Assembly: GCA_017447775.1 (NCBI GenBank)
Contig: JAFSMU010000023.1
Span: 1-50,278 of the forward strand
Length of the DNA stretch: 50,278 nucleotides
Direction of reading: 5' to 3'
DNA from: Clostridia bacterium
Lineage (GTDB): Bacteria > Bacillota > Clostridia > Oscillospirales > CAG-272
The translations under genes were made by a program, and so were the position numbers. Positions within the stretch are counted from its first letter, which is position 1; each line of letters starts with the position of its first letter. The notes under the pieces are model-generated. The model was not told where the DNA came from, did not search any database, and worked only from the letters and a program-made list of their open reading frames with translations. Positions 1 to 50,278 of the stretch are shown piece after piece.

Positions 1-13
1 GAGACTCCAAAAA

Positions 14-2440
14 ATGAAAACACAAAGAAGACGCGGCTTTACCGTTGTTGAGCTTGTAGTCGTCATCGCGATTATCGCTGTTCTCGCGGCAGTGCTCATC
101 CCGACGTTCACAAGCATCATCAAAAAAGCCAATGATTCTGCTTATTTGCAGGAGAGAACAAATCAGCAGATAGCTGACCTTGCAGAAAAAGTTGAAAAAA
201 TCAATTACTTCACATGGGAAGACTTCGAGAAAAAGCTTGCCGAAGAGCTTGCGAAAGTTGGCTCAACAGATACCGAAGCTATTCAGAAAGCTGTAGACGC
301 CGCTATTGCAAAATACTCTGACAGCAGTCAAACAGGCAATACAGGCCTTACGGAAACACAGGTTAAAAAGATAGTTGAAGAAGCTATGAAAGGCCAGCTC
401 ACAACCGCGCAGGTTGAAGCAATTGTAAGACAGGTTCTTTCCGGAACAACAGTTAGCGAAGAAACAATAAGAACTATCGTTAATAACGCCGTTAAGGGAA
501 TGTCCACAACAGGCGTTACAAAAGCGCAGGTTGCAGATGCTGTCAAAGCTGCCATTTCCGGCACTATTGCAGTAAATGGCGAACAGCTTGAAGCCGCTGT
601 AAAAAAAGCACTTGAAGCATTCGGTGTAAGCACGATCACAGATCAGCAAGTTGAAGATATTGTAAGCAACCTTAAAAACGTTATAATGATCAATGACGAG
701 CCGGGATTCAGCGCGGCAACAGATACGGGTTCGTACGCAATTAATGAAGACGACGCTAATAAGGTATATTATCTTGTAACAGAGGTTGCACTCGAATCGT
801 TTACAATCACAGGTTCAACAGACGAGACAACAATTATAATCGACGCTCCTAACATAAAAGACGTAACGATTGAAGGAAATGCGAAGGTTCTCCGCGTTCT
901 CAGAACTGCTGATGAATCAACGCATATTAAAGGCACAGTTACAACTCTTGAAGTTAACAGCGGACGTGTTGTAATTGAAGCCGGCGCAACAGTTGGCACT
1001 ATCAAAGCCGCTCCTGCAAAACAGGCTACCGTAACAATCGTTCTTGAGAACGGATCAAAAGTTACCGATCTTAATTCCGAGTTCCAGTACTACGCAGGAA
1101 CAAACGACTATATTAAAATAATTGATAATGGCGCAACGGTTGGAAACTCTTTCATCACATCGTCGAGCGCTGTAACAACAAGCACAACAACAAACGTAGT
1201 GCTTTCCGGCTCGGCATTTGTTGACACAACAACAGACACACTTAAAGTTAAAAACGAATCCGGTGTGGACGCGCAAATTAAAGTTATAGATGCGGAAAAT
1301 AACGAAACAACATATACAACAAATGGTCAATCCAGCAATCTCACTCTCTTTGCAGGCGGTAGTGGCACAGAGGCTGACCCATGGATTGTAACAAATGCAG
1401 ATCAAATTAGAAATATCGGAAATCACAGCACCGATTCTGAAAACCATTATTGGAAAGTAAAAGATGGAATTACAGAAATAGATTGTAATAACTGGGTTAG
1501 TGTAGATATTAAAGGTAGTTTTGATGGAAATAATGTCACATTTAATAATTTAAGTGCTACATTATTTGGTACAGTTAGCAGTCAAACTGGAAAAGAAAAC
1601 ACAATTAAAAACTTTACTGTAAATGCGCAAGTAATTCTTGATGACTGGAATTCCGTAGTTGTTTACTATAATGCAGCTAAAAATACAACTTATGAAAATA
1701 TTACTGTCCATGGTTATTTGGAAGGAGCAACTGGTGTAGCTACTTATATTCAATTTGGTTCTACTAATGCTGTAATTAACTTTAAAAACTGTGAAAGCGA
1801 CTTGACTATTGTCGCGACTTCAGGATGTGCTTGTGGATTCATTGCTCATCCATATGGAGCAACAAGTGTTAATCTTATCAATTCTCATTATAATGGAAGC
1901 ATGTCGACTGTATATGACTCACATAATAATAATTGTTATGTCAACGGAAACTACTTTACAGGTGTAACATTTGATGAAGCATCACAACGTTCAGATGTCC
2001 AATGGGATGGAGGCTATAATGGCCATTACCATTATTTAGCAGAAGGAAAAACAAGTAATTTAACAACAAAAACCGGAACTTTACCAGAGAATATCGGGGA
2101 TGTAATTGTAACAACTGCTGAAGCAGGTGCAAGTAGAGCCATAATTTCTATAATTATTTCACCAAATGATGTAAATGAAACAGGATGCTATACACAAACA
2201 TTTATAACTGAGGCAGCCATTAAAAATGGTTCATTCTCGTCTGATGATATTAAGTACTTTAATGTAAGAGTTAATCCTGATGGTATAACTGAAAGTGGTA
2301 TTCATGGAAACAATTTTGACATTGTTGGTGATAGATGGGGTCATACTTTAGGAGGAAATACATTTGTAAAAGTAACTCAATATGATACTTTGGGAAATGT
2401 CATCTGTGTTACAACCTATAATTTTAATGACGCAGATTAA
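14..2440 (+). CDS. Prepilin-type N-terminal domain surface protein, large
   Basis: This 808-residue protein begins with a canonical type IV prepilin leader. A short basic segment (KTQRRRG) precedes the G/F cleavage site, then Phe+1, Glu+5 and a long hydrophobic helix ending in a Pro. Residues about 40-220 are predicted helical and repetitive, with TxxQVxxIVxxA-like units of about 25 residues. Residues about 225-430 are Thr/Val-rich and look like stacked beta strands. From about residue 450 (GGSGTEADPW) a different beta-rich module starts. The DNA becomes visibly more AT-rich from about 1390, which suggests an acquired or exchanged 3' module. Bases 1-13 (GAGACTCCAAAAA) match the leader of the pilin gene at 7229, so the ribosome site is probably AAGGAG cut by the window edge. 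No pilus assembly genes are in view. The prepilin call is firm; the function (adhesin or minor pilin) is inferred. Confidence 0.85.
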   Translation: MKTQRRRGFTVVELVVVIAIIAVLAAVLIPTFTSIIKKANDSAYLQERTNQQIADLAEKVEKINYFTWEDFEKKLAEELAKVGSTDTEAIQKAVDAAIAKYSDSSQTGNTGLTETQVKKIVEEAMKGQLTTAQVEAIVRQVLSGTTVSEETIRTIVNNAVKGMSTTGVTKAQVADAVKAAISGTIAVNGEQLEAAVKKALEAFGVSTITDQQVEDIVSNLKNVIMINDEPGFSAATDTGSYAINEDDANKVYYLVTEVALESFTITGSTDETTIIIDAPNIKDVTIEGNAKVLRVLRTADESTHIKGTVTTLEVNSGRVVIEAGATVGTIKAAPAKQATVTIVLENGSKVTDLNSEFQYYAGTNDYIKIIDNGATVGNSFITSSSAVTTSTTTNVVLSGSAFVDTTTDTLKVKNESGVDAQIKVIDAENNETTYTTNGQSSNLTLFAGGSGTEADPWIVTNADQIRNIGNHSTDSENHYWKVKDGITEIDCNNWVSVDIKGSFDGNNVTFNNLSATLFGTVSSQTGKENTIKNFTVNAQVILDDWNSVVVYYNAAKNTTYENITVHGYLEGATGVATYIQFGSTNAVINFKNCESDLTIVATSGCACGFIAHPYGATSVNLINSHYNGSMSTVYDSHNNNCYVNGNYFTGVTFDEASQRSDVQWDGGYNGHYHYLAEGKTSNLTTKTGTLPENIGDVIVTTAEAGASRAIISIIISPNDVNETGCYTQTFITEAAIKNGSFSSDDIKYFNVRVNPDGITESGIHGNNFDIVGDRWGHTLGGNTFVKVTQYDTLGNVICVTTYNFNDAD

Positions 2441-2555
2441 TATTCGTACGAACGTTCCCAGAATAGGAAAAAATCGTTAAACAATCAAATCACACTTCAC
2501 AGGGTAAAATAACAAAAGCGCTCTCATCCGCTACGCGCATACCTATATAACCTAC

Positions 2556-2581
2556 AAAAACCCCGCATACGCGGGGTTTTT
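2556..2581 (+). terminator. Rho-independent terminator after the plus-strand pilin gene
   Basis: There is a perfect 11-bp stem (AAAAACCCCGC / GCGGGGTTTTT) around an ATAC loop. A further T-rich run (TCTTTTTT) follows on the plus strand. It lies about 115 bp after the stop of the gene ending at 2440. Confidence 0.85.
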
Positions 2582-2797
2582 CTTTTTTGCTCCGCGGTGT
2601 CGGCACGGCGCGTTTGGCGCAAAATGAACAGGCTCGGCTTGCGCCGCGGCGTATTCCCGCGCTCCCCTCTGCCTGCGCTTCCCTTAGCCTCACCCGCCCC
2701 GCCAAAACGCCTCGGTTTGCGCCGCCCGAACATAGCGCCGCGGTTGCGCGCAAACCAACGCCCCGCCGCACGAAAACCCGCGCCGCACAGCATAACA
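2582..2797. other. GC-rich non-coding spacer between two terminators
   Basis: This roughly 215-bp stretch sits between terminators of convergent genes. It is far richer in G and C than both flanks, and strongly C-rich on the plus strand. It is open in several frames on both strands, but none has a ribosome site or a recognisable protein. The left end, read on the minus strand, runs into AAAAAGAAAAACCCCGCGT, which recurs at about 40,780. I regard it as a non-coding or degenerate repeat-like spacer. Confidence 0.5.
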
Positions 2798-2820
2798 AAA
2801 GCCCCGCACCGCGGGGCTTT
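2798..2820 (-). terminator. Rho-independent terminator of the pilin-Hint operon
   Basis: A 10-bp stem (AAAGCCCCGC / GCGGGGCTTT) closes a 3-nt loop. On the minus strand it is followed by TTTTGTTAT. It lies 32 bp after the stop codon of the Hint-domain gene. Confidence 0.8.
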
Positions 2821-2852
2821 GCTTTGATGGGGATTTGCGATAATGATAGGGG

Positions 2853-5800
2853 TTACTTACACAAGATTGAATAGCGTTCAGCAAGGTAACTTATATAATC
2901 CCATGTAATCATCCCTTTGCCTATCGCAACGCCAAGATACTGACCGTTAAATGCGTTAAACATCTCTTCTGTAATCATGCCGCCAAAGTCGTCAAGAGTA
3001 AGCAAGCCGTATGTTTCAATGTCTTTTTGCATCTTATCAGCGTTTATTGACATCGTTTCCGCATTCACCTCAAAGATGTTGAACAAACCGCTGATTCCGC
3101 CGGGCATAGAGAGCATTCCGTCAACGAAATAGCAAAGATGTCCGACTGTAACAGGGCTCCATGCCGTTGTTATTTCGGTTTCGATTGAAACGTCGACCAG
3201 TGTTACTTTTTCGAGCGCGGCGCCGTTTTGCTTTGCAAACGCGTGACCTATGTACTGCGAAGCGTTCTCGTCGAGGTAAACATACTTGTTCAGATCATAA
3301 TCCCAAAATCCGTGTTCGGAAATGACTTTTACTTCTGTGCCATCCGAGAAACGAAGCTTGATCACTTCGTATTCCGTTTCGGGATCGCTGTCGATGAACA
3401 TGATCGGCGCGGAGTCAAATTTGCCTGTTTCAAGGTTCCAGACAAGGAGCATTTCATCGCCGGTGAGCGTTTCGACAGGTACCTGCGTGCCGTCTGCAAG
3501 GGTGATAAGCGTGCCGGGAGCGAGGCAACCGTCGCCACCGCTAAACGTGGTTGTTAATTCCCCATCCAATAATTTACTATGATTATACAACGTGTCTCCA
3601 CTAGCCGGTTTATTGCAGTTAAATGTTTTTGAAAAATTCGCTAATGTATGCCCGCAATTATCTGAAAACGTATATGTAATGGTTGTAGTCCTATTACCAG
3701 TATTTTTACTAACAAGATCTTGTGAAGAAGCTGTAACATATAATTTCCCGCTTGCATTTACCCAAATGTTTGTTTTTCCATCTTTAATTGCTGTTGAAGT
3801 CAATTGTAATTTATAGTCTTCTCCTGTTATAGTCAATGAATTATTTGTCGTTTTTGCACTTGCCAGCACAGACGTAAAATTCAGTTCAACCACTTTATTT
3901 TGAGATGTGCTCCAATATTGTATTATCAAACCATCAAGGGGAGCCGCTGCCATTGTCCAGTCAGAACTTGTAGAATTGCTTGCAGTAACTTTATAATAAG
4001 AGCCTGAAGGATCTGAAGTTTTTTCCGGTGCCGGCAATTCGGCAATATCAGCGACAAGCGCAAGAGAAATTGTATATGTCTTTGATTCTCCCGTTGTCTT
4101 ACTTCCGTTTGTATTGAAAGATTGATCAGAAGTAATTGTAACCGTGTATCTGCTCGTTCCGGCAGAACTAAGAACGATGTTTCCAGCAACAGTATTGTTT
4201 GATGAATCTTTAACAGTATACGTTGCGTTTTCGCCCAGCAATTTAGCCGAAAGATTTGAGAAACTAAATGTATATGAACTTCCCGCACTAAGTTTTGCAG
4301 TAAACGTATAATCAAATGCAGAATTTCTTACAAATGTTTTCACATCTTCCTCTATATCGCTGTAAACAAGATGCGGTAAAGAGCGACCTTGTCTGTTCGG
4401 CGCATATTCATAAGAGGAATCTTTAAGTTCCACGGTTTGAGAATTTGCTCCGGGGGCATAAACTGCACCAGAAACGCCGGTAATTGAAATATTGTTTTCA
4501 ATGTATCCGTGATTTGAGCGATATTCATTTATATTTCTATTCGCACTATTCAAATAAATGATGCCCACATTGACATAGTTAGTTCCGTTTTTTTCAGTTA
4601 TATAATTTGTATTTGATAAAGCAGCATTTACAAACCGACTTGCAACCTTTGATGATGTTATCTCATCACCATCTTCTTCGCAAACCCAGTTGTACTGATT
4701 AAGATACCCCGAAATATTAAGTGTTGGGTTAGAAGAAACAGTAACGCCGCTATCAGGCGTTGGGCCTAATAAAATACCAAGTCCCATAACTATTTTCGGA
4801 TTATTATTGAAATCATATATCGTTCTTTTATACTGAATAGTTGTAACATCATTTAGGCTCAATGTGCCTTCCGATGAGCCGAAATGAATATTCGAGAGTG
4901 CGCCATTGGATAATACACAATTATCCAATGTTAGTTCTCCCTCCGCAAGAATATTATTTCTCGCTCCGGAAATAAACGAATTCGATATTGTTGATGTCCC
5001 GGATGATTTAACAGCAGAGTATTGATAAGCGTAATACTTTTTTGTTCCATCTGTTCTGCTATTGTTTCCACTCTCCGTTACATATTCCAAGCCTGATGCA
5101 TTATATAAATATGCTTTGGCGAATAATGGACATATTATTTTTACATTATCAAGAGTGCCATTATCGATTTTAACGTATCCATCACCCATGCCTCCGCTGT
5201 TGAGATACTCGCCAATACCACTGAATGTTATACTAAACCCATTGCCATAAAAAGCGTAATTGTTTGAAATGATAATTTCTGTAGTACTCACATCATTCAG
5301 AAGCACAACGTTATTGCTCGTCGCGTTCATTGCGCTCGTGGCGTTCATAGCGTCCACGACTTCGAGGTAAAGATCGACACTGCTATTTGCCGTTACCCTC
5401 ACCACGCCCGTGTCGTAGAATGTTATATTCCCATTGCTATATGAGCCCGAAGCACCCGTGACAGTTGTAATGTCTACATTTGTTACAGTGCCTTCAAACA
5501 GCGACGAAACAGCTACCGCATTCTGATTTCCCACGCGGTAGAGGTATTTATCGGTATTCGGGAATTTAACTCCAACGGTAAGCTGTGGTATTTCTTGATA
5601 AGTAGAATACTCGCAGCGCGAGCAAGTATCATAAGCATTCCAGCCCGCAGCGTTATAAGTTGCCGCTTGCGCCTCATGATGAACGATGTCATGCCCAAGA
5701 GGATCGGTATAATTGTCCACATGGTTTTCGCCGCAACGAGAGCATGAATATGTAGTGTATCCGGCTTCCTCGCATTTCGGTTCGGTTACAACGCCGTTTA

Positions 5801-7229
5801 TCCAGTCATGCCCCAAAGCCTCTTTGACAGAAGTTGTATTTTCGTTCGAATATAGAACATTATTGAAGTATATATTTGCCGTGTAATACGTTCTGCCGTC
5901 CGTTGTGCAACCGGGGTTGACGACAGTCGGACCGATGACCGTATTATTTGTGCCTTTCGGAGCGATGACGGAAACCGTGCTGCCGCATTCGCAAGTAAAC
6001 GTGGCGACGGCGGTAAATTCATTTTCGGCATCACCACTCCAAGACCAAGAAGGCGTTTCGCTCCAAGAATGTGTATGGGAAACTTCTGTTCCATCGTTGT
6101 TTTCGTATTTATATTCGCCGCATATCGTGCAGACCATAATGGAGCTGCCCGAAACGGTTACGAAGTTATGATCGTGCGTCGCCGTCTCGGCGTATCTCTC
6201 TTCCTCGCCGACGCCGGTGATATACAGATCGTCGCCATCATTGCCGACGTCCGTCGTGTTTGTGTATGTGGGCGGGGTGGCGAATGTGGCTTTGAGGTTG
6301 TTATTTGTATCTGCGACAAAGCTTATCGTTTTTGCGCCCGGTTTGCCGTTTATGGTAACGGTGTTTTGCGTGTTTGTGTTTTTTACTGTTCCCTGAACGG
6401 AGCCGGATTCAAGATCGACTATAACGCTCCCTTTGCTTGCGCTCGCGTCGATAACGACGACAATTGAGCCGCCCTCGGCGACGTAGTGGCCGCCGGTGAT
6501 CGTGGCTTTAAGCGCGCCGCCGTATTCGTGATAAGAAAGCGTGCCGCAGTTGATCGTCTGGTCGCCGGAGTCGCCGAAATGGGCGATAGTGCTGTTTGTC
6601 GTGTCGGAAACGAAAAGGTCTGTGCCGGTGTTGTTTGTGCGAAGGATAATATTGCGGGTGGAACCCGTTTCCGTGTACTCATACTTAACACTTTCTATCC
6701 CGTAGTTTTCGCCCACGTCAAAGCCGACGGAAACCGAAACGCTTCCCGTCTTGTTATTCCCGTCAAGGTAGATGGAGTAAGTTTGCTCCGTGGGAACGGG
6801 AACTTCGTCGTAGAATACGAAATACGCGACCTTATCCGTTACGTCGCCCGTCTGTTCTCCCTCGGGAGACGGAAAAATGAATTTATCGTTTTCGTTTACG
6901 CCGTCACCCTTTTTGATAATGACAAAGCGGTCATTCACGCTGTCCCACGCTACGAAGTTATCACCGCCAGAGCCGATAGAACGAACCTGCTCGACCGCAA
7001 ATCCGTTGGCTTTTGCGGCGGCAAGCGCATCGTGCATGGAATTATGATGCACGGCGTCGATCTTTATTGCAGTATTCAGATTTCTTACCGTTTGAATATC
7101 CGTCGACTCGCTCGCCTTCTTCACGATGGAAGAGAACGTCGGTATAAGCACCGCCGCCAAAATGGCGATAACCGCGATGATGATAACAAGTTCAACAACG
7201 GTAAATCCATTTTTCCTTTTTATTTTCAT
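2853..7229 (-). CDS. Prepilin-type giant protein with C-terminal Hint domain
   Basis: This 1458-residue protein opens with a textbook prepilin leader (KRKNG/FTVVE, then a hydrophobic helix to LIP). A module of about 250 residues shared with the neighbouring 691-residue protein follows (NLNTAI…HDAL, RTN, SYHEYGG). The middle holds CxxC-bearing segments (SCSRCGE, TCSRCEY) and a long Ser/Thr/Asn-rich beta-helix-like region. The end is a Hint domain starting at Cys1235 (GCLAPGTLITLADGT, codon 3525-3527). It continues with LTGDEMLLVWN and the block B-like VISEHGFWD, and ends near CYFVDGMLSMPGG. The usual terminal His-Asn of inteins is absent. About 80 further residues follow the Hint core. The Hint family performs an N-S acyl shift at the first Cys, giving autocleavage or ester transfer; this activity is inferred here. 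The ribosome site AAGGAG precedes the ATG. It is the last gene of the phase-variable operon. The region of about 3540-5330 is more AT-rich than both ends. Confidence 0.85.
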   Translation of the reverse strand: MKIKRKNGFTVVELVIIIAVIAILAAVLIPTFSSIVKKASESTDIQTVRNLNTAIKIDAVHHNSMHDALAAAKANGFAVEQVRSIGSGGDNFVAWDSVNDRFVIIKKGDGVNENDKFIFPSPEGEQTGDVTDKVAYFVFYDEVPVPTEQTYSIYLDGNNKTGSVSVSVGFDVGENYGIESVKYEYTETGSTRNIILRTNNTGTDLFVSDTTNSTIAHFGDSGDQTINCGTLSYHEYGGALKATITGGHYVAEGGSIVVVIDASASKGSVIVDLESGSVQGTVKNTNTQNTVTINGKPGAKTISFVADTNNNLKATFATPPTYTNTTDVGNDGDDLYITGVGEEERYAETATHDHNFVTVSGSSIMVCTICGEYKYENNDGTEVSHTHSWSETPSWSWSGDAENEFTAVATFTCECGSTVSVIAPKGTNNTVIGPTVVNPGCTTDGRTYYTANIYFNNVLYSNENTTSVKEALGHDWINGVVTEPKCEEAGYTTYSCSRCGENHVDNYTDPLGHDIVHHEAQAATYNAAGWNAYDTCSRCEYSTYQEIPQLTVGVKFPNTDKYLYRVGNQNAVAVSSLFEGTVTNVDITTVTGASGSYSNGNITFYDTGVVRVTANSSVDLYLEVVDAMNATSAMNATSNNVVLLNDVSTTEIIISNNYAFYGNGFSITFSGIGEYLNSGGMGDGYVKIDNGTLDNVKIICPLFAKAYLYNASGLEYVTESGNNSRTDGTKKYYAYQYSAVKSSGTSTISNSFISGARNNILAEGELTLDNCVLSNGALSNIHFGSSEGTLSLNDVTTIQYKRTIYDFNNNPKIVMGLGILLGPTPDSGVTVSSNPTLNISGYLNQYNWVCEEDGDEITSSKVASRFVNAALSNTNYITEKNGTNYVNVGIIYLNSANRNINEYRSNHGYIENNISITGVSGAVYAPGANSQTVELKDSSYEYAPNRQGRSLPHLVYSDIEEDVKTFVRNSAFDYTFTAKLSAGSSYTFSFSNLSAKLLGENATYTVKDSSNNTVAGNIVLSSAGTSRYTVTITSDQSFNTNGSKTTGESKTYTISLALVADIAELPAPEKTSDPSGSYYKVTASNSTSSDWTMAAAPLDGLIIQYWSTSQNKVVELNFTSVLASAKTTNNSLTITGEDYKLQLTSTAIKDGKTNIWVNASGKLYVTASSQDLVSKNTGNRTTTITYTFSDNCGHTLANFSKTFNCNKPASGDTLYNHSKLLDGELTTTFSGGDGCLAPGTLITLADGTQVPVETLTGDEMLLVWNLETGKFDSAPIMFIDSDPETEYEVIKLRFSDGTEVKVISEHGFWDYDLNKYVYLDENASQYIGHAFAKQNGAALEKVTLVDVSIETEITTAWSPVTVGHLCYFVDGMLSMPGGISGLFNIFEVNAETMSINADKMQKDIETYGLLTLDDFGGMITEEMFNAFNGQYLGVAIGKGMITWDYISYLAERYSILCK

Positions 7230-7259
7230 TTTTGAAGTCTCCTTGTGAGAAATGTTGCT

Positions 7260-9335
7260 TTATTTTTCGATAAAAGCAACGTTGTCGGAAGATACGTCAC
7301 CCATCGTGTATGAGTAAGAACCGCATTCGATTCTCTGTGCGCCGTCAGGTGAGTATATGCAAAGTTTAACAGTTATAGTTGTGCCGGCGTTTGCGCTGTG
7401 CATATTTGCAAAGCCGCATTCAAAGCTCTGAACGTATGCAAGGATCTGCAAATAGTTCTGGCTCCATTCGCCGTCTTTGTTGTTGAATATCGATGCGCCC
7501 GTTTCCATAAGTTTTACGGATTCGCCCGCGTCAAGCTGATACGGCAGGCCGAATCCCGTCCATGCGCCGTCGTCCCACGCGTTGTATGCGCCCGCAAGAA
7601 CTACCGTTCCCGCGTCTACCGTTCTGTCAAATGAAACTTCCCAGTCGACCTTCCAGTCGAGGTAGTCCGCCTTGTCGGCGAACATAGTTCTTATCGTCTG
7701 TGCAGCCGTTGCCGAACCGTTTTCTTCAAGATATACGCAAGCCGCCTCAACAGCTTCCGGCGTGATCTGATTTACAACGCTGAATACCGGCGTGCCGTCA
7801 GCGTATTTAGCGTTTGCAAGAAGTTTGACCGCGGCGTATTCCTCGTCGCTCATGCCCGAGAATACGAATGCTTTATCAAGCCATGCGTCAGGCGTGTACA
7901 TAGCGTTTTCGCCAAGCGTTTTGCCCGAGAAGAAAGATCTGAGATCCCAGATGTTGTGAACGACAGCTCTGTCGGCTCCCGTTACGTATGCTTTGACTTT
8001 GACAGACGCGTTTATCTCTTTTTCTTTGTTGTCGGCGCTGTCGCCCGATTCTTCAACTACGTCGCCGAGCGTCTGCTCTGTCGTTTTTTCGTCAACTGCG
8101 TTGCCGTTTTTGTCAGTTACGGTGAATTCTCTCGTTTCCTCGTTGAACTCGACCTTGACCTCGCTGCCGTCGACAGTCTTTGTAACGACGATGATGTTGC
8201 CATCTTCATCTCTTCCCGCGTAGTTGTTGGCTATCTGGAAAGCGACGTCCTTGATGTCGTCGTTGGCTTCGGATTTGTCGACCCAAATAAGATTTTCGCC
8301 GTCGACCTTCGCGATCTTGATCTGCTCGTAAATACCCTGCTTGAACAGGTAAATCACCTCTGTTTCGCCGTTTACGGTGATAGTGCAGACCTTTGTGCCG
8401 TCCTCTTCGTTGATCTCGACTTTATCTCTGGAATAAAACTCCGGTATCGGAGCGCCCTCTACTATGATAACGTCGATCTCATTGAACGTATCGGCGCCCG
8501 TTGCGTCTGTGTTTCCGCTCTTTTCAAAGTGGATAGCTTTAACATTCGATGATTTTGCAAGCTCGATCTTGCCCTTTGAAACGGTTATGAAAGTAACCTC
8601 GCCGTACTCGTGGTAAGAATTCGGAGCGACGTCGATGACCGTCACGCGCGATGACGTGCCGTAGTGCTTAACAACGTCCTTCGGGCCGTTGATGACAAGC
8701 TCTTCGCCGTTTGTTCTGATTATTACGCTTCTTTCGTTTGTATTTGTGTATTCAACGGTGACAATGCACTGGTTTTTGCCGGAGTCAAGCCCCTTGTCAG
8801 TCTTTACGTTTGTCAGGCTGTCGTTCTGAACGAGATATGCCGAGAAACGCGAATTTGCACCGCCAAGGTCGAGCGCGCCGTCTTTGACGTTCATTTCGCT
8901 TGTCTGATAAATTTTGAAATATGCAACGTCGGATGGCGTTGTTTTGGGTTTGTATTCGGGGATGTAAACTATCTTGTTCTTCTTTGCGTCAAGGTAGCAG
9001 AAAAGGTCGTTGTCGGAATCCCAAAGGATCTCGTTTTCGTCGGACGATACGTTGATCCTTTCAAGTATGTAGCCCGCCTGTTCAACGCAGTCGAGCGCGT
9101 CCTGCATCGTTTCGTGCTTTACCCCGCTCTTTTCGATCGCCGCGTTGAGATTCTTGACAAGCAGCGTATCTGTGTTGAGCTTTGAGCTGTTAAGGTAGTT
9201 TATGAGCATGGGTATTCCGAGCGCAAGCAGAAGAAGCACAAGGATGATGATTACTACTGTTTCGATCACAACAACTTTTTTGTTGTTTTTCTTTTCCGGG
9301 TTTTTCTTTTCAACCGGTTTTGCGTTTTCGTTCAT
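7260..9335 (-). CDS. Pseudopilin-like membrane-anchored protein, degenerate leader
   Basis: This 691-residue protein is paralogous to the N-terminal part of the downstream Hint protein. Shared landmarks are NLNAAI, MQDAL, a WDS motif, VIIRTN, KHYG and SYHEYG. The N-terminus is Lys/Asn-rich, followed by VVVIETVV and a long hydrophobic helix ending in GIP. The pilin Glu+5 and the Pro are kept, but the Gly at -1 needed by prepilin peptidase is replaced by Lys. It may therefore stay as an uncleaved membrane-anchored protein. Residues about 330-450 are acidic and charged. The C-terminal 250 residues form a separate domain (DLRSFFSG … WDDGAWTGFGLPYQL) that I do not recognise. The ribosome site is AGAGGAGA nine bases before ATG. 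The gaps to its neighbours are 54 and 30 bp, which fits one operon. Function unknown; pilus or surface-fibre role inferred. Confidence 0.75.
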   Translation of the reverse strand: MNENAKPVEKKNPEKKNNKKVVVIETVVIIILVLLLLALGIPMLINYLNSSKLNTDTLLVKNLNAAIEKSGVKHETMQDALDCVEQAGYILERINVSSDENEILWDSDNDLFCYLDAKKNKIVYIPEYKPKTTPSDVAYFKIYQTSEMNVKDGALDLGGANSRFSAYLVQNDSLTNVKTDKGLDSGKNQCIVTVEYTNTNERSVIIRTNGEELVINGPKDVVKHYGTSSRVTVIDVAPNSYHEYGEVTFITVSKGKIELAKSSNVKAIHFEKSGNTDATGADTFNEIDVIIVEGAPIPEFYSRDKVEINEEDGTKVCTITVNGETEVIYLFKQGIYEQIKIAKVDGENLIWVDKSEANDDIKDVAFQIANNYAGRDEDGNIIVVTKTVDGSEVKVEFNEETREFTVTDKNGNAVDEKTTEQTLGDVVEESGDSADNKEKEINASVKVKAYVTGADRAVVHNIWDLRSFFSGKTLGENAMYTPDAWLDKAFVFSGMSDEEYAAVKLLANAKYADGTPVFSVVNQITPEAVEAACVYLEENGSATAAQTIRTMFADKADYLDWKVDWEVSFDRTVDAGTVVLAGAYNAWDDGAWTGFGLPYQLDAGESVKLMETGASIFNNKDGEWSQNYLQILAYVQSFECGFANMHSANAGTTITVKLCIYSPDGAQRIECGSYSYTMGDVSSDNVAFIEK

Positions 9336-9389
9336 TTACGAAATCTCCTCTCGATAAATAAATTGATTTTGGCAAGAAAAGCGCTGAAA

Positions 9390-9875
9390 TCAATTCAAAA
9401 GTCGCCCGAGTTCGAGGTATGTATTCTTGCGATCGGCAAGGAATACGCCGTCGCCATTTTCAAATATTATCTTTTTTGTGTGAACGGCGTCTTTGTGTTT
9501 GCCGTTTTCTTTGACGATGCGGTAAACGCGGTACGCGGCGAGGGCGGCGATGACCGAAACGACAACCGTCACAAGCAGTGACGTTATGACCGATCCGACG
9601 GTCAGCGTCTTGAACGCCGCAAGCGACGCCGTCAGCCAATCTACCTGCGTCAGTATGAACGCCTCAAACTTCGTGTCAGCATAATAAACGCTGCCAAGGT
9701 TCTGCCGCAATACGTCGGATACTATATACGTCGAGGCGTAAATAAACGAAACGGCAAAAAGGGCGCCGAACAGCACCGAAACGGCGCGCATTTTATTCTT
9801 GTTGAAAAATCTTATAACGTAAGCGCAAGAAACGACCGACATTATAAGCAGCGCCGACACTTTGAGCAGCTCCAT
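9390..9875 (-). CDS. Small membrane protein, first gene of the switched operon
   Basis: I start this 161-residue protein at MELLKVS (9875), because AGGAGG sits seven bases before that ATG. An in-frame ATG seven codons upstream would only translate the ribosome site. Three hydrophobic segments are evident: about residues 2-20, 30-52 and 95-125. An extracellular stretch (SDVLRQNLGSVYYADTKFEAF) lies between the second and third. A basic cytoplasmic tail follows. It resembles no family I can name. It is the promoter-proximal gene of the pilin-Hint operon, 30 bp from the left repeat of the invertible segment, so its mRNA leader crosses that repeat. It could be a membrane partner for export or assembly of the two pilin-like proteins; this is inference. 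Confidence 0.7.
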   Translation of the reverse strand: MELLKVSALLIMSVVSCAYVIRFFNKNKMRAVSVLFGALFAVSFIYASTYIVSDVLRQNLGSVYYADTKFEAFILTQVDWLTASLAAFKTLTVGSVITSLLVTVVVSVIAALAAYRVYRIVKENGKHKDAVHTKKIIFENGDGVFLADRKNTYLELGRLLN

Positions 9876-9904
9876 ATTCACACCTCCTTTTCGCAAATAT
9901 CACA

Positions 9905-9925
9905 TAATCAATATTATGTTGTAAA
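9905..9925 (+). repeat. Left 21-bp inverted repeat of the invertible segment
   Basis: The sequence TAATCAATATT…TTGTAAA is the exact reverse complement of 10118-10138 over 21 bp. It contains a recombinase-style layout: inner arm TATGTTGTA (9915-9923), an 8-bp core ATCAATAT (9907-9914), and a weaker outer arm TATCACATA (9898-9906). Confidence 0.92.
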
Positions 9926-9961
9926 TGCTGATTTTACCAGCACTATATATTTATTTGATTA

Positions 9962-9990
9962 ATTGTATCATATATTTTCCGAAAAGTCAA
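9962..9990 (-). promoter_or_regulatory. Sigma-A promoter inside the invertible segment
   Basis: On the minus strand, TTGACT (9985-9990) is separated by 17 bp from TACAAT (9962-9967). An extended -10 TG lies just before it. The expected start is near 9955, giving an 80-nt leader that includes the left inverted repeat and a small TGCTG/CAGCA hairpin (9926-9942). Confidence 0.88.
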
Positions 9991-10033
9991 GAGCGAGGCA
10001 AATAAAATCGATTGCAAAAATATGTATTTTCGA

Positions 10034-10067
10034 CCTGTTTTGCATAGATATGGCAAAACGGGTTTTT
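10034..10067 (+). terminator. Terminator inside the invertible segment
   Basis: A 10-bp stem (CCTGTTTTGC / GCAAAACGGG, one G-U pair) has a 9-nt loop and is followed by TTTTT on the plus strand. In this orientation it faces the recombinase side. After inversion it would face the pilin operon and block read-through. Confidence 0.75.
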
Positions 10068-10117
10068 GTGCTGCCGTTTTTTGGATTTTTTTAGTTGCCA
10101 CTTTCGATTTATCGCCG

Positions 10118-10138
10118 TTTACAACATAATATTGATTA
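10118..10138 (-). repeat. Right 21-bp inverted repeat of the invertible segment
   Basis: It is the exact reverse complement of 9905-9925. The full site is more symmetric than the left one: arm TACAACATA (10120-10128), core ATATTGAT (10129-10136), arm TACGTTGTA (10137-10145). The arms agree at 8 of 9 positions, as in Xer/dif-type recombination sites. Confidence 0.92.
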
Positions 10139-10168
10139 CGTTGTATCGCCGTTCACGCGGTGATTTTT

Positions 10169-11011
10169 TTACATTATCAGGTGCATATTTTCCATACGGC
10201 GACGATGCTCTGTGCCGGTTGAGATAATGTAAATTCTTGTGGTGTTTATGCTTGCGTGGCCGAGGATGTCGGCAAGTTTTGCGATATCCTTGTCTATCCC
10301 GTAAAACACCCTTGCAAAAAGGTGGCGAAGATTGTGCGGGAACACTTTCGTCGGGCTGACGCAAGCGTCGGCGCATAGCTTCTTCATCTCGCGCCAGATG
10401 TTGGAACGGTTGACGGGCTTTCCCGTGCGAGTTATAAAAATACACCCGGATTTTATATTTTGCTCCGCCGCGTAGCGGAGCAATTTCTTTTGAAGGTCGC
10501 GTACCAAAAACACGTCGCGCGTCTTTCCCTTGCATCTGACGCTCGCAACCCCGCGCCGCACGGCGTCGCAGGTGATATATTCAAGCTCGCTTACCCTTAT
10601 CCCCGTGCCGCATATAGTCTGTAAAATCAGCAATAGCCTATTGTTTTTCGCGTTTTCCGCCGCTTTGCAAAGACGAATGAATTCGGATTTTGTAAGCTCT
10701 TTTTCCTCCGGGCGATAGATTTCCTTTTGAATTTTGATCGGCTTCACTTTGAGGTCATCCCTGCCGACAAACGAAAAAAAGCTGCAAAGCGACGCTATCA
10801 TCGAGTTAATGCTCCGCGCGGCAAAGCCGCTTTCGATAAGCGTTTTTTTGTATAAAATTACATCATCCTTTGTGATGTCATCTCCGCCGCACCGGCTGAG
10901 AAACGCACGGACGTCACGCGAATATTTGTCGATCGTCGCGCGACTTTTTTCATTTTGTTCAAGATGCTTTTCAAACTTTATAACGGCTTTTTCGGTGATC
11001 GTTTTTTTCAT
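10169..11011 (-). CDS. Tyrosine recombinase, probable invertase of the adjacent switch
   Basis: This 280-residue protein has the two-domain layout of Xer/phage-type integrases. An N-terminal SAM-like core-binding domain covers about residues 5-85, and the catalytic domain about 105-270. The catalytic residues are visible: Arg139 (GTGIRVSEL), Lys161/163 (RCKGK), His226 and Arg229 (PHNLRH), His252 (LGHASINTT) and nucleophile Tyr261. The enzyme should be active. The ribosome site GGAGGG precedes the ATG. The gene ends 30 bp from the right inverted repeat. No phage or conjugation genes are nearby, which argues for a dedicated DNA invertase rather than an element integrase. It is not a housekeeping XerC/D by context, although the families are closely related. 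Confidence 0.9.
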   Translation of the reverse strand: MKKTITEKAVIKFEKHLEQNEKSRATIDKYSRDVRAFLSRCGGDDITKDDVILYKKTLIESGFAARSINSMIASLCSFFSFVGRDDLKVKPIKIQKEIYRPEEKELTKSEFIRLCKAAENAKNNRLLLILQTICGTGIRVSELEYITCDAVRRGVASVRCKGKTRDVFLVRDLQKKLLRYAAEQNIKSGCIFITRTGKPVNRSNIWREMKKLCADACVSPTKVFPHNLRHLFARVFYGIDKDIAKLADILGHASINTTRIYIISTGTEHRRRMENMHLIM

Positions 11012-11063
11012 ATTCTTCCCTCCGTATGTTGATACGTATATTTTAACCGAAAAAACGCCGCGG

Positions 11064-11092
11064 CATATAAATTAAATAATATTTTCGTTCAA
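11064..11092 (-). promoter_or_regulatory. Candidate promoter of the recombinase gene
   Basis: On the minus strand, TTGAAC (11087-11092) lies 17 bp from TATATG (11064-11069), about 50 bp before the recombinase ATG. The -10 is weak, which would suit low expression. Confidence 0.45.
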
Positions 11093-11097
11093 TTGTA

Positions 11098-11126
11098 TTG
11101 TTTTTGATCTGAAAATGTGATATACT
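11098..11126 (+). promoter_or_regulatory. Promoter of the S41-like lipoprotein gene
   Basis: TTGTTT (11098-11103), a 17-bp spacer and extended -10 TGA-TATACT (11121-11126). It precedes the GAGGAGG ribosome site at 11154-11160. Confidence 0.65.
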
Positions 11127-11168
11127 TGTTTCGTTCTGATAAATCAAGACACCGAGGAGGATACACAA

Positions 11169-12968
11169 TTGAGAACAGTAAAAACACTTATCGCCGCTTT
11201 AATGACGGTTGCAATACTTGTAACCGCCGCGTCGTGCATGGGAGGCACCGGCAATATCGACGCCGACAGCATAACGGAGGGAAACGTGCCCGTTATATCG
11301 CTTATGTCGTATAAAAAAGGCGATGAAAAAGTCGTCGATCCGTCAAAAGAAGAGCCTTATTCAATGCCGCTTTGCTTTATCAAAGGCGAGGAATACATTC
11401 CGTATTCCACACTTGAAAGCCTGCTTCAACTCTTTTATTCGACGATCAGCTACGGCAACAAAACAAACGAATATCTCGACAAGGACGGCATCGTTTCATT
11501 TGAGCTGAAAAATGAAAAAGGCAAATACGCCATTGAGATCGACACAAACAAAAAGACGATAACGACAAAGGGCGCGATGTCCGATCTTGACAATGAAGAC
11601 ACCGAAAAAATGCCCGATTTTTACGAGGCGAGGTTCACATTCGAAAAAAGCTCAAACAAGGATCTCACGCGCACCATATCATACGACGAGTATTCGTTCA
11701 AGTCTTTTACAAAGAACGGAAAAACGTACCTTCCCCTTGCCCTGCTTGATCTTCTCGTAACGGAAAATCAAGGTATGCAAGTCTTTTACAACTATACAGG
11801 CGTTTACGTTTACGACTCGTCGCTTGACGCCGAGGACGCGCTTGACAAGCAGAAGTTCATATACAACGGCAAAGAAACGACCGTTTTTGAGCAGATGAGC
11901 GAAAAAACATCGGGAAAAGCCATGCCCGAGTATCTTATAAAGTACAACTACGATTATCTGATGTTCTTTATGAACAACTATTACGGACTGAAATACGCGC
12001 TTGAAATAAAGGATATGAAGTCGTATCTTTCGCAGTTCGGTTACTTTGACGGTCTGTTGTCAGATGACGGGGCGACAAGAGCGACGGCGCTCAAAAAGCT
12101 TATTTTGCGCCTTGACGACGGTCACACTGTGTTTTTAAGGGATGCAAAAGCGTGGGGCGAGGATTCGACGGATGCGAAGATCCCGCAGTCGATGGCGTCT
12201 GACAGAGAAACGCTTTCAAATTCACTGAAACTTGCGCGGAGCGACGTTTTCAAAAGCGCGGGCATCGACGAAAAACAGCCGCTTTACTCAACTGACAAAA
12301 AGGTCGCGTTCATCACGTTTGACGAGTTCAAAGAAGCGCCTTCCCTTTTCGATCAAAACGGAGATCCGCTGTCCGACGAGGAGCTTGCGTCGTCCGATAC
12401 TTACGTATATTTCAAACGTGCGCTGCAATCGGTAAAGGCGCAAGGTACGGCTGACACCGTTATAATAGACTTTTCGGTAAATGCGGGCGGCAATTCGCTT
12501 CTTCTCGGCAAGATGCTGGCGCTGATTTCAAAGGATAACGTCGGCAGATACTATTTCTATGATACAACGACGGAAACGCTGTCGTCGATGACGATAAGCG
12601 TTGATACAAACCACGACGGCGTGTGCGATGAAAAAGACGTATTCGGCAACGATTTCAGCTTCTACATCCTCACAAGCCCCGTTGCGTTCTCCTGCGGCAC
12701 GGCGTTCCCGTTCTACTGCTCGCTTACAAAAACGGCGTCTGTTATCGGTTCAAACCCCGGCGGCGGCGAGTGCGTGATATCGAAAGTGACGCTTCCAAAC
12801 GGGCAGTCGTTCACGTATTCAACGCAGACAAGAGTGTCGTGGATAGATGACAGAGGCAACCTTTATTTTGACGAGGAAGGTTCGACTGTTGAAAAGGCGA
12901 TACCATACGGTCTTTACTACAACGTCGACGCGCTCCAGATCGCGATAAATACGCCGGACGAAGAATAA
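11169..12968 (+). CDS. S41-family peptidase-like lipoprotein
   Basis: This 599-residue protein starts at a TTG codon eight bases after GAGGAGG. A signal peptide ends in the lipobox TAASC, giving a lipidated Cys23, so it should sit on the outer face of the membrane. Residues about 50-220 resemble a stalk-protein-like or copper-amine-oxidase-like accessory domain. The C-terminal half is tail-specific protease-like: LDDGHTVF near residue 320, then TVIIDFSVNAGGNS, and a candidate nucleophile Ser508 in PVAFSCGTA. The Lys expected in the Ser-Lys type (GKG) is replaced by GSNPGGGEC, so it may use a different dyad or be inactive. It is divergent from the recombinase and convergent with the signalling operon, so no operon partner helps to define its substrate. 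Confidence 0.75.
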   Translation: MRTVKTLIAALMTVAILVTAASCMGGTGNIDADSITEGNVPVISLMSYKKGDEKVVDPSKEEPYSMPLCFIKGEEYIPYSTLESLLQLFYSTISYGNKTNEYLDKDGIVSFELKNEKGKYAIEIDTNKKTITTKGAMSDLDNEDTEKMPDFYEARFTFEKSSNKDLTRTISYDEYSFKSFTKNGKTYLPLALLDLLVTENQGMQVFYNYTGVYVYDSSLDAEDALDKQKFIYNGKETTVFEQMSEKTSGKAMPEYLIKYNYDYLMFFMNNYYGLKYALEIKDMKSYLSQFGYFDGLLSDDGATRATALKKLILRLDDGHTVFLRDAKAWGEDSTDAKIPQSMASDRETLSNSLKLARSDVFKSAGIDEKQPLYSTDKKVAFITFDEFKEAPSLFDQNGDPLSDEELASSDTYVYFKRALQSVKAQGTADTVIIDFSVNAGGNSLLLGKMLALISKDNVGRYYFYDTTTETLSSMTISVDTNHDGVCDEKDVFGNDFSFYILTSPVAFSCGTAFPFYCSLTKTASVIGSNPGGGECVISKVTLPNGQSFTYSTQTRVSWIDDRGNLYFDEEGSTVEKAIPYGLYYNVDALQIAINTPDEE

Positions 12969-12976
12969 AAACGCGC

Positions 12977-13012
12977 AAAAAAAGCGTATCGGATGACCGA
13001 TACGCTTTTTTT
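12977..13012. terminator. Bidirectional terminator between convergent genes
   Basis: A 16-bp perfect stem (AAAAAAAGCGTATCGG / CCGATACGCTTTTTTT) closes an ATGA loop. It has T-runs on both strands, so it serves both the lipoprotein gene and the NRPS operon. The stop codon of the PP2C gene overlaps its edge. Confidence 0.9.
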
Positions 13013-15128
13013 ATTTGATCTTTTTGTGGACCGTAAGCCTGTTCAGCCCGCCCGCGTCCGAGTACTCGATGCCGTCGGAAATATTTTTGACTATCATTAT
13101 TCCAAGCCCGCCGATCTTCCTTTGGGACACGTCGACGTCAACGTCGGCGTCCGGCGATTTTATCGGATCAAACGGCGCGCCGTTGTCGGTAAACGTCATT
13201 TTCACTTCTCCGCCAAGGACTTTGAGCGATATTTCAAGACGCGGCTCCGCCACGCCGTCAAAGGCGTAGCTTACGTAGTTGTTTATAAGCTCGTCGATGA
13301 TGACGTCAAGCTCCGCGATCTTTTCCCCGTCGCCGCAAAGCTGCGAGTTTATCCGATCCGTTATTTTCGGTATATCGTCATATGTCGGAGGAGAAAGGGT
13401 TATGACGTCCTCTTTTGCCACCTCGATAAGCAGCATCGTAACGTCGTCAAACTGCTCTTTCTCACCGCAAAATTCGCAAAGCTTGCCGTAAAGGGACGTA
13501 AGCACCTCGCCGTTTGAATCTTCAAGCGCTTTTTCGATGCGCTCGTAGCCGAATTCCTCGTTTGACGCGTTGATCCCTTCGTTCAGTCCGTCGGTGTAAA
13601 GAAGCATCCTGTCGCCGCCGCAAAGCTGTACCGTGTCGCTGACGTAGGTAAAGTTGGGAAAACCGCCGAGGATAAAGTTCGATTCTTCGCTTATCTTTTC
13701 AGCCTTGCCGCCGCGCAGAATAAACGGCTGCTCGTGTCCCGCTCTTACATACGTCAAAATCTTCGTATTCACGTCGTAAATGGCGATAAACGCCGTGATG
13801 AACAGCCCCTCTTTGTTGTTTTTGCAAAGCTCGTTGTTGACCGTCTGCGCTATTTCAACGACGTTCATGCCCCGACTCGCGCACGAGCGGATTATCTCCT
13901 TGCCGCGCATCATAAACAGCGCCGCAGGCACGCCCTTGCCCGAAACGTCCGCGATGACGAAAAACAGCCTGTTTTCGTCTATCATAAAGTAGTCGAAAAG
14001 GTCGCCGCCGACTTCTTTTGCCGGTCTTATGAAGCTTTCGATGCGGACGTTTTTGCACATAAGCGGCTTTTCCGGCAGGGATTCAAGCTGGATCTTGCTC
14101 GCAATGCCAAGCTCCGCGCGCATACGCTCCTCGGTTGCCGTCTTTTCGGATATTTCCCCGACGTAGCCGATTATCCTCTCTTGAAGCAATCGGAAATTCT
14201 CGGAAAGCGCGCCGATCTCGTCGTGGGACTTTACATTCGTATCGATTATTTCAAGCGTGCCGCCGCGAGTCAAGCGCGAGGTGAACTCTATCGCCGATTC
14301 CGACAGGCTCTTTATGTTCTTGACTATGTACTTATTCGCAAAAATGAGGTACACTATCAGCATCAGCGCCGTTGCGACAAGCATCGTCGCCACAAGCGTG
14401 AACACAAATTCCATTTGACTGTTTACAAGCCTGTTTATCGAGTAGTAGCACGCGCAATACGCCACGATCTCCCCGTCCTGTGTCTTTATCGGCGAAAACC
14501 CGCCGAAAAGGTCGGATTCATAAAACGCGACGCTCACCTCCGAGCAAAATACCTCGTTTTTCAGCCTTGTGCCGACTTTTTCAAAGCTTGCCGGGAAGTT
14601 GTAATCCCGGGAACTCGGGGGCGTCGAGTCGAAAAGGAAGACCGAGTTTTCATTTTCCTCATCGTAATAAACGACATAGCCGCCGATCATCCCGTCAGAC
14701 GATGAAATAAGGTCGATATACCTCAGCACCTCATTCCGAGAGTTGTTGAACTGTGCCATCTGGTACGAAAGTCCAAATCCCGTTCGCGGAGGAAAAACCC
14801 CCTCCGTTATCTCGGAGAAATATTTTGACTTTTCTTCATAGGAGACTGTGCCATCGTTGAGGATGAGGTCGATCTTGTCCATATTTTCCCTGTATATTTT
14901 ATCGATCTTTTCCTTGTATTCGGAAAAGAAATCGCTGAATTCATCCTCGATAACGCCGCTTATTTTAAGCGATGAGGTCTTGCACAGGTTCAGCGTGTCG
15001 TTTCTTGTTTTAAGCATGAATATCACCGACGAAACGGCGATGGAAACGATGATGAACGCAAGCGAGAGCGCCGCCGTAAGCAGAAAGATCTTCTTTTTGA
15101 TTGAAAACTTTTTAATAGAAAATTTCAT
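13011..15128 (-). CDS. Membrane PP2C phosphatase fused to anti-sigma-type ATPase
   Basis: This 705-residue signalling protein has a TM helix at about residues 12-38, an extracytoplasmic sensor region (about 40-235), a second TM (about 240-265) and a HAMP linker. A SpoIIE/RsbU-type PP2C domain (about 340-575) follows, then a C-terminal HATPase domain (about 590-705). PP2C metal-site Asp motifs are present: VGGDLFDYF, IADVSGKGVPAALF, LLYTDGLNEG and QFDDVTM. The ATPase domain keeps the N box (DELINNYVSYAF), G1 (DNGAPFDP) and G2 (GGLGIMIVK). By family, the phosphatase should dephosphorylate a STAS protein and the ATPase domain should phosphorylate one or bind a partner. The start codon overlaps the STAS stop codon (ATGA), so the pair is translationally coupled. 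It is the last gene of the NRPS operon. The signal sensed is unknown. Confidence 0.88.
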   Translation of the reverse strand: MKFSIKKFSIKKKIFLLTAALSLAFIIVSIAVSSVIFMLKTRNDTLNLCKTSSLKISGVIEDEFSDFFSEYKEKIDKIYRENMDKIDLILNDGTVSYEEKSKYFSEITEGVFPPRTGFGLSYQMAQFNNSRNEVLRYIDLISSSDGMIGGYVVYYDEENENSVFLFDSTPPSSRDYNFPASFEKVGTRLKNEVFCSEVSVAFYESDLFGGFSPIKTQDGEIVAYCACYYSINRLVNSQMEFVFTLVATMLVATALMLIVYLIFANKYIVKNIKSLSESAIEFTSRLTRGGTLEIIDTNVKSHDEIGALSENFRLLQERIIGYVGEISEKTATEERMRAELGIASKIQLESLPEKPLMCKNVRIESFIRPAKEVGGDLFDYFMIDENRLFFVIADVSGKGVPAALFMMRGKEIIRSCASRGMNVVEIAQTVNNELCKNNKEGLFITAFIAIYDVNTKILTYVRAGHEQPFILRGGKAEKISEESNFILGGFPNFTYVSDTVQLCGGDRMLLYTDGLNEGINASNEEFGYERIEKALEDSNGEVLTSLYGKLCEFCGEKEQFDDVTMLLIEVAKEDVITLSPPTYDDIPKITDRINSQLCGDGEKIAELDVIIDELINNYVSYAFDGVAEPRLEISLKVLGGEVKMTFTDNGAPFDPIKSPDADVDVDVSQRKIGGLGIMIVKNISDGIEYSDAGGLNRLTVHKKIK

Positions 15129-15424
15129 ACGATCGTGAGCGTTTTGTTGAATCCCGCAACGGAGAAGATCTCGGAAACGACCTTGTTTATGTTTCTGATG
15201 ACCATTTTGTTGTTCGTTTCCATCACTTGTCTTTGAAGCGCGAGGATAAGCCTCAGCCCCGCCGACGAAATGTACTCGACGTCGGTAAAGTCGAAGTCGA
15301 TGTCAAGCCCTGCCGTGCCCTCTTTGTCAAGCATTTCGTTGAGCTCAAGGCTCGTCACCGTGTCAAGCCGTCCCGATACCGCGACGAAAAGCGTACCGTT
15401 TTCTTTTTTGATGTTTGCCTGCAT
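15125..15424 (-). CDS. STAS-domain anti-sigma factor antagonist
   Basis: This 99-residue single-domain protein is of the SpoIIAA/RsbV type. The phosphoacceptor loop is intact: FTDVEYISSAGLR, with Ser53/Ser54 as the phosphorylated position by homology. In this family the unphosphorylated form captures an anti-sigma kinase, and a PP2C phosphatase restores that form. Here the likely partners are the HATPase domains of the genes on either side. The ribosome site AAAGGAGAA overlaps the end of the MATE gene 3 bp upstream, and its stop overlaps the PP2C start. No sigma factor gene is in view. Confidence 0.88.
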   Translation of the reverse strand: MQANIKKENGTLFVAVSGRLDTVTSLELNEMLDKEGTAGLDIDFDFTDVEYISSAGLRLILALQRQVMETNNKMVIRNINKVVSEIFSVAGFNKTLTIV

Positions 15425-15427
15425 TTT

Positions 15428-17182
15428 TTAATTCTCCTTTGCAATATTTATTTCAAGGACCGTGTTGTTTAGACTCAGCACCCTTAAATAAGTCATTTTA
15501 CTTACAAGCCCTTTTATAAGGCTTATCCCCCCGGCGGCGTCGCCGGAACGCCTTTCATATTTTGTGGGATCGAAAACGACGCCGTCGTCCCGTATGCGAA
15601 GCACCATTTTGTCGTTGACGATTTTGAGGTTTACGTCGATGGTGTTCCTTCGCTTTTTGTTATATCCGTAGGAAATGATGTTGTCTGCTATTTCCTCGCC
15701 CGCAAGAGCCACTATCTGCGCGTCGCGCTCGCTCATTCCGTGCGCGCGCGAATAGCTTACAAGCTCCTCTGACAGCACCGCGCTTTGCTGAATGCTTGTG
15801 TCGATGCTGACGTCGTACGAGTCCTCAACGCTGTACGGCGGTATCATAAAAAGCCCGTAGCCGCGCAGTTTTTTGCGCTTTTGGTAGATAAAGACGAAGG
15901 CGTAAGTCAAAATAAGCGTAAACAGCTCCGTCAAAAACTGCGACATGGCATACCCCATAAGCCCGTTTGCGTAGAGCATTGATATCGTCAGCGGCAAAAC
16001 AAGCACCGCCTCGCGCAAAGCGACCGTTATCATCGACGGCGTGTTTTTGCCGATCGACGGGTAGTATGACATACTGAACTTGTTCAGCTCATACGGGATA
16101 AACGCAAGCAGATACACGCGCATAATGGCAAAGTACTCGTCCCCGACAACGTCAACGCCGAACATCTTGCAGTAAATTCCCGGGTTTATCATAAGTATGC
16201 CCGTCAGAGCGGCGGTGACGATAATGGTCAGAAAATACAGCCGCCGCGCCGCCGCGCGAAGCGAAAAATAATCCTCCTCGCCGTAAAATACGGCGCACAC
16301 CGTCGGAATAAGCTGATTTATTCCGCCGACAAGCAGATCGAAGCCGAAAACAAAGTTCGCCATAACTCCGAACACCGCTTGAAGAGCCGGGTCGGTCACG
16401 ACGTTTGCGATTATGATGTTCGCCACCGACATCTGCACCGCCGTCAGTATCATATTGAGGGCGGACGTCATAGACGCGCGCACGCTCTCGCCCAAAAGCC
16501 TCGCCGAGCCTTTGATTTTAAGCGAGAACGATAGCATCCTCTTATCGGATCGTATGTAGAACACAACGGCGACCATGCCGACAGCATATCCCGCCGCCGT
16601 CGACAGAGCGGCGCCGTACATATCCATTTTGAATGCACTTATAAACAGCACCTCAGAGCCGACCTTGACGATATTTGAAACGACGAAGAACGCGGACGCG
16701 ATCCTCGGGCTGTTGTCCGTCGAGATAAAGAACGAAAGCAGCAGCGCAAGCGTTATCACCGGGTTTGTGACAAGGTAGACGAAGATATACCGTCTGCCAA
16801 GCTCGCACAGCTCCGTCGGCAGATAAAGGGACGCAAGCGGCGCCGATATCACGGGCGCAAGAAGCGCAAACACCGCCGACGCGCCGACGCCCGCGATCAT
16901 ACAGATCGAAAACGTCTTTGACGCCTTCTCCGTTTCCCTTTTGCCGAGATATGCTCCGACGGCGATAGCGCCGCCCGTGCCTATTGCAAAACCGGGGAGC
17001 TGAATTATGAAAAGTATCGGCATGACAAGGCTTGACGCCGTCAGCGCCTGATCGGAAATGAGGTTTCCGACGATGATGCCGTCGGCAAGGGAGCCGAACT
17101 GCATCGCAAGCACCATAAAAAACGACGGCAGCAAATACTGATACAGCTTTCTGTCAAGTAGTTTTGAGTTTCTTTTCAGCAT
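15428..17182 (-). CDS. MATE-family transporter fused to anti-sigma-type ATPase
   Basis: Residues 1 to about 440 form a MATE efflux protein with about 12 TM segments (FGSLADGIIVGNLI, GTGGAIAVGAYLGK, INQLIPT). After a short linker, residues about 455-584 are a compact HATPase domain of the RsbW/SpoIIAB kind. It has the N box ALAGEEIADNIISYGY, G1 IRDDGVVFDP and G2 GGISLIKG. MATE proteins normally lack any such domain and end near residue 450. The gene shares an A with the NRPS stop (TGATG), so it is coupled to it. Export of the NRPS product is the obvious job. The ATPase domain suggests that export is linked to, or sensed by, the STAS/PP2C partner switch encoded next. This functional link is inferred. 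Confidence 0.88.
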   Translation of the reverse strand: MLKRNSKLLDRKLYQYLLPSFFMVLAMQFGSLADGIIVGNLISDQALTASSLVMPILFIIQLPGFAIGTGGAIAVGAYLGKRETEKASKTFSICMIAGVGASAVFALLAPVISAPLASLYLPTELCELGRRYIFVYLVTNPVITLALLLSFFISTDNSPRIASAFFVVSNIVKVGSEVLFISAFKMDMYGAALSTAAGYAVGMVAVVFYIRSDKRMLSFSLKIKGSARLLGESVRASMTSALNMILTAVQMSVANIIIANVVTDPALQAVFGVMANFVFGFDLLVGGINQLIPTVCAVFYGEEDYFSLRAAARRLYFLTIIVTAALTGILMINPGIYCKMFGVDVVGDEYFAIMRVYLLAFIPYELNKFSMSYYPSIGKNTPSMITVALREAVLVLPLTISMLYANGLMGYAMSQFLTELFTLILTYAFVFIYQKRKKLRGYGLFMIPPYSVEDSYDVSIDTSIQQSAVLSEELVSYSRAHGMSERDAQIVALAGEEIADNIISYGYNKKRRNTIDVNLKIVNDKMVLRIRDDGVVFDPTKYERRSGDAAGGISLIKGLVSKMTYLRVLSLNNTVLEINIAKEN

Positions 17183-20100
17183 CAGATGTCACCTCTTGTA
17201 AAGAAGTCGAGCGAGCGGAGCGCTTCGATAATGCGAAGCAGGTAATCATCGTCCGTTATCGGCCACCTGTAACCGAGGCGATACAGCGCCTTTATGGTAA
17301 AGGTGTTGTCTGTCAGGATAAATTTATGAAGCAGGCTGTCGCTTGACGAATACGATATAAGGCTCGATACGAGCATATTTTTCTCGTCGTCCTCCATCAT
17401 TTTCGAGAGCGCGGAGTTGAACGTTTCGTCGTCGACGATCTTTATATCAAAGCCCGACGAGTTCATCGCGTCGATAACGTCGCCCATTTCCACCTCGTGC
17501 GAGTTTGCGGCGTGGAACAAGGTGAACTCCCTCGGCGTCTGCGACAGGAGCACAACGGCCTTTGCGACCTCGTCTATCGGCGAAAAGTCGATGCGCGCGT
17601 CGCACCCCGAAACGGGAAACAGTCCGAGCGACTTGTAGCCTTTGAGGTCGCGGATAAATCCGTTTGTGATGGAGTTTATCTGGAATTCGCCGTCGCTTTG
17701 ACGTCCCATAAGGTTGCCCACGCGGATGATCTTCGCGTCAAGCCCGCCGTCGATAGCGTCAAGCACGGCGCGCTCCGCCATGAACTTCGAGTTGACGTAC
17801 TTGTTTGAAATATCCTGCCCGACGTCAAGCTCGTTTTCGTGAACGCGGAACTCGTCCGCAAATTTTCCACCGACGTTCTCGCCCGCAACGGAGAGGGTCG
17901 ATATCTGGATAAGCCTTGCGCCGTGCGCTTTTGCGACGCGGATCATATTTTTAAGTCCGCCGACGTTGATGCGCTCGATGATGTCGTCAGCCGCGAAATG
18001 CTTTACGCACGCGGCGCAGTTGATGACGGTGTCAAACTTCACGTCATTTAGCAGTTCGTCGATATTTTCTGCCGTGATGTCAGCGTCGACAACGTCAACT
18101 CTTCCCCGCGCCCACTCGTTTATCGGCGCGTCGAAATAGTACAACATCATCGCGTCAAGGCGCGTTTTCGCGTCGAGCCTGCCGCCTCTGACAAGCGCGA
18201 CGACGTTGCACCCGTCGGCAAGTAATCTGAAAAGCACGTGCGCGCCGAGGAATCCCGTTGCACCCGTCAAAAGAACTGTTCCGAGAGGCCTTTCGAGTTT
18301 TATCCTATCGACGTTTTCGCAGATATTGTGCGAGATCGCGCCCTCGTTATCGCGGATATTTTCCACCGTCACCGCTTGTTTTTCCGTGTTCTTTGCGCCG
18401 GCATTGATATGCTCTTCAAGCTCTTTTACGCTCGGGTAGTCGAACACGTCCTTGTATGCTATGGCGATGCCTCCCGCAAGCGCGAGCATCGCGACCTTCG
18501 ACGCGGACAGCGACGTGCCGCCAAGGTCGAAGAAGTCGTCGTCAACGCCGACCTCGCTCACTCCGAGCGCGCGGCAGAAGAGCGCGGCTATCTTTTTTCC
18601 AAGCTCCGTTGTCGGCGCTTTCACGTTTCTCTTTTCAACGCTTGCCTGCGGCTCGGGAAGCGCGCGCTTGTCGATCTTTCCGTTTGGAGTAAGCGGCATT
18701 TTGTCAAGCTTTACCATGATCTTCGGGATCATATACGGCGTCAGCGTCTTTGAAATGAACGATATAAGCTCGCTCTTGTCGAAATCTTTGCGTGCGGTGT
18801 AGTATGCGACGAGGTGATCGCCCTCCGCTTCGCTGTTTTTGACTATAACGACAGAGCTTGTAACGTACTCGAATGAGTTTATCGCCTTCTCTATTTCGTC
18901 AAGTTCAACGCGAAGACCGCGCAGTTTTACCTGGTTGTCGAGTCTTCCGAAGAACTCGACGTTGCCCTCGGAATTGTACCTTGCAAGGTCGCCGGAGCGG
19001 TACGCCCTGTCGCCTCGCACGGAAATGAAGCTCTGCGCCGTCTTTTCGGGAAGCCCGAGGTAGCCCGCTCCCACAGACTCGCCGGCGATGGTGAGGTCGC
19101 CGATGGCGTTGATCGGCAATATCTTGCCGTATTTATCGAGAAGATACAGCTTTGTGTTGCCGACGGGCTTGCCTATTGTGATGTATTTGTCCGTCACGTG
19201 ATGATACGTGCAGGTGACAGTCGTTTCCGTCGGGCCGTAGCCGTTGTATATCTCGGCTTCAACTCCCGCCTCGCGCAGCTTTAATACAAGCTCTGGCGAA
19301 ACGGCCTCGGCTCCCATATCGAGAACTTTCAGCTGTTTTAACGCCGCGACAAAGTCGGGCGCGTCAAGCGCGTTTGAAACGTATGACGGGGTAAGGAACA
19401 TAAGATTTACGCCGTTTTTCTTCATCGTTTCGGCAAGGACAAGCGGATTCTCTATATCCTCGTCGCTTGCTATAACGACGGTATATCCGTGGCTGAGCGG
19501 TACGCACTCCTCTTGGATCGACGCGTCAAACGACAGCGACGCGAATGAACACGAAACGACGTTGCCGACGTATCTGTACTCGTATGTCGCAAGGTTGCGC
19601 CCGTCAAGGCAGTAGTTTACGATGTTGCGGTTCGTTATCATAACGCCCTTCGGCTTGCCTGTCGAGCCTGACGTGAATATGATGTAGCACACCGCCGACT
19701 GCGGTATATCGACGCACGGCGAAGAATCGCGTCCGTTTTCGAGAATATCCTCGATGGCGAGCGCCGAAACGCCGAGTTTATCTATCATCTCACGCTTTGA
19801 CGCTATGATCTCACGCGTGGAGATGACCGCTTTTGCGCCGGAGGTCGATATGATGTACTCGATGCGCTCGTCCGGGTATTTCGGATCTATCGGCACAAAC
19901 GCCGCGCCCGATTTCATCATTCCCTGCCGCACGGCGTATGCGTCTTTGACGCGCGGCATAAGCACCGCCGCTTTGTCGCCGACGGCAAGGCCCCGATCGA
20001 TAACCGTGTTTGCGACCTTGTTTGCCGCCCTGTCAAGCTCGGCGTATGTGTATTTTCCGTCGCGCGCGATGACAGCCGTCTTGTCGGGATTTGCCTTTAC

Positions 20101-23100
20101 GCTATCGCTGAACAGTTTGCAGAACGGAACGTTTGGCACCGGCACCGCCGTATCGTTGAACGCGTCGTAACGCGAAAGCTGTTTTTCGCCGACAAATTCG
20201 ATCTCCCCTATCGTCTGCTTTGTTAAGATCCCCAAAAGGACGCACTCCATTGAGTCAAAGAACGAATTTACCGTGTCGGCGCCGAATTTCAAGCCGTCGT
20301 ACTCAAAGCGGAAGCGGTACTTGCCGTCCTCGATGAAAACGTCGAGTGAGAACGCCGATTTCGGCTCGGTTGAGTCGAGCAGGATCACCTCGGCGCGCTC
20401 CCCGCCGATACTGTCGAACACGAAATTGTCGCCCTGGTATGCGAACATCACGTCGGCGGAAACGCTGTGCGCCGTCACTATATCGGAAAATGAGAATATG
20501 TCGTTTGCCTGCGATGTGCGAAGCTGCTCCGAAACGGCGGAAACCGCCGCCGAGATATTCTCTTTTACGTCGTATTTTATAAATACAGGCAGCGTTTTGA
20601 CAAGCATCGAAACGTCGCGCTCCGTTCTCGGATCGCTGCGGCCGCTGTAGATCGTTGTAAAGTATGCGTCGTCCTTGTAGATAAAGCGCGATAGCACAAG
20701 GCCGAATGCGAAGTTGAATATGCCGTTTGGCGTCGCGCCGTTGTCGGCAGCGAATTTTGATATGGCGTCAACTGAAATATCAGATATTATATCGGCACAC
20801 GCAAGACCTGCTTTGCCCGCTTTCATATCGTTTTTCATAATGTAATCGGAGCCGACGTCGCGCAGCAGCTTTTCATAGTATTCGCGCGCCGCGCCAAAGC
20901 GGGCGGATGCGCGCTCGATCTGCTCCGCAAGCGCGATCTCATACCCCGTGTACGTTTCGTCTTCGGGCATTTTCCCGAGGTACGCGTTCGATATATCCTC
21001 GATCATGACCGCCTCGCTCGTTCCGTCGCATACGATGTGGTGGAAGTCGAGGAAGAGGTAGTTCGCGTCGGCGCATGTGTATATCTCCGCTCTGTAAAGC
21101 GAGCCGCCGAGAAGCGTGAACGGGCGGACAAGCGCCGATTTATCGAGCTTGTCGGTTTTTATGATATCGACTTGCGGCTCGACGTCTTTTCTCAAGATAA
21201 CAACGTTGCCGTCGTCGTCTGTTCCGAGGGCGCTCATAACGTATCTGTGGGCTGAAAGCGTCGCCTTTATCGCTTCGCAAAGGCGCGAAACGTCGATTTT
21301 TCGGTCGAGCTTGAACAAGAACGGGATATTGTAGACCGTCGTTTCCGGGCGCGATATGCATTCGACAAAAATGCCCTCCTGCGTCTTTGTAAGCGGGTAT
21401 TTGTCGCGTTTTTCAAACGTTTTTTCGTAAGAGGCGCCGCCTATGAACTTCGCCAAGGCGCGCGCAGTGGGGTTTTGGGTGATGTCGCTGATCTTTACCG
21501 TCTTTGAAAACGCCTTTGAAAGCTGGACCGTCAGCTTTATCGCCGTAACGGACGTAAGTCCCGCGGCGTAAACGTCAGTCGTTACGCCAAACGACGTATG
21601 CCCGACGATCGACGCAAGTATATCGTAGACCTTCTTTTCGTCCTCCCCCTCGGGCATAACGATCTCCGCCGCCTCCATTTTCGGCTCGGGGAGAGCGCGT
21701 TTGTTGACCTTCTGGTTTTGGTTGAGCGGTATTTTGTCGATCTGCATTGTAAACGCGGGGATCATATACGGCGGCTTGTTTTTGCCGATGAAGGCGTTGA
21801 GCTCGTCAACGTCTATCTTTTCGTCGGATACGATATACGCCGCGATGAATTTTATCCCCGACGGATCGGTGAAGTCTTTGACGGTCGCGTCTTTTATTTT
21901 CGGGAATTTTCTGATTATCTGCTCCACCTCGGTAAGCTCGACGCGGAAGCCGCGGATCTTTACCTGCCCGTCGTTACGTCCGATGAAGTCGACGGTGCCG
22001 TCGCATAGCAGGCGAACAACGTCGCCCGTTTTATACAGCTTTTCAAAGCGGGGATCCGGGTCAAACGGGTTTTTGCCGAATGCTTTTTTGTTTTCTTCGG
22101 GGCGGTTGAGATAGCCGCGCGCGACCTGCGGGCCTGATATGTAAAGCTCGCCCTTGACGCCCCACGGAACGCGCTTGCCCTGCGCGTTCAGGACGTAGAA
22201 TTTGTATGTCGATATATTTTTGCCGATAGGCACGCGGTAGTACAGCTTGTCAACGGGGTGTTCCGTGCAGAAAACGGTGCCCTCCGTCGGACCGTAGGCG
22301 TTGTGCAGCACGTAGTTTTTCGGCGGCTCAACAGGCACGAGCTTTTCCCCGCCGACGAAGAAATGGCGCACTGTTTTGAGTTCTATTTCCTCAACGACCT
22401 GGCGGCCGACCTGCGTTGTGATAAGCGAGTGAGTTATGCCCGTTTTGTTGAAATATTCGCCAAGGCGGACAAGGTCAAGGCGCATATCCTCGGGTATGAT
22501 GCAAACTGTCCCGCCCGCCGTTATGGCGGTGTAAAGGTCCATCATATTCGCGTCAAATCCGTACGACGCGTATGCGGACATTTTCGAGGACGCGTCCTCG
22601 CCGTATGCCTTGTTGCAGTAGCGGCAGAACGCGACGATGTTTTTGTGTTCAAGCATAACGCCCTTCGGAAGCCCCGTCGTGCCTGATGTGTAAAGCATTA
22701 TAAATAGATCGTCGGGGCGAGGGCGCGTTTCGGGGCGCGATGCGTCCGTCAGCGCGTCGATCTCGTCAAGATAAAGACGGGCGCCGTCAAAATCCGGGAT
22801 AAGCGAGTCGAGCGAGCGGTCGAGAATGACGATCTCAGCACCCGCGTCCTTCATCATAAACGAAAGGCGCTCCGTCGGGTACGACGGGTCGAGCGGCTGG
22901 TAGGCGGCGCCCGATTTTATGACGCCGAGGCTGGCGATCACCGTATATTCGCATTTCGGTATGAGCACGGAAACGACGTTCTCGCGCATAGCGCCGAGCG
23001 ATATCAGCTTGTTTGCTATCTTATTCGATATTTCGTCGCCCTCGGCGTACGTGTACCTTTTGTCGCCGAACTCGACAAGCGTGTGCGACTGATCGCGCGA

Positions 23101-24411
23101 AAGATGCTCGTAGAAATAGTCAAGCACCGTCTTGTCGCTCTGCAAAAGCTCGTCGTCGACAACGTTCATTTTGTCAAGCTTTGCAAGCTCGCCCGCGCTG
23201 CAAAGATCGATCTCGCCGATTTTGCCGCGCGTCATAAATTCCGCGAGCGTGATATCGTAAAGGTCGATGATATGCTCGATCATAACGTCATCATACAGAT
23301 CGGAGCGGTACTCGTACCAGATGACAAAGCTGTCGCCGTCGCGGTGAAGCTCGACCGACATATTGTTTTTGCCGTCGCGCCCGCCGACGTCGATAAAGCG
23401 GTATTCCCTGCCGCCGCTTGTCGTTTTGTAGAAGTAATCGCCCTGATATGCGAAAATTATATCAGAGGAAACGGAAAGGTCACGCGCCGCGTCGACAAAG
23501 GAATATATCTCGTTTTCCACGCTTTCGATAAGCTGGGCGTTGCACGACGAAAGATATTCCGAAACGCTCATATCGTCGTCAAAGCGGGCATAGAACGGAA
23601 GCGTTTTTACAAACATACCGACTGTGTTTTTAAGCTTTTCGTTCCTGCCGTTATGTACCGTTGCGATAAGAGCTTCCTTTTCCATATTCAGCGTTGCGAG
23701 AAGATACGAAAAAGCCGAAATGAAAAACGTCGAAGTTTTAACGCCCGCGCGCTTTACAAACGCGCCAACGTCCGCTCTTTTTGTGTCAAGCGTTCTTTTT
23801 ATCACCTTGTGAGACACCTTGCCGTCGTTTTTGTCAAACGGAAGAACGGACGAACATTCAAGCGCGCCGAATTTTTCAAAGAAGTACTCTTTTGCGCGCT
23901 CAAACAGAGCGCCGCCTCTCTCCTCGTTTTCCCACTCGGAATAAAGCTCGGCGTCATATTCCTCAGGCGGCAGACTCTTCCCTTCATAAAGCGAAAAGAT
24001 GCCGTCGATGAACAGTTTAAGGCTCGTCCCGTCGAAAATGATGTGGTGGAAGTCGAAGAACAAATACATTTTCCCGCCTACGTAATACATCTCGACGCGA
24101 TACAGCGGCGCGTCAAGCATATCGAAATAGCGCATTTTTATATCGGAAATCGAAGATACGCATATTTCGGGAATGTCAAGCGGCGTTTTTTCTATGTATT
24201 TTCCGACTTCTCCCTCCCCGTCAATGCAAAGCCGCATAAAAAGATGCGGGTGCAGATCGAAAAAGCGGCGCACGGCGTCCGCCATTTTGCCCGCGTCAAG
24301 TCCGTCAAGCGGGAGCAAGAGGGGGATATTGTACGCCGTGGTCGGCTCCATACAGTCAAGATAAACTATCGTTTCCGAGCTGCTGAGCTTATAAATTCTT
24401 TTGTCCGACAT
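17182..24411 (-). CDS. Two-module NRPS, C-A-T-C-A-T-R, reductase-terminated
   Basis: This 2409-residue peptide synthetase has the order C1 (HHIIFDG near 122), A1 (YTSGTTGLPKG near 574), T1 (AGLTS, Ser near 952), C2 (HHIVCDG near 1124), A2 (FTSGSTGKPKG near 1580), T2 (DLGGTS near 1966) and a thioester reductase (VLLTGATGFLG near 2050, YxxxK near 2207). It has no thioesterase. The reductase should release the chain as an aldehyde using NAD(P)H. The N-terminal C domain has no loading module, so it may N-acylate the first residue or take a free acyl donor. By eye, the A-domain pocket residues read D-A-M-L-F-G-A-V-F-K (A1) and D-A-Q-F-D-G-G-V-T-K (A2). A1 suggests a hydrophobic substrate; A2 is unassigned. 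The ribosome site GGAGG lies before ATG, and the gene overlaps the PPTase gene by 23 bp. The same domain order is known from gut Clostridia NRPSs that make dipeptide aldehydes and pyrazinones. Confidence 0.95.
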   Translation of the reverse strand: MSDKRIYKLSSSETIVYLDCMEPTTAYNIPLLLPLDGLDAGKMADAVRRFFDLHPHLFMRLCIDGEGEVGKYIEKTPLDIPEICVSSISDIKMRYFDMLDAPLYRVEMYYVGGKMYLFFDFHHIIFDGTSLKLFIDGIFSLYEGKSLPPEEYDAELYSEWENEERGGALFERAKEYFFEKFGALECSSVLPFDKNDGKVSHKVIKRTLDTKRADVGAFVKRAGVKTSTFFISAFSYLLATLNMEKEALIATVHNGRNEKLKNTVGMFVKTLPFYARFDDDMSVSEYLSSCNAQLIESVENEIYSFVDAARDLSVSSDIIFAYQGDYFYKTTSGGREYRFIDVGGRDGKNNMSVELHRDGDSFVIWYEYRSDLYDDVMIEHIIDLYDITLAEFMTRGKIGEIDLCSAGELAKLDKMNVVDDELLQSDKTVLDYFYEHLSRDQSHTLVEFGDKRYTYAEGDEISNKIANKLISLGAMRENVVSVLIPKCEYTVIASLGVIKSGAAYQPLDPSYPTERLSFMMKDAGAEIVILDRSLDSLIPDFDGARLYLDEIDALTDASRPETRPRPDDLFIMLYTSGTTGLPKGVMLEHKNIVAFCRYCNKAYGEDASSKMSAYASYGFDANMMDLYTAITAGGTVCIIPEDMRLDLVRLGEYFNKTGITHSLITTQVGRQVVEEIELKTVRHFFVGGEKLVPVEPPKNYVLHNAYGPTEGTVFCTEHPVDKLYYRVPIGKNISTYKFYVLNAQGKRVPWGVKGELYISGPQVARGYLNRPEENKKAFGKNPFDPDPRFEKLYKTGDVVRLLCDGTVDFIGRNDGQVKIRGFRVELTEVEQIIRKFPKIKDATVKDFTDPSGIKFIAAYIVSDEKIDVDELNAFIGKNKPPYMIPAFTMQIDKIPLNQNQKVNKRALPEPKMEAAEIVMPEGEDEKKVYDILASIVGHTSFGVTTDVYAAGLTSVTAIKLTVQLSKAFSKTVKISDITQNPTARALAKFIGGASYEKTFEKRDKYPLTKTQEGIFVECISRPETTVYNIPFLFKLDRKIDVSRLCEAIKATLSAHRYVMSALGTDDDGNVVILRKDVEPQVDIIKTDKLDKSALVRPFTLLGGSLYRAEIYTCADANYLFLDFHHIVCDGTSEAVMIEDISNAYLGKMPEDETYTGYEIALAEQIERASARFGAAREYYEKLLRDVGSDYIMKNDMKAGKAGLACADIISDISVDAISKFAADNGATPNGIFNFAFGLVLSRFIYKDDAYFTTIYSGRSDPRTERDVSMLVKTLPVFIKYDVKENISAAVSAVSEQLRTSQANDIFSFSDIVTAHSVSADVMFAYQGDNFVFDSIGGERAEVILLDSTEPKSAFSLDVFIEDGKYRFRFEYDGLKFGADTVNSFFDSMECVLLGILTKQTIGEIEFVGEKQLSRYDAFNDTAVPVPNVPFCKLFSDSVKANPDKTAVIARDGKYTYAELDRAANKVANTVIDRGLAVGDKAAVLMPRVKDAYAVRQGMMKSGAAFVPIDPKYPDERIEYIISTSGAKAVISTREIIASKREMIDKLGVSALAIEDILENGRDSSPCVDIPQSAVCYIIFTSGSTGKPKGVMITNRNIVNYCLDGRNLATYEYRYVGNVVSCSFASLSFDASIQEECVPLSHGYTVVIASDEDIENPLVLAETMKKNGVNLMFLTPSYVSNALDAPDFVAALKQLKVLDMGAEAVSPELVLKLREAGVEAEIYNGYGPTETTVTCTYHHVTDKYITIGKPVGNTKLYLLDKYGKILPINAIGDLTIAGESVGAGYLGLPEKTAQSFISVRGDRAYRSGDLARYNSEGNVEFFGRLDNQVKLRGLRVELDEIEKAINSFEYVTSSVVIVKNSEAEGDHLVAYYTARKDFDKSELISFISKTLTPYMIPKIMVKLDKMPLTPNGKIDKRALPEPQASVEKRNVKAPTTELGKKIAALFCRALGVSEVGVDDDFFDLGGTSLSASKVAMLALAGGIAIAYKDVFDYPSVKELEEHINAGAKNTEKQAVTVENIRDNEGAISHNICENVDRIKLERPLGTVLLTGATGFLGAHVLFRLLADGCNVVALVRGGRLDAKTRLDAMMLYYFDAPINEWARGRVDVVDADITAENIDELLNDVKFDTVINCAACVKHFAADDIIERINVGGLKNMIRVAKAHGARLIQISTLSVAGENVGGKFADEFRVHENELDVGQDISNKYVNSKFMAERAVLDAIDGGLDAKIIRVGNLMGRQSDGEFQINSITNGFIRDLKGYKSLGLFPVSGCDARIDFSPIDEVAKAVVLLSQTPREFTLFHAANSHEVEMGDVIDAMNSSGFDIKIVDDETFNSALSKMMEDDEKNMLVSSLISYSSSDSLLHKFILTDNTFTIKALYRLGYRWPITDDDYLLRIIEALRSLDFFTRGDI

Positions 24412-24997
24412 CGAAAAGTTCCTCCGTTTTTATTGTAAAGTCCTCATTTTCGGCACTTACCGAAATAAAGTAACCGTCATATTTTACCGTGTGCCTGAAA
24501 TATTTTTTTCCGAGATATATGACCTCGCCGTCAAAAGGCAGTGCCGGTATCTGCATAATATCGCCGACAAGTCCGCGCCCCTCCGCTTTAGACAAGCTCT
24601 CTTTTGATACGAAAAGCGGCAAAAAGCCGGCTTTATCAAGCGCCGCCGCTTCGCCGGGCGAGATGCAAACGTTCACGGGAAAATCGGCGTCCGGCACGTC
24701 TTTTTCAATATCAAGTCCGACGTCGTGCCTTGCGCCGACAGCGATCCCGACAATATCGCGCGAGTGCGAAACGTTAAAAAACACCCCGTCAGCCCGCGGT
24801 TTTCCGAATTTGTCGACATAAACGTCCCCAACGTATTTTTTTATAAGAAACGACGCGCCGAGCGACAAAAGACGGTCGTCCTCTTTGATAAACCGCTCGC
24901 ACCTTGAAACCGCGTCATTGCCGACAAAAGCCTTAATTTGCAAAATATTGCGCCGCAAATATTCAGTTTTGGTAAGGTATAATTTTAATTCATCCAT
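24389..24997 (-). CDS. Sfp-type 4'-phosphopantetheinyl transferase
   Basis: This 202-residue protein carries the family signatures: NVSHSRD (75-81), GLDIE with metal ligands Asp96 and Glu98, and SKESLSKAEG (131-140) with Glu133 and Lys137. It transfers phosphopantetheine from CoA to the two carrier domains of the NRPS encoded immediately downstream. It is the first gene of the biosynthetic operon. The ATG at 24997 has no clear Shine-Dalgarno; the leader from the predicted start is only about 20 nt and AT-rich. This may limit its synthesis relative to the NRPS. Confidence 0.93.
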   Translation of the reverse strand: MDELKLYLTKTEYLRRNILQIKAFVGNDAVSRCERFIKEDDRLLSLGASFLIKKYVGDVYVDKFGKPRADGVFFNVSHSRDIVGIAVGARHDVGLDIEKDVPDADFPVNVCISPGEAAALDKAGFLPLFVSKESLSKAEGRGLVGDIMQIPALPFDGEVIYLGKKYFRHTVKYDGYFISVSAENEDFTIKTEELFDVGQKNL

Positions 24998-25023
24998 GGC
25001 AAAAATAAAATATAATTTTTTAT

Positions 25024-25052
25024 ATTATATATTTTCTTGATGAAAAAAGCAA
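25024..25052 (-). promoter_or_regulatory. Promoter of the NRPS operon
   Basis: On the minus strand, TTGCTT (25047-25052), a 17-bp spacer and consensus TATAAT (25024-25029). The predicted start lies about 20 nt before the PPTase ATG. Confidence 0.75.
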
Positions 25053-25098
25053 TAGAAATCTTTTATTTTGAGAAAAATTGCATTTATAGCAAAAGAAA

Positions 25099-25123
25099 AA
25101 AAGCAAGACCGAGTCTTGCTTTT
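25099..25123 (-). terminator. Terminator of the small lipoprotein gene
   Basis: An 11-bp stem (AAAAGCAAGAC / GTCTTGCTTTT) with a CGA loop is followed on the minus strand by a T-rich run. It also insulates the NRPS promoter from upstream transcription. Confidence 0.85.
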
Positions 25124-25137
25124 CTGTTTTTTTCGTA

Positions 25138-25587
25138 TCAGTCTGTCAGTATTTTGATGCCCGACGCGATCCTTGCGGCTTTATCGCCCGCCCATACGAC
25201 GTTGTTCGCCGTGCCGAAGCACGGATCGTCGGTAAGGCTGTTCTTTCTGCCCCAGTCGTTGAGAAGGCTCATCGTTTCGGTAGCTCTTGCCGTGCCGTCG
25301 GAGCCGTATGTGCCGTTTGTAACTTCGCTTGCGTGATCGATATTGTCAAACACCAAAAGAAGAACGCCGGCTTCCTTTCCGTCAACCGTTTTGTAGCCGT
25401 AAAGAACTGTTTTAAGTCCTTCCATTTTGCTTGTTTCAAGGTTTACGATCGTCGGGTTTTCAACAACGGTGTATCCGCCTTTTTCAAGTCCGGATTTGAG
25501 CGATGCTGCCGAGTAGCTTTGTTCAAAGCAAGACGCAAGGCTGAAAACAACGACCAAAAGCAAAAGCGCGCTGATGATTTTTTTCAT
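25138..25587 (-). CDS. Small putative lipoprotein of unknown function
   Basis: I start this 149-residue protein at MKKIISALL (25587), preceded by GGAGGAC. Longer in-frame starts lack a ribosome site and fall in the promoter. A signal peptide ends in LASC, giving lipidated Cys20. The mature part has a pattern seen in small Gram-positive surface lipoproteins (YSAASLKSGLEKGGYTVV … LLVFDN … WAGDKAARIASGIKIL), but I cannot name a family. It has its own promoter and terminator, so it is monocistronic. Confidence 0.75.
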   Translation of the reverse strand: MKKIISALLLLVVVFSLASCFEQSYSAASLKSGLEKGGYTVVENPTIVNLETSKMEGLKTVLYGYKTVDGKEAGVLLLVFDNIDHASEVTNGTYGSDGTARATETMSLLNDWGRKNSLTDDPCFGTANNVVWAGDKAARIASGIKILTD

Positions 25588-25631
25588 AATGTCCTCCAAA
25601 ATACATGGCATCACATAAATGCCTTTTTTAC

Positions 25632-25660
25632 AGTATATCACGTTTTTGGCAAAAAATCAA
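25632..25660 (-). promoter_or_regulatory. Promoter of the small lipoprotein gene
   Basis: On the minus strand, TTGATT (25655-25660), a 17-bp spacer and extended -10 TGA-TATACT (25632-25637), 45 bp before the ATG. Confidence 0.75.
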
Positions 25661-25732
25661 TACAAAATCAAAACTTTTTCAGAAATAATTATATCGATGT
25701 ATTCAAATATTTATATAGTTGTATGTATAAGA

Positions 25733-25757
25733 AAAGGCAGGCGCCGCCTGCCTTTTT
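25733..25757. terminator. Terminator after the glutaminase gene
   Basis: A GC-rich stem (AAAAGGCAGGC / GCCTGCCTTTT) has a short loop and T-runs on both strands. It lies just after the glutaminase stop on the minus strand. Confidence 0.8.
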
Positions 25758-25766
25758 TGCATTTAT

Positions 25767-26726
25767 TTATGAAAATACGTTTAGTTTAAGCAGATGAGAA
25801 ATGTGCTTGAGCGCGGCTATCCCGCCGGCGCTGTTGCTCTTTTCGTTAAGCGCTGGGCCGAAAGTGCCGATCCCCCAGCGGTCTGAAACGGTGCTGACTA
25901 TCCCGCCGCCGACGCCGCTCTTTGACGGCAAACCGACCATAACTCCGAACTCGCCCGACTCGTCGTAAAGTCCGCAGGTGAACATAAGGCTCTTTATCGT
26001 GCGTATGTATCCGGGGTATATGACGTGCTTTCCGCTGAACGGATTTTGCCCCCTGCACGCAAGCAAAAGCCCCATATTCGCAAGCGTTTTCGCGTTTACG
26101 TTGAGCGAGCACATCTTAAAATACAGATCAAGCGTTTTATCGGGGTCGCCTTGAAGCACCCCTTTGCTTTTAAGAAGATACGCGATGGCGCGGTTTCTGT
26201 CGCCCGTTTCGGACTCGGAAAGATATACCGGGGTATTCAGCTCGATCTTGTCATCCATGCAGAACGCCCTGGCAAAGCCGAGAAGCTCGTCAAAGTCCAT
26301 AATGTTCGACAGCATACTCATTATCTGTATCGCGCCCGCGTTTATCATCGGGTTGAACGGCAGATCGCTTACGGTATCGAGCTTCAGTATCGAGTTGAAC
26401 GTGTCGCCCGTCGGCTCCATTCCGACGTGGGAAAACGTTTCGCGAAAACCGAGGAATTTAAGCGACGCGGCAAGATTTATCACCTTGCTTATACTTTGAA
26501 TCGAAAACCGCTTTTCAACGTCGCCAAAGGCGATCGGCTCGCCCGACGTGCCTAACATACATATACCGAAATCGTCTGCTTTTCCCTTCGCAAGCTCGGG
26601 AATGTAGTCAGCAACGCGCCCGTGTTTTGAAGCTTCGACGCCGTTATGGTATGCCTCGCCGACAACGCGGCGTATCTCGCCGATGTCGTTTACGTCAAAT
26701 TCAGCACGCTCGTATGTTATATACAT
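25767..26726 (-). CDS. glsA: Glutaminase
   Basis: This 319-residue protein hydrolyses glutamine to glutamate and ammonia and belongs to the serine-dependent, beta-lactamase-fold glutaminases. Key motifs are present: the SxxK pair Ser78/Lys81 in FSIQSISKV, VGMEPTGDTFNS, FNPMINAGAI, and the C-terminal GVGGGIV. Its length is normal for the family. AGGAGG precedes the ATG. It is the last gene of an operon with an alpha/beta hydrolase and a membrane protein. Glutaminases of this type are linked to acid resistance or nitrogen scavenging; which applies here is unknown. Confidence 0.95.
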   Translation of the reverse strand: MYITYERAEFDVNDIGEIRRVVGEAYHNGVEASKHGRVADYIPELAKGKADDFGICMLGTSGEPIAFGDVEKRFSIQSISKVINLAASLKFLGFRETFSHVGMEPTGDTFNSILKLDTVSDLPFNPMINAGAIQIMSMLSNIMDFDELLGFARAFCMDDKIELNTPVYLSESETGDRNRAIAYLLKSKGVLQGDPDKTLDLYFKMCSLNVNAKTLANMGLLLACRGQNPFSGKHVIYPGYIRTIKSLMFTCGLYDESGEFGVMVGLPSKSGVGGGIVSTVSDRWGIGTFGPALNEKSNSAGGIAALKHISHLLKLNVFS

Positions 26727-26750
26727 CTTTCCCTCCTGACCATTGGTCCG

Positions 26751-27548
26751 TCATTTTTTCAAAAAAGCCAGCATCCGCTCTTTGAAGTCGGGCGCCGTGT
26801 CATACACGGCGTGGCCGTAGCCGCTGTAAATATACATTTCAAAGCCGGGAACGTTCTTCATTTCATCGCCGATCTTTTCCATAGCGCCGGCGCCCAGAAC
26901 GCGATCATCGCTGTCGCCGAGCGCAAGCATGGGGCAAGTGATCTTGCAAAGCTCGCCCGTAACGTCAAATCCGCGAATGCTTCGCGCCAAAACGGAAAAG
27001 CGGCAAAGCTCATTTTGCGAAGCAGTTGCCGCGGCGGCAATCAAAAGCTCGCGCGAGCTGTCAAAAATCGTTTTCGGGTACAGAGCCTCTCCGAAATCGA
27101 GATAAAGCGCCTCAGCGTCCCCCGCATCCGACAGCGCGATCCAGCGCGCGACCGTTTTATATTCATCCTCGCCGACGCGCGCGGCACTTGAAGCGACTAT
27201 CAGCTTATTTACGATCTCGGGATACAGGATCGCCATTTGCATGGCTATCATTCCGCCTTGCGACGCGCCGAAAAGGCTGACTTGATCAAGTCCCAGCGAT
27301 CTTATGGCGGCGGCTGTATCTTGCGCCATTTGTCTTATCGTGTACCCGTCGTAAATCTCTTTTCGCCTGTCAAAAAGATAGACGGTAAAATCGTCTCCAA
27401 ATACGCCATACGCCCTCTCTATCGCCTCGGCTGAGCCGATAACGCTCTGAACGCTGAGCCCCGGGATTATGACAAGCGCCCTTTTCCCGCTCCCGAACTT
27501 TATGTAGTCCATCGAAAACCCATCGGTTTTCACTGTGTTTATCTGCAT
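26751..27548 (-). CDS. Alpha/beta hydrolase
   Basis: This 265-residue hydrolase has a complete catalytic triad: nucleophile Ser96 in GASQGG, an Asp at 214/215 in LGDSDDRV, and His246 in SGYGHAVYD. The oxyanion region IIPGLSV lies near residue 30. There is no signal peptide, so it is cytoplasmic. Such enzymes act as esterases, lactonases or acyl hydrolases; the substrate is not readable. It starts 5 bp after the upstream membrane protein gene and ends 24 bp before glsA, so the three are co-transcribed. Confidence 0.88.
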   Translation of the reverse strand: MQINTVKTDGFSMDYIKFGSGKRALVIIPGLSVQSVIGSAEAIERAYGVFGDDFTVYLFDRRKEIYDGYTIRQMAQDTAAAIRSLGLDQVSLFGASQGGMIAMQMAILYPEIVNKLIVASSAARVGEDEYKTVARWIALSDAGDAEALYLDFGEALYPKTIFDSSRELLIAAAATASQNELCRFSVLARSIRGFDVTGELCKITCPMLALGDSDDRVLGAGAMEKIGDEMKNVPGFEMYIYSGYGHAVYDTAPDFKERMLAFLKK

Positions 27549-27552
27549 TTTA

Positions 27553-28215
27553 TTATCCTTTTTCGACTTCGTCGCCCTCGTTCACCGCTTCGCGAATGAA
27601 GCATACCACCATAATAATGTAGCATATCGTTTTCGGCAGCATAAGCATGCCGAGCATCGGAACGAAACTTGCGCCGACGGCAACGGGAATGTAAAACGCA
27701 AAAGAGAGCAGCGTGCAAATCCAGACGGGCGACAGATATTTGTCCTCTTTTCTTTTTTTGAAGAAAAGATAGCATATAATTGCGCCGAGTATCACAAACG
27801 GAACGTTTCTTAAAATGCTCCACGTAAGGTTGTTTGAATTTTCAAACCAGCCGTTTTGCGGGAACGCGCACAAGACGACGCGCAAAAGGGCGAGCGCCGT
27901 TATGGTAACAGATAGCGCTACGTTGTATTTGTCCTTGTATTTTACTATCCACACGTAGAACAAAACGACGTAAAACAGCGTCATCGTAATCGACGTTATA
28001 AGCTTTCCCACGCCGAGCGCGACGGAAAAATCGCCGTCGATAAAGTAGTTCAGAACGCGCGGAACAAGGTGGAACGAATCGCCAAGTCCAAGTATAAGCG
28101 TCGCTATTCCCAAAGCCTTTCCGACTTTCGTTTTCGACTTTGCGATAAGATATATCCCCGCGGCGACGGCAAATAAAAGATAAAGTATGTCAAACGCCGA
28201 CTCTCCGTATTTCAT
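27553..28215 (-). CDS. Multi-pass membrane protein of unknown function
   Basis: This 220-residue protein has about seven hydrophobic segments, at roughly 8-24, 33-50, 62-90, 97-115, 130-152, 162-180 and 185-207. Loops are short, with a charged KKRKEDK loop before the sixth segment. The motif GLGDSFHLVPRV after the second segment resembles small uncharacterised bacterial membrane proteins, but I cannot assign a function. It is the promoter-proximal gene of the hydrolase-glutaminase operon, with GGAGG before the ATG. Confidence 0.75.
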   Translation of the reverse strand: MKYGESAFDILYLLFAVAAGIYLIAKSKTKVGKALGIATLILGLGDSFHLVPRVLNYFIDGDFSVALGVGKLITSITMTLFYVVLFYVWIVKYKDKYNVALSVTITALALLRVVLCAFPQNGWFENSNNLTWSILRNVPFVILGAIICYLFFKKRKEDKYLSPVWICTLLSFAFYIPVAVGASFVPMLGMLMLPKTICYIIMVVCFIREAVNEGDEVEKG

Positions 28216-28255
28216 AGCGCCTCCGTATTAAATGATCATATAAATTATCATAAAG

Positions 28256-28284
28256 ATTTTATCATTGTTATCGTTTTTTGTCAA
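28256..28284 (-). promoter_or_regulatory. Promoter of the membrane protein-hydrolase-glsA operon
   Basis: On the minus strand, consensus TTGACA (28279-28284), a 17-bp spacer and extended -10 TGA-TAAAAT (28256-28261). It lies about 45 bp before the start codon. Confidence 0.88.
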
Positions 28285-28328
28285 TACGTTTTGCAAAAGG
28301 TTGCGCCTTTTCGGGATGCTGAAAAAAA

Positions 28329-28354
28329 GCAAGCCCCGGAATACCGGAGCCTGC
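28329..28354 (-). terminator. Terminator of the glycan-utilisation operon
   Basis: On the minus strand an 11-bp stem (GCAGGCTCCGG / CCGGGGCTTGC, two G-U pairs) with a TATT loop is followed by seven T residues. It lies 6 bp after the pgmB stop. Confidence 0.88.
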
Positions 28355-28360
28355 AAAAAA

Positions 28361-28996
28361 TTATGCTTTTTCAAAAAGCGCAATGATATCGGAAACTTCC
28401 TCTATCCGCGCCATCGCGCCGGGGTGTTTTACGGCGTCCCCTATCGCGACCGGGAAAAACCCGCCCGCAACTGCGGCGTCGATTCCCGCAAGCGCGTCCT
28501 CAACGACGATACATTCCGACGGCGCAAGTCCTATGCGCCGGGCGGCGACGAGGAACACCTCGGGATCGGGCTTTGACCTTTTTATGTCGTTGCCGTCGGC
28601 TATCGCGTCAAAATCGTTTATCATTCCAACTCGTTCAAGAATGAATTTCGTATTTTTGCTCGATGAGCCGATTGCAACCTTAATTCCGCGCGATCTCAGC
28701 GTCGATATCGTGTTTTTTACGTCGTTTGAAACGTCGGAGGGCGTCATTTTGGATAGGAGCGCGCGGTACGTTTCGTTCTTCTCTGCGGCAAAAGCCGCTT
28801 TCTGCTCGGCGGAAAACTCGCGCCCGTCAAGGACTATCTCAAGGCTTTCCATACGACTTACACCGCGAAGGAGGTTGTTTTTCTCCCTGTCAAACGGGAT
28901 GTCAAGCTTGTCTGCAAGCTGCTTCCAAGCGAGAAAATGGTACTCGTCCGTCGAGAGTATGACTCCGTCAAGGTCAAATATAACGCCTTTAATCAT
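28361..28996 (-). CDS. pgmB: Beta-phosphoglucomutase (HAD family)
   Basis: This 211-residue HAD hydrolase has the nucleophile motif FDLDGVI (Asp8, Asp10), the pgmB-specific TDEYHFLAWKQLAD and LLRGVSRMESL cap segments, and IGSSSKN, KPDPEVFL and VVEDALAGIDAA. It interconverts beta-glucose 1-phosphate and glucose 6-phosphate. I choose the ATG at 28996, which follows AGGTGA; an in-frame GTG three codons upstream is possible. It overlaps the GH78-like gene by 8 bp. In this operon it suggests that a phosphorylase or imported disaccharide yields beta-glucose 1-phosphate, although no phosphorylase is visible here. Confidence 0.9.
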   Translation of the reverse strand: MIKGVIFDLDGVILSTDEYHFLAWKQLADKLDIPFDREKNNLLRGVSRMESLEIVLDGREFSAEQKAAFAAEKNETYRALLSKMTPSDVSNDVKNTISTLRSRGIKVAIGSSSKNTKFILERVGMINDFDAIADGNDIKRSKPDPEVFLVAARRIGLAPSECIVVEDALAGIDAAVAGGFFPVAIGDAVKHPGAMARIEEVSDIIALFEKA

Positions 28997-30449
28997 TTTT
29001 GTCACCTGAAAAATACTTTCTTATAAAATACGACGGCGTGCAGCTCCACGCGTGGCAATAGCTGTTGACCGTGCGCGAGCCGTATGGCGACGCGTCGGGG
29101 TTTTCGGGATCGTAAAGCTCCCAGAATGTGTCGGCTCCCGCGTCGACCATGCCGCCCCAATAGCCGTACATTATCTCTTTTGCGCGGACTGACTCCCCCG
29201 CGTCGATAAGCGCCTGAATATAGTGGTGGTAAAGGTACGGCGTTACGGGACGGATAGCGTCCGTCTTTTCAAGCCGCAAAAGGATATCGCGGCATTTTTC
29301 CTTGCCGAACACGCCCGCTATGCACATCCAGATATTTGAAGCATACGAAAGTTGACGGTCTTTTCCGCTTGCAAAAAGCCCGAGCTTATCATCAAAGAAC
29401 GCCGATATCGCAGCGTCTGTTTTCTTTTTTGCGTCATCATAAAGCGCCGACGCGTCCTTGCCGAGAAGCTCGCACAGTTTTGCGGCGCATTTTTCGCAAA
29501 AGATATAAACGCCCTGTGCCGAGCATTGCTTGTTCAGTTCAAGCGACCAGTCGATAAAGCACCAGCCGAGCTTGTCGCTGTCGCGCAAAACGTCGCCGTC
29601 AAAGCTTTCTTTTGCGATCTCTATCTGGCGCAGCGCCGTCGGCAAAAGCTCGATCGCCGTCGCCTTGTCGCCCGTTTCGGTAAAATAATCGAGAAGCGTC
29701 GGGATAAACAGCAGCGAATAATCGAACATTGTCGTGTCGTCGGGTATCACGCGCGGGCGCGTAAAAACGCACGCCGGGATATTGCCGTTTTTGTCCGAAA
29801 CGCCGGCAAAAAGATACAGGCACCGCTTTACAAGGTCGTAGTTTTTGTACGTTTTGTAATTTGCGAGCGCTTGCAGGCGCAGATCCCCCATCCAAAGACG
29901 GCGGTCGCGCTTGGGGCCGTCCTCAAATTCGCACTGCATACAGTTTTTAAGCGTGCGAAGCGCCACCTCGTCGATTTTCGCGGCGCGCGCGTTTTCCCCG
30001 CACGGCTCGACGGTTTTTTCGGCGCTGGTCGAAGCGTCGACCGACGCGCCGTCGATTTTAAGCCTGTATTTTGACGATATCGAAATAACGTCGATCTTTA
30101 TATACCTTACGGCGTACCTGCGATTTAGCTTCAGCTCGGAGGGAATGTCGTCGACGTGGACGTATTCCTCCTGTATCCAGCTTTTGCTTATCCAGCCGCG
30201 GTAGTCTGACGTGTCCTCGTCGATCTCGCTTATATGTTCGCAGAATTTCAGTCGAATGAACGCGGGCGCGTCGGGCGGGCTTCCGTCGTATGAAAATTTG
30301 ATCTTCACCTTGCCGACAAGATGCGTGCCGAAGTCGATAACGGCGCTATCTCCCGCTCCCATAGGAGCGACGCTGCACTCGGCAAAATGCGTTGTTGTAT
30401 TCAGCTTTGGCCTTAACGCCTTTGCTTTGATAAGAAATTTTTTGATCAT
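28989..30449 (-). CDS. GH78-like alpha-L-rhamnosidase-type glycosidase
   Basis: This 486-residue cytoplasmic protein begins with a beta-sandwich (residues about 20-150, VIDFGTHLVGKVKIKF). A six-hairpin toroid follows, with the marker CEFEDGPKRDRRLWMGDLRLQA near residue 175; GH78 enzymes have DGPKRER/GD at this point. The candidate general acid lies in this segment. It is shorter than classic GH78 enzymes (about 900 residues), lacking the extra N-terminal sandwich domains. I start at MIKKFLI (30449), whose ATG overlaps the GH3 stop (ATGA). There is no signal peptide, so it acts on imported oligosaccharides. Rhamnosidase specificity is by family and unproven. Confidence 0.75.
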   Translation of the reverse strand: MIKKFLIKAKALRPKLNTTTHFAECSVAPMGAGDSAVIDFGTHLVGKVKIKFSYDGSPPDAPAFIRLKFCEHISEIDEDTSDYRGWISKSWIQEEYVHVDDIPSELKLNRRYAVRYIKIDVISISSKYRLKIDGASVDASTSAEKTVEPCGENARAAKIDEVALRTLKNCMQCEFEDGPKRDRRLWMGDLRLQALANYKTYKNYDLVKRCLYLFAGVSDKNGNIPACVFTRPRVIPDDTTMFDYSLLFIPTLLDYFTETGDKATAIELLPTALRQIEIAKESFDGDVLRDSDKLGWCFIDWSLELNKQCSAQGVYIFCEKCAAKLCELLGKDASALYDDAKKKTDAAISAFFDDKLGLFASGKDRQLSYASNIWMCIAGVFGKEKCRDILLRLEKTDAIRPVTPYLYHHYIQALIDAGESVRAKEIMYGYWGGMVDAGADTFWELYDPENPDASPYGSRTVNSYCHAWSCTPSYFIRKYFSGDKND

Positions 30450-32143
30450 AAATGCGTATCCCACTTGCCGCAGAACGCGTCAACGGGGCTTTTTCCTTTG
30501 AATTTTGATTTTCCCGTGAGTTTGTCGACGAGCGCGTCGAGTATCTCATCGGTCGAGCCGTATGTGTTGATGTATGTTTTTACTCGCGGCACGTCGAGCA
30601 GATGATACGGGTTTTCAAGCGATATAAACACCGTCGGAACGCTTGAAATATACGTCGGCACGTTTGCGCCCATCGGCTGACACCATTCGATGCGGACGAC
30701 TGTCTGATTGGACTTTGTCGCCATATTCGCCGAATAGATTATAAGGTCATAGCTGTTTTTTACTTCTTCCGCCGACGCCATCATGCCCTCAAAACCCGGC
30801 TTCGGGACGAATTTTGTCACCTCAAAGCCTGCGTCCGTGAGTTCTTTCATAAGGCGCGCGTTTGCGCCTGTGTCAACGCCGTAGCCCATCTGTCCCGCCT
30901 CTGATTCTATCGCGTAAAACAGCACGCGGCGGTATTTTTCGGGCGTTACGGGGATGATGTTTTCGTTGTTTTTGACAAGCGTTATCGACTCGTCGGCGCA
31001 TTTTGCCGCAAGCGCACGGTGTTCGGCGCAGCCGACGATCTTTTCGGCTTTTTCAAGACTCGGCGCATTGTCCTTTTTGTGAAGGCCGAGGCTCGCTTTA
31101 AGCGCGAGTATGCGCGTAACGGCTTCGTCAAGTCGCTCGGCCGTTATCGTTCCGTCGTCAACGCCCGCCGTCATATAGCCGATATCCTCTTCGAGATTTT
31201 TCGTAAACAAGAACATATCGCACCCTGCCGCTATCGCCGCGGGAACGGCGCGGCGGCGTTCCATCGCTATGGCAAAACCCGCCATCGTAGTCGAATCCGT
31301 TACCACAAGGCCGTTGAAGCCGAGCTTTTCGCGGAGCAGTCCCGTCACGATCTCGCGTGAGAGAGACGCCGGCAAAATATCGCCGTCTGATATCGACGGA
31401 CATAGTTTTTTTGAATATTCGGGCAGCATTATATGCCCAACCATAACGGTTTTTACTCCCTCATCTATCGCGCGAATGTAAATTTTGCCGTAAGTTTTGT
31501 CCCACTCCTCAACTGTAAGGTCGTTTACGGAGCTTACAAGATGCTGATCTCTCTCGTCGACGCCGTCGCCGGGAAAGTGCTTTATCGCCGCCGCAAGTCC
31601 GTGTGACTGGACGGCTTTTACGTATTCAAGAGCGCACGCACCGACTGTTTCCGGATCTGAGCCGAACGTGCGCGTGTTTGTTATGGGGTTGCGGAAATTT
31701 TTGTCGATGTCGGCAATAGGTGCAAACGCCCAATTGATTCCGAGCGCCGCGCCTTCGCTTCCGCATATATCGCCGAGCGCCTTTGCATATTCGGTTTTAC
31801 CCGTCGCGGCGACCGCCATTTCACATCCGAGGCGCGTTCCCTCAGTCGATACGCCGGAGCCTCCCGCTTCGAGATTTGCGGAGATGAGCATCGGCACCTT
31901 TGACGAACTTTGAAGGCGCGTCACCGTTTCAACGACCTCGCGCGTCGTCATAACGCGGCACATAATGCCGCCGATTTTGAGATTTTTTGAAAGATAATCG
32001 AGGTAGCCTTCCTCGCTTGTGTATGCCACAAGGCAGAAAAGCTGTGCGATCTTTTCCTCTTTTGTCATAGAAGATATGGTGTCGCCAACCCATTTTATGT
32101 CATCCGAACCGAGATTAAACGGTTTTTTTGTAAGATCAAGCAT
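30446..32143 (-). CDS. Glycoside hydrolase family 3 enzyme
   Basis: This 565-residue protein has the GH3 barrel motif KHFPGDGVDERDQH (with the His-Asp dyad found in NagZ-like members) and the nucleophile segment GLVVTDSTTMAGF. A C-terminal alpha/beta sandwich ends near residue 540. The KHFPG…D.H pattern favours beta-N-acetylhexosaminidase-like or phosphorylase-like members over plain beta-glucosidases. No signal peptide is present. It overlaps the upstream permease gene by 8 bp and the downstream GH78-like gene by 4 bp, so the enzymes are made together with the transporter. Confidence 0.88.
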   Translation of the reverse strand: MLDLTKKPFNLGSDDIKWVGDTISSMTKEEKIAQLFCLVAYTSEEGYLDYLSKNLKIGGIMCRVMTTREVVETVTRLQSSSKVPMLISANLEAGGSGVSTEGTRLGCEMAVAATGKTEYAKALGDICGSEGAALGINWAFAPIADIDKNFRNPITNTRTFGSDPETVGACALEYVKAVQSHGLAAAIKHFPGDGVDERDQHLVSSVNDLTVEEWDKTYGKIYIRAIDEGVKTVMVGHIMLPEYSKKLCPSISDGDILPASLSREIVTGLLREKLGFNGLVVTDSTTMAGFAIAMERRRAVPAAIAAGCDMFLFTKNLEEDIGYMTAGVDDGTITAERLDEAVTRILALKASLGLHKKDNAPSLEKAEKIVGCAEHRALAAKCADESITLVKNNENIIPVTPEKYRRVLFYAIESEAGQMGYGVDTGANARLMKELTDAGFEVTKFVPKPGFEGMMASAEEVKNSYDLIIYSANMATKSNQTVVRIEWCQPMGANVPTYISSVPTVFISLENPYHLLDVPRVKTYINTYGSTDEILDALVDKLTGKSKFKGKSPVDAFCGKWDTHL

Positions 32144-33176
32144 TGTTTGTTTCTCCGTCGGTTTTTTTCTTGAATAAATTTCTGATGTGACGCAGCGCCG
32201 CGATGTCCTTTACCGTCTTTTCGTTGCTGAGGTAGATAAGGAACACAACGAGCAGTACCGCGTTGATTATCGACTGCGTGGACGATTTGAGGTTCAGAGC
32301 GGAGTACGCCATCGAGAAGAACGTCATCGTTATCGCCGCAAGAAGATATCCGAGTTTGTCGTTTGAGTAGCGGCCGATAAATCCGCCGATGAACATCGGC
32401 AAAAATGCCGAGAACATGATGCCTATCGAGCCGAAGTTCAGTATGTCAACGCTTATCGTTCCCACGCTTGTCGCCGTAAGGTATCCGACAATGCTCATCA
32501 GCGCCCCCGAGAACGCGTAGCAAATAACAGCGTTTGACACCTCTTTGATACCCGTGTTGACGGAAACTTTCTGCCCCGCCATAAGGGCTTTATATCTGAA
32601 GCCGAAACGCGAGCGGTCGAAAAGCACGATAGTTACAACAAGCACGACGGCGATGATTATCATCATGTAGATAATGTTCGTCGTGATGCCGGAAACGTCG
32701 GTTTTCCCGTAGAAGCTCACGTTTGAGCCTTTCGTTATCGTAAAGGCAAGTCCCTCGTAAAGCAGCGCCACGCCGAGCGACGTTATTATCGGCGGCAGGC
32801 GAAGAAGAACGTATATCCCGCCCGACAGCGCGCCGAGCAGTGTGCCGAACACTATCGACAAAATGAGCATCGTAAAAGCGTTCCCGCCGATATTCAGCGT
32901 TATCTGCGCGCTGATGACCGCGGAAAGCGTTGCGACAGAGCCGAGGGAAAAATCAAATCTGCCGCTGTTCAGATTTATCGCAAGGGCGATCGTCGTCAGC
33001 ATGACCGTTGCGACGCCGCGCACAAAGATAGTCATACTTTGCGCGTTGGAAAACATACTTACCCCATTCGCCGCGCATATACCCCAAAGTATAAGCCCGA
33101 CGGCGACGGGAATTATAAGCGTTCCAAACGCTCCTCTCGCTATTTTTCTTGTATTATTCATTGTCGGTGTGTTCAT
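32136..33176 (-). CDS. Sugar ABC transporter permease (RbsC-like), second
   Basis: This 346-residue permease has about ten TM segments and the family landmarks NLNSGRFDFSLGSV, LLRLPPIITSLG and the EAA-like GxxxxSVNTGIKEVSNAV. It pairs with the permease at 34477 to form a heterodimeric channel for the ATPase at 35468. GGGAG precedes the ATG. The C-terminus is extended by a basic tail (LRHIRNLFKKKTDGE). It is separated from the binding-protein gene by 66 bp that hold a strong hairpin. Confidence 0.9.
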   Translation of the reverse strand: MNTPTMNNTRKIARGAFGTLIIPVAVGLILWGICAANGVSMFSNAQSMTIFVRGVATVMLTTIALAINLNSGRFDFSLGSVATLSAVISAQITLNIGGNAFTMLILSIVFGTLLGALSGGIYVLLRLPPIITSLGVALLYEGLAFTITKGSNVSFYGKTDVSGITTNIIYMMIIIAVVLVVTIVLFDRSRFGFRYKALMAGQKVSVNTGIKEVSNAVICYAFSGALMSIVGYLTATSVGTISVDILNFGSIGIMFSAFLPMFIGGFIGRYSNDKLGYLLAAITMTFFSMAYSALNLKSSTQSIINAVLLVVFLIYLSNEKTVKDIAALRHIRNLFKKKTDGETNNA

Positions 33177-33198
33177 AATCAGCTCCCGATTTTGTTTT

Positions 33199-33226
33199 CC
33201 CGACCGACCGGTAAAGGTCGGTCGGG
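33199..33226 (-). promoter_or_regulatory. Intercistronic hairpin after the binding-protein gene
   Basis: A perfect 11-bp stem (CCCGACCGACC / GGTCGGTCGGG) with a 6-nt loop lies 17 bp after the stop of the substrate-binding protein. It has no U-tract on the minus strand. Such hairpins commonly protect binding-protein mRNA from 3' decay, giving more binding protein than permease. That role is inferred. Confidence 0.6.
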
Positions 33227-33242
33227 TATTGATTTTTATTGA

Positions 33243-34421
33243 TTATTCAGGTGTTCTGTCTGTTTCAACGAATGTTTTGAACGTTGTGTAGGAAACGTTG
33301 TCGCCGATGACCGTATCGAGAAGAGTCTTGTTGAAGATCGGGTTCGATACGCTGTCAGCGCTCTGGAATTTTTCAAACTGAGCGTGGCTTGTCGCTACCC
33401 AGTAGGACTGGCCGAGGGCGAGAGCTTCGCCGGCTTCCGTCTTTACCGCGTGGCCGTTTACGGCGTCAAGAACCGCAGCGAAGATCGGACCGATGCTTGA
33501 CGCATATTTGCCTGCGAGGTACGTGACCGTGCCGTTCTGCATAGCGGTTGCATAGTCGCTTGTGAATGAGTCGATGTCGCAGATCTTAACGCTCGTGCCG
33601 GAAACAGCCTGGCCGAATACGGAAAGTCCCGTGCCGGCGCAGAGGATAACCTCAGGATCTGCCGCAACGACGGACGCGAGATTTGCCTGCCACGTAGCGT
33701 CGCCGAAGTTCCAAAGAGCGTGGTATCCGACAAGCTCATATTTTGAGCTTTGGAATTTGGAAAGGGATACTTCGCCGTCCGTGTAAAGCGAGCCGATGAT
33801 AGCGCCGGGGATCGAAACGCCGCCGTATGTCGTCGTGTCGTCCTCGCACAGAGCCGCGAGCATACCTGCCGTTCTCTGAACGTGCATATCTATTCTGTAA
33901 CCGACGCCCGCGCCGTAGATGGCGAACTTCGTCTTACCTTGTGCGATCTGCGCTTTTGCCATTTCGTAGCCCGTCTGATATTCAACGTCAAGGCTCGGCC
34001 CGATAGCGCCGACATAGTACTTGTAGCTCTTGTATTTTGCGTATTCCTCGTCGTTGAGCACGCCCGATGCGACAGCGTAGTAAACGCCCGCTTTTTCGCA
34101 CTGCTCGATCTGAGCCGGACGGTCTGCAGACGCCAGCGAGATTATAGCCTTGCATCCGCTTGTAATGAAGTTTTCGATAGCCGCTTTTTCAGCTTCTGCG
34201 TCTGTCAAAGCGTCGGAATAAAGGAATTCAACGTTGTAGTTCTTCTCGATGTATTCCTTGTAGTAGTTGCGGAAGCTGAGCGCCTCCGAACCCGTTGCGT
34301 CGGCGACGATAACGCCGATCTTGACTTTTTTTGCCTCTCCGCAAGACGCGAGAGCGAATACCGCGATAGCGACAAACGCAAGCGCAAGCACGAGAGATGC
34401 GATCTTTTTAAGTGATTTCAT
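33243..34421 (-). CDS. Sugar ABC transporter substrate-binding lipoprotein
   Basis: This 392-residue protein is started at MKSLKKIASL (34421) because GGAGG precedes that ATG. The longer open frame has no ribosome site. The signal peptide ends in ALASC, giving lipidated Cys27. The mature part has the two-lobe periplasmic-binding fold pattern of Peripla_BP/ribose-type proteins (KIGVIVADATGSEALSFRNYYKEY, ITSGCKAIISLAS, VILCAGTGL). It delivers the ligand to the flanking permeases. The ligand is probably an oligosaccharide processed by the GH3 and GH78-like enzymes. Confidence 0.88.
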   Translation of the reverse strand: MKSLKKIASLVLALAFVAIAVFALASCGEAKKVKIGVIVADATGSEALSFRNYYKEYIEKNYNVEFLYSDALTDAEAEKAAIENFITSGCKAIISLASADRPAQIEQCEKAGVYYAVASGVLNDEEYAKYKSYKYYVGAIGPSLDVEYQTGYEMAKAQIAQGKTKFAIYGAGVGYRIDMHVQRTAGMLAALCEDDTTTYGGVSIPGAIIGSLYTDGEVSLSKFQSSKYELVGYHALWNFGDATWQANLASVVAADPEVILCAGTGLSVFGQAVSGTSVKICDIDSFTSDYATAMQNGTVTYLAGKYASSIGPIFAAVLDAVNGHAVKTEAGEALALGQSYWVATSHAQFEKFQSADSVSNPIFNKTLLDTVIGDNVSYTTFKTFVETDRTPE

Positions 34422-34476
34422 GCTTATCCTCCGAAAATTTTTATTTAATTTAGAGCCTTGTCGGCTTAAATTCATA

Positions 34477-35457
34477 TCAGCGCGGGAGCATTTTTGTGCG
34501 GTAATTGATGCTTGCAAGGTAAACCATCGCAAGGAAGAATACCGCTCTTACCATTTGCGCGATGCCGTTCGCTCCCGGAACGGCGGCAAGAAGCATTGTG
34601 AGTATCTGCGAAAGTATTTTTATCGAGAACGAACCGATTATCGCCGCATATATGCGCGAGCGCGGGCCGCCCGATATCGGCATTCCGCCGAAAACGATGG
34701 CGATAAAGATGTTCATACCGATGTCGCCCGCCGTGCCCGAAGTTATAGTCGAGGCACGGATAGCCGTAAGGAAGCCGCCGAGTCCTATGCCGATACCCGC
34801 CATTACGAATGCGAGGATCGCGTATTTTTTGACCGATATACCGGTGAGCTTTGCGCATACGGGGTTGCCGCCGAGCGCCTTCTGGCGACGGCCGATCTTC
34901 GTAAATTCAAATACGAACACGCACAAAGCGGAAAAAATCGCAAGAACTATGAGCTTGAGCCATATATTTTCAAGCCCCGAAAGCCCCGTTATCCTTATCT
35001 GATTGCCGCCCTTGCCCGTTATGAGCATTTCCGATATCGCCGACAGCACGCTCATCATTGCGACAGTCGTTACGAACACGGGAAGGTTGAATATCGAGCC
35101 GAGTACCGAGCTTATAAGCGAAGCTATCAGCGACACTGCGACGCACGCGACAAGCATCAGCCACACGCTTCCCGTCGCGTTGTAAATAAGTCCCCCGGCG
35201 CACGCCGAAACGAGCGTTGACGCGCCGAGCGAAATATCAAACGAGCCGAGCGTGAATATGAATATCGCGCCCGTTGCGACGATGGCGAGGATGACGGATT
35301 GGTTTACTATCGCCTCAAATCCCGCCTTGAAGTTGATATCTTTTATAAGCCCGATCACAACGTAAAGCGCAAGCAAAAGCACAAGTCCGATTATCGGAGT
35401 GAGCGATATGATCTTCTGACGGCGCGAGTATTTGTCGTTTGTTTTTGCCTTGTCCAT
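34477..35457 (-). CDS. Sugar ABC transporter permease (RbsC-like), first
   Basis: This 326-residue permease has about ten TM segments and the motifs GSFDISLGASTLVSAC, NLPVFVTTVAMM, GRRQKALGGNPVCAKLTGISVKK (the cytoplasmic coupling loop) and VFGGMPISGGPRSR. It is a partner of the permease at 32136. GGAGGAGAG lies just before the ATG, 11 bp after the ATPase gene. Confidence 0.92.
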   Translation of the reverse strand: MDKAKTNDKYSRRQKIISLTPIIGLVLLLALYVVIGLIKDINFKAGFEAIVNQSVILAIVATGAIFIFTLGSFDISLGASTLVSACAGGLIYNATGSVWLMLVACVAVSLIASLISSVLGSIFNLPVFVTTVAMMSVLSAISEMLITGKGGNQIRITGLSGLENIWLKLIVLAIFSALCVFVFEFTKIGRRQKALGGNPVCAKLTGISVKKYAILAFVMAGIGIGLGGFLTAIRASTITSGTAGDIGMNIFIAIVFGGMPISGGPRSRIYAAIIGSFSIKILSQILTMLLAAVPGANGIAQMVRAVFFLAMVYLASINYRTKMLPR

Positions 35458-35467
35458 ACTCTCCTCC

Positions 35468-36994
35468 TTAAATCATATACTTGATTATTTCAGCGTCGGA
35501 AAGCTCCGATGAACGCAGAAATTCTTTTGTGACCTTGCCGTCCTTCATTATGATAAGGCGGTCGCTCATACCCATAAGCTCGGGCAGCTCCTCCGATATC
35601 ATTATTATCGACTTGCCCTCGCTTTTCAGCTTCACCATAAGCTGATACATCGCCTGCTTTACGCCGATGTCGACGCCGCGCGTCGGGCAGTCGAGGATGA
35701 GTATCTCGCTTCCGCGTCCAACCCACTTGCCGAAAACGACCTTCTGCTTATTGCCGCCCGACAGCGTCTGCACCGCCTGATCGCGCGACGAGCATTTTAT
35801 CGAAAGGCCGTCTATCTGCTCATCAACGTACTTTTTCTCGCGCCCGTCAAGAATCAAAAAGTTGTTGACGGCGTATTTTTCCATGCCCGCTATGGCGATA
35901 TTGTCTTTGACAGACGCGGACAAAATCAGTGATTCGTTGTCCCTGTCCTTTGAAACGTAGCCGAGCATATTTTTCATGGCGACAAACTCGTTTTTGACTT
36001 CCGTCCCGTCGGAGAGCGTGACCTTGCCGCCATCGGGCGCGACAGCGCCGAACATCGTTTTGCCGAGCGTGTGCATCCCGCAGTGCGAAAGACCGCCGAT
36101 GCCGAGTATTTCGCCGCGATGAACCTCGAGACTGACGCCGTTCACGTGGCCGGTTACAACGACGTTGTCGACGTTCAGCGCCACATCCTCGTCCCACGAC
36201 GGAACAAAGTCGCTTCTGTAATAGTCGCCCTGCATTTCGCGCCCGATCATGCTCGTGCGGATGTCGTCGGGATCAAACTCGCTTTTTTCAAACGTGCGTA
36301 TCATATTTCCGTCGCGAAGCACCGTCAGCGTGTCACAAACTTCCATTATTTCGTCAAGGTCGTGGGAGATAAAGATCACGGCGCGGTTCTCTGAACGGTA
36401 GCGGTCGACGATTTTATAAAGAACCTCGCGCCCGTGCTGAGAGAGCGCCGTCGTCGTTTCGTCGACGATCAGTATTTCCGGCTCTTTCATAACGACCTTT
36501 GCGATCTCGATAAGCTTTCTCGCCTGAAAATCGAGGGATATCATCGGCATATCGCCGCTTACGTTTTCAACGCCGATGTTTTTAAGGACCGCGTTTGCCG
36601 CGTCGTTGAGCTTTTTGCGGCTGACGATGCCGAATTTTGAAAACTGATACAGCTCCCCGAGAAAGATGTTTTCCGCAACGCTGATGCCGGGTATCGTCCC
36701 GCTTTCCTGAACTATCATACCCACGCCGCGCTCAAGCGCGTCGAGCATACTCTGCGGATCCCACTTCTCGCCGAGGAACGTCATTTCCCCGCGATCAGCC
36801 TTCTGCATCCCCGCAATTATCGACGATACGGTAGACTTGCCGGAACCGTTTTCCCCGATAAGACCGAGAACGTCGCCGCGGCGAAGCGTCATGCTTACGT
36901 TGTTCAGCGCCGTCACGGGACCAAACGTTTTTGTCATATCCGAGACGGTGAGCAGCACCTCTCCGCGTACCCTTTCCTTGACAGATGAAACCAT
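35468..36994 (-). CDS. Sugar ABC transporter ATPase (RbsA/MglA-like)
   Basis: This 508-residue protein is a tandem ATPase. The first cassette has Walker A GENGSGKST and Walker B ILIVDETTTAL. The second has a degenerate P-loop (GGLSHCGMHTLGKT) but an intact signature LSGGNKQK and ILDCPTRGVDIG, as is typical for carbohydrate importers. I start at MVSSVKERV (36994), since CGGAGG precedes it. It is the first gene of the seven-gene operon and powers both permeases. Confidence 0.93.
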   Translation of the reverse strand: MVSSVKERVRGEVLLTVSDMTKTFGPVTALNNVSMTLRRGDVLGLIGENGSGKSTVSSIIAGMQKADRGEMTFLGEKWDPQSMLDALERGVGMIVQESGTIPGISVAENIFLGELYQFSKFGIVSRKKLNDAANAVLKNIGVENVSGDMPMISLDFQARKLIEIAKVVMKEPEILIVDETTTALSQHGREVLYKIVDRYRSENRAVIFISHDLDEIMEVCDTLTVLRDGNMIRTFEKSEFDPDDIRTSMIGREMQGDYYRSDFVPSWDEDVALNVDNVVVTGHVNGVSLEVHRGEILGIGGLSHCGMHTLGKTMFGAVAPDGGKVTLSDGTEVKNEFVAMKNMLGYVSKDRDNESLILSASVKDNIAIAGMEKYAVNNFLILDGREKKYVDEQIDGLSIKCSSRDQAVQTLSGGNKQKVVFGKWVGRGSEILILDCPTRGVDIGVKQAMYQLMVKLKSEGKSIIMISEELPELMGMSDRLIIMKDGKVTKEFLRSSELSDAEIIKYMI

Positions 36995-37036
36995 GTTTTC
37001 CTCCGATTTTCGCATTTTACAATATAATAATATAAA

Positions 37037-37064
37037 AAATCGCCGCGTTCTTCAACGGCGATTT
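37037..37064 (-). promoter_or_regulatory. Hairpin with T-run in the ABC operon leader
   Basis: On the minus strand a perfect 9-bp stem (AAATCGCCG / CGGCGATTT) is followed by TTTTTTATATT, about 45 bp before the ATPase start. It could be an attenuator. An alternative reading is a promoter overlapping it (TTGAAG, 17 bp, TATTAT), so its role is undecided. Confidence 0.45.
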
Positions 37065-37129
37065 CAAGCAAAAAAGGGGCGCAATATTAAAATTTTTTTG
37101 AAATTTTATTGGTGATTTCAAACAAAAAC
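37057..37129 (+). promoter_or_regulatory. Direct-repeat operator candidate for the AraC regulator
   Basis: GGCGATTTCAAGCAAAAAA (37057-37075) and GGTGATTTCAAACAAAAAC (37111-37129) match at 16 of 19 positions. They are in the same orientation and spaced 54 bp start to start, about five helical turns. They lie in the divergent region between the AraC-type gene and the ABC operon. AraC proteins usually bind such direct repeats. Confidence 0.5.
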
Positions 37130-37182
37130 ATTAAATTTTTGCACAAATATTGATAAATTATATTAAAATTCTTCTTTTACGA

Positions 37183-37211
37183 TTGACTGATACAACTTTT
37201 TTTGATATACT
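37183..37211 (+). promoter_or_regulatory. Promoter of the AraC-GH39 fusion gene
   Basis: TTGACT (37183-37188), a 17-bp spacer and extended -10 TGA-TATACT (37206-37211). The expected start falls at or just before the GGAGGG ribosome site, so the leader is very short. Confidence 0.85.
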
Positions 37212-37231
37212 TATCACGGAGGGATGAAAAA

Positions 37232-39730
37232 ATGAACGAGCAATATGAAATAATCCGTTTTGACAGCGCCGTACCGATGAAACTGCGGTGCATTTATCTT
37301 GAAAATATGCCAAGCCACTGGCACCGCGGCGTTGAGCTTATCCTCGTTTTGTCGGGGATGGTCGATATCGTTCACGGCGGCGACGTTTCGCACCTTTGTG
37401 ACGATGATCTCATCGTCATAAACGAAAACACGATCCACTCGCTCGACTCGGTCGACGGGTGTACGCTTGTATCGCTTCAGATAGATACCGCGGAGCTTTT
37501 CGACAAGCGCGGCGGCAAGTTTTTTGTCTGCAATTCGTCAAATGACAACGACAAGGGCAAGTATTATACGCTCAAACGCATGATCGCCGAGCTTGTAAAG
37601 ACGAATTCAAACGAAAACGTCGACAACCACTATTACAATATGTCGATGCTCTACGCAATTTACGGCGAGCTTTGCAAAAACTTCACGTCAGATGAAAAGA
37701 CACGCCCCGCGACGCAGAAATATTTTTCGCGCCTTGTTTCTATCGTCGACTATATAGAAGATCACTACCGCGACGGCATAACGCTCTCCGACCTTGCAAA
37801 AAGCCAGCATCTTACCGTTCCGTATCTGTCGAGCTTTATCGAAAAATACCTCGGCGTGTCGTTTCTCACTTACTACAACGAGCTTCGCCTTGAACGCGCA
37901 ACGGCGGAGATGCTCTCCTCCGATCGCTCCATCGAAGATATCGCGTACTCAAACGGATTTTCCGATCCGCGCTCGTTTGTCGGTCTGTTCAAAAAGAAAT
38001 ACAACACCCTGCCAAGCAGCTACAGAAAAGAGCATAAGCTCACGTCCCGCCGCGACGACGGCGAGATTATGTACAAGATCAGCTCCGAGCGGCAAGGACT
38101 TGGCCGCGAAAGCAACCTTGCCCTGCTTGCAAAATATCTCAGCCCGCCCGAAAACAATACTGAAAACGAAAGCGCCATTTCGGGCGCCGACAAGGTCGTG
38201 GTCAAAGAGAACATCAGCACCGTCAAGGTAAAAAGAAGCCTGCGCCACACGTTCAAAACATTCACATCCGTCGGCCGCGCAAAAGAGCTGCTTTACGCCG
38301 ACGTGCAGAAAATGCTTGCCGAACTTCAGCGCGACGTCGGGTATGAATATATCAAATTCCACGGGCTTCTCAGCGACGATATGCTCGTATATGAGGAGGA
38401 CGAGGACGGGCGCGCGCATTACAGCTTTGTCCTTATAGACAAAGCGATCGACTTTTTGCAGTCGATCGAATTAAAGCCGCTTATCGAGCTTTCGTTTATG
38501 CCGCGCGCTCTCGCGAAAAGCGACGCGCGCGCTGTGTATTCGTCGCCGTTTTATATAGGGATGCCGAAGGACATGGGCAAATGGACGGCGCTTATCGAGG
38601 CGCTGATATACCACCTTATCGACAGGTACGGCGTGCGCACGGTGAGAACGTGGCTGTTTTGCGTATGGAACGAGCCTGACACGTCGACAAGCCTTTTCGG
38701 CTTTGAGCGCGACGAGGATTTTTACCTCCTTTACCGCGAAACGTACAACACAGTCAAGGGCATAAACCGCGCGTTCCGCTTCGGCAGTCCGTCGCTTATC
38801 GTAACGTACAACACAAACCGCCGCTGGCTTGTGAACTTCATTTTGTGGTGCCGCGATAACGACTGCACTCCCGATTTTATGAACATCCATTTTTACGATA
38901 ACGACTTTTCCGACGACTCGCTTCATCAGCACCGCCCCGCTCACCCGGCGCACGGGCGGCTTAATATGGATCCATTTTCGTTCAAAAAGTGCATCGAGCA
39001 TACAAAAAGCGTTTTTTCTGACCTTGGCATCGGGGAGCTTCCGATATATCTTACCGAGTGGAACCTCACCGTGTCGCACCGCAATCTTCTCAACGACACG
39101 TGCTTCAAATCGTGCTATCTCGCTAAAAATCTGCTCGAAAATTACGATATGCTCGACAGCTTCGGCTATTGGGTGCTGACTGATCTTATCGAAGAAACAC
39201 AGCCCTCCCCCGAGCAGTTCCACGGCGGGCTTGGGCTGTTCACATACGACGGCATAAAGAAGCCGCACTACTTTATTTTTGAATTTTTAAGCCGTCTCGG
39301 CTCGCGCCTGATCGATGACGGCGACGGATATTTCATCGCAAAATCGCACGGGAAGCTGCAAATAATAATGTATAACTACGAGCATTTCAATCATCTTTTC
39401 GCGGCGGGCGAAACGTACGATATGACGTTTACAAAGCGTTACACGCCGTTTTCAAAGCTCGGAAGGATGAGCGTTTCCCTCGGCCTTACCGACATCAACG
39501 CGAAAAGCTGCAAAATAACGGAGTATATAGTAAATCAAAAATACGGCTCGGCTTTTGACGAATGGGCGCGAATGGGCGCGCCGAAGTTCGACGGAATGCT
39601 GACTGAGTACCTGCGGCGCGAGTGCGTCCCGAAAATTACCGTCAGGGACGAGGAACTCGACGGCGGGCGCATCACCGTATCAGCCGAGCTTGCGCCGCTT
39701 GAAGTCAGGCTTGTGGAAATAGAATACTGA
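37232..39730 (+). CDS. AraC-family regulator fused to a GH39-like glycosidase domain
   Basis: This 832-residue protein starts with a cupin sensor (residues about 1-140, with SHWHRGVELILVLSG). An AraC double HTH follows at about 168-268 (ITLSDLAKSQHLTVPYLSSF, RSIEDIAYSNGFSDPRSF). After a linker comes a GH39-like (beta/alpha)8 barrel from about 300 to 740 with a C-terminal beta domain. Both catalytic Glu positions are present: Glu481 in WNEPD (acid/base) and Glu609 in LTEWN (nucleophile). The barrel may therefore bind or hydrolyse the inducing glycan inside the cell. GGAGGG precedes the ATG. It is divergent from the sugar transporter-glycosidase operon and is its likely regulator. AraC-GH39 fusions occur in other Bacillota; whether the barrel is catalytic is unknown. 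Confidence 0.9.
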   Translation: MNEQYEIIRFDSAVPMKLRCIYLENMPSHWHRGVELILVLSGMVDIVHGGDVSHLCDDDLIVINENTIHSLDSVDGCTLVSLQIDTAELFDKRGGKFFVCNSSNDNDKGKYYTLKRMIAELVKTNSNENVDNHYYNMSMLYAIYGELCKNFTSDEKTRPATQKYFSRLVSIVDYIEDHYRDGITLSDLAKSQHLTVPYLSSFIEKYLGVSFLTYYNELRLERATAEMLSSDRSIEDIAYSNGFSDPRSFVGLFKKKYNTLPSSYRKEHKLTSRRDDGEIMYKISSERQGLGRESNLALLAKYLSPPENNTENESAISGADKVVVKENISTVKVKRSLRHTFKTFTSVGRAKELLYADVQKMLAELQRDVGYEYIKFHGLLSDDMLVYEEDEDGRAHYSFVLIDKAIDFLQSIELKPLIELSFMPRALAKSDARAVYSSPFYIGMPKDMGKWTALIEALIYHLIDRYGVRTVRTWLFCVWNEPDTSTSLFGFERDEDFYLLYRETYNTVKGINRAFRFGSPSLIVTYNTNRRWLVNFILWCRDNDCTPDFMNIHFYDNDFSDDSLHQHRPAHPAHGRLNMDPFSFKKCIEHTKSVFSDLGIGELPIYLTEWNLTVSHRNLLNDTCFKSCYLAKNLLENYDMLDSFGYWVLTDLIEETQPSPEQFHGGLGLFTYDGIKKPHYFIFEFLSRLGSRLIDDGDGYFIAKSHGKLQIIMYNYEHFNHLFAAGETYDMTFTKRYTPFSKLGRMSVSLGLTDINAKSCKITEYIVNQKYGSAFDEWARMGAPKFDGMLTEYLRRECVPKITVRDEELDGGRITVSAELAPLEVRLVEIEY

Positions 39731-39738
39731 CGGCAAAA

Positions 39739-40638
39739 TCACCGTCGCTCAAGCAAAAATCTTGCGTAAAGCAGTCTGTGGTCGGAGCAGTCGGCGTCCG
39801 ACATGGCGCTTGAGATCTCCGTAAAGTTGTCGCTGACAACGATATTGTCAGGCGAAAAGCTGCTGTATCGGCGGAACGTCGCATAGCGCCTGTCGGGGCG
39901 GTTGACGTAGTACGCGCCGCCGAGATTTGTTATTTCGCCAAGGTCAAAGCAGTTAAAATCGCCCATAAGCGCGTAACTCTCGCACCCGCTTAGCATTTTG
40001 CCTATCGTTTTCATTTGTGAGATCCGCACCGTGCGGTCCTCGTATGAAAGGTGCGTTACGAACACGTCGAGCTTCATTCCGTCAATATCGACAACGGCAT
40101 GCCCGACCGAGCGCCGCTCGCCGCCGCCCGATTCAAGCTGGAAAGCGTCAAAGCTCAATATGGGATAGCGGGAAAGTATCGCCGTCCCGTACTCGCCCTC
40201 CCCGAGCGAGATAGCCTTGAAAAAAGCGTAATGCCCGAGCTTTGCCATTTTTGCAAGCTCCGCCGGCTCGTCGTAATACCCCGACCTTTCGCACCCGACG
40301 TCGACCTCTTCAAGACCTATAATGTCGGGCGACACGTCGTATATCGCCTGCGCGACCTTGTCAAGCCCTTCCGCGCCGTGCTTTATGTTAAACGTCGCAA
40401 GCACGATCTCAGTCAAAGCGGCACGAGGCTCATCGGTGCCGCTCTCGCCCGTCGCGCTCTCATTTTGCGTCGCGCCAGGCGTATTTTCAGCGCCGCTCCC
40501 CGTCGTTGCGATAACGTCCCGCTCGGTGATAACGCCCTCGGTTTTTGACGATGAAGCGTTCCCCGAGCACGCGCCCAAAAGAAGCGAAAACGCAAGAACT
40601 GCCGCCGATATAACGTATTTTATCATCTTTTTTTGCAT
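39739..40638 (-). CDS. Endonuclease/exonuclease/phosphatase-family lipoprotein
   Basis: This roughly 299-residue protein has a signal peptide ending in LGAC (Cys24 from MQKKMIK). A Ser/Thr/Glu-rich linker leads to an EEP domain from about residue 65. The metal-dependent hydrolase motifs are complete: ATFNIKHG, IGLEEVD, THLSYEDR, MGDFNCF and C-terminal SDHRLL. Members cleave phosphodiesters or phosphomonoesters, including nucleic acids and phospholipid or inositol head groups. This one acts outside the cell. Start codons at 40641 and 40638 are adjacent; GAAAGGG favours either of these over the longer frame. It has its own promoter and converges with the AraC-GH39 gene only 9 bp away. Confidence 0.85.
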   Translation of the reverse strand: MQKKMIKYVISAAVLAFSLLLGACSGNASSSKTEGVITERDVIATTGSGAENTPGATQNESATGESGTDEPRAALTEIVLATFNIKHGAEGLDKVAQAIYDVSPDIIGLEEVDVGCERSGYYDEPAELAKMAKLGHYAFFKAISLGEGEYGTAILSRYPILSFDAFQLESGGGERRSVGHAVVDIDGMKLDVFVTHLSYEDRTVRISQMKTIGKMLSGCESYALMGDFNCFDLGEITNLGGAYYVNRPDRRYATFRRYSSFSPDNIVVSDNFTEISSAMSDADCSDHRLLYARFLLERR

Positions 40639-40694
40639 CATTTTCCCTTTCATATATCGGCAGCTTTATACCGAGCATTCATTTATTGTGTAAA

Positions 40695-40723
40695 ATTATA
40701 TCATTTTATATGCCCAAAGTCAA
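40695..40723 (-). promoter_or_regulatory. Promoter of the EEP lipoprotein gene
   Basis: On the minus strand, TTGACT (40718-40723), a 17-bp spacer and extended -10 TGA-TATAAT (40695-40700), close to full consensus. Confidence 0.88.
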
Positions 40724-40786
40724 TAAAACGCGAGTCAAAAAGGACGCCCGACGCATCCTTTTTGTTATTTTGCGGCAGAAAAAGAA

Positions 40787-40808
40787 AAACCCCGCGTTTG
40801 CGGGGTTT
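40787..40808 (-). terminator. Terminator of the GH63-like gene
   Basis: A 9-bp stem (AAACCCCGC / GCGGGGTTT) with a GTTT loop is followed on the minus strand by TTCTTTTTCTG. It lies 10 bp after the stop of the glycosidase gene. The hairpin and its A-rich flank closely match the terminator at 2556-2581. Confidence 0.85.
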
Positions 40809-40817
40809 AACTGCAAG

Positions 40818-42671
40818 TCAATATTTGTTTTCGTCAATTATTTTCATAAAGCCGAGAAGCGCCCCCCAGTGGTAGAATCTGTCACTGCTTTCAACGTCGC
40901 ACCCTTCGCCTGTTACGGCGTTATAATTTTCATGGACGTGTTTGTTTTCCGTCCATTCTTTCATAAGAAGCTTGTACGATCTTTCTATCAGATCATTTTT
41001 GGCGTCTGACAGCTCTTTGTGATTATCAAGCGCCAGATATACAAGGAAATTGATAGGCGCCCATATTCTTCCCCGCCAATAAAACTGCTCGGAGAACGCG
41101 CTGTCATTTCTTGATATTGTCGGAATGACGAATTCGCCGAAAAATTCATTTTCGTTGAAGTAATGCTCGCTTATCATTCGCAAAGCTCTTTCTTTGCTTA
41201 CGTTTTTATCAAAGAGCGCGTAAAACAAAGTCGGCGATATCTTGTGTGAAAACTCTTTTTTATCGTATCTTCTGTTAAGATATATGCCGTCCTCTTCGCT
41301 CCATAGCGTGTCAAGCGCCTTGCTTGTCTGCTCTATCCTTGATTTGAAAACGTCGGCGTCTTCATCGAGTCCGAGTATTGTTGCGATCTCAAAAAGCGAA
41401 TTTGAATCATTTATAAGAAGCCCCGTAAGGCCTACGTCTTCAAGAAGCATCACGCCTCTTTCCTTGTCAAAAGGAATATCGTCATACATCGGCGAGTTGT
41501 CAAGCCCCGATTCAAGCGCCGCGCCATACGTGTCGTTTACGCCTGCGTATTCCCATTTTGTCCCGTAGATCTGCTCCCGCTTGTTGCTTCCCCAAGAGAA
41601 CGTCCCGTTTGGATTTTTCCTGTTTGCAAAGTACCAGTCATTCCATTTTTTCATATAAGGATAAAGCAGTTTCAAAAACCATTCGTCCTTGTATTTTTTG
41701 TAAAGACTCAGCAAAACAAACGAGCCGATCGGCGGCTGCGAGCGATCAGTGCTCTTAAACCCGTTTCCCCACGAAACGTTTGGAATAAATCCCTCGGGCG
41801 CGGCTTCTTTTGTCATTTCAACAAAATTGGCATACGCCACGTCCTTGCTTTCAAGCCCGGCCATAAGCGAGCAAAAATAATTGTCCCAGCAGTACATTAC
41901 GTAACCGCCCGATTCAATGCTCCAGATTCTGCTTGTCGGCGTTGCCACCCTGTTGTTTTTCGCGTCAAACGTCGTGTTCCACGATATATTTGTTTGAATG
42001 ATTTTGTATATTTCGCCAAGATCGCCGTATTTTGAAAAGCTATCGTCAAGCTCGCGGCGAGAGCGCCCGATAAGCTCTTTTATTTCCTCAACCGATTTTT
42101 CTTCTCCCGTATAAAAGACGATATCACCGTCGAGGACTCTTGTCATATATGGGCACATTACGGGAATATTGAAGTCACGCTCGCTCTCCCTGCCGCTTGC
42201 CTGAATGTGAGTTTCGCCAATTCCCGAATGAGAAACAAGAGATGATTCTGCGTGCTCAACATATCCGTCCCTGTTCCAAAGGTACGACGCTTCAAGAACA
42301 AGCATCGCATTTGTCTTTTGAGTTTTTTTCGGTGTGATCAGAATATATACGTCGTCATTTTCAAAGGTGGATTCAACCGTAAACTCGATCCCTCTCCACC
42401 TGATTTCAGCTTCTGTATATTTGCCGGAATATGAATGCATCCCCGGCAATACAACTTCCTCGGTCTCGCCGTAATAGTCCTTTTTGAGCTTTCTTCCGAT
42501 CAGCGTTTCTCCGAGAAATCTGCCGTACTTGAATTCTTTGACGGCAATAGACAACGCAAGTCCGTCCTTCATTCTCACATGGGAAAGAATGCTGTAATTG
42601 TTGTACGTCCTCCAACCTTGAAGCAGGTTTTCTTGTATATACCCGTATTCTTTTGATTCGTTGATTTTCAT
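40818..42671 (-). CDS. GH63-like inverting alpha-glycosidase
   Basis: This 617-residue protein has an N-terminal beta domain (residues about 1-190) and an (alpha/alpha)6 toroid. GH63 markers are clear: WDNYFCSLMAG, GFIPNVSWG, RSQPPIGS, DDSNSL-like INDSNSLFE, FYWRGRIWAPINFLVYLAL, and HENYNAVTGEGCDVESSDRFYHWGALLGF near the end. The family includes mannosylglycerate hydrolases and glucosidases acting on alpha-linked sugars. No signal peptide is present, so the substrate is imported. It is monocistronic with its own promoter and terminator. GAGGAAC precedes the ATG. The exact substrate is unknown. Confidence 0.85.
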   Translation of the reverse strand: MKINESKEYGYIQENLLQGWRTYNNYSILSHVRMKDGLALSIAVKEFKYGRFLGETLIGRKLKKDYYGETEEVVLPGMHSYSGKYTEAEIRWRGIEFTVESTFENDDVYILITPKKTQKTNAMLVLEASYLWNRDGYVEHAESSLVSHSGIGETHIQASGRESERDFNIPVMCPYMTRVLDGDIVFYTGEEKSVEEIKELIGRSRRELDDSFSKYGDLGEIYKIIQTNISWNTTFDAKNNRVATPTSRIWSIESGGYVMYCWDNYFCSLMAGLESKDVAYANFVEMTKEAAPEGFIPNVSWGNGFKSTDRSQPPIGSFVLLSLYKKYKDEWFLKLLYPYMKKWNDWYFANRKNPNGTFSWGSNKREQIYGTKWEYAGVNDTYGAALESGLDNSPMYDDIPFDKERGVMLLEDVGLTGLLINDSNSLFEIATILGLDEDADVFKSRIEQTSKALDTLWSEEDGIYLNRRYDKKEFSHKISPTLFYALFDKNVSKERALRMISEHYFNENEFFGEFVIPTISRNDSAFSEQFYWRGRIWAPINFLVYLALDNHKELSDAKNDLIERSYKLLMKEWTENKHVHENYNAVTGEGCDVESSDRFYHWGALLGFMKIIDENKY

Positions 42672-42742
42672 AAAGAAGTTCCTCGTCGGTTTATCGCTTA
42701 AGCGGCTCGGTTTTCCAAAAGCCGAAAACTTTTTTCAATGAA

Positions 42743-42771
42743 ATAATAACATAAAGCGGTTTTTTTGTCAA
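42743..42771 (-). promoter_or_regulatory. Promoter of the GH63-like gene
   Basis: On the minus strand, consensus TTGACA (42766-42771), a 17-bp spacer and TATTAT (42743-42748) with an upstream TG. A leader of about 65 nt follows. It includes CGGCTTTTGGAAAACCG, a partial dyad that could be an operator. Confidence 0.8.
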
Positions 42772-42834
42772 GAAATAACGACGTCATCCGACATCTCACA
42801 AATGCTCCGCGTGATTATTCAGAGTAGTCCCATA

Positions 42835-43152
42835 TTATCCCTCAATTTCCTTAATAATAGCATCGATTTCAGCGCGGAGAGTCGCTTCGCGTGCGACAAT
42901 CTCCTCGATTTCCGCGTTTAGCTTTTTAATGTCTATTTTTTCACGGGTATCCTCGGTCTCCACATAGGTGGAAACGGAGAGATTATAATCGTTCTGCTCG
43001 ATCTCTTCATAGGACGCCAGATGTGAAAAATGCTTTTCTTCGGTATGTCCGGCAAAGACGGAAACGATCTTTTCGATGTTCGCCTGAGTCAGCTTGTTGT
43101 TGTTCGTGACTTTTATGCATTCGCCGGTCGCGTCAATAAACAACATATTGCA
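42835..43152 (-). pseudogene. C-terminal remnant of a type I restriction methylase (HsdM)
   Basis: The reading frame gives about 105 residues that match only the C-terminal tail of type I modification subunits. It begins in the conserved NxLFIDAT segment, then VTNNNKLTQANIEKIV, the signature EEIEQNDYNLSVSTYVET, and a final coiled coil of Glu/Ile heptads. A full HsdM has about 500 residues including the NPPF catalytic site, all missing here. The frame has no ribosome site and its 5' end falls inside a hairpin (43145-43178). No HsdS or HsdR is next to it. It is best read as the leftover of a deleted restriction island. Confidence 0.85.
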
Positions 43153-43184
43153 GGCGGTCTTTTGACCGACTGCAATATTTTTTT
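43145..43184 (+). terminator. Terminator-like hairpin at the HsdM break point
   Basis: A stem of 9 plus 5 bp (ATATTGCAG, CGGTC / GACCG, CTGCAATAT, one mismatch) with a TTTT loop is followed by seven T residues on the plus strand. No plus-strand gene precedes it, so it may instead be the end of a lost element. Confidence 0.5.
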
Positions 43185-43192
43185 GAAAAAAT

Positions 43193-43302
43193 GTGAGAGG
43201 ATTTGAACAAGGCGTAAAGAAAAACAGCCTGGATGGCCTTTTTTCCCGCCGACGACCAAGCGCGGGCGCGCCGCGCGCGAAGAAATCCTCTCACTTCGAC
43301 CA
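43193..43302. repeat. Inverted repeat with tRNA 3'-end-like arms
   Basis: GTGAGAGGATTT (43193-43204) is the exact reverse complement of 43283-43294. Read outward, the left arm gives TTCAAATCCTCTCAC, like a tRNA T-loop and T-stem. The right arm gives AAATCCTCTCACTTCGACCA, like a tRNA 3' end with CCA. No full tRNA cloverleaf can be built. The 78 bp between them are very GC-rich near the right arm. It may be an att-site relic or a dispersed repeat. Confidence 0.45.
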
Positions 43303-43304
43303 GC

Positions 43305-43334
43305 AAAAAGCCGGTGCTTTTGCACCGGCTTTTT
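43305..43334 (-). terminator. Terminator of the glnN-guaA-pyrG operon
   Basis: A 13-bp stem (AAAAAGCCGGTGC / GCACCGGCTTTTT) has a 4-nt loop and a T-run on both strands. The pyrG stop codon touches its edge. Confidence 0.9.
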
Positions 43335-44941
43335 TATTTATTTTTGCCATAAGCAAGCGAGGCGCCGACAAATCCGCTGAAAAGCGGATGCGGTTTGTTC
43401 GGACGAGATTTGAATTCAGGGTGGTACTGAACGCCGACGTAGAACGGGCGGTCTGTGATCTCAACCGTTTCAACGAGATTTCCGTCCGGCGACAGTCCGC
43501 TGAGCGTCAGTCCGCTGTCAGAGAGGACTTTGCGGTAGTCATTATTAAACTCATAGCGGTGTCTGTGGCGTTCGCTGATGCTTTTTTTGCCGTAGCAGCG
43601 ATACATTGTTGTTCCCTGCACTATTTCGCACGGATATGCACCAAGTCTGAGCGTGCCGCCCTTTGCAACTTCGTTGCTTTGTCCGGGCATGAAGTCGATC
43701 ACCTTGTTTTTGCAGTTTTCATCAAATTCGCCTGAGTTTGCGTCTTTTATGCCCGCGACGTTGCGCGAGTATTCTATGACGGCTATCTGCATTCCGAGGC
43801 AAATACCAAAGAACGGGATGTTGTTCTCCCTCGCAAAGCGCACCGACGACACCATTCCCTCGATTCCCCGACCGCCGAAGCCACCGGGAACGATCAGTCC
43901 GTCAATGTCTTTCAGCTTTTCGGAAACATTTTCATCCGTTATTTGCTCAGAGTCGATCCACTCGATTTTGACGTGTGTATTCAGGTAATACCCGGCGTGC
44001 CTTAACGCCTCTGCAACGGAAAGGTATGCGTCGTGAAGCGCGACGTACTTTCCGACAAGTCCGATACGCACCTTATACGGTCTCGACTTTATCCGATCGA
44101 CCATTTCCGTCCATTCGGAAAGATCAGGCATCGGCGCTTTTATTCCGAGTTCCCGGCAAACGACCGAGGAAAAATTTGATTTTTCGAGCATAAGCGGAGC
44201 TTCATAAAGGTTCGGAAGCGTGATATTCTCGATGACGCAATCCTTTTTCACGTTGCAAAACAGCGATATTTTATCAAAAATCGGCTTTTCAAGCGGCTCG
44301 TCGCACCTCAAAATAATGATATTCGGATTGACTCCCATTCCCTGAAGTTCTTTTACGGAGTGTTGAGTCGGCTTTGTTTTATGTTCATCGGAACCGTGAA
44401 GATACGGAACAAGAGTTACGTGTATAAACAAGCTGTTTTCTCGCCCGACTTCAAGAGATATCTGGCGTGTCGCCTCGATAAACGGCTGTGACTCGATATC
44501 GCCGATCGTGCCGCCGATTTCCGTAATTACGACGTCGGCGTCGGAATGTTTTCCGACGTTGTAGACAAAATTCTTGATTTCGCTTGTCACGTGGGGAATA
44601 ACCTGAACAGTCGATCCGAGATACTCCCCGCGGCGCTCTTTATTCAGGACGTTCCAGTAAACTTTTCCCGTTGTGAGATTTGAATACTTGTTCAGATCCT
44701 CGTCGATAAATCGCTCATAGTGACCGAGGTCGAGGTCTGTTTCCGCGCCGTCTTCCGTGACGTATACCTCACCGTGCTGATAAGGACTCATCGTTCCCGG
44801 ATCGACGTTTATGTACGGATCGAGCTTTTGCGCGGCAACTTTAAGTCCCCTCGCCTTGAGAAGTCTGCCGAGGGACGCCGCGGTTATTCCTTTTCCGAGT
44901 CCCGAAACAACGCCTCCCGTTACAAAGATGTATTTTGTCAT
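43334..44941 (-). CDS. pyrG: CTP synthase
   Basis: This 535-residue enzyme converts UTP to CTP with ATP and glutamine. The N-terminal synthetase domain starts [26 protein letters not shown] and contains [41 protein letters not shown]. The C-terminal class I amidotransferase domain has the nucleophile in GICLGMQ and the His-Glu pair in VGVQYHPE. I start at MTKYIFV (44941), preceded by AAGGAGGG. The longer frame runs into guaA. It is 10 bp after guaA and last in the glutamine operon. Confidence 0.98.
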
Positions 44942-44951
44942 TCTTCCCTCC

Positions 44952-46487
44952 TTATTCCCACTCGACCGTTGCCGGCGGTTTTGACGAAATATCGTATACG
45001 ACTCTTGAAACGCCCGGCACTTCGTTTGTGATCCTGCTGCTCGCCCTGCCGAGCACTTCATACGGGAGTTTTGTCCACTCCGCCGTCATGAAATCGTCTG
45101 TTGTGACGGCGCGAAGCGCAACTGTATATCCGTACGTGCGTGCGTCGCCCATGACGCCGACCGTTTTTGTATCGGTCAGCACCGCAAAGAATTGATCCGG
45201 TTTTGTTTTGATATCGGATTTTGCGATCTCCTCGCGGAAGATCGCGTCGGCGTCGCGCAGAATTGCAAGCTTTTCCTCCGTTATCGCGCCGATGACTCTT
45301 ACGGCAAGTCCCGGACCGGGAAACGGCTGACGCCATACAAGCTCGCTCGGCAGACCGAGCATTGTGCCGACGCGGCGCACCTCGTCCTTGAACAGATCGC
45401 GCAGCGGCTCGACTATCTCATCAAAAGAAATAGCTTCGGGAAGTCCTCCAACATTGTGGTGGCTTTTTATAACCGCGGAGTCTCCCTTTCCGCTTTCAAT
45501 CACGTCGGGGTATATCGTTCCCTGCGCCAAAACGTCGATATGACCGAGCTTTTTCGCCTCTTCTTCAAACACCCGGATGAACTCCGAGCCGATTATCTTT
45601 CTCTTTTTCTCCGGCTCCGTAACGCCGTCAAGCTCCTTTAAAAAACGGTCTTTTGCGTTGACTCTTATAAGGTTAAGTCCGAATTTGCCCTTGAACGTCT
45701 TTTCGACAAGATCGCCCTCCCCTTTTCTGAGCAAACCGTGATCGACAAACACACATATCAGTCTTTCACCGACGGCACGCGACAGAATAAGTGCGGCAAC
45801 CGACGAATCGACGCCTCCCGAAAGCGCGAGCAGGACCTTTTTCCCGTCGAGCTTCTTTTTTAATGATTCGATCGTCTTTTCGGCGTAATTTTCAACGTCC
45901 CAGTCGCCGGCACATCCGCATATTTTGTAGATGAAATTATCAATTATTTTTCTACCGTATTCTGTATGAGTCACCTCCGGATGAAACTGAACTCCGTATA
46001 TTTTGCGGCTCGAATCGCACATTGCGGCACACGGGCAGCTTTTTGTTACGGCGACTGTGCAAAATCCATCCGGAACGCGGCTTATATAGTCGGTATGGCT
46101 CATCCAGCAAACGCTTTCATCGGGCACTCCGTCGAAAAGCGGGCAGTTTTCCGTAATTTGAAGTTCCGTGCTGCCGTATTCGCTCCCGTTTTCGGCAGAC
46201 GACACAGTTCCGCCTGCCATGAAAGCGACAAGCTGATCTCCGTAGCAAATTCCGAGGATCGGTATTTTCAAGTCAAGTATTTTCGGATCGTAATGAGGCG
46301 ATTTTGCGTCGTAAACGCTGTTCGGTCCGCCCGTGAGAATTATTCCTTTGTATCCCGCTTCTTTGATTTGATCTGCGGTTATTTTGCTGTACGGTATTAT
46401 TTCAGCGTATACGCTGCCGTCGCGCACGCGGCGCGCGATGAGCTGATTGTACTGTCCTCCGAAATCAAGCACCAGTATTTTTTCCAT
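44952..46487 (-). CDS. guaA: GMP synthase, glutamine-hydrolysing
   Basis: This 511-residue enzyme converts XMP to GMP. The N-terminal glutaminase domain has [12 protein letters not shown] with the nucleophilic Cys, and [13 protein letters not shown]. The ATP-pyrophosphatase domain has the P-loop [14 protein letters not shown]. The C-terminal dimerisation domain has [15 protein letters not shown] and ends in KPPATVEWE, as expected for a complete protein. It lies 24 bp after glnN and 10 bp before pyrG on the same strand. Confidence 0.98.
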
Positions 46488-46511
46488 TCTTTGCCTCCAC
46501 TGTCGTCTGAT

Positions 46512-48608
46512 TTATTTTACGCTGAACAAAATATCAGCGTAAGTCGGCATAGGCCAGTACGATTTTGCCGTTATCTTCTCCGCTTCGTCGCAAGCCGAGC
46601 GAAGCTCCGCCATTTTCGGAAGTATTCTGTCGCGTATTTCGGTCGATTCCGCAATTATTCCGTCGGTGCGGCGTATTTCTTCAAGCTCGCTTTGAAGTTC
46701 ATCCGCCACAAGCGAGATCATATCGGTGAGCGACGACAATTTACCGACGAGTTTTATCTCATAATCGCAAGGTATTTCAGCGTTGAGCGCGCGCTTTGCG
46801 TTTGCGTTTTTCGCCATATCCGCAGCAAATTTTTCGACTGCCGGAGCAATCATCGTCTTTGCCATATTCACCATTGTTCCTGCCTCGATAGTCACTGTTT
46901 TGCAGTAATTATCGAGCATTATATCGCAGCGAGAGCGCAGCTCCTCGATAGTAAATACCTTGTGAGAGGTGAGCATATCGACGTTCTTTTTGTCGAGGAT
47001 ATGCGGCATACAGTCAACTGTTGTGGGATAGTTTTTAAGTCCGCGGACCTCTGTTGCTTCCTTTATCCATGCATCGTCATATCCGTTGCCGTTGAATATT
47101 ATCTTCTTGTGTTCTTTTATCGTTTTTTTGATCAGATCATGGAGCGCCGTGCTAAAATCATCCGCGCCCTCAAGCTCATCGGCATATATTTTCAGACTTT
47201 CCGCAACGGCGGAGTTCAGCATGATATTGGCGCAGGCGATCGAATTTGACGATCCGAGCATACGGAATTCGAATTTGTTTCCGGTAAAAGCGAACGGCGA
47301 CGTGCGGTTTCTGTCAGTTGTATCGCGGTTGAACTTCGGCAATACGTCAACGCCGAGCCGCATCTGCGTTTTTCCTGTGCCGCGGTACGGCGCGTCGTTT
47401 TCGATCGATTCGAGTATTGCGCCGAGTTCGTCCCCGAGGAACATCGAGATAACAGCCGGCGGCGCCTCATTTGCGCCGAGTCGGTGGTCGTTGCCCGCTG
47501 TCGCAACGGAGATACGGAGCAGGTCTTGATAATCGTCTACCGCTTTTATCACAGCGCACAAAAACAGAAGAAATTGCGCGTTTTCATGCGGCGTTTCTCC
47601 GGGTGACAGAAGATTCTGCCCCTCGTCTGTCGATATAGACCAGTTGTTGTGCTTGCCGCTTCCGTTTACGCCTTCAAACGGCTTTTCGTGAAGAAGGCAG
47701 ACAAGTCCATGCTTTTCCGCGACTCTCTGCATGACTTCCATCGTGATCTGGTTATGGTCTGTCGCGACGTTTGTCGTCCTGTAGATCGGAGCAAGTTCAT
47801 GCTGAGCAGGCGCAACTTCGTTGTGCTCCGTCTTTGCCATGATACCGAGCTTCCAGAGTTCTTCGTTAAGCTCTCCCATAAAAGACGCAACCGCCGGTTT
47901 TATCGCGCCGAAATAATGGTCGTCCATCTCCTGCCCTTTCGGCGGCTTCGCGCCGAAAAGAGTCCGCCCTGTGAATTTGAGATCGGGACGCGCGTCGAAC
48001 ATTTCCCGGGTTATCAGAAAATACTCCTGCTCAGGACCGACCGACGGGCGAACACATTTTGACGTATCGTTTCCGAAAAGGCGCAAAACGCGAAGCGCCT
48101 GCTTGTTCAGCGCCTCCATAGAGCGCAAAAGCGGCGTCTTTTTATCGAGAGCGTATCCGCCGTATGAGCAGAACGCGGTCGGAATATAGAGCGTACTTCC
48201 TTTTATATATGCGTACGACGTCGGATCCCACGCGGTATATCCGCGCGCCTCAAACGTCGTTCTGAGTCCGCCGGACGGGAAAGACGAGGCGTCCGGCTCG
48301 CCCTTGATCAGCTCTTTTCCCGAAAATTCCATTATCACGCCGCCGTCGGGCGAGGGAGAAATGAAGCTGTCGTGCTTTTCGGCCGTTATGCCTGTAAGCG
48401 GCTGAAACCAGTGTGTGAAGTGCGTTGCTCCGTTTGATACTGCCCATTCTTTCATCGCTTCCGCGACTGCGTTTGCCACGCCGATGTCAAGCGTTGCTTC
48501 TTCATCGATCGTTTTTTTGAGAGATGCGTATACGTCGGCGGACAATGTTTTTTTCATTACTCTGTCGTCAAATACCATGCACCCAAAATATTCCGGTACT
48601 GTTTTCAT
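46512..48608 (-). CDS. glnN: Glutamine synthetase, type III
   Basis: This 698-residue enzyme makes glutamine from glutamate, ammonia and ATP. Its length and motifs ([98 protein letters not shown]) are those of the dodecameric GSIII class, not the 450-residue GSI. GSIII is common in Bacteroidetes and anaerobic Bacillota. It has a near-perfect promoter and a hairpin in its leader. Co-transcription with guaA and pyrG places glutamine supply next to two glutamine users. Confidence 0.97.
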
Positions 48609-48656
48609 AATTCACTCTCCTTTTGTGATAATCTATTTTGTTTTTGCAAATGAGAT

Positions 48657-48684
48657 GCGTCTTTGAGTCAAACCCCAAAGACGC
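48657..48684 (-). promoter_or_regulatory. Hairpin in the glnN leader
   Basis: A perfect 9-bp stem (GCGTCTTTG / CAAAGACGC) with a 10-nt loop occupies about +13 to +40 of the predicted transcript. There is no following U-run, so it is not a simple terminator. It does not match the known glnA RNA motif by eye. It may stabilise the mRNA or bind a regulator. Confidence 0.5.
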
Positions 48685-48703
48685 CACTGCATTAATGTGG
48701 AAA

Positions 48704-48733
48704 ATTATACACCTTATTTTTATAATTTGTCAA
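48704..48733 (-). promoter_or_regulatory. Promoter of the glnN-guaA-pyrG operon
   Basis: On the minus strand, consensus TTGACA (48728-48733), an 18-bp spacer and consensus TATAAT (48704-48709). The predicted leader is about 90 nt. Confidence 0.9.
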
Positions 48734-48841
48734 GATTTTTCGACCAATTTTTTCGTTCCACGGTGTAGAAAAATATCTACTTTAATATTATTTTTTTGTT
48801 CAAAAAGACAAAAGATTTTTTTATTCACTTACAAAAATATA

Positions 48842-48870
48842 TTGACATTAAAAAGCAATATACCCATAAT
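48842..48870 (+). promoter_or_regulatory. Plus-strand promoter in a gene-free region
   Basis: Consensus TTGACA (48842-48847), a 17-bp spacer and CATAAT (48865-48870). No plausible plus-strand gene follows; the downstream 300 bp are rich in hairpins. Confidence 0.65.
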
Positions 48871-48876
48871 TGCCTC

Positions 48877-49175
48877 GAAAAAATTGCGCGCGGGCGACAT
48901 CTGTAAACGATGCCGCCCGAGTGGTTTTGTCTGTATAAAATCCGTCAAATTTCTGTCTTTTCGTCGGGCGTCGTCATCCACCCGCGACGCCCGACGGTCC
49001 GGCTGCACGTTCCCGCGGAACTGTCGATTAAATGTGAATTTTACCGCTCCCCCTTTACTCGTTGAAATTTCAACGCGTAACGGTAAGCGGTGACCTTTTT
49101 GCATACGGAAAACGAGCGGATACAACGGCGAAGCAAAAGCTCCGCCATTATACCCGCTCTCGCAAAAAGGTCGAT
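48877..49175 (+). ncRNA. Candidate structured RNA, unclassified
   Basis: Four dyads follow the plus-strand promoter. A: 48891-48901 with 48909-48919. B: a perfect 12-bp stem, 48962-48973 with 48985-48996. C: a 16-bp palindrome CGTTGAAATTTCAACG at 49060-49075. D: a long nested hairpin, 49092-49102 with 49162-49172, enclosing 49114-49119 with 49154-49159, and an apical stem with an AAAA loop at 49135-49138. It does not show the signatures of tmRNA, RNase P, SRP or 6S RNA that I know. No terminator is obvious. It could also be a cluster of dispersed palindromic repeats or a mobile-element remnant. Confidence 0.4.
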
Positions 49176-49236
49176 TCTGGCCTTCAATAAAAGACGGGCT
49201 TTATGAAACGCCCCCTTGTTAGGCATTATACCACTT

Positions 49237-49256
49237 TGTCTAACTTTTTGGGGTCA
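49237..49256 (-). mobile_element. Possible IS3-type terminal sequence remnant
   Basis: The minus strand reads TGACCCCAAAAAGTTAGACA, which resembles the terminal repeats of IS3-family elements. No transposase frame or second end is visible, so at most it is a solo end. Confidence 0.3.
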
Positions 49257-49359
49257 CTTCAGAATCGGCGGTCATTTTTAATCAGATATTTATGCCGTGT
49301 CAGGTGCGCTGAAAGATTGACAGCGTTCCCGAAAAAAACTATAAACTATTTACGTGTAG

Positions 49360-49815
49360 CTAATAGATTTTTTCGATCCATTCAAAAAACTCCCTATTCA
49401 GATCTGATAACACGTTGTAAATGCTATTTGACGTTTGCAAAAATGATGTAAACTCATCAAATGCTTTGCGCGCATCGGAGCAGTCCCAGTCTGAATCAAA
49501 CAAACGAAAAATCGAATCTACATGCCTGAAATTCCGACTTTTGTAATCATCTCCGCAAGCATAAATTAAGTCATTTTTCTCGACTTTATACATTTTATTG
49601 CAGATGCTGAATTTATGACCGGAATAATTCCATATATGCCGCTGTGAAACGCTGAACACCGAAGAATTATCGTTATAAGTTCCGACAAGACATAACAAGT
49701 ACATTTTGTCATCCGAAATCGTCGGCATAAGTGGGAGCATTATTTGGTAATCCTCCAAGCAGCGCATAAAAAACGGTTCGATCCTTTTTTTCCAAAGCTC
49801 AATTATACTATTCAT
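49360..49815 (-). CDS. Hypothetical protein overlapping a papain-like gene
   Basis: This 151-residue soluble protein has no signal peptide or membrane segment and I recognise no family. It is rich in Asp, Phe, Tyr and Ser, with several Cys and Trp residues scattered through it. Its ATG overlaps the stop of the upstream papain-like gene (ATGA), so the two are translationally coupled. Codon use is more AT-rich than in the neighbouring glutamine operon. A coupled small soluble partner is typical of immunity proteins or chaperones; that role is inferred only from layout. Confidence 0.6.
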   Translation of the reverse strand: MNSIIELWKKRIEPFFMRCLEDYQIMLPLMPTISDDKMYLLCLVGTYNDNSSVFSVSQRHIWNYSGHKFSICNKMYKVEKNDLIYACGDDYKSRNFRHVDSIFRLFDSDWDCSDARKAFDEFTSFLQTSNSIYNVLSDLNREFFEWIEKIY

Positions 49816-50278
49816 CTTATCGCTCCGAGTGTAATATTTACGCCTCTCTCAAAGTAAATCATTTTGGCAAAATCGCCGATCGAAATAACTCTTTTCATAT
49901 CTCCGGATCCTGTATCGCAAACAACAAATCCAACAAGTTTTCCGCTATCTGTTTCATGAATTGTTCCGTAAACCATCACGGCGTGTCCCGTTCCACAGTC
50001 ATCTGTTTTATTCCACAGCAACCCGGCGTTTACAGATGAAATAACACCGTGGCCGTGTTCAACATAAGATGCTATTTCAGACAGATTCGTTTTAACGATT
50101 TTTGATTTTATTTTGAATTTTTCCATAAGTATTTGCCTTTGGAAAGACGAGGTGGCGCCGTTTAATTTCATATTGGCTTCCGAAATGCTGCACAAGCCTT
50201 CACTGATCGCAACTCTTGTAACGTCATTTTCTGTTACACTCAACCCCGCCAAAATCAAAATCTGAGTAACACACGCTA
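49812..50278 (-). CDS. Papain/C39-like cysteine peptidase domain, 5' end cut off
   Basis: The frame stays open to the window edge, so the start is outside. The visible 154 residues show a papain-like arrangement. A Cys (codon 50271-50273) lies in ACVTQILILAG at the head of a helix. A region SYVEHGHGVISSVNAGLLW follows, then His in GTGHAVMVYG and a Cys-Asp pair in VVCDTGSGD. These fit the Cys-His-Asp triad of C39-like peptidases (bacteriocin-processing or AvrRpt2-like effector domains). Whether it is a stand-alone enzyme or the C-terminal domain of a larger protein cannot be seen. The downstream overlapping gene may be its partner. Confidence 0.65.
   Translation of the reverse strand, partial: ACVTQILILAGLSVTENDVTRVAISEGLCSISEANMKLNGATSSFQRQILMEKFKIKSKIVKTNLSEIASYVEHGHGVISSVNAGLLWNKTDDCGTGHAVMVYGTIHETDSGKLVGFVVCDTGSGDMKRVISIGDFAKMIYFERGVNITLGAIR

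What the first reader, a model, noticed from the sequence alone, without database searches (positions are those of the whole stretch)
9905..10138. Invertible promoter controlling the pilin-Hint operon
A 234-bp gene-free segment is bounded by perfect 21-bp inverted repeats. It holds a single strong promoter (TTGACT, 17 bp, extended TACAAT) aimed at the three-gene surface operon, and abuts a complete tyrosine recombinase gene. The repeats have Xer-like arms around an 8-bp core. Together these are the hallmarks of an ON/OFF phase switch. The operon it controls encodes pilin-like proteins including one with a Hint domain, a combination I do not know from described switches.
Basis: partly seen in the sequence, partly recalled or inferred. 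Interest (0 to 1): 0.93.

Follow-up and report, generated by a model that had tools for sequence, protein, structure and literature searches.

The report
Flip-switch promoter for giant pilins
In an unnamed bacterium related to gut Clostridia, a 192-base stretch of DNA between two mirror-image repeats holds one strong predicted promoter and lies between a recombinase gene and a predicted operon for giant pilus-like proteins; the recombinase likely flips it to turn those genes on or off, and the same arrangement, in both orientations, is found behind dozens of related recombinase genes, including ones next to two more pilin genes of the same genome.

Summary
9905-9925 and 10118-10138 are perfect 21-bp inverted repeats around 192 bp with one strong predicted promoter pointing at the operon (ON). 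An Xer-type recombinase gene with an intact active site ends 30 bp away.

Comparison makes inversion very likely. Inverted repeats lie behind related recombinases in 69 of 76 loci with enough sequence, against 0 of 106 upstream control regions. Half-sites are shared between loci, while the 6-bp core differs (45 cores in 67 loci) and matches within each locus. Homologous segments align reversed in 29 of 30 pairs with opposite promoter calls. In this genome two paralogous switches with identical arms and collinear flanks hold the segment in opposite orientations (C2 OFF, C20 ON); both precede pilin genes. L127 carries a homologous recombinase-switch-operon, promoter OFF. Contigs of relatives end near the switch in 21 of 80 loci.

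Gene 3 is a prepilin with a predicted Hint fold; gene 2 is pilin-derived; gene 1 is a small membrane protein. Hint was found in 2 of 111 loci, so it is not tied to the switch.

Inversion at the window's own site, promoter activity and recombinase action are untested. Recombinase-linked invertons in gut Clostridia are in print; eight searches found no pilin-Hint target.

The parts
9905..9925 (.). operon-side inverted-repeat arm (21 bp perfect; half-sites ACATAA / TTATGT around core TCAATA)
10118..10138 (.). recombinase-side inverted-repeat arm; its outer half-site reads ACGTAA
9926..10117 (.). 192-bp segment, invertible by inference from homologous switches
9962..9990 (-). predicted extended -10 promoter TTGACT-17-TACAAT facing the operon (ON); -10 ends 36 bp from the arm it faces
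10033..10067 (+). hairpin with T-run behind the promoter, predicted terminator; when flipped it would oppose read-through from the recombinase gene
   Evidence: score 18.4; 1.6% of resampled segments reach 18
10145..10171 (+). fixed predicted terminator outside the segment, antisense to the recombinase gene; would stop the promoter in its OFF orientation
   Evidence: here; in relatives
10169..11011 (-). Xer-like tyrosine recombinase, 280 aa, catalytic residues intact
9390..9875 (-). gene 1: small membrane protein (161 aa from the ATG behind AGGAGGTG, start chosen by eye)
7260..9335 (-). gene 2: 691-aa pilin-derived membrane protein; the L127 homologue (34% over 668 aa) has the prepilin motif
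2853..7229 (-). gene 3: 1458-aa prepilin with N-terminal methylation motif (7146-7220)
3087..3530 (-). predicted Hint fold near the C-terminus of gene 3 (junction Cys1235, His1306), followed by a helical extension (2856-3086)
2556..2581 (+). hairpin with T-run between the convergent gene 3 and the 808-aa pilin gene, possible end of the operon

Best explanation
The Xer-type recombinase encoded at 10169-11011 likely flips the 192-bp segment between two 21-bp inverted repeats (9905-9925 and 10118-10138), which would turn its single strong predicted promoter toward (ON, as assembled) or away from (OFF) a predicted three-gene operon whose last gene encodes a giant prepilin with a predicted Hint fold. 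Strand exchange is inferred to occur across a 6-bp core between dif-like half-sites (ACATAA/TTATGT). In the OFF state the promoter would run toward the recombinase gene and be stopped by the fixed antisense terminator at 10145-10171, and the flipped internal hairpin would oppose read-through from the recombinase gene into the operon. When the operon is ON, gene 3 would be trimmed by a prepilin peptidase encoded elsewhere in the genome and self-processed at Cys1235 by its Hint domain. Shown: the anatomy, its conservation, and opposite orientations of homologous switches. Inferred: inversion at this very site, by this enzyme, with ON/OFF transcription.
For: Perfect, unique repeats. Intact active site. 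Repeats behind the recombinase in 75 of 111 loci and in 69 of 76 with 800 nt or more downstream; same search 0 of 106 in the 800 nt upstream, 0 of 64 at 3.0-3.8 kb downstream, 0.4% of 228 resampled stretches. Half-sites shared between loci, 45 different 6-bp cores in 67 loci, core identical in both arms in 67 of 67 (within-locus identity is partly by construction). Best promoter score at least 12.5 in 56 of 75 segments against 3.9% of 1500 resamplings; -10 a median 44 bp from the arm it faces. Promoter calls ON 15, OFF 53, unclear 7. Of 102 homologous segment pairs, opposite calls align reversed in 29 of 30, equal calls collinear in 49 of 58, 14 unscored. C2 and C20 of this genome: identical arms, collinear flanks, segment reversed. 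L103/L105 and L105/L106: both flanks collinear, segment reversed. L127: homologous operon, OFF. Contigs end within 550 nt behind the recombinase in 21 of 80 loci against 1 of 80 before it; 5 of the 21 (L091, L099, L102, L113, L129) end at an arm motif. Hairpins between stop and arm antisense in 25 of 27.
Against: No reads and no second assembly of this species, so this segment has only been seen ON. Same-genus genomes G001-G003 show only distant recombinase matches (best E 6e-13; completeness 63-91%). Seven of 76 loci lack the repeats. Hairpin direction is only loosely tied to the promoter: 31 of 44 opposite, 13 of 44 the same, 16 both-way, 8 with none, 7 without a promoter call (p 0.011), and the loosest hairpin rule fires in 57% of resampled segments. 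Nine same-call segment pairs align reversed and one opposite-call pair does not. Contig ends can also come from repeated recombinase genes, as in C2/C34; 16 of the 21 near ends are not at an arm motif.
Confidence: 0.9

Rival explanations
1. The switch is a relic locked ON: the segment was once invertible but no longer flips in this lineage.
For: Only the ON orientation is seen here; the outer half-site of the recombinase-side arm reads ACGTAA, so the window is not among the 67 of 75 repeat loci that fit ACATWA-N6-TWATGT in that arm; same-genus genomes show only distant recombinases.
Against: The recombinase frame is full length with its catalytic residues and the repeats are perfect over 21 bp; L045 also has an ACGTAA half-site beside a full-length recombinase.
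Confidence: 0.06
2. The segment inverts, but by another recombinase such as a paralogue or the housekeeping XerC/XerD.
For: Half-sites resemble dif (recalled); the genome has a distant Xer relative on C20 (27%) and a paralogue on C2 (49%).
Against: Close linkage of this recombinase group and the repeats in 69 of 76 testable loci; the C2 and C20 switches use different arms, which suggests own-site specificity.
Confidence: 0.07
3. Inversion acts mainly by moving a terminator, as proposed for cwpV in C. difficile, with transcription starting outside the segment at the recombinase promoter.
For: A hairpin with a T-run lies in the segment here; 43 of 75 segments score at least 15 against 7.2% of 375 resampled, and its direction tends to oppose the promoter.
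Against: A strong promoter inside the segment at a fixed distance from one arm is the most regular feature; cwpV has no promoter in its segment (passages of PMC2784873).
Confidence: 0.08
4. The repeats are ends of a mobile or integrating element and the recombinase is its integrase.
For: The recombinase matches Phage_integrase.
Against: The recombinase lies outside the repeats, the segment encodes nothing, target genes differ between loci while the order of parts stays, and the best phage hit has no such repeats.
Confidence: 0.02

Closest known systems
E. coli fim switch (fimS, 314 bp, FimB tyrosine integrase; start of abstract of PMC9993118 in a search listing)
   Same: Invertible promoter segment of similar size, linked tyrosine recombinase, ON/OFF control of a pilus operon.
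   Different: fim makes chaperone-usher pili (recalled) and has two recombinases (passage of PMC2784873); here one Xer-like enzyme, dif-like half-sites with a variable 6-bp core, predicted terminators, and type IV-like giant pilins.
Clostridia inverton group 139 with tyrosine recombinase group 35 (Jin 2025, PMC11892184; passages and section 8 read)
   Same: Tyrosine recombinase next to short invertible segments in gut Clostridia (32 of 33 invertons), with read-based orientation changes; probably the same or a sister family.
   Different: No sequence of group 35 or motif of group 139 was seen, so identity is untested; the passages I saw name no pilin or Hint target for it.
C. difficile RecV switches such as cwpV (PMC2784873 passages, PMC5903667 passages and section 13)
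   Same: Xer-type tyrosine recombinase inverting a segment of about 200 bp upstream of a surface protein gene.
   Different: recV is not near cwpV, the cwpV promoter lies outside its segment, and OFF is proposed to work by a terminator.
XerC/XerD acting at dif (recalled)
   Same: Recombinase family and half-sites CATAA-N6-TTATG.
   Different: Here two inverted sites flank a segment beside a dedicated enzyme, and the core varies between loci.
Hint, bacterial intein-like and Hedgehog domains (Foldseek)
   Same: Fold (DnaB intein TM 0.86, Clostridium thermocellum intein-like domain 0.80, Hedgehog 0.77, by target length), junction Cys and a block-B-like His (motif recalled).
   Different: No terminal His-Asn with following nucleophile in the consensus; a helical extension follows the Hint fold.

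Membership tests
Recombinase-linked invertible promoter (inverton, fim type) | Inverted repeats flanking an intergenic segment | tested here: met
Recombinase-linked invertible promoter (inverton, fim type) | Promoter inside the segment facing the target operon in one orientation | tested here: met
   by consensus and conserved geometry only; activity not measured
Recombinase-linked invertible promoter (inverton, fim type) | Dedicated site-specific recombinase with intact active site | tested here: met
   action on these repeats not tested
Recombinase-linked invertible promoter (inverton, fim type) | Both orientations exist at the same locus | tested here: inconclusive
   seen for paralogues in this genome and homologues in other species; not for this locus in this species
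Recombinase-linked invertible promoter (inverton, fim type) | Expression follows orientation | not testable with these tools
   needs RNA or a reporter
Jin 2025 inverton group 139 / invertase group 35 | Same recombinase clade and repeat motif | not testable with these tools
C. difficile cwpV-type switch | Promoter outside the invertible segment, terminator in the OFF orientation | tested here: not met
   strong predicted promoter lies inside the segment; a terminator contribution is not excluded
XerCD/dif chromosome resolution | Single dif site | tested here: not met
   two inverted copies beside their own recombinase gene
Type IV pilin (gene 3) | Prepilin N-terminal motif | tested here: met
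   N_methyl 26.3 bits, over cut-off, at C21:7146-7220; 20 bits, just below 21.2,
Type IV pilin (gene 3) | Assembly ATPase and prepilin peptidase in the genome | tested here: met
   C6 carries a T2SSE match of 465 bits, a Peptidase_A24 match and two N_methyl matches
Hint domain | Hint fold with junction Cys and conserved His | tested here: met
   (predicted model); Pfam Hint E 0.0019, below its cut-off
Splicing intein | C-terminal Asn and following nucleophile | tested here: not met
   absent from the consensus of 15 aligned sequences and from the window and four printed proteins; motif recalled

The most novel reading that the evidence does not exclude
This genome runs a multi-locus, phase-variable repertoire of giant pilins. 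At least three recombinase-linked switches (window, C2, C20) each gate a different giant pilin. Two of them share identical sites, so their arms could recombine between loci and reshuffle which pilin, recombinase and promoter go together. In the window's pilin a Hint domain would then cleave the ectodomain or couple it covalently at the cell surface, which would make it a self-processing, phase-variable adhesive pilus.
Probability: 0.2. Interest if true: 0.82.

Novelty: new member of a known kind. Interest (0 to 1): 0.62.

Why it matters
In the loci examined the cassette is compact and rule-bound: recombinase, often an antisense terminator, arm, promoter segment, arm, target genes. The rules let OFF and ON be read from an assembly alone, and the variable core marks the recombination site. 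Targets found in relatives include prepilins, camelysin-type, collagen-like, cohesin/dockerin and leucine-rich-repeat proteins, but also Band-7, zinc-ribbon and TetR proteins, each in 3 to 6 of 106 proteins scanned. For the window the target is new as far as I found: a giant prepilin with a Hint domain.

Tried and rejected
Same-genus orientation check: G001-G003 show only distant recombinases; the GTDB scan may leave out the window's own genome or near ones (note). Mobile-element reading: rejected (recombinase outside, empty segment). Strict rule that the internal terminator always opposes the promoter: rejected, 13 of 44 go the same way. Conserved switch-Hint linkage: rejected, 2 of 111. Switch as a fixed part of this operon: rejected; in G368 a small membrane protein, a prepilin and a prepilin-Hint gene stand together with no recombinase among the listed frames of 130 aa or more and no such repeats found. 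Among 394 genomes of the order, own included, only the own genome and G368 have a gene-2 match at E 1e-20. My first terminator detector misjudged short stems such as the one in C2 and was replaced. Phage records gave no close hit (best 43.5%); two named strains carry repeat pairs behind a related recombinase (Monoglobus pectinilyticus L183, Pusillibacter faecalis L182). Resamplings are first-order Markov, not exact dinucleotide shuffles. The repeat search used a loose motif filter; without it 71 instead of 69 of 76 loci have repeats. The 550-nt limit for contig ends was set after seeing the list; at 300 and 1000 nt the counts are 15 against 0 and 26 against 2 of 80. Searches for a printed pilin-Hint or pilin-inverton target listed none by title and abstract; most hits were not opened, and bioRxiv and most subscription papers are not held.

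Full report
What is there. The window is contig C21 of a 1.79-Mb, 35-contig assembly without a name; the closest recombinase relatives in named records are almost all Clostridia-type gut MAGs. At 9905-9925 and 10118-10138 lie perfect 21-bp inverted repeats with 192 bp between them. No other perfect inverted repeat of 18 bp or more at 40-1000 bp spacing exists in the window, and none arose in 40 Markov resamplings. The pair occurs only here in the genome. On one side, 30 bp away, an Xer-like tyrosine recombinase gene ends (10169-11011 minus; Phage_integrase 78 bits). On the other side a minus-strand run of three genes begins: a small membrane protein, a 691-aa protein and a 1458-aa prepilin, with gaps of 54 and 30 bp. 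A predicted extended -10 promoter at 9990-9962 points into these genes.

The cassette is conserved. I examined 111 loci with related recombinases: the window, 30 stretches from whole genomes and the best 80 of 592 relatives in GTDB records. Inverted repeats sit behind the recombinase in 75, and in 69 of the 76 with at least 800 nt downstream; seven lack them. The same search finds none in 106 upstream stretches, none in 64 stretches 3.0-3.8 kb downstream, and 0.4% in 228 resampled stretches. In 67 of the 75 loci the recombinase-side arm fits ACATWA-N6-TWATGT (the window, with ACGTAA, is not one of them). Across these the six central bases take 45 forms and agree between loci in 1.5% of pairs, while within each locus both arms have the same six (67 of 67); just outside the half-sites, at positions -10 to -7, the two arms agree in only 34-55%. 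Because loci were found by arm identity, the within-locus match is partly by construction; the contrast of shared half-sites with a varying core is not. It fits strand exchange across a 6-bp overlap. In 56 of 75 segments a promoter scores at least 12.5, against 3.9% of 1500 resamplings, and its -10 lies a median 44 bp from the arm it faces.

Evidence that the segment flips. Promoter calls give 15 ON, 53 OFF and 7 unclear (by strict rules 11, 41 and 23). BLAST between segments does not use the promoter calls: of 102 homologous pairs, those with opposite calls align reversed in 29 of 30 and those with equal calls collinear in 49 of 58; 14 involve an unclear call. Pairs share members and are not independent; the nine same-call reversed pairs are weak (E 2e-5 to 1e-3). 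In L103/L105 and L105/L106 recombinase and downstream DNA align collinearly while the segment aligns reversed. In the window's own genome the C2 and C20 switches share identical arms, a 98% identical stretch of 119 nt from the recombinase tail into the first arm and a collinear downstream flank, yet the segment aligns in reverse (77% over 199 bp). The C2 promoter points to the recombinase (OFF); the C20 promoter, read by eye as TTGACA-17-TATACT, points to its pilin gene (ON). L127 carries a recombinase 57% identical to the window's, arms, a small membrane protein, a gene-2 homologue (34% over 668 aa) and the start of a gene-3 homologue (48% over 139 aa), with the promoter OFF. Contigs end within 550 nt behind the recombinase in 21 of 80 loci and within 550 nt before it in 1 of 80 (limit set after seeing the list). 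Five of the 21 (L091, L099, L102, L113, L129) end at an arm motif, where an assembler would fork if both orientations coexisted; the other 16 do not, and repeated recombinase genes may cause some of these ends.

Insulation. A hairpin between recombinase stop and first arm was found in 27 of 60 loci with enough spacer; its T-run is on the antisense strand in 25, similar on both strands in 2 and on the sense strand in none. The script found none in the window, but one search finds such a terminator at 10145-10164 on the plus strand; its G-T pairs would form only in the antisense transcript. It would stop the OFF-oriented promoter before the recombinase gene. Inside the segment a second hairpin lies behind the promoter (score 18.4 here; 21 of 75 segments and 1.6% of 375 resampled ones reach 18). 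At the loosest setting hairpins are common by chance (57% of resampled segments). The T-run opposes the promoter in 31 of 44 directional cases (p 0.011). That tendency is loose, so a cwpV-like terminator contribution stays a rival.

The targets. Gene 3 has the prepilin motif, and its last 227 residues give a confident model (pLDDT 88.6) with a Hint fold: DnaB intein TM 0.86, a Clostridium thermocellum intein-like domain 0.80, Hedgehog 0.77 by target length. The junction Cys1235 and His1306 are invariant in 15 sequences, and no splicing Asn is seen, so cleavage or transfer is likelier than splicing (inference). The module is common: 1784 of 4117 candidates, best 120 listed, with varied N-termini in the four I read, and it is not specific to switches (2 of 111 loci). 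The genome has an assembly ATPase, three A24 peptidase matches and eight N_methyl matches. Targets of other cassettes include surface-type proteins and also signalling or transport genes; I did not count their shares.

Known or new. Tyrosine-recombinase-linked invertons in gut Clostridia with read-based orientation changes are described (PMC11892184, passages and section 8); this family is probably that one or a sister, untested. RecV switches of C. difficile differ in gene location and promoter position (PMC2784873 passages; PMC5903667 passages and section 13). Eight searches listed no pilin-Hint target. Hence: a new member of a known kind, with an unusual target and sister switches elsewhere in the genome.

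Noticed in passing
window 1-141; G000:C6 right end (L170): Contigs C21 and C6 begin with exactly the same 141 bases, the 5' end of two different giant pilin genes, then diverge: an assembly fork at a shared pilin start, upstream unresolved.
   Followed up: partly
window 14-2440: 808-aa prepilin gene convergent with the operon, 54% identical over 221 residues to the pilin behind the C2 switch; its upstream region is off the contig, so another switch may lie there.
   Followed up: partly
L037 (C34 end), L036 (C2), L167 (C20 start): The C34 recombinase has its own N-terminal half but a catalytic part 97.8% identical (224 nt) to that of C2, and the C20 recombinase tail is 98% identical to C2: mosaic recombinase genes, possibly exchange at shared sites.
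   Followed up: partly
window 7260-9335: Gene 2 seems to have lost the prepilin Gly-aromatic cleavage motif that its L127 homologue has (KKGYTIVEL there, KKVVVIETV here).
   Followed up: no
P0001-P0120: A highly conserved C-terminal Hint module with a helical extension in 1784 of 4117 candidate large proteins; listed members carry prepilin, SipW-type, SLH or repeat domains. No paper on its processing appeared.
   Followed up: partly
L137, L039, L099, L048: Switches with duplicated arm sites (two sites in tandem at one or both ends), which could give nested or alternative inversions.
   Followed up: no
G041 (L054-L057, L059-L061, L065): One genome of the order holds at least seven copies of this recombinase group, several cut by contig ends; two loci stand next to prepilin genes.
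   Followed up: no
window 13011-24411: Neighbours: a SpoIIE-type phosphatase with a kinase-like ATPase domain, then by eye only a STAS-like protein, a MATE-like transporter with an ATPase-like tail and a 2409-aa NRPS-like protein.
   Followed up: no
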